A DNA stretch of 39,074 bases from positions 1 to 39,074 of the forward strand of contig JAJPYE010000048.1 in the NCBI GenBank assembly GCA_021205095.1. Direction: 5' to 3'. Positions 1 to 39,074 of this stretch are shown here, one piece after another. Source of the stretch: Oscillospiraceae bacterium. GTDB taxonomy: Bacteria; Bacillota; Clostridia; Oscillospirales; Oscillospiraceae. Positions within the stretch are counted from its first letter, which is position 1. Each line of letters starts with the position of its first letter. The notes beneath the pieces are model-generated. The model saw only the letters and a program-made list of their open reading frames with translations. It was not told where the DNA came from and did no database searches. Position numbers and translations under genes: made by a program.

Positions 1-1
1 C

Positions 2-673
<672 letters not shown>

Positions 674-681
674 TTTACCTA

Positions 682-710
682 AGCCAGCCAAAGATATTCT
701 TTGGCTGGCT
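682..710 (+). other. Perfect 12-bp stem-loop between ilvC and ilvD
   Basis: AGCCAGCCAAAG (682-693) pairs exactly with CTTTGGCTGGCT (699-710) around a 5-base loop. No T-run follows, so it is not a standard intrinsic terminator. It lies just after the ilvC stop and 29 bases before the ilvD start. A role in protecting the ilvC 3' end or processing the transcript is inference. Confidence 0.7.
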
Positions 711-739
711 CTGCCTACATATTGCAAGGAGAAATAACC

Positions 740-2401
740 ATGCGTTCTGAACAAGTGAAAACCGGCGTGGAGCGGACGCCGAACCGGAGTCTGCTGTATG
801 CTTTGGGCTATACGGACGAGGAGCTGGAGCGGCCTTTGGTGGGCGTTGTCAGCTCCTATAACGAGATCGTCCCCGGCCATATGAATCTTGACAAAATCAC
901 CGAGGCGGTGAAGGCCGGGGTGCGGGCCGCCGGGGGTACGCCGGTGATGTTCCCCGCCATCGCCGTCTGCGACGGCATCGCCATGGGCCATGTGGGGATG
1001 AAATACTCCCTTGTGACCCGCGACCTGATCGCCGACTCCACGGAGGCCATGGCCGTGGCCCATCAGTTCGACGGCCTGGTGATGATTCCCAACTGCGACA
1101 AAAACGTTCCTGGCCTGCTGATGGCGGCGGCCCGGCTGAATATCCCCACCATCTTCGTCTCCGGCGGCCCCATGCTGGCGGGAAAGCTCCAGGATGGTCG
1201 CCGTACCTGCCTGTCCCATATGTTTGAGGCCGTGGGGGCTTATCACGCCGGGACGCTGGACGAGGCCGGGGTGGCGGAATACACGGAAAACGCCTGCCCC
1301 ACCTGCGGGAGCTGCTCCGGGATGTATACCGCAAACTCCATGAACTGCCTGACGGAGGCCATCGGCATGGCCCTGCGGGGCAACGGCACCATTCCCGCCG
1401 TGTATTCCGCCCGGCTCCGCCTTGCCAAGCACACCGGCATGAAGATCGTGGAGCTGATCGAAAAGGACATTAAGCCCCGCGACATTATGACCGCCGCCGC
1501 CTTCCACAACGCGGAGACCGTGGACATGGCCCTGGGCTGCTCCACCAACACCATGCTCCATCTGCCCGCCATTGCCCATGAGGCCGGGGTGGAGCTGGAT
1601 CTGCATATGGTTAACGACATCAGCGCCGTCACCCCGAACCTGTGCCATCTGGCCCCGGCGGGGGATACCTTCATGGAGGATCTGGACCAGGCCGGAGGCG
1701 TCTGGGCCGTTATGAAGGAGCTGACGAAGAAAAACCTTCTGGACACCTCCCTTCTCACCGTCACGGGCAAGACCGTGGGGGAGAACCTGGAGGGCGTGGA
1801 AAACCGGGACGAGAACCTGATCCGGCCCCTGGAAAAGCCCTATTCCCCCACCGGCGGTATCGCCGTGCTGTACGGAAACCTGGCCCCGGACGGCTGCGTG
1901 GTGAAGCAGAGCGCCGTGGCCCCGGAGATGATGACCCACCGCGGCCCCGCCCGCGTGTTCGACTCAGAGGAGGAGGCCATCGCCGTGATTTACGCCGGAG
2001 GCATCAAGCCCGGCGACGTGGTGGTCATCCGCTATGAAGGGCCGAAGGGCGGCCCCGGTATGCGGGAAATGCTGAACCCCACCTCCGCCATCTGCGGCAT
2101 GGGCCTGGGGGAGAGCGTGGCCCTGATCACCGACGGACGCTTTTCCGGGGCGACCCGCGGCGCGTCCATCGGCCACGTCAGCCCGGAGGCCGCCGCCGGA
2201 GGGCTGATCGCCCTGGTGCAGGAGGGGGACAGCATCGCCATCGACATCCCCGCCCACACCATCGCCCTGGAGGTGCCGGAGGAGGAGCTGGCCGCCCGGC
2301 GCGCCGCCTGGGTCTGCCCGGAGCCGAAGATCACCACCGGGTACCTGGCCCGGTACGCCAGGCAGGTGACATCCGCCGACAAGGGGGCCATACTCCAATG
2401 A
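740..2401 (+). CDS. ilvD: Dihydroxy-acid dehydratase
   Basis: An iron-sulfur enzyme that dehydrates dihydroxyisovalerate and dihydroxymethylvalerate to the 2-oxo acids, the step after IlvC. The 553-residue length fits the family. Cluster and active-site motifs are visible: [26 protein letters not shown] and [17 protein letters not shown], plus the C-terminal [23 protein letters not shown]-type segment (2128-2193) that marks IlvD/Edd proteins. The ATG at 740 is chosen because AAGGAG lies at 726-731 with an 8-base spacer. An in-frame upstream TTG at 701 would sit inside the hairpin. The last codons overlap the next gene by ATGA. The iron-sulfur cluster makes the enzyme oxygen-sensitive, in keeping with an anaerobe. 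Confidence 0.97.
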
Positions 2402-3672
2402 GCGACGCGCAAACCATCTCTTCCGTCCTGGACAGGCTCATCCTGTTCCGTCCGGGGCGGGGGAGCCTGCTGGCCCAGGCGACCCGCGCCATGGAAAAGG
2501 GCCGTCCTGCCCAGGCGGCGGGCCTGATTCTCAGCGAGGCCGTCCGCTGCGGCTGGGAGGGGAACCTGTGGCACTGCTGCCTGGCCCAGGCATTGGCGGA
2601 GAGTGAAAACCCCTTCTCCCTGGCCTGGGAACGCCGTCCGGCCCAGCGGGACAGCCTGTGGGATATTGCGGCGGCGGATATGGAAGTCTTTTCCGGGCTT
2701 TTCGCCCAGCAGCCGCCTCTGCCCGCCCTGGGGGATTTCCACCACCGGGGGGAGCGCCCCCCCAAGGAGCTGGCGGGGCGCTGGGTGCAGACGCTGGCGG
2801 AAGCCCTGGCCGCCGCCTCCGGCGGGGAGGCCATGCTGGAGGTGCTGGCCCGGCACTATGAGACCAACGGGGTCGGCCCCCTGGGGCTGGGCCAGGTGTT
2901 TCGCCTCCGGGAGGAGAAGAGCGGCGTTTCCCTTCTGCCGGTGGAGGGACGGCGGCCCGTGCTGCTGTCGGAGCTGGTGGGCTACGAGGGCCAGAAGGCC
3001 CAGCTTCTGGAAAACACCAAAGCCTTCCTGTCCGGCCAGCGGGCCAACAACGTCCTGCTCTATGGGGACGCGGGGACGGGAAAATCCACCAGCGTCCAGG
3101 CCCTTGCCGGGGAGTATGCCGCCCAGGGCCTGCGGCTCATCGAGCTGTATAAGCACCAGTTCGGCCTGATCCCTCAGCTTCTGGCCCAGATCAAGGGCCG
3201 GAATTACCGCTTCATTCTGTTTCTGGACGACCTTTCCTTTGAGGAGAACGAGGTGCAGTATAAGCACCTGAAGGCCGTCATGGAGGGGGGCGGGGAGGCC
3301 GCCCCGGAAAACGTGCTGATATACGCCACCTCCAACCGGCGGCATCTCATCCGGGAGACCTGGAGCGACCGCAGCGACATGGAGCATCAGGGCGACGTTC
3401 ACCGCTCGGACACCATGGAGGAGAAGCTCTCCCTGGCGGGACGGTTCGGCCTGCAAATCTATTACCCCAACCCCACCTATGAGGAATACCACCGCATCGT
3501 GCAGACCCTGGCCGACCGAAACCGCTCCCTGTCCGATATGGCGGAGGACGAGCTTTGGACTGCCGCCAGCACCTGGCAGGTGCGCCACGGCAGCCGTTCT
3601 GGCCGCACCGCCCAGCAGTTTATCAACGACCTGCTGTGCCGCCGGTCAAATACCGAAACAGAGGAGGATTGA
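2398..3672 (+). CDS. DUF815-type AAA+ ATPase
   Basis: A 424-residue protein of the DUF815 (COG2607) AAA+ ATPase family, whose cellular role is not established. Residues 1-195 form a variable helical region. The ATPase part has Walker [10 protein letters not shown] near residues 224-232, Walker [11 protein letters not shown] near 273-282, and a sensor-like stretch [11 protein letters not shown] near 304-314. It ends with [10 protein letters not shown]. The start codon overlaps the ilvD stop as ATGA, implying translational coupling, and only three bases separate its stop from ilvA. That places an unrelated-looking ATPase inside a biosynthetic operon. A chaperone or remodelling role for a neighbouring enzyme is possible but only inferred from position. 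Confidence 0.85.
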
Positions 3673-3675
3673 GCC

Positions 3676-4890
3676 ATGCTGACCCTGGATAAGATATATC
3701 AGGCGGCCTTCACGCTGAAAAGCGTCGCGCGAAAGACCGACCTGCTTTACGCCCAGAACCTGAGCCACACGGCCCAGATATACTTAAAAACGGAAAACCT
3801 GCAGGTGACCGGCAGCTTCAAGCTCCGGGGCGCTTACAACAAAATATCGGCCCTGACCCCGGAGCAGCGGGAGGCGGGCATTATCGCCTGTTCCGCCGGA
3901 AACCACGCCCAGGGCGTAGCCCTGGCCGCCACGAAAATGGGGATAAAAAGCGTTGTCTGTATGCCGGACGGCGCGCCCATCAGCAAGGTGGAGGCCACCA
4001 AACGCCTGGGGGCGGAGGTGCGCCTGGTGAAGGGGGCCTATGACGACGCCTATGACTACGCCTGCCAGCTCCAGAAGGAGACGGGGGCCACCTTCATCCA
4101 CCCCTTTGACGATGAGCTGGTCATCGCCGGGCAGGGTACCATCGGCCTGGAAATTCTTGACCAGCTCCCGGACGTGGACGCGGTCATCGTGCCGGTGGGC
4201 GGCGGCGGACTGATCTCCGGCGTGGCCTGCGCCATCAAGAGCCTGAACCCCAAGGTGAAGGTCTACGGCGTCCAGGCCGCCAACGCTCCCAGCATGGCGG
4301 AGAGCCAGGTCCAGGGCCATATCATCACCCTGGACACGGTCTCCACCTTTGCCGACGGCATTGCCGTGAAGACGCCGGGAGAGACCACCTTCGCCATGAC
4401 CCGCGAATATGTGGACGACGTGGTGACGGTGTCCGAGGATGAGATCGCCGCCGCCATCCTGGCCCTGATCGAGCAGCAGAAGCTGATTGCGGAGGGGGCC
4501 GGAGCCGTCAGCGTGGCCGCCGCCATGTTCGACAAGCTGCCCATCCAGGGGCAGAAGGCGGTGTGCCTGGTCTCCGGCGGCAATATCGACGTGAACATCC
4601 TCTCCCGCGTCATCACCAGGGGCCTTGTCATGGGCGGGCGCAACAGCGTTTTGCAGATCGCCCTGGAGGACAAGCCCGGCCAGCTCGTGGGCGTGTCGGA
4701 AATCGTCTCCCGCTGCGGGGCCAACGTGGTCTCCGTCCACCACGAGCGCTCCGACGCCAATATGGCCATCTCCAGCTGCTTTTTGAAAATCGGCATGGAG
4801 ACCAGAGACTTCGCCCAGATCCAGACCATCAAGGACGAGCTGACCCGCGCCGGCTTCAAGATCATGGCGGATCGGATTCAGGAGACTTAA
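3676..4890 (+). CDS. ilvA: Threonine ammonia-lyase (threonine dehydratase) with one ACT domain
   Basis: A PLP enzyme that deaminates threonine to 2-oxobutyrate, the entry to isoleucine synthesis. The PLP lysine is Lys49 in TGSFKLRGAYNK. The phosphate-binding glycine loop VPVGGGGLISG is near residues 172-182. The C-terminal 75 residues form an ACT domain (IALEDKPGQLVGVSEIV), giving the 404-residue, single-ACT form found in many Firmicutes rather than the longer two-ACT E. coli IlvA. The ATG sits 3 bases after the DUF815 stop, with GAGGA at 3661-3665 upstream. The ilv gene context supports a biosynthetic role over the catabolic TdcB role, although sequence alone does not separate them cleanly. 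Confidence 0.92.
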   Translation: MLTLDKIYQAAFTLKSVARKTDLLYAQNLSHTAQIYLKTENLQVTGSFKLRGAYNKISALTPEQREAGIIACSAGNHAQGVALAATKMGIKSVVCMPDGAPISKVEATKRLGAEVRLVKGAYDDAYDYACQLQKETGATFIHPFDDELVIAGQGTIGLEILDQLPDVDAVIVPVGGGGLISGVACAIKSLNPKVKVYGVQAANAPSMAESQVQGHIITLDTVSTFADGIAVKTPGETTFAMTREYVDDVVTVSEDEIAAAILALIEQQKLIAEGAGAVSVAAAMFDKLPIQGQKAVCLVSGGNIDVNILSRVITRGLVMGGRNSVLQIALEDKPGQLVGVSEIVSRCGANVVSVHHERSDANMAISSCFLKIGMETRDFAQIQTIKDELTRAGFKIMADRIQET

Positions 4891-4901
4891 AAACCCGCCC
4901 C

Positions 4902-4930
4902 TTGACTTTTTGGCGGCGCTGTGATATTTT
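4902..4930 (+). promoter_or_regulatory. Sigma-A-type promoter for the MATE gene
   Basis: TTGACT (4902-4907), a 17-base spacer and TATTTT (4925-4930), preceded by TG in the extended -10 position. It lies in the 142-base gap after ilvA, about 100 bases before the MATE start. No convincing terminator precedes it, so read-through from ilvA is possible. Confidence 0.6.
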
Positions 4931-5032
4931 ATGTAGAGTCAAAATCGAACATATTTATGCCGTTTTCTCATTCCATCAGGCACAAAAGCAGGGAATGGGG
5001 AGGCGGCGTATTTTTTGTGGAAGGAGTCAACT

Positions 5033-6382
5033 ATGGAACAGAACAAAATGGCGGTGATGCCGGTCAGAAAGCTGCTGCTGACCATGTCCCTGCCGCTGAT
5101 GATGTCGCTGCTGGTGCAGAGCTGCTATAACATTGTGGACAGTATTTTTGTCTCCCGCCTGAGCGAGGAGGCCCTGACTGCCACCGGCCTTGTGTATTCG
5201 GTGCAGTTTCTCATGATCGCTGTGGCGGTGGGTACCAGCGTGGGCATGAACGCCCTGCTTTCCAAGCGGGTGGGGGAGAAGCGCTATGACGAGGCCTGCC
5301 ACGCGGCTACCACCGGCCTGTTTTTGATGGTGGGGACGGCGGTGATTTTCTCCCTGGCGGGGCTGCTGTTTTCCGGGGCGCTGGCCCGGAGCATGACGGA
5401 CGACCCGGATTTGCAGACCCTTTGCACCCAATATATGCGGGTGTGCGTGGTGTTCTGCTACGGCATATTTTTGCAGACCTATGGCCAGCGGCTTTTGCAG
5501 GCGGTGGGAGATACGGTGCTGAGCATGGTGTCCCTGATAGTGGGGGCCGTGGCCAATATCATCCTGGATCCCATTATGATATTCGGCCTGCTTGGCTGCC
5601 CCGCCCTGGGCGTTACCGGCGCGGCGGTGGCCACGGTCATCGGCCAGAGCCTTGGCGCGGTGGCGGCCCTGGTGCTGAACCGGCTGAAAAACCCGATCAT
5701 TCATGTGCGCCTGAAGGGCTATCGCTTCCGCTGGCGGGATGTGGCGGATATTTACCGGGTGGGTATGCCCACCATCGTAATGCAGGCCACCGGCAGCGTC
5801 ATGACCTTTGCCATGAACCAGATCCTGCTGACCGTGTCCTCCACGGCGGTGGCCTTCTTCGGGGTGTATTATAAGCTCCAGAGCTTTGTGATGATGCCCA
5901 TGAACGGCCTGGGCCAGGCGGCCATTCCCATCGCGGGGTATAACTATGGGGCCAAAAACGGTCAGCGGATTCGCGAGACCTGGCGGGTGCTCGTTCCTGC
6001 GGCGGTTCTTATCGCCCTGGTGGGAACAGTGCTGTTCCTGCTGCTGCCCGGCTTTTTGCTGAACCTGTTCGCCGCCGGGGAGGAGCTGCGGGCCATCGGC
6101 GTTCCCGCTTTGCGGATTATCGCCCTCACCTTCCCCTGCGCCGCCGTCACCATCGTCAGCGGCTATTTCGCCTCCGGCCTGGGAAACGGGGTGGTGAACA
6201 TGGCGGGGGGCGCCCTGCGCCAGCTCGTCCCTCTGCTGCCTCTGGCATGGCTGTTCACCGCGAATCTTGGAATCGGCTGCACCTGGTACGCTTTTTGGGT
6301 CTCCGAGGTTGCCGCCGTGGTATACAGCCTGCTGTCCGTCCGGCATGAGATGAAGAAAAAAGTGACGCCCCTCCTGTCCTGA
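5033..6382 (+). CDS. MATE family multidrug/metabolite exporter
   Basis: A 449-residue polytopic membrane protein of the MATE family, which uses Na+ or H+ gradients to export cationic or aromatic compounds. The N-terminus LTMSLPLMMSLLVQSCYNIVDSIFVSRL is the usual first-helix pattern (positions 5072-5155). About 12 hydrophobic segments arranged as two related halves can be followed, with GQSLGAVAAL before the middle loop and PMNGLGQAAIPIAGYNYGA at the start of the second half. ATG 5033 is preferred because AAGGAG at 5021-5026 is 6 bases away; an upstream in-frame TTG at 5015 would include the ribosome binding site. It is convergent with a TetR regulator. The substrate cannot be told from sequence. 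Confidence 0.92.
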   Translation: MEQNKMAVMPVRKLLLTMSLPLMMSLLVQSCYNIVDSIFVSRLSEEALTATGLVYSVQFLMIAVAVGTSVGMNALLSKRVGEKRYDEACHAATTGLFLMVGTAVIFSLAGLLFSGALARSMTDDPDLQTLCTQYMRVCVVFCYGIFLQTYGQRLLQAVGDTVLSMVSLIVGAVANIILDPIMIFGLLGCPALGVTGAAVATVIGQSLGAVAALVLNRLKNPIIHVRLKGYRFRWRDVADIYRVGMPTIVMQATGSVMTFAMNQILLTVSSTAVAFFGVYYKLQSFVMMPMNGLGQAAIPIAGYNYGAKNGQRIRETWRVLVPAAVLIALVGTVLFLLLPGFLLNLFAAGEELRAIGVPALRIIALTFPCAAVTIVSGYFASGLGNGVVNMAGGALRQLVPLLPLAWLFTANLGIGCTWYAFWVSEVAAVVYSLLSVRHEMKKKVTPLLS

Positions 6383-6416
6383 GGCAGGGGAGCGTCATAG
6401 AGTAGAAATGAATTTT

Positions 6417-6446
6417 CGCCCCGCCTCCCAATCGGGAGGCGGGGCG
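6417..6446. terminator. 13-bp perfect stem-loop between convergent MATE and TetR genes
   Basis: CGCCCCGCCTCCC (6417-6429) pairs with GGGAGGCGGGGCG (6434-6446) around a 4-base loop. Its position between two stop codons fits a bidirectional terminator. Neither side has a real U-run (the flanks give AGGCTTG on plus and AAAATTC on minus), so termination efficiency is uncertain. Confidence 0.5.
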
Positions 6447-6453
6447 AGGCTTG

Positions 6454-7038
6454 TTACAAGGCTGTGTCCCCTTTGGCGCGGCTCTGGCGCAGGCGCTCCA
6501 GGGCGTGCAACATACTCTCGACATTGACGAGGGACGTAAGTTGTTTGACAAGAATCTGGGGATCTGTCGCCATGCCCTTTTGTATCCAGGCCAGAAGGAT
6601 GCCCGCGCTGGCGTAGGTATAGAAGTCCAGAATGAAAGCTTTGTCCTCCGGCGTGGCCTCCAAGTCGGGGGCCTGTTCGGTAAGGTACCGTTCCAAAACG
6701 CTGAGTATCATCTTGTTGAGGTAATGCTCTACGTCCTCCTGGCGCGTGGAACGCAGAAGATTTGTCAGCTCCTGCTTGTTCTCCTGAAGCGTGCGGAGAA
6801 TGGCCAAAAAGGTCTGTTCGCCGGAGTTGTCGTTTTTGCACGTTTCAAGCACCTGGGCGGCGTTGTCGTTCAGCGTCCACTCAATCAGATCGTAGAGATC
6901 CTTGAAGTGGTAATAAAAGGTCATCCGGCTGACACCGCAGTCCTGGGCGATGTCCGTGACGGTGATTTTACTCAGTGGCTTCTGGCGCAACATTTTCCGC
7001 AGAGATGCGGACATGGCTTTTTTTGTGGTCTGTGACAA
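6454..7038 (-). CDS. TetR/AcrR family transcriptional regulator
   Basis: A 194-residue one-component regulator. The N-terminal helix-turn-helix is clear: LSKITVTDIAQDCGVSRMTF followed by YYHFKDLYDLIEW, ending near residue 55. The C-terminal ligand/dimerisation part is helical and resembles the TetR_C_8 / DhaS-like group. The start is a TTG at 7038-7036 with GGAGG about 8 bases upstream; no in-frame ATG gives a full HTH domain. It lies 67 bases downstream of the XRE gene on the same strand and may share its promoter. It converges on the MATE gene. TetR proteins often control exporters, but no operator before the MATE gene was recognised, so that link is inference. Confidence 0.88.
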   Translation of the reverse strand: MSQTTKKAMSASLRKMLRQKPLSKITVTDIAQDCGVSRMTFYYHFKDLYDLIEWTLNDNAAQVLETCKNDNSGEQTFLAILRTLQENKQELTNLLRSTRQEDVEHYLNKMILSVLERYLTEQAPDLEATPEDKAFILDFYTYASAGILLAWIQKGMATDPQILVKQLTSLVNVESMLHALERLRQSRAKGDTAL

Positions 7039-7077
7039 TGGTATATCCTCCCTGCCGCAGCGCGGGCTGCGGGTTCC

Positions 7078-7103
7078 CCGTTCGATCTGTTTTCAGCGAA
7101 CGG
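7078..7103. other. Small inverted repeat between XRE and TetR genes
   Basis: CCGTTCG (7078-7084) pairs with CGAACGG (7097-7103) across 12 bases, just after the XRE stop codon. It has no U-run. It could be a weak attenuator between the two regulators or a TetR autoregulatory site; the sequence does not decide. Confidence 0.35.
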
Positions 7104-7105
7104 CG

Positions 7106-7351
7106 TTAAAAATAGAATAAGTCCTCAAATTTGGTGTTCAGCGTTATGCACAGGATGAAGGCCAGCCTTGCCGTGGGGCTGAAATGGCCGGTCTCAATGG
7201 CGCTGATGGTGTTGCGGGAAACTCCGGCCATCCGGGCCAGATCCGCCTGGGAAAGATTTAGACTGACCCTGGCCTCTTTCAGGCGATTCTTTAAAACCAG
7301 CTTTTCCTCGTCTGACACCAGCTTTTTCATGTCCAATCGCTCCAGATCCAT
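7106..7351 (-). CDS. XRE family helix-turn-helix regulator
   Basis: An 81-residue protein made almost entirely of a Cro/CI-type DNA-binding domain: KNRLKEARVSLNLSQADLAR, then MAGVSRNTISAIETGHFSPT, then the short helix ending KFEDLFYF. This compact form matches stand-alone YgzD/HipB-like regulators in Firmicutes that bind DNA as dimers. ATG 7351 is chosen because AGGAGG lies 5 bases upstream; the internal ATG at codon 8 lacks a site at proper distance. Two nearly identical CAAG-N4-CTTG dyads flank its own promoter, which points to autorepression. The TetR gene is probably co-transcribed. Other targets are unknown. Confidence 0.88.
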   Translation of the reverse strand: MDLERLDMKKLVSDEEKLVLKNRLKEARVSLNLSQADLARMAGVSRNTISAIETGHFSPTARLAFILCITLNTKFEDLFYF

Positions 7352-7367
7352 GGGGATCCTCCTGTTG

Positions 7368-7424
7368 TGACAAGTTTTCTTTGCAAAACTGACTTCATTG
7401 TACCATTGCCAAGAAAACTTGTCA
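7368..7424. promoter_or_regulatory. Paired operator sites around the XRE promoter
   Basis: A 14-base sequence TGACAAGTTTTCTT (7368-7381) recurs as its exact reverse complement at 7411-7424, 29 bases apart. Each copy is itself a CAAG-N4-CTTG dyad (the first has one mismatch). One site overlaps the -35 box and the other lies between the start point and the ribosome binding site, as expected for an autorepressed regulator. That the XRE protein binds here is inference. Confidence 0.7.
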
Positions 7425-7425
7425 A
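7397..7425 (-). promoter_or_regulatory. Sigma-A promoter of the XRE gene
   Basis: Read on the minus strand: TTGACA (7425-7420), a 17-base spacer, TACAAT (7402-7397). Start of transcription is expected near 7390, about 40 bases before the XRE ATG. Confidence 0.82.
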
Positions 7426-7535
7426 TGAAACCTGTTTATCCTGCGTTATGTTATTTTCGACAAGATTCTTCTATTCTATAGACTCTGAGAGAGCCCGAAG
7501 GATTTCGATTTGCGTCTGCTTATACGGGGCGGCGG

Positions 7536-7564
7536 TTGCAATTTCGGGGGCGATATGGTATTAT
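7536..7564 (+). promoter_or_regulatory. Sigma-A promoter for the folT-ruvX-DUF1015 unit
   Basis: TTGCAA (7536-7541), 17-base spacer, TATTAT (7559-7564). The expected start near 7571 is directly upstream of the riboswitch aptamer. Confidence 0.8.
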
Positions 7565-7574
7565 CTTCCTATCA

Positions 7575-7672
7575 CAGAGTAGGGCCGGGCGCGTGAAGTG
7601 CCGGGGGAATGGGAAGTTGACCCCCGGACGAATGGCGTTTGCCAGCGGTGTCCGGCCCGCATCCGCTGGAGG
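7575..7672 (+). ncRNA. Tetrahydrofolate (THF-I) riboswitch
   Basis: The conserved THF-I elements appear in order: AGAGTAG (7576-7582), GCGTGAAGTG (7591-7600), GAATGGGAAGTTG (7607-7619), ACGAA (7628-7632), GCGGTG (7645-7650) and GCATCCGCT (7659-7667). Helices are P2 GGGCCGG/CCGGCCC (7582-7588 with 7652-7658), P3 CCGGGGG/CCCCCGG (7601-7607 with 7621-7627), P4 TGGC/GCCA (7633-7636 with 7641-7644), and a short P1 CAG/CTG (7575-7577 with 7666-7668). The ribosome binding site GGAGG (7668-7672) adjoins P1, so folate binding should block translation initiation of the folate transporter. Family behaviour is established; ligand binding here is inferred. Confidence 0.9.
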
Positions 7673-7679
7673 TATACAA

Positions 7680-8204
7680 ATGCATAAAAACGCAAACCGC
7701 CTTGTGGCAGACGGGCTGTGCGCCGCCCTGTACGTGGTGCTGGCTTCCTACCTGAGCCTGAGTCTGGGGCCGATGAAGCTCTCCCTGGACGGGCTGCCCA
7801 TCCTGCTGGGAGCCATGCTGTTCGGCCCGGTGGACGGGCTGGTCATCGGCTTGGTGGGGAATCTTTTGAGCCAGCTTCTCGGCCCCTATGGGGTTTCCGC
7901 CACCACGCCCCTGTGGATGCTGCCCCCGGCTATGCTGGGTCTGCTCACCGGGCTGTATGCAAAACGCCGGGGGCGGGAGCAGAGCGCCCTGCGGCTTTTT
8001 TTGCCCATGCTGCTGCTTTTGGCGGCGGACACCACCCTGACCACCGGGGTCATGTGGGCGGACTGCCAGGTGTATCATTACGCCTTCGCTACCTACGCCC
8101 CCTATATCGTCTGGCGCTATGTGGCGGACGGGATAAAGGCGGTGGTATACGCCCTGGTGCTGCCGCCGCTGCTCAGGGCGCTGAGAAGGGAGGGCCGGAC
8201 ATGA
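7680..8204 (+). CDS. folT: ECF transporter S component, folate type
   Basis: A 174-residue membrane protein with five to six hydrophobic segments. It is the substrate-binding S component that works with a shared EcfA/EcfA'/EcfT energising module encoded elsewhere. LSLDGLPILLGAMLFGPVDG followed by LVIGLVGNLLSQLLGPYG (7784-7885) is the characteristic S-component core, and ALYVVLASYLSL is the first helix. Folate is assigned because a THF-I riboswitch lies directly upstream. ATG 7680 has GGAGG at 7668-7672 with a 7-base spacer; upstream in-frame codons lie inside the riboswitch. The stop overlaps ruvX as ATGA, so the three genes are translated as a coupled unit. Confidence 0.87.
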   Translation: MHKNANRLVADGLCAALYVVLASYLSLSLGPMKLSLDGLPILLGAMLFGPVDGLVIGLVGNLLSQLLGPYGVSATTPLWMLPPAMLGLLTGLYAKRRGREQSALRLFLPMLLLLAADTTLTTGVMWADCQVYHYAFATYAPYIVWRYVADGIKAVVYALVLPPLLRALRREGRT

Positions 8205-8608
8205 GAGTGATGGCCATTGATTATGGGGACGCCCGGACGGGGATCGCGGTCTCCGACCCCCTGGGGATGCTGGCGGGGGAGACCTTCGTCATCACCCAGT
8301 GGGACGCCCAGGCCCTGGCGGAGACCATTTTGCAGGAGGCCAGAGCCAGAGAGGTGGGAACCCTGGTGCTGGGCCTGCCGAAGAATATGGACGGCACGGA
8401 AGGCCCCAGAGCGGAAAAGGCCAGGGCCTTCGGGGCCATGCTGGCCCAGGGGGGCATCCCTCTGGTGTTCTGGGACGAGCGGCGTACCACTGTGGACGCC
8501 CATCGGATTCTCCACGCCAACGGCAAGCGGGAGAAAAAACACAAGGCCACCGTGGACGCCGTGGCCGCCGCGTTAATATTAGAAGCCTATTTAGGGAGTG
8601 TGCAGTGA
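8201..8608 (+). CDS. ruvX: Putative Holliday junction resolvase / pre-16S rRNA nuclease, YqgF family
   Basis: A 135-residue RNase H-fold nuclease. The family is tied to 16S rRNA 5' maturation and possibly to Holliday junction resolution. The first strand VMAIDYGDARTGIAVSDPLG holds the first catalytic Asp. VLGLPKNMDGTEGPRAEKA is the conserved central motif, FWDERRTTVDA carries the catalytic Glu, and KKHKATVDAVAAALIL holds the last Asp. Length is typical. The ATG overlaps the folT stop (ATGA at 8201-8204), and the TGA overlaps the next ATG by one base. The pairing with a folate transporter looks like chance operon membership, not a shared pathway. Confidence 0.93.
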   Translation: MRVMAIDYGDARTGIAVSDPLGMLAGETFVITQWDAQALAETILQEARAREVGTLVLGLPKNMDGTEGPRAEKARAFGAMLAQGGIPLVFWDERRTTVDAHRILHANGKREKKHKATVDAVAAALILEAYLGSVQ

Positions 8609-9639
8609 TGAAGAATATTTTTACCCCGGCGGATATTTTGCTGCCCAGGCCGGGAACAGACATGACAAAGTGGGCGGCGGTGGCCTGCGACCAGTTCTCC
8701 GCCCAGCCGGAATACTGGGAGACCATGAGCGATTATGTGGGCCAGGCCCCATCGGCCCTGCGGCTGATGCTGCCGGAGGCGTATCTTCACGCCCCGGACG
8801 TGGAGGCGCGGAAGCAGGCCGTCTGTAAAAATATGGAAGATTACCTGGTGGGGGATGTATTCCAAAAAATCCCGGATTCCTACGTTCTGGTGGAGCGAAC
8901 CCTTCCAAATGGGAAGGTAAGACGGGGTCTGGTGGGGAAACTGGACTTAGAGGGATACGACTGGACGCCCGGCTCCGCCTCCCCCGTCCGCTCCACGGAG
9001 GCCACGGTGCCGGAGCGGTTGCCCACCAGGGTGGAGCTGCGGCGGCGGACGGCCCTGGAAATGCCCCACATCGTGCTGTTCATGGACGACCGGACGGACG
9101 CCGTGTTCGGAGCGGCGGAACCGGGGGAAACCCTGTATGACTTCGACCTGTACGGCGGGGCGGGCCACATCCGGGGCCGCCGTCTCACAGGGCAGGCCGC
9201 CCAGATGGTGGCGGAGGCCATCGACAGCCTGCCGGGGGACATCCAGTTCGCCATGGGGGACGGCAACCACAGCCTGGCCGCAGCCAAAAATTACTGGGAG
9301 GAGCTGAAGGCTGCCGGTGCGCCCATGGATCACCCGGCCCGGTATGCCCTGGCGGAGCTGGAGAATTTGCAGGACGAGGCGGTGGAGTTTTACCCCATCC
9401 ACCGGGTTCTGTTCGGCACGGACGCCGGGGGCTTTGTGAAGGAGCTGACCGGCCCGGACACGGGCCTTCTGGTGGCGGAGGCGGACGATCTGTGCGCCGC
9501 CTATATCCTTCCGGCGCTGGATAAAAACGAGCTATTTTCCCATATCGCCCAGTACGGGAATTACCCGAAAAAGAGCTTCTCCGTAGGCCACAGCCTGGAC
9601 AAGCGCTGGTATCTGGAGTGCCGGGAGATTCGGGGGTAA
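8608..9639 (+). CDS. DUF1015 family protein
   Basis: A 343-residue protein of the DUF1015 family, common in Clostridia. Its function is not established, though members sometimes sit near serine biosynthesis genes. Family landmarks include TDMTKWAAVACDQFSAQPEYW near the start, the central MGDGNHSLAAAKNYWEELK (a conserved GDGNH motif, the likely active or binding site), and a short C-terminal half. It is somewhat shorter than the roughly 400-residue members. No signal peptide or membrane helix is seen, so it should be cytosolic. Its ATG overlaps the ruvX TGA (TGATG), so it depends on the riboswitch-controlled transcript unless an internal promoter exists. Confidence 0.85.
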   Translation: MKNIFTPADILLPRPGTDMTKWAAVACDQFSAQPEYWETMSDYVGQAPSALRLMLPEAYLHAPDVEARKQAVCKNMEDYLVGDVFQKIPDSYVLVERTLPNGKVRRGLVGKLDLEGYDWTPGSASPVRSTEATVPERLPTRVELRRRTALEMPHIVLFMDDRTDAVFGAAEPGETLYDFDLYGGAGHIRGRRLTGQAAQMVAEAIDSLPGDIQFAMGDGNHSLAAAKNYWEELKAAGAPMDHPARYALAELENLQDEAVEFYPIHRVLFGTDAGGFVKELTGPDTGLLVAEADDLCAAYILPALDKNELFSHIAQYGNYPKKSFSVGHSLDKRWYLECREIRG

Positions 9640-9760
9640 ACGGGGAAGGGGGAAATTTGGGCCTGGCGCGGGACGGCCCCTCCGGCGAGCGCCTTCGGCG
9701 CCGCCGCCGCCCCGCCAGGGGCGGCCCAGCAGGGGGCAAAGCCCCCGCGCTGGCTGATTC
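9640..9760. other. GC-rich spacer without a gene
   Basis: This stretch is strongly GC-biased and holds short hairpins, such as GCGCC-TTC-GGCGC near 9690-9702 and GGGGGC-AAA-GCCCCC at 9732-9746. The second could help end the folT-ruvX-DUF1015 transcript but has no U-run. No credible coding frame is seen. It leads straight into repeat copy A and may belong to the same accessory segment. Confidence 0.5.
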
Positions 9761-9878
9761 TGTCCGACAATGCGCGGCGAGGGATTTTGTTCGCTGGCTA
9801 GGCGGGCCGACGAAGGCGTGCATTGGCACGTCGAGGAGGCCCAACGACGTCCAGCGGACAAAAGACCCGCCGCCCACG
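9761..9878 (+). repeat. Palindromic dispersed element, copy A (short form)
   Basis: It shares both ends with 22382-22602 in the same orientation. It folds into one long imperfect hairpin: GCGGC (9774-9778) with GCCGC (9869-9873), GGG (9781-9783) with CCC (9866-9868), TTTTGT (9785-9790) with ACAAAA (9858-9863), CGCTGG (9792-9797) with CCAGCG (9851-9856), GGGC (9804-9807) with GCCC (9839-9842), and CGACG (9808-9812) with CGTCG (9829-9833). The apical loop is only about 16 bases. The right end lies 3 bases from the terminator at 9882. Open frames through it are shared with copy B only in the stem, so coding is unlikely. Confidence 0.8.
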
Positions 9879-9881
9879 AAA

Positions 9882-9913
9882 GGGGGGCCGTATCCGTCAG
9901 GATACGGCCCCCC
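9882..9913 (-). terminator. Intrinsic terminator of the lipoprotein gene
   Basis: GGGGGGCCGTATCC (9882-9895) pairs perfectly with GGATACGGCCCCCC (9900-9913) around a 4-base loop. On the minus strand the stem is followed by TTTCGT. It lies 17 bases past the lipoprotein stop. The U-run is short because repeat copy A begins right there. Confidence 0.85.
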
Positions 9914-9929
9914 GGCTTGCGCTATTTAA

Positions 9930-10604
9930 TTATGCTGCGAGGAAGTCCTCGTAACTTACAACCAGACCCATCTCCACCAGCATGGCGATGGTCTCGTCGT
10001 TCTCATCCACGGCATCCTCCAGACCGGCGTTGGTGGTCTCCTTCATGTCGTCAGGAGCCATGGTGTCGGAGGCAAAGGCGTCCTTCACATACTGAAGATA
10101 GCCGTCAAAGTCCTTGGAATAGCTGGCGTCAGGCTCTACCAGGGTAGCGCCGCCGCCCTCGCCGGAGGCTTCCCCGCTGGAGGCCTCGCCGGAGGCCTGC
10201 TGAACAGCCTCGCTGACCATGCCCTCGGTGTCAGCGGCGGGCTTCCCGGCGGCGACCCAGTCGGCGTAGGTCAGCATACCCACGTTTTCATACAGCACGG
10301 TGAGCTGAGAAACGGCCTCGATCTCCTCGATGGTGGCGCAGGCGTTCACGGTCTCCGCCACGGCGGCGGCCTCTTCCTCATCCGGGGCGCCGGCGGCGGC
10401 ATAGGCGTTCACATATTCCTTGTAGCCGTCAATGTCGTCGCCCTCTTCGGCGGCAGGCTCAGCCTCGGCCTCAGCGGCGGGTTCGGCCTCCACGGCCTCG
10501 GTCTCGGTGGTCTCGGTCTCGGCGGCGGTGTCGTCGGAGCCGCCGCAGGCGGCCAGGGCGAATACCATCACCAGAGCGAGAAGCAGTGCAAGTGTCTTTT
10601 TCAT
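9930..10604 (-). CDS. Putative lipoprotein with two copies of a short domain
   Basis: A 224-residue secreted lipoprotein of unknown function. The signal peptide ends in the lipobox ALAAC (Cys20), followed by GGS and an acidic Glu/Ala/Thr-rich linker to about residue 55. Two related units follow. The first runs from DIDGYKEYVNAYAAAG to LTYADWVAA; the second from DFDGYLQYVKDAFAS to VSYEDFLAA. Both share the pattern D-x-DGY-x2-YV at the start and a Y-x-D(F/W)-x-AA ending. A Gly/Ser-rich linker (ASGEASSGEASGEGGG) joins them. The ATG has AGGAGG upstream at 10611-10616. It is a monocistronic minus-strand gene with its own strong promoter and terminator. It may be a cell-surface binding or structural protein; no known family was recognised. 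Confidence 0.85.
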   Translation of the reverse strand: MKKTLALLLALVMVFALAACGGSDDTAAETETTETEAVEAEPAAEAEAEPAAEEGDDIDGYKEYVNAYAAAGAPDEEEAAAVAETVNACATIEEIEAVSQLTVLYENVGMLTYADWVAAGKPAADTEGMVSEAVQQASGEASSGEASGEGGGATLVEPDASYSKDFDGYLQYVKDAFASDTMAPDDMKETTNAGLEDAVDENDETIAMLVEMGLVVSYEDFLAA

Positions 10605-10634
10605 TTTGGTGTCCTCCTATTTGATGATGAGGCC

Positions 10635-10663
10635 ATTATAAAACGGTCATGTTAAATTGTCAA
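10635..10663 (-). promoter_or_regulatory. Full-consensus sigma-A promoter of the lipoprotein gene
   Basis: Minus strand: TTGACA (10663-10658), 17-base spacer, TATAAT (10640-10635), both boxes 6/6. This predicts strong constitutive expression. Confidence 0.92.
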
Positions 10664-10712
10664 CAATAATTACATATTTTTAATAAATTCGCCCGGATGC
10701 CCCGGAGAATCC

Positions 10713-10741
10713 GTGACAAGGGGGACGGTATGTGATATACT
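10713..10741 (+). promoter_or_regulatory. Sigma-A promoter of the EamA transporter gene
   Basis: GTGACA (10713-10718), 17-base spacer, TATACT (10736-10741). The start of transcription would fall about 20-25 bases before the GTG start codon, leaving a short leader. Confidence 0.7.
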
Positions 10742-10770
10742 AAAAAGCCGGAAAGACGAGGTGTTTGGAC

Positions 10771-11730
10771 GTGAAAAAAAGCTCTTTGCGCAATTCCGCC
10801 CTTCTGCTGCTGACGGCCCTCATATGGGGCGTGGCCTTTGTGGCCCAGAAGGACGGCATGGAATATGTGGAACCCTTTACCTATAACGGCCTGCGGAGCC
10901 TGCTGGGAGGCGTGGTGCTGCTGGCGGCCATTCCGCTGATTGATAAGCTCCGCTCACGCCACGGCCCGGTGGAGACCGGCTCCCGGCGGAATATTCTTTT
11001 GGGTGGCGCGCTGTGCGGGGTGGTGCTGTTTGTGGCCTCCAATTTGCAGCAGTTCGGCATCGCCCTTCAGGATGCGGATACCAACGTGGGCAAGGCGGGG
11101 TTCATCACCGCCTGCTACTGCGCCATCGTGCCGGTGATGGGGCTGTTTCTGAAGAAAAAATCCCCCCTGCTGGTGTGGCTGGGCGTGGCCGTGGCTGTGG
11201 TGGGCTTTTTCTTCCTGTGCCTGATGGACGGGCTGGCTGCCGGTCAGGGCCTGGGCCTGGGGCTGAGCGATTTTCTGCTGCTGCTGTGCGCCGTGGCCTT
11301 TTCCGTCCACATTCTGGTCATCGACCATTTCTCCCCCCTGGCGGACGGGGTGCGGATTAGCTGCGTGCAGTTTCTGGTCTGCGGGGGGCTGTGCCTGCCC
11401 CTGATGTTTATATTTGAAAGCCCCTCCTGGGAAAATATCGCCGCCTGCTGGCTGCCCATCACCTACGCCGGGGTCATGTCCTGCGGGGTGGCGTACACGC
11501 TTCAAATCGTGGGCCAGCGGGGGGTGCATCCGGCGGTGGCGTCTCTGATTCTGAGCCTGGAGAGCGTGTTCTCCGTCCTGGCCGGATATGTCCTCATGCC
11601 CGGCTCCGCCCTGTCCCACTGGGAGCTGATCGGCTGCGCCCTGGTTATGGCCGCCGTGGTCATGGTGCAGCTCGCCCCCACAGGCAGGGAGACGGCGGAG
11701 GAGCTGACGATCGGAGAGAGAGGGACATAA
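10771..11730 (+). CDS. DMT superfamily transporter (EamA domains)
   Basis: A 319-residue inner-membrane protein with ten hydrophobic segments forming two EamA repeats. It belongs to the drug/metabolite transporter superfamily, which exports amino acids or other metabolites. ALIWGVAFVAQKDGMEYVEPFTYNGLRSLLGG (10817-10912) is the typical first-repeat entry, and LILSLESVFSVLAGYVLMPG near the end is the signature of the second. GTG 10771 is taken as start, with GAGG at 10758-10761 nine bases away; a TTG at 10765 is possible but closer than ideal. It is a single gene between a promoter and a terminator. The substrate is not predictable from sequence. Confidence 0.9.
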   Translation: MKKSSLRNSALLLLTALIWGVAFVAQKDGMEYVEPFTYNGLRSLLGGVVLLAAIPLIDKLRSRHGPVETGSRRNILLGGALCGVVLFVASNLQQFGIALQDADTNVGKAGFITACYCAIVPVMGLFLKKKSPLLVWLGVAVAVVGFFFLCLMDGLAAGQGLGLGLSDFLLLLCAVAFSVHILVIDHFSPLADGVRISCVQFLVCGGLCLPLMFIFESPSWENIAACWLPITYAGVMSCGVAYTLQIVGQRGVHPAVASLILSLESVFSVLAGYVLMPGSALSHWELIGCALVMAAVVMVQLAPTGRETAEELTIGERGT

Positions 11731-11801
11731 CAAATCATTATACCTTTGTATCCTGTATCTGTGAAAATAACCTTTAACATATAAATCACAAAAATTCTTA
11801 C

Positions 11802-11840
11802 CCCCCGCTGTCTCGGTTCGCTGTGACGGCGGGGGATTCT
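11802..11840 (+). terminator. Intrinsic terminator after the EamA gene
   Basis: CCCCCGCTGTC (11802-11812) pairs with GACGGCGGGGG (11825-11835), with one T-G wobble. It is followed by ATTCTTTCGGTTTATTT. It separates the EamA gene from the ABC operon. Confidence 0.75.
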
Positions 11841-11900
11841 TTCGGTTTATTTACAAACATTAACAAAATGTTTATAAAATTATCGCTTTTGGTCACGAAC

Positions 11901-11932
11901 TTGTCACAAACAGACAGGGGAATTGGTATAGA
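11901..11932 (+). promoter_or_regulatory. Probable promoter of the Gld-type ABC operon
   Basis: An extended -10 (TGGTATAGA, with TATAGA at 11927-11932) lies 36 bases before the TTG start codon. TTGTCA at 11901-11906 is 20 bases upstream, too far for a standard -35; TCACAA at 11904-11909 is 17 bases away but a poor match. The extended -10 is the main support. Confidence 0.5.
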
Positions 11933-11967
11933 ATGAGTGCATATGTGAAAGCAAGGAGGTCTTTGCG

Positions 11968-13044
11968 TTGATAGAGGTAAGCCATCTTACCAAGCGCTAT
12001 GGCAGCCATCTGGCCGTGGACGATTTGAACTTCACTGTGGAAAACGGGGTAGTCTACGGCTTTTTGGGGCCGAACGGCGCGGGGAAGAGTACCACCATGA
12101 ACATCCTGACAGGATGCCTTGCCGCCACCAGCGGCACCGTCACCATCGACGGATACGACATTTTTGACCAACCGGCGGAGGCGAAGCGGCGTATTGGGTA
12201 TCTGCCGGAGCTGCCGCCCCTGTACGTCGGCATGACGGTGCGGGAGTATCTGACCTTTGTGGCCAGAGCCAAGGGGGTTCCATCCAAGGAGCAGGAAGCC
12301 CAGCTTGCCCATGTGATGGAGGTGACAGGCACCACCGAGGTAGCCGACCGGCTGATTAAGAACCTGTCCAAGGGCTTCCGCCAGCGTGTCGGCATTGCCC
12401 AGGCTATTTTAGGCGACCCGGCGGTGGTGATTCTGGACGAGCCTACCGTGGGCCTTGACCCCATTCAGATCATTGAGATCCGGGATCTGATCCACGAGCT
12501 TGGCAAAGAGCATACGGTCATCCTGTCCAGTCATATTCTAAGCGAGGTGCAGGCGGTATGCGACCAGATCCTCATTATCAACCGGGGAAAGCTGGTGGCC
12601 TGCGGGGAACCCCAAAGCCTGGAGGAGCAGTTCGCCGGAGAAGCCACCTATAAATTGACCGTGAAGGCCTCCGCCGCCGCTGCGGAGCAGGCGCTGAAAA
12701 ACGTGGAGGGCGTGCAGAAGATAGAGACCCAGGAGGGGGCGGAGGGCCGGTGCGACCTGACCGTCACCGTGTCCGATCTAAGCTCCGAGATGGACGAGCG
12801 GCTATCCTTTGCCATGAGCGACCGGCGCATCCCGGTGCTGCGTCTGGAGCGGGAGCAGGCAAGCCTGGAGGACGTGTTCCTGACCCTGACCGCCCAGGCC
12901 GAGGCGGAGCGGGAGAGCCAGGAGAAAAAGGGCGGCAGAGGCAAAAAAGCCTGGTTCAAGGGCGGCAAGACCGCCGAGACGATCGCTGAAACGACGGACG
13001 CCCCCGCTCCGGCGACAGAGAATGAAAAGGAGGCGGAGCAATGA
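11968..13044 (+). CDS. ABC transporter ATP-binding protein, GldA-like
   Basis: A 358-residue ATPase that would energise the permease encoded next. Walker A GPNGAGKST is at residues 34-42, the signature is LSKGFRQRVGIAQA near 133-146, Walker B VVILDEPTVGLDP starts near 153, and the switch histidine is in ILSSHIL near 186-192. After the core (about 1-225) comes the C-terminal domain typical of GldA/NatA-like ATPases, then a charged low-complexity tail (ERESQEKKGGRGKKAWFKGG, then acidic). The start is TTG 11968 with AAGGAGG at 11953-11959 and an 8-base spacer. The stop overlaps the permease start as ATGA. The four-gene set matches the gliding-motility-type ABC systems found in many non-gliding bacteria; their cargo is unknown. 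Confidence 0.9.
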   Translation: MIEVSHLTKRYGSHLAVDDLNFTVENGVVYGFLGPNGAGKSTTMNILTGCLAATSGTVTIDGYDIFDQPAEAKRRIGYLPELPPLYVGMTVREYLTFVARAKGVPSKEQEAQLAHVMEVTGTTEVADRLIKNLSKGFRQRVGIAQAILGDPAVVILDEPTVGLDPIQIIEIRDLIHELGKEHTVILSSHILSEVQAVCDQILIINRGKLVACGEPQSLEEQFAGEATYKLTVKASAAAAEQALKNVEGVQKIETQEGAEGRCDLTVTVSDLSSEMDERLSFAMSDRRIPVLRLEREQASLEDVFLTLTAQAEAERESQEKKGGRGKKAWFKGGKTAETIAETTDAPAPATENEKEAEQ

Positions 13045-13913
13045 GCGCCATTTACGAACGGGAGCTGGACAGCCAGCTCAATGGCCTGACCGGGTATATT
13101 TACGGGGCGCTGATGCTGCTGTTCGGCGGCATATACGTCATGGCCTATAACCTGTCCGGGTATACCCAGTTTTCCTATGTGCTGTACAGCATGGAATTTG
13201 TCATGCTGATAGCCGTGCCGCTGCTGACCATGCGGTCTATCGCGGAGGAGCGGCACCAGCGGACAGATCAGCTTCTGTACTCCCTGCCCATGAGCATGAC
13301 GAAGATCGTCCTGGGCAAGTATTTCGCCCTGGTGACGGTGATGGCCCTGCCCATGATCGTCATGGCTCTGTACCCGGTGGTAATCAACGCCATGACGCTG
13401 TCCGGCTCCATCCCCCTGAAAAGCGCTTATGGGGCGCTGATCGGGTTCTTTTTCCTGGGACTGGCCCTGGTAGCCATCGGGCTGTTCATCTCTTCCCTGG
13501 TGGAAAGCTCCGGCGTGGCGGCGGGCTGCTGCTTTATCGTGCTGCTGCTTCTCTACTTCCTGTCGGCCCTGACGGATTATATGTCCAGCGCCGCGTGGGT
13601 GTCCTTTGTGGTGCTGGCGGTGGTAGTGGTTCTGCTGGGCGTGCTTTTGTGGCGGCTGACGAAAAACGGAAGCTTCGCCCTGATGTTTTCCATCATTCTG
13701 GGGGCCGTGCTGCTCATCTGCTTTATGATCTGGCAGGACGCCTTTTCCGGGCTGATCGTCTCGATTTTGGAGCAGCTCGCAGTTTTCGACCGCTTTGACA
13801 ATTTTACCTATGATATATTCGACATTACCAGTATTGTATATTATATAACGGTGGCGGCAGTGTTCCTGTTTCTCACCGTGCAGTCTATGGAGCGCAGGAG
13901 GTGGAGCGAATGA
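13041..13913 (+). CDS. ABC-2 type permease, GldF-like
   Basis: A 290-residue integral membrane protein with about six to seven helices, the membrane partner of the ATPase at 11968-13044. MSAIYERELDSQLNGLTGYI at the N-terminus is the usual cytoplasmic elbow helix. The segment MLIAVPLLTMRSIAEERHQR, then TDQLLYSLPMS (13206-13295), is the conserved ABC-2 coupling motif (M-R-x2-EE-x4-T-x2-LL-x-LP). It ends near the membrane with VQSMERRRWSE. It is coupled on both sides by ATGA overlaps. The whole operon therefore appears to be translated in step, as expected for subunits of one complex. Confidence 0.9.
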   Translation: MSAIYERELDSQLNGLTGYIYGALMLLFGGIYVMAYNLSGYTQFSYVLYSMEFVMLIAVPLLTMRSIAEERHQRTDQLLYSLPMSMTKIVLGKYFALVTVMALPMIVMALYPVVINAMTLSGSIPLKSAYGALIGFFFLGLALVAIGLFISSLVESSGVAAGCCFIVLLLLYFLSALTDYMSSAAWVSFVVLAVVVVLLGVLLWRLTKNGSFALMFSIILGAVLLICFMIWQDAFSGLIVSILEQLAVFDRFDNFTYDIFDITSIVYYITVAAVFLFLTVQSMERRRWSE

Positions 13914-15520
13914 ACACCCAGAATAACCCGGAGCGGGAGCCGAACCAAGCCCCGGAGACCGAGACGGAATGGACGCGGGAGACCGTGGAGGAGCAGGCCC
14001 CGGAGACTTCGGAGACGGAAGCCCCGGAGACGGCTGCATCTGAGACTTCCAAGACAGAGACCGGGAAGAAACAGAAGGGCTCCGGCAGGCTTCAGGCCGC
14101 CTTTAAGACCAGATCCTGGCGGGCCGGCTCCTACAGCATATTCGCCGCCATTGTGGTCATCGCCATCGCCGTGGTGGTGAACCTGGTGGTGAACGCCCTG
14201 CCCAGCTCCGGCACCCAGCTCGATATGACGGAAAACCAGATCTATTCCATCTCCGACCAGACCAAGCAGATTCTTGGCTCTCTGGATACGGACGTGGAGG
14301 TATACTGGATCGTCCAGTCCGGCAGCGAGGACGCCACCATGGAGCAGGTGCTGGCGAAATACGCGGAATACAGCCACGTCACCGTCACCTCCGTTGACCC
14401 GGTGGTGTATCCCAGCTTCGCCAGCCAGTATACGGATGAGACCATCACCAACAACAGCCTGCTGGTGGTCTGCGGGGACAGAACCATGTACATCCCCTAC
14501 TCCGACATCTGGACGTATTCTGACTACTCAACGTATTATTATTACTACTATTATTACGGCGAGGAATACCTGGACGTGTTCGCGGGAGAGAGCCAGCTCA
14601 CCAGCGCCATCGGCTATGTGACCAGCGACGACCTGCCCATTATGTACATCCTCACCGGCCACGGGGAGAGCGGCGTTTCCGACGACGTGCTGGACGCCAT
14701 CAATATGGATAACATCCAGACCGAGGAGCTGAGCCTTCTCACGGTGGACGCCATCCCGGAGGACTGCGCGGTGCTGGCCCTGTTCGGCCCCACCAGCGAC
14801 CTGTCCGCCGACGAGGTGGCTATCATCGAGGCCTACCTGGCTGAAGGCGGGGAGATGATCATCACCACCGAATACACCGAGGAGGACATGACCAATTTTG
14901 AGACTCTTCTCGCAGACTGGGGCCTGGATCTTACCAACGGCTACGTGCTGGAGAGCAACAGCAGCTATTACTACTATGGCTACATCGACCTGATCCTGCC
15001 CACATTGGGGAGCCACGACATTACCTCCCCGCTGACGGAGGACGGCTACAGCGTGCTGATGCCCGACGCCCAGGGCCTGACGGAGATCGGGGAGAACGAC
15101 GACCTGACGGTCACGGCCCTGCTGACCAGCAGCAGCTCCTCCTACATCAAGGAGAGCCTGACCGGCCTGACCAGCTATGAGCAGACGGACGACGACCCCG
15201 CCGGCCCGTTCCTGCTGGGGGCGGCGGTGGAGAGCGCAAGCTCCGGCGGCAAACTGGTGGTGTTCACCTCTACCCTGTTTATGGAATCGGACTACAGCGG
15301 CCTGGTTTCCGGGGCCAATGAGGACTTGTTCCTGAACGCGGTGGACTGGCTGTGCGAGAAGGATTCCTCCATTTCCATCCACACCAAGACCATCAGCAGC
15401 GATTACCTGTCCTTCTCGGACAGCTCTGCCGGCACGCTGAAAACATTGCTGGTCATCGTGGTGCCGGTGCTGTTTTTGGCCTCCGGCGTGGTCATATTCA
15501 TTCGAAGGAGGCGGCGCTGA
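13910..15520 (+). CDS. GldG-like auxiliary protein of the ABC transporter
   Basis: A 536-residue protein of the GldG / ABC-type uncharacterised transport auxiliary family. Residues 1-60 are acidic and repetitive (ETETEWTRETVEEQAPET). A first transmembrane helix follows near residues 76-98 (SIFAAIVVIAIAVVVNLVVN). The extracytoplasmic part starts with the family pattern LDMTENQIYSISDQTKQIL and includes IMYILTGHGE. The C-terminus has a second helix and an RRRRR end. Eight tyrosines in a row (residues 209-216, codons at 14534-14557) and a second Tyr cluster near residue 356 are unusual. ATG 13910 has AGGAGG at 13896-13901; the stop shares one base with the next start. Role in the complex is unknown. 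Confidence 0.87.
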   Translation: MNTQNNPEREPNQAPETETEWTRETVEEQAPETSETEAPETAASETSKTETGKKQKGSGRLQAAFKTRSWRAGSYSIFAAIVVIAIAVVVNLVVNALPSSGTQLDMTENQIYSISDQTKQILGSLDTDVEVYWIVQSGSEDATMEQVLAKYAEYSHVTVTSVDPVVYPSFASQYTDETITNNSLLVVCGDRTMYIPYSDIWTYSDYSTYYYYYYYYGEEYLDVFAGESQLTSAIGYVTSDDLPIMYILTGHGESGVSDDVLDAINMDNIQTEELSLLTVDAIPEDCAVLALFGPTSDLSADEVAIIEAYLAEGGEMIITTEYTEEDMTNFETLLADWGLDLTNGYVLESNSSYYYYGYIDLILPTLGSHDITSPLTEDGYSVLMPDAQGLTEIGENDDLTVTALLTSSSSSYIKESLTGLTSYEQTDDDPAGPFLLGAAVESASSGGKLVVFTSTLFMESDYSGLVSGANEDLFLNAVDWLCEKDSSISIHTKTISSDYLSFSDSSAGTLKTLLVIVVPVLFLASGVVIFIRRRRR

Positions 15521-17268
15521 TGAAACGCGGTGCGAAATTAGGCGTCCTGGTGGCGGCCCTGGCCGTCCTGGTGGGCGCGTGGGGCCTGATCAATTACCTG
15601 ACAACGCAGAAGGAGGCCGCCGACGCGGCCCTGGAGATAACAGATGACGACATCGACCTGGCGGTGGGGGAGCATGACGACGTGACCGCCCTTTCCTGGA
15701 CGTACAGCGAAAGCACGGTGAACCTGACCTATGACGCGGATTCGGAGACCTGGGTCAACGCCGACGACGAGACCTGCCCCATCGACCAGGAGGCGGTGGA
15801 CGCGCTGGTGACGGCGGTTTCCTCCACCTGTGCCTCCCAGGAGGTGACGGACGTAGAGGACTTTGAGCAGTACGGCCTGGATGAACCCACCCTGACGGTG
15901 ACGGCCTCCACGGCGGACAGCACCGTCACCTACGCCGTGGGCAGCACCAGCCTGACCGGGGAGTATTACGTCCGGGTGGACGGGGGTACCTCGGTGTATA
16001 CGGAGACCGGCCTGCTGGCCGGGGCCTTCCAGGTGCAGATCGACGACCTGCTCCAGCTTGAGAGCGCCCCGGAGGACATCGCCTCCGTGGTCAGTTTGAG
16101 CGTGGATACGGACGTCACCTCCTATACCGTCGAATATATCGAGGACGCCACAGACATTTATTACACCGACGCCTATACCTGGTTTTTGACCGCCCTGGAC
16201 GGGGTGGATTACACGGCGGCAGCCGAGACCTCTGAGGAAACATCCTCCGCTGAAACTGCGACAGAGGCCGGGGATGAGACAGAGGACAGCGCCGAGGCCG
16301 AAGCCGAGGACGCCTCCCAGGAGGCGGAGACCGTGGCTGCGGAGACCGCCGTCACGACCACCGGGGTCACGGCCCTGGATGAGGATTCCGTCACCACGCT
16401 GTATGAGCTGGTAAGCGGCATTTCCTTCCTGTCCTGCGAGACATGGAACGCTGACGACCTTTCTGCCTACGGCCTGGACGACCCCCAGGGAATTGTCACC
16501 CTGACCTACCTGGATTCGGAGGACGAGACCCAGACCTTCACCCTGGAGTTCGGGGACTACACCAGCGGCTATGTATATGTCCGGCTGGCTGAGTCCAACA
16601 TGGTCTATCTGGCCGACGGCTCCATCCTGGACGGGCTGATGTATCCCGACTGGACGAGCATGACGCCCCTGACCCTGACGCCCCTGGACTGGGACACTGT
16701 CACCACCATTGCGGTGACGCTGGACGGAGATATGGTCTATGAGATCGAACGCACCTATACCATCGAAATGGTGGAGGTCGAGGTTGAATCGGAGGACGAG
16801 GAGGAATCCGAAGAATCGGAGGACACTGAAGAATCCGAAGATACCGACGAAGAGTCCGAAGAAGCCGAAACCGAGCTGGTGGAGACCCAGGTGAACAGCT
16901 ATACCTGGGGCGACAAGAGCCTGGACGCGGACGACATGGACGCATGGCTGGATGATGTATACGCCCTGACCGCCGCCAGCCTTGCCGACACGGAGGAGGG
17001 CCGTTCCGAGGTGATGACCATCACCTTCCAGCGGGACGCCGACGTGTGGTCGGAGGTGACTGTCACCTTCTGGAAATACAGCAGCACCCAGTACCTGTGC
17101 CAGCTTAACGGAGACACCTATTTCCTGGTGTCCAGCTCCACGGTGGACGGGCTGTACGACGACATCTGGGAGATCCTGACCGCTGAGGAGGAGACCGAGG
17201 AGGACGCGGAAGCGGAAGCTGACACAGAGACCGAGGACGCCGACGCCGACACGGAAACCGAGTCGTAA
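15520..17268 (+). CDS. DUF4340 domain membrane-anchored protein
   Basis: A 582-residue protein with one N-terminal anchor (KLGVLVAALAVLVGAWGLINYL) and the rest outside. DUF4340 units are seen as repeats of the form ...YGLDEPTLTVTAS and YGLDDPQGIVTLTYLD with VYVRLAESNMVYLADGSIL. They are separated by very acidic low-complexity inserts near residues 235-285 and 420-450 (Glu/Ser/Asp/Thr), and the protein ends in an acidic tail. DUF4340 proteins usually accompany GldA/F/G sets, as here. ATG 15520 has AAGGAGG at 15505-15511; the overlap with the upstream stop is TGATG. The acidic inserts suggest a flexible surface-exposed protein, perhaps cation-binding; that is inference. Confidence 0.85.
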   Translation: MKRGAKLGVLVAALAVLVGAWGLINYLTTQKEAADAALEITDDDIDLAVGEHDDVTALSWTYSESTVNLTYDADSETWVNADDETCPIDQEAVDALVTAVSSTCASQEVTDVEDFEQYGLDEPTLTVTASTADSTVTYAVGSTSLTGEYYVRVDGGTSVYTETGLLAGAFQVQIDDLLQLESAPEDIASVVSLSVDTDVTSYTVEYIEDATDIYYTDAYTWFLTALDGVDYTAAAETSEETSSAETATEAGDETEDSAEAEAEDASQEAETVAAETAVTTTGVTALDEDSVTTLYELVSGISFLSCETWNADDLSAYGLDDPQGIVTLTYLDSEDETQTFTLEFGDYTSGYVYVRLAESNMVYLADGSILDGLMYPDWTSMTPLTLTPLDWDTVTTIAVTLDGDMVYEIERTYTIEMVEVEVESEDEEESEESEDTEESEDTDEESEEAETELVETQVNSYTWGDKSLDADDMDAWLDDVYALTAASLADTEEGRSEVMTITFQRDADVWSEVTVTFWKYSSTQYLCQLNGDTYFLVSSSTVDGLYDDIWEILTAEEETEEDAEAEADTETEDADADTETES

Positions 17269-17290
17269 AGCCAGGTGAGTTAACACAATA

Positions 17291-17333
17291 AGGGCCGCAT
17301 CAAAACGGAAGTTTTGATGCGGCCCTGGTTTAT
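17291..17333. terminator. Bidirectional intrinsic terminator
   Basis: AGGGCCGCATCAAAAC (17291-17306) pairs perfectly with GTTTTGATGCGGCCCT (17311-17326) around GGAA. GGTTTATATT follows on plus and TTATTGTGTT on minus. It sits between the convergent ABC operon and flavoenzyme gene and can serve both. Confidence 0.88.
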
Positions 17334-17350
17334 ATTAGCAGGGATGATTT

Positions 17351-19321
17351 TTAAATTTGAGCGGCAGCGTCGTAAGCGGTGCGGTTGGCGTTGCGGATGT
17401 TGGAGGCCTTCAGGCAGTCGCCCAGCTTGAAGAACTTGGGGGCGCAGTTGCGGAACTTCTCCGCCTGATCCTCCAGGGGCTTCCGGCCAGAGGAGAACAC
17501 CACGGTGTCCGCGTCCAGGAAATGCTCGATGCCGTCGGTACCCTTGTAGCCCACCTGGGTGGGGGTGATCTGGGTCACGGGGCTGGACAGGTACAGGTGG
17601 CAGTACTTGGGAACGCGGTCATACAGGGCCAGCTCCTGGGCATAGGCGGAGGTGGCGGCGATGCGATCCATCATCTCGATGATGGACACATCCTTGCCCT
17701 GCTCCATAGCCAGGTACAGGGCGGCCTCGCAGCCGACCTCGCCGCCGCCGATGAGGACGACCTTCTGGCCGATCTCGTCCGCGTGGCCGAACACGTCCAC
17801 CGCGCACATGACGCGCGGGTCGTCGTGACCGGGGATGGGAAGCACGATGTTGGAAGCGCCGAGAGCGGTCATGACCACGTCGTAATGCTCCGCCTCGATC
17901 ATCTCCGGGGTGGCCTCCACGCCCAGACGCACGTCCACATTCAGCTTCTTCATCATGCCGATGCGGTAGTTCATGTAGTCGTTCAGGGAGTATTTAAAGG
18001 TGGCGTACTTGGCGAAGTTGATGGTGCCGCCCAGCTTGTCGTCCTTTTCATACAGCGTGACCTTGTGGCCCCGTTCGGTGCAGAACTGGGCCGCCGCCAT
18101 ACCGGCAGGGCCGCCGCCGATGACCGCCACACGCTTGGGGGTGGAATTTTTGTTCTCAAACTGGTCGAGGATGTACTCACGGCCCACGGTGGGGTTGCCG
18201 GAGCAGCAGAACTCCTCCTCCATGTCGTAGCTCAGGCAGACGAAGCACTTCAGGCAGGGGATGATCTCATCCTCCCGGCCCTCCGCGGCCTTGTTGACGC
18301 ACTGGGCGTCCACGATGGTGCCGCGGGCCATGGCCACGATGTCCGCCCCGCCGGAGGCGAGGGTCTCCTCGATCAGCTCAGGCTTCTGGAACGCGCCGAG
18401 GGTCAGCACGGGCTTGGAGAAGCCGGATTCCTTGACCTGGCGGGCAAATTCCTTGTTGACGCCGGCGGGATAGAACTCCACCGGGTGCATACGGGTCTGG
18501 GTCACGTCGTCCATTATGGTGCCGCAGGACACATGGGCGATGTCGATGTCTTCTTCGACCCGCTTGAGGAAGTCAATGCAGTCGTCGATGGTGCCGCCGC
18601 CCTCGGTCAGCTCGTCGCCGGAGACGCGAACCTCGATGGGTACGCGGGGGCCGACAGCGTCACGGACGGCCTTGATGAGCATCATGGGGAAGCGGGCGCG
18701 GTTTTCACGGGAGCCGCCGAACTCATCCGTCCGCTGGTTGGACAGGGGGCTGAGGAACTGGGCGGGGAAGGTGCCGTGGCCCAGGTGGAGCATGATCATG
18801 TCGAAGCCCACGCGGACAGCGTTTTTCGCGGCCTGGGCATAGTCGGCGCACATACGCTCCATGGCAGCCTTGTCCAGCGCGGGACACCACTCGCCAGTCT
18901 CCTCATCGTTCTCGCCGTTGACGGACCAGCAGACCACTTCGCCGTCGATCTCCTCATGGCGGGAGAAGGCCAGCAGCTCCAGGCTGATCTTGGCGTCAAA
19001 GAAGTGGACGGCGCTGGTCAGGCGGTACCAGTAGTTGTGGTACTGCATATTGAAGATGTCCGGGTCAGAGTGGAACTCATCCGGGTGGCCCACCATCCAG
19101 CGATCCATGTTCTGGGCGGAGAAGGTGATGCAGGCCGCACCGCCGCGGGCCTTCTCCCGGTAGTGGGCGATAACCGCCTCGTTGGGGTACGGCTCACCGG
19201 CCCCCAGCAGATGGGCGCCGGTGGGGGCGGTCCAAATGCGGTTTTTGAAGATGATTCCCGGCCAGCGGCCTCTCGCGCCGATGGTAATGGGGCTGAACAT
19301 CGTGGGATATTTTCTTTCCAT
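17351..19321 (-). CDS. FMN/FeS/FAD enzyme of the enoate reductase / BaiCD family (Old Yellow Enzyme fold)
   Basis: A 656-residue NAD(P)H-dependent flavoenzyme. Residues 1 to about 345 form an OYE TIM barrel (APTGAHLLGAGEPY; FLSPLSNQRTDEFGGSRENR). The iron-sulfur motif near 355-372 reads CLKCFVCLSYDMEEEFCC. A FAD/NAD domain follows, with VAVIGGGPAGMAAAQF near 395 and VVLIGGGEVGCEAALYL near 519. This layout matches 2-enoate reductase, 2,4-dienoyl-CoA reductase and the bile-acid enzymes BaiCD/BaiH, which reduce activated or conjugated C=C bonds anaerobically. Two oddities: the spacing between the second and third cysteine is shorter than the usual C-x2-C-x3-C, and the catalytic Tyr region reads GHGTF instead of xHGYL. 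The substrate is unknown. It is a single gene with its own promoter. Confidence 0.9.
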   Translation of the reverse strand: MERKYPTMFSPITIGARGRWPGIIFKNRIWTAPTGAHLLGAGEPYPNEAVIAHYREKARGGAACITFSAQNMDRWMVGHPDEFHSDPDIFNMQYHNYWYRLTSAVHFFDAKISLELLAFSRHEEIDGEVVCWSVNGENDEETGEWCPALDKAAMERMCADYAQAAKNAVRVGFDMIMLHLGHGTFPAQFLSPLSNQRTDEFGGSRENRARFPMMLIKAVRDAVGPRVPIEVRVSGDELTEGGGTIDDCIDFLKRVEEDIDIAHVSCGTIMDDVTQTRMHPVEFYPAGVNKEFARQVKESGFSKPVLTLGAFQKPELIEETLASGGADIVAMARGTIVDAQCVNKAAEGREDEIIPCLKCFVCLSYDMEEEFCCSGNPTVGREYILDQFENKNSTPKRVAVIGGGPAGMAAAQFCTERGHKVTLYEKDDKLGGTINFAKYATFKYSLNDYMNYRIGMMKKLNVDVRLGVEATPEMIEAEHYDVVMTALGASNIVLPIPGHDDPRVMCAVDVFGHADEIGQKVVLIGGGEVGCEAALYLAMEQGKDVSIIEMMDRIAATSAYAQELALYDRVPKYCHLYLSSPVTQITPTQVGYKGTDGIEHFLDADTVVFSSGRKPLEDQAEKFRNCAPKFFKLGDCLKASNIRNANRTAYDAAAQI

Positions 19322-19394
19322 GCTTCAATGCTCCTATATGTATAATTTCCTTTTAGACTTGGGATTTTCGCTAATTTCCTATCCTACTTAAAGT

Positions 19395-19422
19395 ATTATA
19401 TCATAAATACCTGATTGTGCAA
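19395..19422 (-). promoter_or_regulatory. Promoter of the flavoenzyme gene
   Basis: Minus strand: TTGCAC (19422-19417), 16-base spacer, TATAAT (19400-19395). It leaves a leader of about 65 bases before the ATG at 19321, with AGGAGC as ribosome binding site. Confidence 0.7.
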
Positions 19423-19541
19423 GGGAATATTAAAACAAAATTGTCCCCGAAGATAAAGGGGATTTTTGCCCCTCTGCGCCAGAAAAAACGGGACTGCGGG
19501 AAAAAATTCACATAGGTATGGCGCATCTTCGCTTTTTCGTG

Positions 19542-19547
19542 TATAAT
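19542..19547 (+). promoter_or_regulatory. Candidate -10 box for the DegV gene
   Basis: TATAAT lies 45 bases before the DegV start. No good -35 is found 16-18 bases upstream (TGGCGC), so only the -10 supports it. Confidence 0.4.
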
Positions 19548-19591
19548 ATAATCAAACTTGAAACGAAAAAAAACGAACAGGAGGCGATCTC

Positions 19592-20482
19592 ATGGGCGGC
19601 AAGTTTATCCTTTCCTGCGGCTCCACGGTGGATGTACCCTTTTCCTATATGGAGAAGCGGGACGTGCCGGTGATTTTCTATTCCTATACGGTGGACGGTC
19701 AGGAGTACCTGGACGACATGGGCCGGGATCCCCAGGCGCTGCCCCGGTTTTATGAAATGCTGAAGGAGGGCAAGCTCCCCTCCACCAGTCAGGTGAACAT
19801 CCAGCAGTACCGGGACTTTTTCGCGGAGCAGCTTGAAAAGGGCGACCTGCTCCATGTGGCCTTCGGCTCCGGGATGTCCGCCTTGGTGAACAACGCCCTT
19901 CTGGCGGCGGAGGAGCTGCGGGAGGAGTACCCGAACCGAAAGCTGGTGGTGGTGGATTCCCTTTGCAGCTCCTCCGGCTACGGCCTGCTGGTGGACGAGG
20001 CGGCGGATATGCGGGATCGGGGCTGCACCATAGAGGAGACAGAGCAGTGGCTTCTGGCCAACCGAAACCGGGTGCATCACCAGTTCTTCTCCACCGACAT
20101 GACTATGTTCCGGCGCAGCGGGCGGGTGTCCGGCCCCACGGCCACCATCGCCACCATTTTGAACATATGCCCCATCATGCGGCTGGACGACCGGGGGCGC
20201 ATTATCGCCTACGGCAAGGTGCGGGGCAGGCCCGCCGCCGTCCGCACCACCATCGAGACTATGGACAGGCACATTCAAAATGGCCGGGACTATGACGGCA
20301 AGCTCTGGGTCTGCCACTCCAACTGCCCGGACATCGCCCAGCCCTTCCGGGAGACCCTGAAAGAGCATTACCCCCGTGTGAAGGACATCCCCATGTTCGA
20401 CATCGGCACCATCATCGCCGCCCACTGCGGGCCGGGAACGGTGGCGGCCTTCTTTATGGGGGACGAGCGGGAACCTGAATAA
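19592..20482 (+). CDS. DegV family fatty-acid-binding protein
   Basis: A 296-residue cytosolic protein of the DegV/FakB family. Members bind a fatty acid and, with the FakA kinase, present it for phosphorylation; the partner is not in this window. Family marks are STVDVPFSYMEKRDVPVIFY near the start, PSTSQVNIQQYRDFF at the fatty-acid-binding loop, HVAFGSGMSALVNNA, VVVDSLCSSSGYGLLV, and FRRSGRVSGPTATIATILNI followed by CPIMRLDDRGRI in the second domain. The C-terminal IGTIIAAHCGPGTVAAFF is diagnostic. ATG 19592 has AGGAGG at 19579-19584 with a 7-base spacer. It stands alone between divergent and convergent neighbours. Which lipid it binds is not predictable. Confidence 0.93.
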   Translation: MGGKFILSCGSTVDVPFSYMEKRDVPVIFYSYTVDGQEYLDDMGRDPQALPRFYEMLKEGKLPSTSQVNIQQYRDFFAEQLEKGDLLHVAFGSGMSALVNNALLAAEELREEYPNRKLVVVDSLCSSSGYGLLVDEAADMRDRGCTIEETEQWLLANRNRVHHQFFSTDMTMFRRSGRVSGPTATIATILNICPIMRLDDRGRIIAYGKVRGRPAAVRTTIETMDRHIQNGRDYDGKLWVCHSNCPDIAQPFRETLKEHYPRVKDIPMFDIGTIIAAHCGPGTVAAFFMGDEREPE

Positions 20483-20503
20483 ATAGGAACCGACATACAG
20501 AAA

Positions 20504-20533
20504 GGCCCTGTCAAGCCGTGACTTGACAGGGTC
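20504..20533. terminator. Bidirectional terminator between DegV and anti-sigma genes
   Basis: GGCCCTGTCAAG (20504-20515) pairs with CTTGACAGGGTC (20522-20533), with one G-T wobble. It is followed by TTAAACTTTT on plus and TTTCTGT on minus. Confidence 0.8.
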
Positions 20534-20554
20534 TTAAACTTTTGGCGGGAAAGT

Positions 20555-21649
20555 TTATCCGTTCAGCGTCATGCTCTCCGCAACCTCCACCAGCGCCTCC
20601 ATGGTCAGGGTGTCCGAGGTGAGCTGGAACACAAGGCAGTTTTCCGTGTCCACCCAGGAAAGACCATAATAGTTGTCGCCCAGGGCGTAATAGGCGGCCA
20701 GTTCGCCGTTTACGGTTGTTGCTGTGTAGCCGCGGCCCCCGGTTTGCAGGGAGAGAACGTATTCCGGGGTGTTGCCAAATTCCACGCCCGTCCCCGCGTC
20801 CTCCGTCAGGTTGTAGCTCTCGTAGCTGAAATGCAGCTCGTCGTGACCGCTGTTTTCGTAGGTGTAGCGCACATAGGCGTACCAGCCGCCGCCGCTGGAC
20901 AGGGGGGAGGCGGTGAAGCTGGCCTGCTCATAGCCCTCCGGCGGGGTGATCTGGTAGTCCCCCAGATCCGCCAGGGCATGGCTGTAGCCGCCGGACAGGG
21001 TGGGGGTCAGGGCTTCGTCCAGCTCCTCCACGCTCTCCGCCATGGCCGTCAGGTCTACGGCGTCGTCGTCCGTGGTCAGGGAGAAGCCCAGGCCCCTGGC
21101 CCCGTCCGTCCAGAACAGCAGCCGCTCCGTGGCGGTGGTGTAGAGGACGCCCTCCGCCTCGCCTACGGTAACGGACTGGGTGTCGGTGACGTTGTCCATT
21201 GTCACCTGGCCGCCCTCGATGTCGCCCTGGACAGACAGCGTGATATAATGCCCGTCCCCGTTTTCAAAGCGGATGGTCTGATAGCCGTAGGCGGGGTCGG
21301 ACACGAAGCTGAGGGCGTAGCCCTCTGGTATCTCGCCGGGGTACCAGTTGCCCAGCTCCACATAGTCCTCGTCCGTGGCCTGGAAATCCACCTCGATGTA
21401 GTCCCCCATGTCTGTGGATACCAGCTCCACGCGGGAGATGGCCAGGGCAAGGGCGGACACGGTCAGCACGCACACCGCCGCAATCAGCGCCACGGCAAGC
21501 TTGGGCGCCTTGCGCCTGTGATTTTTCTGCATTTGAATGACCTCCTTCTTCGGCTGGGAGGCCGCCTCCGCCAGCGTCCGCCGGATGCGCTCGTCCGCGT
21601 CGGCTGGCAGCGTGATTTTGTCGAACGCGCCGCGAATTTTATCCTGCAT
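20555..21649 (-). CDS. Anti-sigma-like membrane protein with DUF4367 region
   Basis: A 364-residue single-pass membrane protein encoded just after an ECF sigma factor. Residues 1-45 are cytoplasmic (MQDKIRGAFDKITLPADADE) and would hold the sigma factor. A transmembrane helix spans about 48-71 (APKLAVALIAAVCVLTVSAL). The rest is outside and ends in a DUF4367-like part (LVFQLTSDTLTMEALVEVAESM), which often senses envelope conditions in Firmicutes. There is no HxxxCxxC zinc motif, so it is not a ZAS-type anti-sigma. Its ATG at 21649 lies inside the sigma gene (11-base overlap), a common arrangement that keeps the two proteins balanced. The signal sensed is unknown. Confidence 0.85.
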   Translation of the reverse strand: MQDKIRGAFDKITLPADADERIRRTLAEAASQPKKEVIQMQKNHRRKAPKLAVALIAAVCVLTVSALALAISRVELVSTDMGDYIEVDFQATDEDYVELGNWYPGEIPEGYALSFVSDPAYGYQTIRFENGDGHYITLSVQGDIEGGQVTMDNVTDTQSVTVGEAEGVLYTTATERLLFWTDGARGLGFSLTTDDDAVDLTAMAESVEELDEALTPTLSGGYSHALADLGDYQITPPEGYEQASFTASPLSSGGGWYAYVRYTYENSGHDELHFSYESYNLTEDAGTGVEFGNTPEYVLSLQTGGRGYTATTVNGELAAYYALGDNYYGLSWVDTENCLVFQLTSDTLTMEALVEVAESMTLNG

Positions 21650-22133
21650 AGTCAGCCTCCAATTTCGATTTCAATCGCTTTCTGGCTCTGTCCAGCCGGG
21701 TGGACACGGTGGAGCGCTTCAGCCCCAGCATTTCGCCCACCTCGGCGGTGGAATAGCCCTCGTAGTAATAGAGATACACCACGGCCCGTTCCTCCTCCTT
21801 CAGGGACATCACCGCCTGGAACACCTCGTTTTCCTCCGGGGCGTCGAAGGGCAGCTCCAGCTCCTCCAACGGCTGGGTCTTCCGCCGCCAGGCGGAGCGG
21901 AGAAGGCTTTTGCAGAGATTGGCCGTCACCGACGCCAGCCACTGCCGTTCCTTGCCGGGGGTGATCTCCCCGCAATGCTCCAGCAGCCGGAGAAAGGCCG
22001 TCTGGCACACGTCCTCCGCGTCCTGGGGGGATTTCGTATAGCTCAGGGCCAGGCGATAGACCATCTGCTTGTGGGCCTCGTAAAGCTCCATAATGCCGCC
22101 ATAGGCAGGCGTCGTATCGGATTCCGGGGTCAT
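21639..22133 (-). CDS. ECF-type sigma-70 family RNA polymerase sigma factor
   Basis: A 164-residue group IV sigma factor with only regions 2 and 4. Region 2 is visible as YEAHKQMVYRLALSYTKSPQ, then DAEDVCQTAFLRLLEH (the conserved D-A-E-D-x2-Q). Region 4 is SLKEEERAVVYLYYYEGYST, then AEVGEMLGLKRSTVSTRLDRARKRLK, a clear helix-turn-helix. The ATG at 22133 is preceded by AGGAGG at 22141-22146. It overlaps the anti-sigma gene by 11 bases. It probably directs an envelope-response regulon and perhaps its own promoter, but no recognisable autoregulatory promoter was found in the 100 bases upstream. Confidence 0.92.
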   Translation of the reverse strand: MTPESDTTPAYGGIMELYEAHKQMVYRLALSYTKSPQDAEDVCQTAFLRLLEHCGEITPGKERQWLASVTANLCKSLLRSAWRRKTQPLEELELPFDAPEENEVFQAVMSLKEEERAVVYLYYYEGYSTAEVGEMLGLKRSTVSTRLDRARKRLKSKLEADYAG

Positions 22134-22381
22134 GGCACACCTCCTTTCCTCATCGTGACCGGTCTGTAAATAAGACGCCGCAAAGGCCCAAACGGTCTCA
22201 GGATAAAAAATTATTTTGCAGTCAAACGCAGAAAAAGCCCGCCATGCAGCCCGCGAAGCGGGAGCATCAGGGCCAAAAACCTCAAATCATGCCAAGCGAA
22301 AAATTTGTGGGTCAGCCTACAATTCAAGGTGTCCGACAACACCAAACGAAAAAATCCAACAGCCGGACTATAAATTTAGGT
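22134..22381. other. Intergenic stretch between sigma gene and repeat copy B
   Basis: No credible gene is seen. From 22200 on the base composition turns AT-rich. The 10-mer TGTCCGACAA occurs at 22330 and again at 22382, where copy B starts; the first is within the palindrome GGTGTCCGACAACACC. The flanking bases are also alike (AATTCAAGGT versus AAATTTAGGT), so this looks like a partial duplicate of the repeat's left end. Confidence 0.45.
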
Positions 22382-22602
22382 TGTCCGACAATGCGCGGCG
22401 AGGGATTTTGTTCGCTGACGAGGCGGGCCGACGAAGGCGTATCCCTGGGGCCCCCGCAAAGCTGGCTTTGTGGGGAGAGGAGGCGCAAAGGGAGCGTGCG
22501 GATGCTCTTTTTGCAAAAAAGAGCGTAGATAAGCGGACTTTGTGCCGACGACGTCGAGGAGGCCCAACGAAGCTCAGCGGGCAAAAGACCCGCCGCCCCC
22601 GT
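22382..22602 (+). repeat. Palindromic dispersed element, copy B (long form)
   Basis: The outer arms match copy A (9761-9878). Stem pairs are GCGGC with GCCGC, GGG with CCC, TTTTG with CAAAA, CGCTGA (22413-22418) with TCAGCG (22574-22579), GGGC with GCCC, and CGACG with CGTCG. Instead of copy A's small loop it carries about 115 extra bases with their own hairpins: CCCCGCAAAG/CTTTGTGGGG (22452-22475) and a GCTCTTTTT/AAAAAAGAGC palindrome (22504-22524). The last stem pair is A-T here but G-C in copy A, a compensatory change. The right end abuts the terminator at 22603. Confidence 0.8.
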
Positions 22603-22639
22603 AAAAAAGAGTGGACTGCTTTCGCAGCCCACTCTTTTT
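22603..22639 (-). terminator. Intrinsic terminator of the flavoprotein operon
   Basis: AAAAAGAGTGG (22604-22614) pairs with CCACTCTTTTT (22629-22639); inside, CTGC pairs with GCAG around TTTC. On the minus strand the stem runs into TTTTTT. It lies 15 bases past the FAD protein stop. Confidence 0.9.
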
Positions 22640-22653
22640 GAAGCAGTATAATT

Positions 22654-24204
22654 TTATTCGACGAAGTCGTCGCCTTCAATATAGTCCCATGCCTCCATAC
22701 CGGCCATGCGGCCGGAGTTCAGGGCCCAGCTCATGGTGGAGCCGGGGTTATAGAAGCAGTACTCGCCGCCGAACACCACGTTGGCGGTGTCGGTGCCGCA
22801 GGCGAACAGGCCGGGGATGGGGCAGTCGTCGGACTCGCGGAGAACCTTCATGTCGTGGTTGACCTTGATGCCGCCCAGAGAGCCGTAGCCGGAGGGGAAG
22901 TGGCGGGCCACATAGTACTTGTCGCCAGTGATGGGCCGCAGCCAGCGGGCGGGCTTGCAGAAGTCGGCGTCGTAGCCGCCGGCGAAGCTGTTGTACCGCT
23001 CGATGGTCTTCTTGAGGGTCTTCAGGTCGATGCCCGTCACCTCGCAGACCTCCTCCAGGCTGCTGCACTCATAGAAGTTGTTCTCCTGAGGCTCGTTCTC
23101 GTCCTGATACTGAACGCCGTTGTCGGCCATAAAGACGCTGTTCTCGGCAGCGGACTTCACGCCGGAGAAGTACAGCTCCTTCTCATGCTCCCACTTGTTC
23201 AGATCCTTCACCGCGTGGTGATAGGTGATGTAGTCCAGGCCATGCTCCTTCATGTAGTCGATGCCGTCCTGGCCGATGATGGAGAAGGCACGGTGGCCCG
23301 CCTGGGCGTTGATGGCGTTGCCGGTGAAGGTGGTGTTGTTCATGATCTGCTCGTTGATGATGCGCTCGCCGTGGATGTTCACCATGATGGTGGAGGGCTG
23401 ACGCATGGCCTCGGACAGGGTCTTGAACACGTCGGTGGTGCCGGGGGTGTTGTAGGTCACTTCCATGGAGATGGGGGCCTTGGTGGCGCCGATCTTCCAG
23501 GCCATCTTCATGCCGTCGCCGTCCAGGCCGGGGATGCGGAAGGTGAACATATCCTTGCCCCAGGTGAAGCCCAGGTACTCCTTGATCATCTCCACGTTGT
23601 TGCCGATGCCGCCGGTGCCGATGATAACGGCGTCCGACAGGCACTCGACCTCCTCGCCGCTCTCGTCCACGGCGATCACGCCCAGAACCTGGCCCTTGTC
23701 GCCCACGATCAGCTCACGGGCGGGGGTGCGGAAGTGGAAGTCCACGCCCAGGGAGTTGGCGTAGTCGGTCATCAGCTTGACCATGTGGCTGGCCTGGCGC
23801 TCGGCGGGCTTGTTGGCGCCGGGGAGCTTGATCATGTGCTGGGTGATGTGGCTGTCCTGGAAGTATTTGTAAGCGCCCAGGATCTCCACGCCGAAGTTTT
23901 CCACCCACTCCACGGTGGAGGCGGACATATTGAACCAGCGGCGGACGGTTTGGGCGTCGGCCTTCCAGTGGTTGTACTCCATGGTGAACTTGAAGGCGTC
24001 GTCCTTCGTCCACTCGATCATCTGGTCACGCTGGACATGGGACTCCACGGCGAAGAACGCCATGCCCATGTTGGCCGCGCCGCCAGTGGTGCCGCTCTTT
24101 TCAAAGACCACGACCTGCGCGCCCTTCTCCGCCGCCTGGGTGGCCGCTGTCAGGCCGGACAGGCCGCCGCCGACAACGCAAATATCGGCTTCCAAATGTT
24201 TCAT
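22654..24204 (-). CDS. FAD-binding dehydrogenase/reductase, fumarate-reductase-like flavoprotein fold
   Basis: A 516-residue flavoprotein of the FAD_binding_2 family, which includes fumarate and urocanate reductases and 3-ketosteroid dehydrogenases. The N-terminal dinucleotide motif is VVGGGLSGLTAATQAAEKG, and the end has FGGEYCFYNPGSTMSWALNSGRMAG-type FAD contacts (22690-22770). The substrate-domain segment reads SGYGSLGGIKVNHDM, where true fumarate reductases have HHTMGG, so plain fumarate reduction is unlikely. There is no signal peptide or heme/FMN domain, so it should be cytosolic. ATG 24204 has AGGAGG at 24219-24214; an upstream extension to 24324 would run into the preceding gene. It is last in a probable four-gene unit. 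Substrate unknown. Confidence 0.87.
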   Translation of the reverse strand: MKHLEADICVVGGGLSGLTAATQAAEKGAQVVVFEKSGTTGGAANMGMAFFAVESHVQRDQMIEWTKDDAFKFTMEYNHWKADAQTVRRWFNMSASTVEWVENFGVEILGAYKYFQDSHITQHMIKLPGANKPAERQASHMVKLMTDYANSLGVDFHFRTPARELIVGDKGQVLGVIAVDESGEEVECLSDAVIIGTGGIGNNVEMIKEYLGFTWGKDMFTFRIPGLDGDGMKMAWKIGATKAPISMEVTYNTPGTTDVFKTLSEAMRQPSTIMVNIHGERIINEQIMNNTTFTGNAINAQAGHRAFSIIGQDGIDYMKEHGLDYITYHHAVKDLNKWEHEKELYFSGVKSAAENSVFMADNGVQYQDENEPQENNFYECSSLEEVCEVTGIDLKTLKKTIERYNSFAGGYDADFCKPARWLRPITGDKYYVARHFPSGYGSLGGIKVNHDMKVLRESDDCPIPGLFACGTDTANVVFGGEYCFYNPGSTMSWALNSGRMAGMEAWDYIEGDDFVE

Positions 24205-24249
24205 TTGAGGTTTCCTCCTAAAGATAAAACTATAATAATTTCTTACAAA

Positions 24250-24275
24250 GGGGGCCGATGTATCCATCGACCCCT
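24250..24275 (-). terminator. Possible attenuating hairpin before the FAD gene
   Basis: GGGG-C-CGATG (24251-24260) pairs with CATCG-A-CCCC (24265-24274), with one C-A mismatch. On the minus strand it is followed by CTTTGT. It lies between the barrel-protein stop and the FAD gene and could lower expression of the FAD gene. The U-run is weak. Confidence 0.45.
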
Positions 24276-24289
24276 GGGGATTACCTGAT

Positions 24290-25072
24290 TTACTCCTTGT
24301 CGGGGATACGGATAAAGCCCTCAAGGTGCTTGATGATGGTGGCGGGCAGCTCCAGGGGGCTGCCGTCCGGCATGGTGGCTACGCCCTTCGTTTCGCCGCC
24401 GCCTTCGGTGGTGCCGATCATCAGACCTCTGGCGCCCTCATAACGGCCTGTGCCGCCGACGATCACGTTCACGATCACGTCCTGACGGGTGTAAACGGAG
24501 TTGTAGACAATGCACTGATTGGGGTCGGTGCCGCGAATGGCCATCATGCCGTCCCAGGCGTAGATGTCGCCGTCCTCCTGCCGATAGATGCAGAAAAGGT
24601 CGGTCTCGAACTGTTTCATCCAGTCCTCCGTGAAGTATTTCTCCACAGGGAAATCAGCGGCTTCCTTATTGTAACCCTCGCCGCAGTCCTGGATGCCGTA
24701 GTAGTTGCTGACGCCGAAGGGGTGGAACCAGCCGATGCCGGAATGGATGGTCTTGCCGCCGTTCGGCCACTCACGATACTGGTCGTAGCCGGCATGATAG
24801 TTCATGCGAACCTGGTAGACCTTGCCCTTTTCCTTTTCGGTCAGTTCGGGGGTTTCTTCTTCCTTTTTGACTTCTTCCACAGTAATTTCCTCCACAGGGA
24901 TCTCTGCCACAGCGGGGGCCTCAGCCGCCGCAGGAGCGGCCTCCTGGACGGGGGCAGTCTCCGTGATGGGGACGGCCTCCGCCACAGGGGCGGCCTCTAC
25001 AGGCGCTTCAGGAGCGGCCATGACAGGATCTTTTTTTTGCGCGGTATCTTTTTTCTTTCCAAAAAGACCCAT
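24290..25072 (-). CDS. Protein with low-complexity N-terminus and allene-oxide-cyclase/dirigent-like barrel domain
   Basis: A 260-residue protein with three parts. MGLFGKKKDTAQKKD is a basic start. Residues 17-90 are rich in Ala, Pro, Glu and Val (VEAAPVAEAVPITETAPVQE). The rest is a compact domain with KGKVYQVRMNYHAGYDQYRE, FCIYRQEDGDIYAWDGMMAI and VNVIVGGTGRYEGARGLMIG. The GGTGRYEGARG stretch resembles the beta-barrel core of allene oxide cyclase and dirigent proteins, which guide cyclisation or isomerisation of small hydrophobic molecules. No signal peptide is seen. It lies between the MFS carrier and the FAD protein, so an isomerase or binding role in the same pathway is plausible. The fold call is motif-based and moderate in certainty. 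Confidence 0.65.
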   Translation of the reverse strand: MGLFGKKKDTAQKKDPVMAAPEAPVEAAPVAEAVPITETAPVQEAAPAAAEAPAVAEIPVEEITVEEVKKEEETPELTEKEKGKVYQVRMNYHAGYDQYREWPNGGKTIHSGIGWFHPFGVSNYYGIQDCGEGYNKEAADFPVEKYFTEDWMKQFETDLFCIYRQEDGDIYAWDGMMAIRGTDPNQCIVYNSVYTRQDVIVNVIVGGTGRYEGARGLMIGTTEGGGETKGVATMPDGSPLELPATIIKHLEGFIRIPDKE

Positions 25073-25140
25073 GATTGTGTGTTCTCCTTCAATTATAATA
25101 TGGTGTTTACGCGCGTGTTAATATAAATGGATAAATGGAA

Positions 25141-26472
25141 TTAGGCCTCGGCAGCCTCGTCCTTCTTCTGAACATAATCGCGGTCAGCCGCGTTCATATC
25201 GGGGATAGAGCGCATCATAACGGTGGCGATCAGGCCGATGATAATAACGACGAACAGAATACCGAACGCAACGCCGGCCTTGCCAGCCTCGATAAGGGCG
25301 ACCATCATCATAGCGGCAAAGGCGGAGGGGATGAGCTGGATAGCCATGATGATACGGTTGGCGGACTGATACTCACGACGGCCATAGGCATAGGTGATGG
25401 ATGCGGGGTGCATGGTGGGAACGCCGCCGGTCATGCAGGCAACGCCGAAGCCCCAGAGGATCTCCAGAGGCACGCTGCCGCCCTCCGGCATAATCCACAG
25501 AGCGATGACGGGAATCATTTCTGTCAGGCCCAGGATGAAGGAGGCTGTGACGGTACCCAGCTTGTCGTCGATCCAACCGAAGACATAGCTCATGGGGATA
25601 CCCAGGATAGCGCCCATGGCCAGGTATGTGGTGGCGCTCAGCCAAACTTCAATACCGCCCAGCGCCATGAAGCGAACAGCCATGGAACTCATGCAGCCGT
25701 TGATAATGAACTGGAAAGCGGCATAGGAAACAATCATGATCCAGCCGCGCTTCTCGCTGAGAACCTGCTTCACAGTCAGCTTGATTTCAGGCTCCTCCTG
25801 CTCGGAGATGGGGGGATGATCCGCACCGTCGGGGTACAGACCGGCCTCTTCGGGGGTATCTTTCAGCAGGATGCGGGTCAGCAGGGCGATGACCGCCAGG
25901 ATAACGGCAATGCCGATGTAGAAGGGGCGATAGTCGCCGCCCAGGCGGTTGTTAATGAAGTTTGTCATCACAGAGGTGCCCACCACGGAGAACAGGGGGC
26001 TGCCCAGGGTGATGATTCCCATGATACGACCGCGATACTTGATGTACCAGCTTGCGGCGAGCTGGAAGCCGGACATCTGCAGACACATGCAGGTGCAGCG
26101 GATAACGAACAGGGAGATGGCATACAGCCAGTAAATGCCGGTGGTGGCGCCGCCGTAGATGTCAAGGCCGTTGGCGGCCACGATGCCCACGCAGCCCAGA
26201 GCAGACAGAACGATGCAGGGGATCAGGGTCTTGCGGACGCCATACTTGATGAACAGCGTACCATAGGCAAAGGTCAGCGCGATGCAGACGAAGTCGCCCA
26301 CAGTCTTGGGGAGCTGAGTCAGGGTAGCGCTCCAGCCGCCGCCATCCGCAGTTATGTAGGTCTGGATGATGTTGATATGGTCATTTTGCAGACCGGAGTA
26401 CATGAACATATAGACGATGCCCAGGATGCAGAACGCAATCGTATAGGCGCCGAATTTTTTGTTTTTGAGCAT
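25141..26472 (-). CDS. Major facilitator superfamily transporter
   Basis: A 443-residue carrier with 12 hydrophobic segments and a central charged loop (KDTPEEAGLYPDGADHPPIS). RGRIMGIITLGSPLFSVVGT and KYRGR correspond to the loop 2-3 / helix 5 region of oxalate-formate-antiporter-like (OFA) MFS proteins, which move organic anions. The N-terminal pair of helices has YMFMYSGLQNDHINIIQTYI. AGGAGG lies about 9 bases before the ATG at 26472. It is the second gene of the probable operon with the cysteine-repeat protein, barrel protein and FAD flavoprotein. Uptake of the pathway's substrate or substrate/product exchange is inferred. Confidence 0.88.
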   Translation of the reverse strand: MLKNKKFGAYTIAFCILGIVYMFMYSGLQNDHINIIQTYITADGGGWSATLTQLPKTVGDFVCIALTFAYGTLFIKYGVRKTLIPCIVLSALGCVGIVAANGLDIYGGATTGIYWLYAISLFVIRCTCMCLQMSGFQLAASWYIKYRGRIMGIITLGSPLFSVVGTSVMTNFINNRLGGDYRPFYIGIAVILAVIALLTRILLKDTPEEAGLYPDGADHPPISEQEEPEIKLTVKQVLSEKRGWIMIVSYAAFQFIINGCMSSMAVRFMALGGIEVWLSATTYLAMGAILGIPMSYVFGWIDDKLGTVTASFILGLTEMIPVIALWIMPEGGSVPLEILWGFGVACMTGGVPTMHPASITYAYGRREYQSANRIIMAIQLIPSAFAAMMMVALIEAGKAGVAFGILFVVIIIGLIATVMMRSIPDMNAADRDYVQKKDEAAEA

Positions 26473-26534
26473 TACGCGATTCCTCCTGATTGTTAAATCA
26501 TAAAATTAAACGCCGGGAACAGTGGACTGGAGAC

Positions 26535-27383
26535 TCAGTCTTTTTTCTTCTTGCCGAAGGAGAGCATGATAATCGCAAGCTCCGCCACAAGAATGACGAC
26601 CATGATGATCGCGATGGTGTACCACAGGGAGTTGTTGGGATCGGAGATCTCAACAGTCTCTGCCTCGGCCTCGTCGGAGGCTTCGTCGGAGGCGGTATCA
26701 TCGCCCTCAAGCAGGCCATAGTAGTAAATCGCGTTGCCCTCGGTGGCGTTCAGCGTGTCGCCGCAGTTGTCGCAGACCCAGGTGCCATAGGACTCATAGG
26801 TGCCGTCCTCGGCGATGACTGCGTCATACTGATAGGTGTAGGAGTGGCCGACGGCGGGGATCAGCTCCTCCCCGCAGACGGTGCAGACCACGGCCTCGGT
26901 GCAGGTGGCCTCCTCCGCGCTGGGAGTATGCTCGGTGGTGGGGATGACCTCAGAATAGGTGTCGCCGCAGACGGAGCAGGTGTAGGTGATAAGCCCCTCC
27001 TCGGTGCAGGTGGCTTCCTTGGTAGAGGCGATATAGCTATGCTCGCCGGTGGCGGGAAGATCATAGGTGTAGGTCAGGCCGCACTCGGCACATTCCATGG
27101 TCACGGTACCCGCTTCCGCACAGGTGGCGTCAACGATTTCGACGATGACGAAGCTGTGGTCGTGGGCGGGGGCCTCCTCGACTTCTTCGACTTCCTCCGC
27201 TTCTTCAGCGGCTGCTGCCGCGATGGTGGTAGCCGACTCAGTCGGAACCAGGGTGGTTTCGGTTGTACTTGTGGCCGCCGTCGTGGTTTCCGCCGCCTCT
27301 GCCTCTGCCGACGCTTCGCCGGAGGCAAACACGGGACATACCAAAATGGCTGCCATGAGAACAAACGCTAGAATTTTCTTCAT
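26535..27383 (-). CDS. Exported membrane-anchored protein with CxxC repeats
   Basis: A 282-residue protein. A signal peptide (MKKILAFVLMAAILVCPVFA) precedes a Thr/Ala/Glu-rich linker, then three to four short repeats with a Cys ... Cys-x2-Cys pattern: ATCAEAGTVTMECAECG, ATCTEEGLITYTCSVCG, ATCTEAVVCTVCG and a final WVCDNCG. Many repeats are followed by IP-x-T-x-H or PAVGHSY. An acidic stretch and a C-terminal helix (WYTIAIIMVVILVAELAIIM) with a KKKKD stop-transfer end follow. Similar zinc-ribbon-like repeats occur in Firmicutes surface proteins of unknown role. It is first in a probable operon with a carrier and enzymes, which is unusual. Metal binding is likely from the cysteine pattern but inferred. 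Confidence 0.82.
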   Translation of the reverse strand: MKKILAFVLMAAILVCPVFASGEASAEAEAAETTTAATSTTETTLVPTESATTIAAAAAEEAEEVEEVEEAPAHDHSFVIVEIVDATCAEAGTVTMECAECGLTYTYDLPATGEHSYIASTKEATCTEEGLITYTCSVCGDTYSEVIPTTEHTPSAEEATCTEAVVCTVCGEELIPAVGHSYTYQYDAVIAEDGTYESYGTWVCDNCGDTLNATEGNAIYYYGLLEGDDTASDEASDEAEAETVEISDPNNSLWYTIAIIMVVILVAELAIIMLSFGKKKKD

Positions 27384-27425
27384 TTTCGTGTCTCCCTTAT
27401 CTACGAAATGGTTAATGCTTATTGA

Positions 27426-27454
27426 ATTGTAACATAAGTTTGGGAAATTGCCAA
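27426..27454 (-). promoter_or_regulatory. Promoter of the CxxC protein-MFS-barrel-FAD unit
   Basis: Minus strand: TTGGCA (27454-27449), 17-base spacer, TACAAT (27431-27426). The start of transcription would fall near 27419, some 36 bases before the ATG. Confidence 0.8.
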
Positions 27455-27484
27455 CACCTTTTTTGTTAAATCACTAATTTTGCA

Positions 27485-27512
27485 ATCTTTTGTTGTAACG
27501 ACAACGAAAGAT
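27485..27512. promoter_or_regulatory. 28-base inverted repeat upstream of the flavoprotein operon promoter
   Basis: ATCTTTTGTTGT (27485-27496) and ACAACGAAAGAT (27501-27512) are reverse complements at 11 of 12 positions, separated by AACG. The repeat lies 31-58 bases upstream of the -35 box, a usual place for an activator site. No regulator gene is adjacent. Binding is inference. Confidence 0.55.
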
Positions 27513-27653
27513 TACGACATTTTAATCAATTCCTCTGTTTGCCTGCCAAAAATACCCGCCTGATTTTGGCGAAAATGACAGGCTTCGGACGCTGCGCCGG
27601 GCGGCGGACAGTCCAGGGCTTTTGCTTCGTTTTCCTTTTCTCCGGGACGAAAA

Positions 27654-27695
27654 GAAGGGCTGCGGCGACTGCTTTCACAGCCTCCGCAGCCCTTC
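27654..27695 (-). terminator. Terminator of the HtrA gene
   Basis: GAAGGGCTGCGG (27654-27665) pairs perfectly with CCGCAGCCCTTC (27684-27695); the minus strand continues TTTTCG. It lies about 115 bases past the htrA stop. A smaller hairpin, CCGCCGC/GCGGCGG at 27704-27723, precedes it on the minus strand. Nothing else is recognised in 27513-27808. Confidence 0.75.
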
Positions 27696-27808
27696 CTGCG
27701 TTTCCGCCGCGCCCGTGCGGCGGAGATAACGTGTTCGGTTTTACGTTGGAGTTTTATTCATCAGGTGTGTTGACGGACAACAGGACATCTATTTACACCG
27801 GCGCGGTA

Positions 27809-29335
27809 TCAATACATACCGTAGCCGAAGAATTGGCTCATGCCGCCCTGGGAACTTTGCCCTCCCTGCATTTCGCCGGAGGCAGAGGTGTCGGTGTCTT
27901 CCTCCTCTTCCTCTTCCGTCTCCTCGTCGGGGAGCTTTTCATCGAAGGTGATGGTCAGGGTGATATATTCGTCGTCCCGGAAGACCGTCAGCTCGGCGGT
28001 GTCCCCGGCCCGGTAGGATTTGACGACGGTGGTCAGGTCGCTGGCGCTGGAGATCGTGGTGTCGTCCACGGCGGTGATGATGTCGCCCACCTCAAGACCT
28101 GCCGCCTCGGCGGCGCTGCCCTCGTTCACGGAGTCGATATAAGCGCCCTCGACCATGCCGTAATACTCGGCGATGGTGGCGGTGACAGTCCGGGCGGACA
28201 CGCCCATATAGGCCTTATCGGTGACGTAGCCGTAGGTCAGGATCTGGTTCGCGATGTGGATGGCCTCATTGATGGGGATGGCGAAGCCCAGGCCCTCCAC
28301 GCCGGTGTCGGAATACTTGGCGGTGACGATGCCGATGACCTGGCCGCTGGTGTTATACACAGGGCCGCCGGAGTTGCCGCTGTTCACCGCCGCATCGATC
28401 TGGAACATATTCATGGCCACGCCTTCCTCGGTGGTGATGGTGCGGTTGGTGGCGGACACGATGCCGCTGGTCATGGTATAGGTCAGCTCACCCAGGGGGT
28501 TGCCCACGGCGTAGATCTCCTGGCCTACCACCAGCTCGTCGGAATCGCCCAGCTCCGCGGCGTTCAGGCCGGTGGCGTCTATCTTCAGAACGGCGATGTC
28601 GCTGTCCTCGTCGAAGCCGACGATCTCGGCCACATATTCCGTCTCGTCATACATCATGACGGTGATCTCATACCCGCCCTCGTAGGCGTCCTCGATGACG
28701 TGGTAGTTTGTCATGATGTAGCCGTCCTCGCTGATGATGAAGCCGCTGCCGGAAACGCTGGTGGAGGTGGCCTGTCCGAAGACGTTGTAGGTGATCTCCG
28801 TAGTGATGCCCACCACCTGCTGGGTGGCCAGCTCATAGACGGCGGTGGCCGTGCTGACGGAGGTGCTGGAGGAGGAGACGCTGGTCAGCTCAAGGGTGCT
28901 GGAGGAGCTGGAGACAACGACGCTGTCGGTGTCCTCCTCCGCGCTCTCCACAACCGCGGCTTGGTCGCTGCCGCCGGTGACGAAATAGGTGATGCCGGAG
29001 CCGAACAGCCCGGCCACCAGGGCGCACACGATGCAGATGGCGGCGATAGCGCCCGCACCCAAGGGCTTGCGGGGCTTTTTCTCCTTCTTCATATGCCGGG
29101 CCTTGGGGGGATCCTGGGGCGGCTCCTGCGCTGCCTGGAAGGTCTGCTGCTCCGCCTCCTGGGCCGTCTGCCGGGCGGATTCGGGGGGCCGGTAGGAAGC
29201 GCCGGGGGCGACATATATGGGGTCTACCGGCTTATACACCGGCTGGGGGGATGTATAAGCGCCGTCCGCCTGGGCGGTATTCTGTTCCGTACCTTGTTCA
29301 TTGCTCTGCGGGTACATATCGTTTCTGTCATCCAT
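27809..29335 (-). CDS. HtrA/DegP-type membrane-anchored serine protease with PDZ domain
   Basis: A 508-residue S1C protease that degrades or refolds damaged exported proteins. A cytoplasmic Gln/Pro-rich N-terminus (about 1-75) precedes one transmembrane helix (GAIAAICIVCALVAGLFGSG). After a Ser-rich linker come the trypsin-like motifs: the His in TNYHVIEDAY near 212, the Asp in DSDIAVLKI near 243, and the nucleophile Ser in NSGNSGGPVYN near 320. A PDZ domain follows (YIDSVNEGSAAEAAGLEVGD). The end is acidic, then Gly/Gln-rich (QGGQSSQGGMSQFFGYGMY). ATG 29335 has AGGAGG 7 bases upstream; extending to 29416 would run past the promoter. It is monocistronic with its own promoter and terminator. 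Confidence 0.93.
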   Translation of the reverse strand: MDDRNDMYPQSNEQGTEQNTAQADGAYTSPQPVYKPVDPIYVAPGASYRPPESARQTAQEAEQQTFQAAQEPPQDPPKARHMKKEKKPRKPLGAGAIAAICIVCALVAGLFGSGITYFVTGGSDQAAVVESAEEDTDSVVVSSSSSTLELTSVSSSSTSVSTATAVYELATQQVVGITTEITYNVFGQATSTSVSGSGFIISEDGYIMTNYHVIEDAYEGGYEITVMMYDETEYVAEIVGFDEDSDIAVLKIDATGLNAAELGDSDELVVGQEIYAVGNPLGELTYTMTSGIVSATNRTITTEEGVAMNMFQIDAAVNSGNSGGPVYNTSGQVIGIVTAKYSDTGVEGLGFAIPINEAIHIANQILTYGYVTDKAYMGVSARTVTATIAEYYGMVEGAYIDSVNEGSAAEAAGLEVGDIITAVDDTTISSASDLTTVVKSYRAGDTAELTVFRDDEYITLTITFDEKLPDEETEEEEEEDTDTSASGEMQGGQSSQGGMSQFFGYGMY

Positions 29336-29386
29336 GATACTGCCTCCTGTTTGTTTTGGGAAAAGGATGAATTGTTTTTGTTTGTG

Positions 29387-29416
29387 AGTATAATGTAACC
29401 CATTTTTTCCTGGCAA
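29387..29416 (-). promoter_or_regulatory. Promoter of the HtrA gene
   Basis: Minus strand: TTGCCA (29416-29411), 18-base spacer, TATACT (29392-29387), about 50 bases before the ATG. No CssR-type operator was recognised. Confidence 0.65.
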
Positions 29417-29465
29417 TCTACGGGAATATGTAAATAAAATGTGGATAATTTGTTACTCATGGGAC

Positions 29466-29507
29466 AAAAAAAGAACGCACTGTGAACAATGCGTTCCCAG
29501 TGCGTTC
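29466..29507 (-). terminator. Terminator of the uracil permease gene
   Basis: GAACGCACTG (29473-29482) pairs perfectly with CAGTGCGTTC (29498-29507). On the minus strand the stem is followed by seven T residues (29472-29466). A third, overlapping TGCGTTC (29490-29496) could form an alternative shorter hairpin. Confidence 0.9.
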
Positions 29508-29529
29508 CGGATAAGCGCCGGAGACGGCG

Positions 29530-30876
29530 TTATTTTTCCTCCGGCTCCTCGTCCTTCTCCCCGGAGAGCATGACGTTCGCCAGGATGCCGAGGATCAGGG
29601 CGCAGGCCACGGTGCGGATCTCCACCGCGCCGAAGGTCAGGGTCATGCCGCCCACGCCGGTGATGAAGATGACGGAGGCCACGAACAGATTGCGGTTTTT
29701 GTTCAGGTCAACGGATTGCAGCATTTTGAAGCCGGACACGGCGATAAAGCCGTACAGGGCCACGCACACGCCGCCCATGACGCAGGAGGGGATGGACTCC
29801 AGAAAGGCCATCAGGGGGCTAACGAAGGAGAACAGGATGCACAGCCCCGCCGCGCCCCAGATGGTGATGGTGGAGGCGTTGCGGGTGATGGCCACGCAGC
29901 CGATGGACTCGCCATAGGTGGTGTTGGGGCAGCCGCCGAACACGGCCCCCGCCATGGAACCCACGCCGTCGCCCAGCAGGGTGCGGGTCAGGCCCGGCTC
30001 CTTCAGAAGATCCACGCCCACGATGGAGCTGAGGTTCTTGTGGTCGGCCAGATGCTCCGCGAAGACCACGAAGGCCACCGGTACATAGGCGGAGAACAGG
30101 GTCAGCAGGTAGGTGCCGGAGATGTCCTTCAGGCCGCCGTTTCCAAGGATAAAGGTGAAGTCCGGCACGGAGAACAGGCCGCAGCCGACGAAGGAGCTGT
30201 AGTCGATGACGATCAGGGCCTCCGCCCCGGTGAGCTTGCCGATGATGGCGAAGACGGAGGCGGCGGCGTAGCCCGCCAGGATGCCCACGATGAAGGGGAT
30301 CAGCCGCAGGCCCTTTTTGCCATAGGTGGAGGCCAGCATGGTCACGGCCAGGGTGATCAGGCCGCAGATGACCGCCACATAGGTGGAGCCGCCGGCGGTG
30401 CTGGAAGAGGTCAGGTCGCCCACCGCGTTGGCGGAAAGGCTCAGACCGATGATGGCCACGGTCGGCCCGATGATGACCGGGGGCATAAGCTTGTCCACCC
30501 AGGCCACGCCGCAGAATTTGATGATGACGGCCAGAAGCACATACACCAGCCCCGCCATTACCGCGCCGATGATCAGGCCCCAGTACCCGGCGGCCATGGA
30601 GGCCGCGCCGGAGAAGGCGCTCATCATGGAGCCGATAAAGGCGAAGGAGGAGCCGATAAACACCGGGCTTGCGGAGCGGGTGAACAGCAGATATACAATG
30701 GAGCCGACGCCCGCCCCGAACAGGGCGGCGGAGGCGGGCAGGGCCGTGCCGCAGCTTGAGTTCACCACCGCCGGCACCGCGATGGTGGCGGCCATGATCG
30801 CCAGAAGCTGCTGCAGGGCAAACAGAAGGGTCTGGCCGAATTTGGGCCTGTCCTTAATGCCATAGATCAGATTCAT
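29530..30876 (-). CDS. uraA: Uracil:cation symporter (NCS2 / UraA family)
   Basis: A 448-residue membrane carrier with about 14 hydrophobic segments that imports uracil for pyrimidine salvage. The family signature GGCPNTTYGESIGCVAITRN (residues about 310-330) matches UraA-type proteins rather than the xanthine/urate branch. GVGSIVYLLFTRSASPVFIG, then SSFAFIGSM in TM3, and KLMPPVIIGPTVAIIGLSL are other NCS2 marks. AAGGAG lies upstream of the ATG at 30876. The promoter's -35 box is inside the terminator hairpin of the upstream glycosyltransferase gene. No PyrR-type attenuator is seen in the roughly 28-base leader, so control by UMP is not evident. Confidence 0.9.
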   Translation of the reverse strand: MNLIYGIKDRPKFGQTLLFALQQLLAIMAATIAVPAVVNSSCGTALPASAALFGAGVGSIVYLLFTRSASPVFIGSSFAFIGSMMSAFSGAASMAAGYWGLIIGAVMAGLVYVLLAVIIKFCGVAWVDKLMPPVIIGPTVAIIGLSLSANAVGDLTSSSTAGGSTYVAVICGLITLAVTMLASTYGKKGLRLIPFIVGILAGYAAASVFAIIGKLTGAEALIVIDYSSFVGCGLFSVPDFTFILGNGGLKDISGTYLLTLFSAYVPVAFVVFAEHLADHKNLSSIVGVDLLKEPGLTRTLLGDGVGSMAGAVFGGCPNTTYGESIGCVAITRNASTITIWGAAGLCILFSFVSPLMAFLESIPSCVMGGVCVALYGFIAVSGFKMLQSVDLNKNRNLFVASVIFITGVGGMTLTFGAVEIRTVACALILGILANVMLSGEKDEEPEEK

Positions 30877-30910
30877 TTTTCTATCTCCTTATTATATTCT
30901 TCAACCAAAA

Positions 30911-30939
30911 AGCATAACATTCCCGCCCTTGCCTGTCAA
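30911..30939 (-). promoter_or_regulatory. Promoter of the uracil permease gene, overlapping a terminator
   Basis: Minus strand: TTGACA (30939-30934), 17-base spacer, TATGCT (30916-30911). The -35 box falls in the loop and 3'-proximal arm of the hairpin at 30920-30948, so one sequence both ends the upstream transcript and starts the next. Confidence 0.75.
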
Positions 30940-30948
30940 GGGCGGGAA
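30920..30948 (-). terminator. Terminator of the glycosyltransferase gene
   Basis: TTCCCGCCCTTG (30920-30931) pairs perfectly with CAAGGGCGGGAA (30937-30948) around 5 bases. On the minus strand TGTTATGCTTTTTGG follows, so the U-run is offset by 8 bases. Confidence 0.65.
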
Positions 30949-30979
30949 CGCGAATTGAAATCTTTTGTAAACGGTTTGC

Positions 30980-31936
30980 TCAGGGCTCCTCCCAGGTGCG
31001 GTCGCTGATAATATACCGTGGCCGGGCCTTGGTTTCCAGGTAGATCTTTCCGATATACTCCCCGATGACCCCCAGGCAGAGGAGCTGGATGCCCCCCATC
31101 AGGCAGACGATGCAGACCGTGCTGGCCCAGCCGGTCACGGTGTTGCCCATCAGGCCGCTGACCACCGCCCATATGACCCCGATGAAGCTGAGAACCGCGA
31201 TCACCAGGCCCAGGCCCGTGATCAGGCGGATGGGCCGGACGGAGAGGCTGGTGATCCCGTCGAAGGCCAGGGACAGCATTTTCCGCAGGGGATAGTGGCT
31301 CTTTCCCGCGATGCGCTCATGGCGCTCATAGTAGACGCTGGTGCTTTTAAAGCCCACCAGGGGAACCATCCCCCGGAGGAAGATGTTGACCTCCTTAAAA
31401 TTCGCCAGCTCCTGTAACGCCCGGCTGCTGATCAGCCGGTAGTCCGCGTGGTTATAGACTACCTCCGCGCCCATCCAGTTCATCAGCTTATAAAAGCCCT
31501 CGGCGGTGAAGCGCTTGAAAAAGGTGTCCGTGTCCCGGCGGCTCCGCACCCCGTAGACGATCTCGCACCCGTCCAGATAGGCGTCCACCATCTCGTCCAT
31601 GGCGTTTATGTCGTCCTGGCCGTCGCAGTCGATGGATATGGTGATGTCGCACCGGTCCTTGGCCTCCATCAGCCCTGCCAGCACTGCGTTCTGATGGCCC
31701 CGGTTCCGGCTCTGGGAGATGCCGATATAATGGGGATCCTCCGCCGCCAGGCGGCAGATGATCTCCCATGTGCCGTCCTTCGATCCGTCGTTCACAAACA
31801 GGATTCGGCTGTCCTCCGAGATCTTTCCCGCCCCCATGAGACTGTTCAGCTTCTCCAGAAACATCCCGCTGGTAATAGGCAGCACCTGCTCCTCATTGTA
31901 GCAGGGAATTACAATATATAAACAAGGTCTCTCCAT
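30980..31936 (-). CDS. Family 2 glycosyltransferase, polyprenyl-phosphate sugar type
   Basis: A 318-residue GT2 enzyme of the DPM1/GtrB-like group, which transfers a sugar from a nucleotide donor to undecaprenyl phosphate for envelope modification. The N-terminal motif IVIPCYNEEQVLP, the FVNDGSKDGTWEII loop and the metal-binding SIDCDGQDDINAMDEMV (DxD region) are clear. HADYRLISSRAL is the group-specific stretch. Two C-terminal transmembrane helices (LVIAVLSFIGVIWAVVSGL and VCIVCLMGGIQLLCLGVIGE) then IGKIYLETKARPRYII complete it. GGAGCG lies just upstream of the ATG. No flippase or acceptor gene is adjacent, so the sugar and final polymer are unknown. Confidence 0.92.
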   Translation of the reverse strand: MERPCLYIVIPCYNEEQVLPITSGMFLEKLNSLMGAGKISEDSRILFVNDGSKDGTWEIICRLAAEDPHYIGISQSRNRGHQNAVLAGLMEAKDRCDITISIDCDGQDDINAMDEMVDAYLDGCEIVYGVRSRRDTDTFFKRFTAEGFYKLMNWMGAEVVYNHADYRLISSRALQELANFKEVNIFLRGMVPLVGFKSTSVYYERHERIAGKSHYPLRKMLSLAFDGITSLSVRPIRLITGLGLVIAVLSFIGVIWAVVSGLMGNTVTGWASTVCIVCLMGGIQLLCLGVIGEYIGKIYLETKARPRYIISDRTWEEP

Positions 31937-31977
31937 CCCGCGCTCCTTTCGAAAAAACCACGCTGTCCGCCGCCCTA

Positions 31978-32013
31978 CTGAAAATTTTTGCGGGAATACG
32001 CAAAAATTTTCAG
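31978..32013. other. 15-bp perfect AT-rich inverted repeat in the GT2 leader
   Basis: CTGAAAATTTTTGCG (31978-31992) pairs perfectly with CGCAAAAATTTTCAG (31999-32013) around GGAATA. It lies in the 260-base divergent region, downstream of the presumed GT2 start point, so it would be a leader hairpin or a repressor site. A terminator is not needed between divergent genes. Confidence 0.6.
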
Positions 32014-32034
32014 CAGACGGTGCTTCCTTCCCTT

Positions 32035-32064
32035 AGTATACCACCGCGCGCCCCAAAAGCACAA
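32035..32064 (-). promoter_or_regulatory. Promoter of the GT2 gene
   Basis: Minus strand: TTGTGC (32064-32059), 18-base spacer, TATACT (32040-32035) preceded by TG in the extended -10 position. Confidence 0.6.
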
Positions 32065-32198
32065 CAAGGGACTGGGCCAAAATCATCATCCTGGCTCTCC
32101 CTGCGGAAAATTTTTTCATTTTTCGGGAACCTTTTTCTCCTGCCCTCGTCTAATAGACAGACGCAATACGAAATACATATCCGAAAGGAGAGGTTTTG

Positions 32199-34406
32199 AT
32201 GAAACGGTTGCTTTGCCTTGCGCTGGCCCTGGTCATGGCGTTTGCTCTCAGCGCCTCCGCCTGGGCGGAGGTGGAGATCGTGGAGGTGGAAGGGGAGGCC
32301 GCCGAATCCGGGGCGGGGCTGGAATCCACCCTGTCCGACGTGACCCTGGCGGTGAAGAACACCCTTGGTATATCCGACGACTACACGGATTTTTACAGCA
32401 GCTACAGCGACGATATTCTCCCCCAGTGGTATCTGACCTGGTCAGGCGACACGGAGCAGATCTCCGTCACCGCCAGCGCGGAGGGGCTGGTGCTGGACGT
32501 GTACCGCTGGAACACCTCTGACAGCTACGACAGCTTCTATGGCTTTGACGCCGCCTTCCCGTCCATCGGCCAGGAGGAGGCCCTGGCCCTGGCGGAGGAC
32601 TGGCTCGCCCGACTTCTGGACGGGGACGAGACCGCCTGCATCGACAGCGTCCGCACCTCTTTGGGGACGGACGGCTATTACCGCTTTTCCGGCACAATCC
32701 TTATAAACGGGCTGGAAAGCCCCGTCACCTTCTCCCTCAGCATCGACGGGGACGGGCTTTACAGCTACTACCGCAGCGACGAGTATGACCCCTATGTGGG
32801 GGAGACCCCGGCGGCCCAGTCGGACATCACCCAGGCCCAGGCCGCCGCAGAGCTGGCGGAGGCGGTGGCCCTGGAGCTTTACTACGTCACGGACGAGGAC
32901 GGCGTGGCCCGGCTCCAATACGTCCCCTGCGGGCCGGATATGGTGGTGGACGCCCTGACCGGGGAGGCGGTGGATATGGACGCCCTGTACGCCTCCCTCT
33001 CCGCCGTCAATTCCAGCCGCTCCACCATGGCCTATGCCGCCGACACGGTGGCGGAGGAGGAGACGGCGGATGCCGGGGGCCTTACGGAGGTGGAGCTTGC
33101 CTCCATTGCCAACTACGGGGAGGCAATGAGCCAGGCGGAGCTGGACGCGGCCCTCCGGGCTGTGGAGACCCTGGGCCTGGCCGACGGGTACGCCCTGCAA
33201 TCCTGCTCCTACAGCATGGACAGCGACACGGGGGACGTCACCGCCTCCCTGCGGTATACGGCGGAGGTGACGGCGGAGCGGCTTTTCGGCTACTCCCTGG
33301 AGGAGTTTGAGGAGTACCAGTCCTATGGCTACAGCCTGAACGCCTCCAAATATATCACCGTGAACGCCAAGACCGGGCAGATCACCTACGTTTACACCAG
33401 CTATCCCCTCTATGAGGAGGACGAGGACGCCCGGATGGACGAGGCTGAGCAGCAAGCCGCGGCGGAGGCGTTCCTGACCGACATTGCCGGGGAGATGTTC
33501 GCCGAGAGCGGTCTCTGCACCCTGAGCGGCTATGAGGAGAAAAGCGGCTACACCTACGCCCGGCTCCACGACGGGTATTTCTACCCGGAAAATTACCTCT
33601 ACGTCACCGTGAACCCCGCCACCGGCGCCATAGACCGATATGACTACGTCTGGGACGAGGAGACGGAATTTGCCGATTCCCAGGGTATTGTGGATGAGGC
33701 GACCGCCACAGCCGCCTATGTGGACGCCCTGGAGGTGACGCTGGGCTATGTGGCCTGGCCCCTGGCTATCGGGGATTCGGAGGACGAGGCCCTGGCCCGC
33801 TGGGCGGCGTGGGGCTATGACTATGTGCAGACCCTGCGCCTGGCCTGGTATTTTAACGGCGTGGACAGCGTGGACGGCATCGACGCCCTGACCGGCCAGC
33901 CGGTGGGGGAGGACGAAAGCGACGCGGGGGACTATGCCTACGACGACCTGGAGGACGTGGCCCAGGCAGAGATGATCCAGGCCCTGGCCCAGGCGGGCAT
34001 CGGCTTTTCCGGCGGCTCCTTCCAGCCGGAGGCGGCGCTGACCCAGCGGGACGCCCTGGTTCTGCTGATCCAGGCCAACGGCTCCACCCCCAGCCTGACG
34101 GACGACGAGCGCCTCCAGCGCCAGGCGGTGAACGCGGGCTTCATCACCGCCGGGGATTTTGACCCGGACAAGACCGTTACCCGGATGGAGTTTCTCACCA
34201 TGCTCATCGGGGCCTCCCGCTATGGGGACGCCGCGGAGCTGACCGGCGTCTGGGCCAGCGGCTTCACCGACGTGGACGAGACGGAGGAAGGCTTCGCCGC
34301 CGTCGCCAAGGCGCTGGGCCTTGCCGACGGAGACACCCTCCGCCCGGATGACCCCTGCACCCGCGCCGAGGCGGCGGAAATCCTGTATCGGTTCATGAGC
34401 CGGTAA
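32199..34406 (+). CDS. Secreted S-layer-homology protein with YcdB/PepSY-like repeats
   Basis: A 735-residue exported protein. The signal peptide is MKRLLCLALALVMAFALSASAWA. Several PepSY/YcdB-like units follow, recognisable as IGQEEALALAEDWLARLL, VNAKTGQITYVYTSYP and VNPATGAIDRYDYVWDEE; such domains usually bind or inhibit peptidases at the surface. The last 170 residues hold SLH-type motifs that anchor proteins to cell wall polymer: FQPEAALTQRDALVLLIQA, FDPDKTVTRMEFLTMLIGA and LRPDDPCTRAEAAEILYRFM. ATG 32199 is chosen because AAAGGAG at 32184-32190 is 8 bases away. The protein is strongly acidic. It is a single gene with its own terminator. Confidence 0.85.
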   Translation: MKRLLCLALALVMAFALSASAWAEVEIVEVEGEAAESGAGLESTLSDVTLAVKNTLGISDDYTDFYSSYSDDILPQWYLTWSGDTEQISVTASAEGLVLDVYRWNTSDSYDSFYGFDAAFPSIGQEEALALAEDWLARLLDGDETACIDSVRTSLGTDGYYRFSGTILINGLESPVTFSLSIDGDGLYSYYRSDEYDPYVGETPAAQSDITQAQAAAELAEAVALELYYVTDEDGVARLQYVPCGPDMVVDALTGEAVDMDALYASLSAVNSSRSTMAYAADTVAEEETADAGGLTEVELASIANYGEAMSQAELDAALRAVETLGLADGYALQSCSYSMDSDTGDVTASLRYTAEVTAERLFGYSLEEFEEYQSYGYSLNASKYITVNAKTGQITYVYTSYPLYEEDEDARMDEAEQQAAAEAFLTDIAGEMFAESGLCTLSGYEEKSGYTYARLHDGYFYPENYLYVTVNPATGAIDRYDYVWDEETEFADSQGIVDEATATAAYVDALEVTLGYVAWPLAIGDSEDEALARWAAWGYDYVQTLRLAWYFNGVDSVDGIDALTGQPVGEDESDAGDYAYDDLEDVAQAEMIQALAQAGIGFSGGSFQPEAALTQRDALVLLIQANGSTPSLTDDERLQRQAVNAGFITAGDFDPDKTVTRMEFLTMLIGASRYGDAAELTGVWASGFTDVDETEEGFAAVAKALGLADGDTLRPDDPCTRAEAAEILYRFMSR

Positions 34407-34423
34407 GGGGAGAAAATACCCAA

Positions 34424-34461
34424 CCCCGGCAGGCCATACGGTCTGCCGGGGCTGGTTTTTT
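34424..34461 (+). terminator. Terminator of the SLH protein gene
   Basis: CCCCGGCAG (34424-34432) pairs with CTGCCGGGG (34443-34451), with an inner CC/GG extension, followed by CTGGTTTTTT. On minus it ends TTGGGTATTTT, so it may also serve the convergent pncB gene. Confidence 0.9.
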
Positions 34462-34475
34462 GCGGATATGGAATT

Positions 34476-35924
34476 TTACCGCTTCTCCTGCAGGAGATCG
34501 TTTTTGATGTTCCAGAGCTTCTGGGACAGGTCTACATAGTAGTGGTGGGGGTTCTCGAAGCGCTGAACCTCCTCCCAGAGGGAGTCCACCTGCTGGGCGC
34601 AGTAGGTCTTTATCTCCTGAAGGGCGGGGCGGCGGTAGACAAGCTCCCCGTGCTGGAAGATCGGCTCCAGAAGCTGGCGGGCGGTGAAGTCGGTCAGCTC
34701 CTTTTCCTTCCAGGTGGCGTCCGGGTCGAAGATGGTCAGGGGCTTTGTGTCGTCCACCGTCTCGTCGTAGACGCAGAGGTAATCCGCCATGGCCTTGCCC
34801 GTGTCCCGGCCATAGAAGCGATAGAGCTTTTTGAAGTGAGGATTGGTAATTTTATCCAGATTCTCGCTGATTTTGATTTTCGGGGTGATGTTCCCTGCCT
34901 CGTCCTCCACGGCGGCCAGCTTATACACCCCGCCGAACACCGGCTCGCTGCGGGCGGTGATCAGGCGTTCGCCCACGCCGAAGGTGTCAATGCAGGCCCC
35001 CTGGCTGATGAGATCCTGAATGAGGTACTCGTCCAGGGCGTTGGAGCAGGTGATGGTACACTCCGTCCAGCCCGCCTCATCCAGCATTTTCCGGGCCTTC
35101 CGGGTCAGATAGGCCAGGTCGCCGGAGTCCAGGCGGATGCCGCATTTGGTGATGCCCTGGGGCTTCAGGATTTCGTTGAAGGCCCGGATGGCGTTGGGAA
35201 CGCCGCTTTGCAGGGTGTTGTAGGTGTCCACCAGAAGCGTTGCGTTGGTGGGATAGGTTTGGCAGTAGGCCCGGAAGGCGTCCAGCTCCGTGTCGAACAT
35301 CTGCACCCAGGCGTGGGCCATAGTGCCCCCGGCGGGAACGCCGAAAAGCTGGTCGGACAGGGCGCAGGCCGTCCCCGCGCAGCCGCCGATATAGGCGGCT
35401 CTGGCCCCCAGAATGGCGGCGTCGGAGCCCTGGGCGCGGCGGGAGCCAAACTCCAGCACCGTCCGCCCCTGGGCGGCCCGGACAATGCGGTTGGCCTTGG
35501 TGGCGATCAGGCTCTGGTGGTTCAGGGCGCAGAGCATATAGGTCTCCAGAAGCTGGGCCTGGATGGCGGGGGCGCGAACGACCAGAATCGGCTCCCTGGG
35601 GAATACCGGCGTCCCCTCTGGCACGGCCCAGATGTCCCCGGTGAAGTGGAAATTGGCAAGATAGGTCAGATACTCCTCCGAGAATATGCCCCGGCCCCGG
35701 AGATAGGCGATGTCCTCCGGCCCGAAGTGAAGATCCTGGATGTAGTCGATGACCTGCTCCAGACCGGCGGCGATGGCAAAGCCGCCCCCGTCCGGCACGG
35801 TGCGGAAGAACAGATCAAAGTAGGTGATCCTGTCTCCCATCCCGCTGGCCAGGTAGCCGTTTCCCATGGTCAGTTCATAGAAATCGCACAGCATGGTCAG
35901 GTTTAAGCCCTTTTGTTCTCGCAT
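34476..35924 (-). CDS. pncB: Nicotinate phosphoribosyltransferase
   Basis: A 482-residue enzyme that joins nicotinate and PRPP, coupled to ATP hydrolysis, to make nicotinate mononucleotide for NAD salvage. LTMLCDFYELTMGNGYLASG is the family N-terminus. RTVLEFGSRRAQGSDAAILG carries the phosphoribosyl-binding region, and TLLVDTYNTLQSGVPNAIRA and CGIRLDSGDLAYLTRKARKM carry PRPP-site residues. DTFGVGERLITARSEPVFGG is the phosphate-loop region. The start at 35924 is preferred over 35942 because GAGG lies 8 bases before it and no ribosome binding site precedes the longer form. It is a single gene with its own promoter. Likely cytosolic. Confidence 0.94.
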   Translation of the reverse strand: MREQKGLNLTMLCDFYELTMGNGYLASGMGDRITYFDLFFRTVPDGGGFAIAAGLEQVIDYIQDLHFGPEDIAYLRGRGIFSEEYLTYLANFHFTGDIWAVPEGTPVFPREPILVVRAPAIQAQLLETYMLCALNHQSLIATKANRIVRAAQGRTVLEFGSRRAQGSDAAILGARAAYIGGCAGTACALSDQLFGVPAGGTMAHAWVQMFDTELDAFRAYCQTYPTNATLLVDTYNTLQSGVPNAIRAFNEILKPQGITKCGIRLDSGDLAYLTRKARKMLDEAGWTECTITCSNALDEYLIQDLISQGACIDTFGVGERLITARSEPVFGGVYKLAAVEDEAGNITPKIKISENLDKITNPHFKKLYRFYGRDTGKAMADYLCVYDETVDDTKPLTIFDPDATWKEKELTDFTARQLLEPIFQHGELVYRRPALQEIKTYCAQQVDSLWEEVQRFENPHHYYVDLSQKLWNIKNDLLQEKR

Positions 35925-35963
35925 TTGTCTGTCCTCTTTCATTTTTTGTAATATTAATTACCT

Positions 35964-35992
35964 ATTATAACGTTGATTTGCGCGGAAAGCAA
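35964..35992 (-). promoter_or_regulatory. Promoter of pncB with a small inverted repeat in the spacer
   Basis: Minus strand: TTGCTT (35992-35987), 17-base spacer, TATAAT (35969-35964). TTTGC (35977-35981) and GCAAA (35989-35993) form a dyad that covers the -35 box, a possible operator for NAD-dependent control. No promoter for the divergent transketolase genes was recognised in 35993-36078. Confidence 0.7.
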
Positions 35993-36078
35993 ATATATAA
36001 TATAGAGGAATACCATCTTATTTTTCATGGGATAGTATAGATACCACGCAAGAACATGAGAAGGAGTTCAGTTAGATT

Positions 36079-36906
36079 ATGGAGCTTACCACAGAGCGGC
36101 AGCACGAGCTGGAGCGGCTTTGCCGCCAGTTCCGGCGGGACGTGCTGACCGCCATCCACAAGGCCCAGTCCGGCCATCCCGGCGGGAGCCTTTCCGTGTG
36201 CGAGATACTGACGCTGCTGTATCAGCACCGCATGAATATCCCCTCCCCGGAGGATCCCAACCGGGACAGACTGGTGCTGTGCAAGGGCCACGCGGCCCCT
36301 ATGCTGTATCGGAACCTGGAGGAGCTTGGCATCCTGCCCAGGGGCTGCATGGACGGCCTGCGGCAGTTCGGCTCTCCCCTGCAGGGACACCCCGCCATCC
36401 ACACGCCGGGGGTGGATATGCCATCCGGCCCGCTGGGCATCGGTCTCGCCGCCGCCCAGGGCATGGCCATCGGCCTGAGGCTGAATCATTCCCCCGCGAG
36501 AGTATACGCCGTTTTGGGCGACGGGGAGCTGGACGAGGGGGCCGTTTGGGAGGCCGCCGCCTCCGCCCCGAAATTCCGGCTGGATAATCTCTGCGCCGTG
36601 GTGGACTACAACAAGGTGCAGCTTGACGGCACCACGGAGGAGATCATGCCCCTCCGGGATCTGGAGGCCAAGTGGACGGCCTTCGGCTGGCACACCGTCC
36701 GGGTGGACGGCCACGACCTGCGGGCCTTGAACAAGGCCTTCGACGCGGCGGAGGCCACCAAGGGCAAGCCCACCGTTATCATCGCGGACACCATCAAGGG
36801 CAAGGGCGTCTCCTTCATGGAGGGGCAGGCCGGGTGGCACGGCAAGGCCATCGACCCGGACAGCTACGCCCAGGCCATGGCAGAGCTGGAGGAGGTGCGC
36901 TCATGA
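36079..36906 (+). CDS. Transketolase, N-terminal (TPP-binding) subunit
   Basis: A 275-residue half-transketolase. With the next protein it forms the enzyme that moves two-carbon units between sugar phosphates in the pentose phosphate pathway. Split forms are common in Firmicutes. HKAQSGHPGGSLSVCEILTL is the family start. KGHAAPMLYRNLEELG carries an active-site His. YAVLGDGELDEGAVWEAAAS through VVDYNKVQLDG is the TPP motif (GDG ... N). It ends KGVSFMEGQAGWHGKAIDP. The ATG has AAGGAG at 36061-36066 with a rather long 12-base spacer. The stop overlaps the next start as ATGA, giving equal synthesis of both subunits. A related split enzyme, DXP synthase, is excluded by length and motif order. Confidence 0.94.
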   Translation: MELTTERQHELERLCRQFRRDVLTAIHKAQSGHPGGSLSVCEILTLLYQHRMNIPSPEDPNRDRLVLCKGHAAPMLYRNLEELGILPRGCMDGLRQFGSPLQGHPAIHTPGVDMPSGPLGIGLAAAQGMAIGLRLNHSPARVYAVLGDGELDEGAVWEAAASAPKFRLDNLCAVVDYNKVQLDGTTEEIMPLRDLEAKWTAFGWHTVRVDGHDLRALNKAFDAAEATKGKPTVIIADTIKGKGVSFMEGQAGWHGKAIDPDSYAQAMAELEEVRS

Positions 36907-37838
36907 GCAAGGCCATACGGGATATTTACGGCGAGACCCTGGTGGAGCTGGGGGCCGAGAATGAAAACATCGTGGTGCTGGACGCCGACCTGTCCGGCTC
37001 CACCAGATCCAAGATGTTCGGGCAGAAATACCCCGACCGCTTCTTCAACATGGGCATTGCGGAGTCGGACATGGTGTCCTGCGCCGCCGGTCTGGCCTCC
37101 GTGGGGAAGATCCCCTTCGTGAACACCTTTACCGTGTTCCTCACCACCCTGGGCCTGATCGCCACCCGCGCCCAGGTGTGCTATGGAGAGCTGAACGTGA
37201 AGCTGGCGGGGGGCTACTGCGGGATGTCGGACGCCCTGGACGGGGCCACCCATCACGCCACGGAGGACATCGCCGTCATGCGCTCCCTGCCCAATATGCA
37301 GGTCATCGTCCCCGCCGACCCGGCCTCCTGCCGGTGGGCGGTGCGGTACGCGGCGGCCCATCAGGGGCCGGTATACCTGCGGCTGAGCCGGGAGACGTAC
37401 CCCGACCTGTACCCCGCCGGAACCACCTTCCAGCCGGGGGAGGGGAGGATCGTCCGTCCGGGGACGGACTGCACTGTGTTCGCCATCGGCATCATGGTGC
37501 ATAAGGCCCTGGAGGCGGCGGAGCTGCTGGCCCCCCAGGGCATCAGCCTGGAGGTCATCGACCTGGTCAGCGTAAAGCCCATCGACCGGGCGCTGATCCT
37601 GGAAAGCGCCGCCCGCACGGGGGCGGTGGTCTGCGCCGAGGAGCATCAGATTTACGGCGGCGCGGGCAGCGCCGTGGCGGAGGTGCTGGCCTGGGGCGGC
37701 GTGGGCGCCCCCACGGAGTTCGTGGGCATACAGGACACCTTCACCGAGACCGGCAAATATGCGAGCCTCCTGACCGCCTACGGCCTGGACGCTCCGGCGG
37801 TGGCGCAGGCCGTGCAGCGGGCCGTGGCGAGAAAATGA
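36903..37838 (+). CDS. Transketolase, C-terminal (pyrimidine-binding) subunit
   Basis: A 311-residue partner of the preceding subunit. It supplies the glutamate that activates TPP (MGIAESDMVSCAAGLASVGK) and the C-terminal domain. FVNTFTVFLTTLGLIATRAQ and GMSDALDGATHHATEDIAVM, followed by RSLPNMQVIVPADP, are conserved in this half. EVIDLVSVKPIDRALILESA and CAEEHQIYGGAGSAVAEVLA mark the final domain. It starts with an ATGA overlap at 36903 and ends in another ATGA overlap with the kinase gene at 37835, so all three genes are probably translated as a set. Function is secure as a complex; neither half should be active alone. Confidence 0.94.
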   Translation: MSKAIRDIYGETLVELGAENENIVVLDADLSGSTRSKMFGQKYPDRFFNMGIAESDMVSCAAGLASVGKIPFVNTFTVFLTTLGLIATRAQVCYGELNVKLAGGYCGMSDALDGATHHATEDIAVMRSLPNMQVIVPADPASCRWAVRYAAAHQGPVYLRLSRETYPDLYPAGTTFQPGEGRIVRPGTDCTVFAIGIMVHKALEAAELLAPQGISLEVIDLVSVKPIDRALILESAARTGAVVCAEEHQIYGGAGSAVAEVLAWGGVGAPTEFVGIQDTFTETGKYASLLTAYGLDAPAVAQAVQRAVARK

Positions 37839-38962
37839 CCAGCTTCTTTTGTCCGGGCCGGACGGAGCTTGCGGGAAACCACACCGACCACCAGCGGGGC
37901 CGGGTCATGGCCGCAGCCATCGACCTTGGCATGACGGCGGAGGCCGCCCCCAACGGCACGGGCCTGATCCAGGTATACTCCCAGGGCTTCGCCCCGGTGG
38001 AGATCTCCCTGGACAGGCTCTGGCCCGATGAGAAGGAGGCGGGAACCCCCGCCGCCCTGGTGCGGGGCATGGCCGGTATTTTAGGCCAGCGCCCGGCCCT
38101 CCAGGGCTTTGTGGCCCATGTGGAGAGTCAGCTTCCCCCCGGAAGGGGACTGGCCTCCTCCGCCGCCTTCTCCGTGCTGATGGGGTATATCATGACCTTC
38201 TTTTCCCAGGACGGCCCCGCCGCGCCGGAGACGCTGGCGCGGGCGGCCCAGAAGGCGGAAAACCGCTGGTTCGGCAAGTCCTGCGGCCTGATGGATCAGA
38301 TGGCCTGCGCCCTGGGCGGCGCGGTGTATATGGACTTGCAGGAAAATAAATTCATCCCCATCGCCTGCGACATGGAGGCGCTGGGCCTGACGCTGTGTCT
38401 GACGGACACCGGCGGCAGCCATGCGGGAGCTGAGGACGCCTATGGCCGGATCGGGCAGGATATGGCCCAGGTAGCCCAAAGCTTCGGGCAGACCTTCCTG
38501 GCCCAGGTGCGCCCGGCGGATTTTGAGGCCCAATGGCCCTTCCACCAGGAGGAACGCCCCTGGCGGCGGGCGCGGCACTTTTTCGACGAGTGCCAGCGGG
38601 TCTCTGAAATGGCGGACGCCCTGGGCCTCCAGGACGGGGAGCGGTATATGGAGCTGATGAACCAGTCGGGCCGCAGCTCGGAGACCCTGCTGGAAAACAT
38701 CCAGGCCGAGGGCCTGGGTTCGGAGCTTGCCCAGGGGCTGGACGCCTCGGCCAGGCTTCTGAAGGGCCGGGGGGCCTGGCGGGTACATGGGGGCGGCTTC
38801 GCCGGATGCGTCCAGGCGTTAATGCCCACGGAGGAGTTCCCCCGCTATCAGGCGTCCATGGATTTCCTCTTCGGCAAGGGCGCCTGCCAGCCCGTTCACA
38901 TCAGCCCCAGAGGCGTAGGCGTCCGCAAAAGCGACCCCGCCCCCCAGCCGAGCGAACGGTAA
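37835..38962 (+). CDS. Galactokinase-like GHMP sugar kinase with altered sugar-site motif
   Basis: A 375-residue GHMP-family kinase closest to galactokinase. Motif 1 reads CPGRTELAGNHTDHQRGRVM, where standard GalK has PGRVNLIGEHTDYNGG. The conserved Arg, His and Asp remain, but the sugar-binding Glu is Asn and the Tyr is His. Motif 2, PPGRGLASSAAFS, binds ATP. CGLMDQMACALGG holds the catalytic Asp. Motif 3, VHGGGFAGCVQALMP, closes the fold. It is coupled to the transketolase gene by ATGA, with no galT or galE nearby. The changed motif and context raise the chance of a different sugar substrate. ATP:sugar phosphotransfer is well supported; galactose is not certain. Confidence 0.82.
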   Translation: MTSFFCPGRTELAGNHTDHQRGRVMAAAIDLGMTAEAAPNGTGLIQVYSQGFAPVEISLDRLWPDEKEAGTPAALVRGMAGILGQRPALQGFVAHVESQLPPGRGLASSAAFSVLMGYIMTFFSQDGPAAPETLARAAQKAENRWFGKSCGLMDQMACALGGAVYMDLQENKFIPIACDMEALGLTLCLTDTGGSHAGAEDAYGRIGQDMAQVAQSFGQTFLAQVRPADFEAQWPFHQEERPWRRARHFFDECQRVSEMADALGLQDGERYMELMNQSGRSSETLLENIQAEGLGSELAQGLDASARLLKGRGAWRVHGGGFAGCVQALMPTEEFPRYQASMDFLFGKGACQPVHISPRGVGVRKSDPAPQPSER

Positions 38963-38990
38963 GATAGCTGCGCCGGGCGGCTCCTGCGGG

Positions 38991-39051
38991 GGCACCCCTC
39001 AACCGCCCTAACGGGCGGTTCCCCTCCCCGTTCAGGGGAGGCGCGGGTGCC
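38991..39051. repeat. Compact three-way-junction palindrome
   Basis: An outer stem GGCACCC (38991-38997) with GGGTGCC (39045-39051) encloses two hairpins: AACCGCCC/GGGCGGTT (39001-39020, loop TAAC) and CCTCCCC/GGGGAGG (39023-39041, loop GTTCA). No U-run follows. It resembles the short palindromic units scattered between genes in Oscillospiraceae genomes (recall, not verified). It is 28 bases past the kinase stop. Confidence 0.6.
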
Positions 39052-39074
39052 AGCATTTCGTAAAATTTCACTTT

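Follow-up and report, generated by a model that had tools for sequence, protein, structure and literature searches.

Within a 39,074-nucleotide stretch of DNA from an Oscillospiraceae bacterium (contig JAJPYE010000048.1), referred to here as the window, two copies of a long imperfect palindrome raise the question of what kind of element keeps its fold while its sequence changes. An initial annotation, made from the window alone, had proposed a non-coding RNA or a MITE-like element. The reading favoured here, with a probability of roughly 0.6, is a non-autonomous mobile hairpin, MITE-like and endowed with a fold-conserved core.

Copies in the window and beyond

The two copies, A and B, both lie on the + strand and share their ends, as first described, with 97% identity over 59 nt on the 5' side and 89% over 54 nt on the 3' side. 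The features concerned are these:

9761..9878, + strand: copy A, hairpin element of standard length, the box TGTCCGACAATGC followed by the hairpin
9777..9870, + strand: hairpin core of copy A, GCGAGGGATTTT ... AAAAGACCCGC (R2 covariance model, 86.3 bits)
9882..9914, no strand assigned: terminator-like hairpin immediately 3' of copy A, where the minus-strand gene 9930-10604 ends (from the sequence and a downstream 100-nt fold)
22330..22381, + strand: 52-bp tandem unit directly upstream of copy B, starting with the box TGTCCGACAA, as the element does
22382..22602, + strand: copy B, long version of the hairpin element, core 22398-22593
22441..22550, + strand: apical insertion of copy B, 110 nt, absent from the orthologous copies of the relatives G001, G003 and G005
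22603..22639, no strand assigned: terminator-like hairpin immediately 3' of copy B, where the minus-strand gene 22654-24324 ends (from the sequence and a downstream 100-nt fold)

The common long stem ascribed to the two copies is borne out by folding, at -68.9 kcal/mol (z -5.4) for copy A and, with six flanking bases included, at -106.9 kcal/mol (z -3.8) for copy B, none of 200 shuffles folding as well in either case. Their apical parts do differ, and comparison with the three same-site orthologues indicates that the extra sequence of copy B is an insertion or replacement; the same insert is present in five other copies (in G002, G004 and G005), and because of it copy B scores weakly with the R1 covariance model (E 0.023) and is unreported by R2. 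The 52-bp tandem units upstream vary in number between species. Copies A and B are older than the split between the window's species and some of its close relatives. Neither copy's site nor a third place yielded a clean empty site: at the copy A site, G004 has a deletion derivative that retains the element's right end, not an empty site, and in the third-place comparison the site of a further copy is rearranged in G003. No target duplication is evident by eye around either copy.

The many further copies on which the proposal of a dispersed element had been made to depend were found both in the host genome and in related genomes. The former yields 26 covariance-model matches at E<=1, a few of them being two halves of one interrupted copy, and 22 at E<1e-6, and the element occurs in 30 of 35 same-genus genomes and 67 of 250 genomes of the family. 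Searches with a 23-base pattern extend its range to Alphaproteobacteria, Verrucomicrobia, Planctomycetota and Geothermobacter; since at most 14 candidates were scored per genome in the family and phylum searches, the copy numbers from these are lower bounds. The subfamily to which the window's copies belong is derived, and it is plentiful nowhere but in the window's species and, of the relatives searched, the five closest. Viral contigs gave four pattern matches versus none with the reversed pattern, copy A and the Anaerotruncus element matched nothing among the plasmid or phage records, and the Sphingobium element matched two Aureimonas replicons in the plasmid records searched. No such element is named in titles or abstract openings among the matches listed for MITE, IS5/IS427, structured-RNA and Oscillospiraceae-repeat topics, and the palindromic candidates of one study could include this hairpin family (PMC8040213).

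A core with a covarying fold

The core, about 95 nt long, opens with GCGAGGGAUUUU and closes with AAAAGACCCGC; between them lie two variable stems, each followed by an internal loop (the first one purine-rich), and then an apical hairpin. Alignment A3 holds 46 chosen cores, namely 39 of 52 representatives (the other 13 were excluded by eye, either for their length or because their inner part differs) and seven copies of the window's genome; the invariance of the core ends in it is by construction, as exact core ends were a condition for choosing the pattern hits. Both sides have changed in 24 of its 32 pairs, covariation stands at 0.572 versus 0.162 in shuffled alignments, and there are 351 double-change cells, where shuffles give 125.1 and sliding the partners gives 71-113. 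Covariation is also seen within the window's genome alone (alignment A2), where the pair that first drew attention as compensatory, G9797-C9851 in copy A and A22418-T22574 in copy B, corresponds to columns 37-93; these are A-U in five, G-C in three and unpaired in one of nine rows, so the change is real and recurrent. The claim that the fold rather than the sequence is kept thus stands, stem changes being compensatory and not the reverse across the 46 sequences compared.

The fold also has a strand. The + strand is the better folder, with RNA and DNA energies alike, in 118 of 121 cores and 50 of 52 representatives, as it is in all 16 copies examined in the window's genome, and G-U cells number 106 versus 18 for A-C (83 versus 18 without one column), an excess of which strand-biased mutation could be part of the cause. 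Several bases stay unpaired and conserved, both inside the searched pattern (A4, G7-A8, G97-A98) and outside it, where the 46 cores retain A26 in 41, G29 in 36, A77 in 35 and G79 in 43.

A covarying secondary structure is what is asked of structured RNAs, and covariation, conserved internal loops and tolerance of G-U on one strand are all typical of RNA. The strongest alternative is accordingly a structured non-coding RNA transcribed from the + strand, whose internal loops would bind protein or RNA and for which IS5-family ends would only spread the element. Against it, no Rfam family matches the element at the gathering threshold in the window or six loci, the window's single hit at that threshold being a THF riboswitch. 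Relaxed to E<=1, the scan of the six loci yields an FMN riboswitch and, below threshold, three other hits; the L013 copy is overlapped at its end by one of them, BjrC68 (20.4 bits against a threshold of 39, E 0.24). Strong covariation is by itself no proof of a non-coding RNA, and the orientation of the element relative to genes bears on the same question.

Orientation relative to genes

The window's subfamily lies mostly antisense, just 3' of gene ends. In AlphaA, an Alphaproteobacteria group separated from AlphaB by eye on the basis of flanks (the AlphaB locus L220 has an AlphaA-like flank), 10 of 14 facing gene ends are 31-35 nt from the core, that is, at the element's end; as TNA, the duplicated target, covers both TAA and TGA, an insertion can fall precisely on a stop codon. 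A set of 26 rows, one of them planctomycete, includes 25 in which a frame stops close to the element, at a distance of -1 to 5 nt in 21 of the 25; this figure considers just the longest frame and is less strong than the 12/12 of the gene-neighbour count. For eight of the ten neighbour genes tested, the Pfam match is to a family of ordinary cellular proteins.

Counted with edge, far and inside-gene cases excluded, 31 of 36 cases in the groups without inverted ends have the folding strand antisense to the gene beside it, whereas the right-hand gene is on the minus strand in a near-random 30 of 62 in the groups that have them (Anaerotruncus 19, Intestinimonas 16, AlphaA 11, Clostridia 16), a difference with p 0.0002. 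The window's share of the first figure, 19/24, includes four copies with inverted ends (L046, L047, L049, L050), and without these it becomes 16/20 and the comparison gives p 0.0003. Groups set aside as mixed or small (other Oscillospiraceae 16/23, Verrucomicrobia/Planctomycetota 5/6, Plastoroseomonas 1/3) bring the contrast to 31/36 versus 52/94 (p 0.001) when added. A dedicated RNA sits poorly both with an orientation near random where ends are present and with a fold antisense to the neighbouring gene where they are absent, and we consider it rather unlikely.

Of the two natures first proposed, then, MITE-like is right for the family, since inverted repeats at the termini, duplicated targets and an IS5-family insertion sequence with corresponding ends all occur in relatives, with the limit that no inverted ends are recognisable in the window's own subfamily; the RNA half is less secure, and in most copies of the end-less groups the better-folding strand is antisense to its neighbour.

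Inverted ends, mobility and known systems

The mobile anatomy is clearest in Anaerotruncus sp. G3, where the element is a 163-bp MITE with identical 3-bp flanks in 10 of 13 complete copies and ends that match a full-length IS5-family element of the same genome; in that genome, the one examined for this, it is a MITE in the full sense of lacking a transposase gene and having ends in common with an autonomous transposon. IS5-family (IS427-like) inverted repeats frame the core in Anaerotruncus, in many other Oscillospiraceae and Clostridia, and in AlphaA. Exact inverted repeats of at least 8 nt are found in the flanks of 11 of 13 AlphaA and 17 of 17 Intestinimonas copies, and by this strict test in only 1 of 11 Anaerotruncus copies because the 18-nt ends there differ by a few transitions. 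In the window's subfamily the flanks of 0/16 copies (G000) have such a repeat, and the draft genome of the window gave no DDE_Tnp_1 match.

Two insertion sequences of Anaerotruncus sp. G3 have the ends of two Firmicutes types of the element, and in each both frames match NCBIfam transpos_IS5_3. The first, of 824 bp, ends in GAACCTGTATTCA with one mismatch at the right end, makes 3-bp duplications (flanks TGA and TTA, 2/2) and has halves that each score alone under the whole-protein cut-off. The second, of 847 bp, ends in GGGCTTGTTTGAAAAAT, has TA on both sides in all seven bounded copies, and belongs with the IS427 group, both frames matching NF033580. IS427-group elements of Paracoccus, in the accessible part of their description, are 832-865 bp long, with mostly 2-bp duplications and two overlapping frames (PMC3281130). 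The hairpin core is absent from both insertion sequences examined.

Elements with inverted ends, whose ends and duplications are observed directly, would on these grounds be moved in trans by an IS5-family (IS427-like) transposase that generates TA or TNA duplications. MITE interiors are usually thought to be leftovers; here the interior fold persists in several phyla, is common to elements with different ends and is missing from the two insertion sequences that share those ends, so the interior probably does something and the core is probably kept for a reason of its own. That reason would be that one strand must fold. Whether the fold acts as single-stranded DNA in transposition or as RNA is a testable question, and we lean, by little more than an even chance, towards DNA over a dedicated RNA: the + strand would be a single-stranded hairpin that a protein recognises while the element is mobilised. 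A more speculative extension, in our judgement improbable, is a strand-specific, hairpin-recognising mobility system of Oscillospiraceae and an Alphaproteobacteria group with no need for inverted ends: the core, mostly fixed in orientation just past the stop codons of ordinary chromosomal genes and antisense-folded as attC sites are, would offer some enzyme a portable structure to recognise, one captured repeatedly by IS5-family ends.

If the element were an ordinary palindromic MITE, inverted ends and duplicated targets around a long palindrome would be expected, as found in the relatives, and the arms would match merely through template-switching self-correction, with no selection on the fold; such correction should, however, erase the mismatched loops that stay unpaired and conserved, and it predicts no strand bias, contrary to the 118 of 121 cores cited above, which makes this account very improbable. 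Least credible of all is a REP/RAYT system, in which a Y1 tyrosine transposase would move the repeats: although intergenic hairpins past gene ends in several phyla recall what the accessible part of one survey reports for REPs (PMC3733652), and the window's genome and G005 have one Y1_Tnp match each, the domain occurs in only 7 of 25 genomes (drafts), which leaves it unsupported as the mover, was not found in G001-G004 or in the four end-less Alphaproteobacteria searched (0/4), and is split over two frames in the window's genome, while the element measures 95-165 nt, not 20-40.

The mobile hairpin with a fold-conserved core that we favour can be set beside several known systems. Integron attC sites are imperfect palindromes with unpaired bases and a variable apex, lying directly 3' of a gene with the folding strand antisense to it, and the element resembles them in every one of these respects; it appears to differ in that the RYYYAAC/GTTRRRY boxes were not seen by eye in the elements displayed, and it differs in having tested neighbours that are largely ordinary Pfam cellular families, not cassette-like. 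BOX, ERIC and RUP are likewise dispersed, intergenic, modular palindromes, RUP having been described as a MITE, and they are to our knowledge confined to narrow host groups, which sets them apart on the strength of their descriptions rather than of sequence. The REP/BIME families GTAG and CGTC, as far as the accessible part of their survey goes, are also palindromic, intergenic, located past gene ends in several phyla and in some cases supply a stop codon; they are simple hairpins of 20-40 bp, in contrast to a core of about 95 nt that has internal loops and is not consistently accompanied by a Y1 transposase (PMC3733652). Closest are IS5-family MITEs with IS427-like ends, equally short and geneless, with the inverted repeats and TA/TNA duplications of full-length elements in Anaerotruncus sp. 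G3. From these the window's subfamily departs in being without the ends, and the family as a whole in an interior that is no leftover of either insertion sequence examined, its fold-conserved core spanning phyla and end types.

Copies of the hairpin element in the window and its genome

The hairpin element belongs to a dispersed repeat family with a conserved fold on one strand. Both copies detected by the initial annotation lie at the positions it gave, and the two can adopt a common fold, a long imperfect hairpin. The window features concerned are:

7573-7670, + strand: THF riboswitch (Rfam RF01831, 92.3 bits), upstream of a membrane-protein frame near 7680-8204
9728-9755: short palindrome AGCAGGGGGCAAAGCCCCCGCGCTGGCT, separate from copy A and just upstream of it
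9761-9878, + strand: copy A of the hairpin element
22382-22602, + strand: copy B of the hairpin element, with an apical insert

BLAST of the host genome (G000; 2.34 Mb, 66 contigs) with copy A found 29 sites at E<=1, down to matches of 15 bases. A covariance model trained on nine copies returned 26 matches, of which 22 have E < 1e-6 and a few represent halves of interrupted copies; the host holds many further copies. Their standard core, the hairpin proper, spans 96-98 nt from GGCGAG to CCCGCC. The compensatory stem change initially proposed is upheld already among copies within G000, where both sides have changed in 11 of 33 stem pairs, with 29 double-change cells vs 10.9 in shuffles.

The window's subfamily is frequent only in G000 and its five closest congeners searched, G001-G005 (9-22 matches each, the 29 remaining genus members having 0-7). 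Inverted repeats were found in the flanks of none of 16 G000 copies, and many subfamily copies have a TGTCCGACAATGC box instead; its 12-base form, GTCCGAYWATGC, occurs exactly at 10 places in G000 (control, 1 forward and 1 reverse), all adjoining the element or within the short tandem units on its upstream side. G000 also has four older copies that do bear inverted ends (L046, L047, L049, L050). Four other copies (L004, L012, L013, L015) have variants of AGCAGGGGGCAAAGCCCCCGCGCTGGCT on their upstream side, and this palindrome is possibly another REP-like family clustering with the hairpin element. Elsewhere in G000, a Y1 transposase match (L112/L113, G000:C32:71236-71599) is split over two different frames and thus looks broken.

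Copy B is old: G001, G003 and G005 each have an orthologue at the corresponding position, in every case without the apical insert. The apices of A and B do differ, as first described, but the "variable apical domain" is a second sequence borne by a sub-branch, because copy B's insert recurs, 88-94% identical, in five other copies from three species. Another insert, of ~134 nt, sits in the lower stem of two further G000 copies. Short matches to copy B's insert (77-86%) occur in element-carrying loci of other genomes (L061:972-1012, L062:993-1035, L163:1519-1580).

Distribution and conservation of the fold

Counting G000, the element occurs in 30 of the 35 genomes searched from the same genus, in 67 of 250 from the family (44 of 106 genera) and in 9 of 299 sampled from the phylum; it is common in the family and patchy beyond. 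At least 116 stretches in a collection of 84,980 species genomes match the pattern GCGAGGGATTTT-N62-90-AAAAGACCCGC, for which ~0.2 would be expected by chance assuming even base composition; the reversed pattern had no match in six genomes or in viral contigs. By record title, the matches listed include Anaerotruncus, Intestinimonas, Flavonifractor, Oscillibacter, Dysosmobacter and Pseudoflavonifractor, the alphaproteobacteria Plastoroseomonas, Belnapia, Rubritepida, Sphingobium, Aureimonas and Roseomonas, and Verrucomicrobia, Planctomycetota, a Deltaproteobacterium and Geothermobacter. Binning error does not account for this spread, because several of the genomes come from strains rather than metagenome bins. 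In Geothermobacter hydrogeniphilus (L150, 3549-3930) the core stands in three tandem copies spaced by 135 bases. At apparently matching intergenic sites in different species of the host's genus (L070/L072/L078/L079; L081/L082; L069/L071/L076), the motif is kept despite sequence change.

In an alignment of 46 cores chosen across these groups (39 pattern-found representatives and seven G000 copies), 90.4% of cells pair, vs 67.8% in shuffles and 40-47% with slid partners; both sides have changed in 24 of 32 pairs, and the covariation score is 0.572 vs 0.162 in shuffles (sd 0.011), so that, as the initial annotation suggested, the fold rather than the sequence is kept. Conservation of the core ends proves nothing in the 39 rows where the search pattern fixed them; the seven G000 rows, found by BLAST, keep these ends with at most two changes. 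Internal-loop positions outside the searched ends are also conserved (A26 and G28-C78 in 41/46, G29 in 36/46, A77 in 35/46, G79 in 43/46). Of the two strands, the + strand gives the better fold in 118 of 121 cores (one tie) and in all 16 G000 copies tested, and G-U cells outnumber A-C cells in the alignment (106 vs 18). From this bias and excess, the folding entity is a single strand of fixed polarity; strand-biased mutation could contribute to the signal.

Inverted ends, neighbouring genes and the folded strand

Many elements of other species run on beyond the core into inverted ends. In Anaerotruncus sp. G3, matches to the ends number 43 in forward and 37 in reverse orientation (control, 0), and most of them pair at one spacing to give a 163-bp element. 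Of its 13 complete copies, 10 are bounded by identical 3-bp flanks, usually TAA or TTA. Ends of this kind also bound two full-length insertion sequences in that genome, one of 824 bp (ends GAACCTGTATTCA, one right-end mismatch; flanks TGA/TGA and TTA/TTA in two bounded copies) and one of 847 bp (ends GGGCTTGTTTGAAAAAT, an end type shared with Intestinimonas and other Oscillospiraceae elements; TA flanks in 7/7). The frames of both match an IS5-family transposase, each half of that in the 824-bp sequence scoring under the whole-protein cut-off. Neither insertion sequence contains the core. That a single core is combined with several end types and is missing from both these sequences is the strongest indication that it serves a function in its own right. 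Some Intestinimonas elements, L124 and L146 among them, have an outward-pointing TTGACA close to the right end, which could supply a neighbouring gene with a -35 box.

Relative to neighbouring genes, as called by a simple codon-usage method, elements that bear inverted ends are randomly oriented (right-hand gene on the minus strand in 30/62) whereas end-less ones are not (31/36; p 0.0002, or 0.001 once three mixed groups join the comparison). The latter comprise AlphaB, an alphaproteobacterial group sorted by eye from its flanks (12/12), and G000 (19/24, or 16/20 without the four copies with inverted ends). In AlphaB, this right-hand gene generally has its stop codon 1-5 nt away from the core. 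Ten such neighbours were compared with Pfam: eight fall in families of ordinary proteins (type II secretion F twice, DapB, Ppx/GppA, prephenate dehydratase, IF-1, TypA/BipA, and an M41 peptidase with AAA domain) and two have no match. In AlphaA, the likewise sorted group with inverted ends, 10 of 14 element-facing genes end 31-35 nt from the core, where the element itself ends; with TAA and TGA among the TNA targets, an insertion can use the stop codon itself. A terminator-like hairpin, recognized by eye, directly follows the element on its 3' side in 8 of 24 G000 copies, A and B included.

The folded strand probably has a role, and could act as RNA or as single-stranded DNA. We favour single-stranded DNA over RNA, because in the end-less groups most folding strands run antisense to the adjacent gene, and elsewhere they show no preferred orientation. 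The MITE-like reading first offered is borne out in relatives, which have transposon ends and duplications with a matching IS5-family element, and the element would have been moved in trans.
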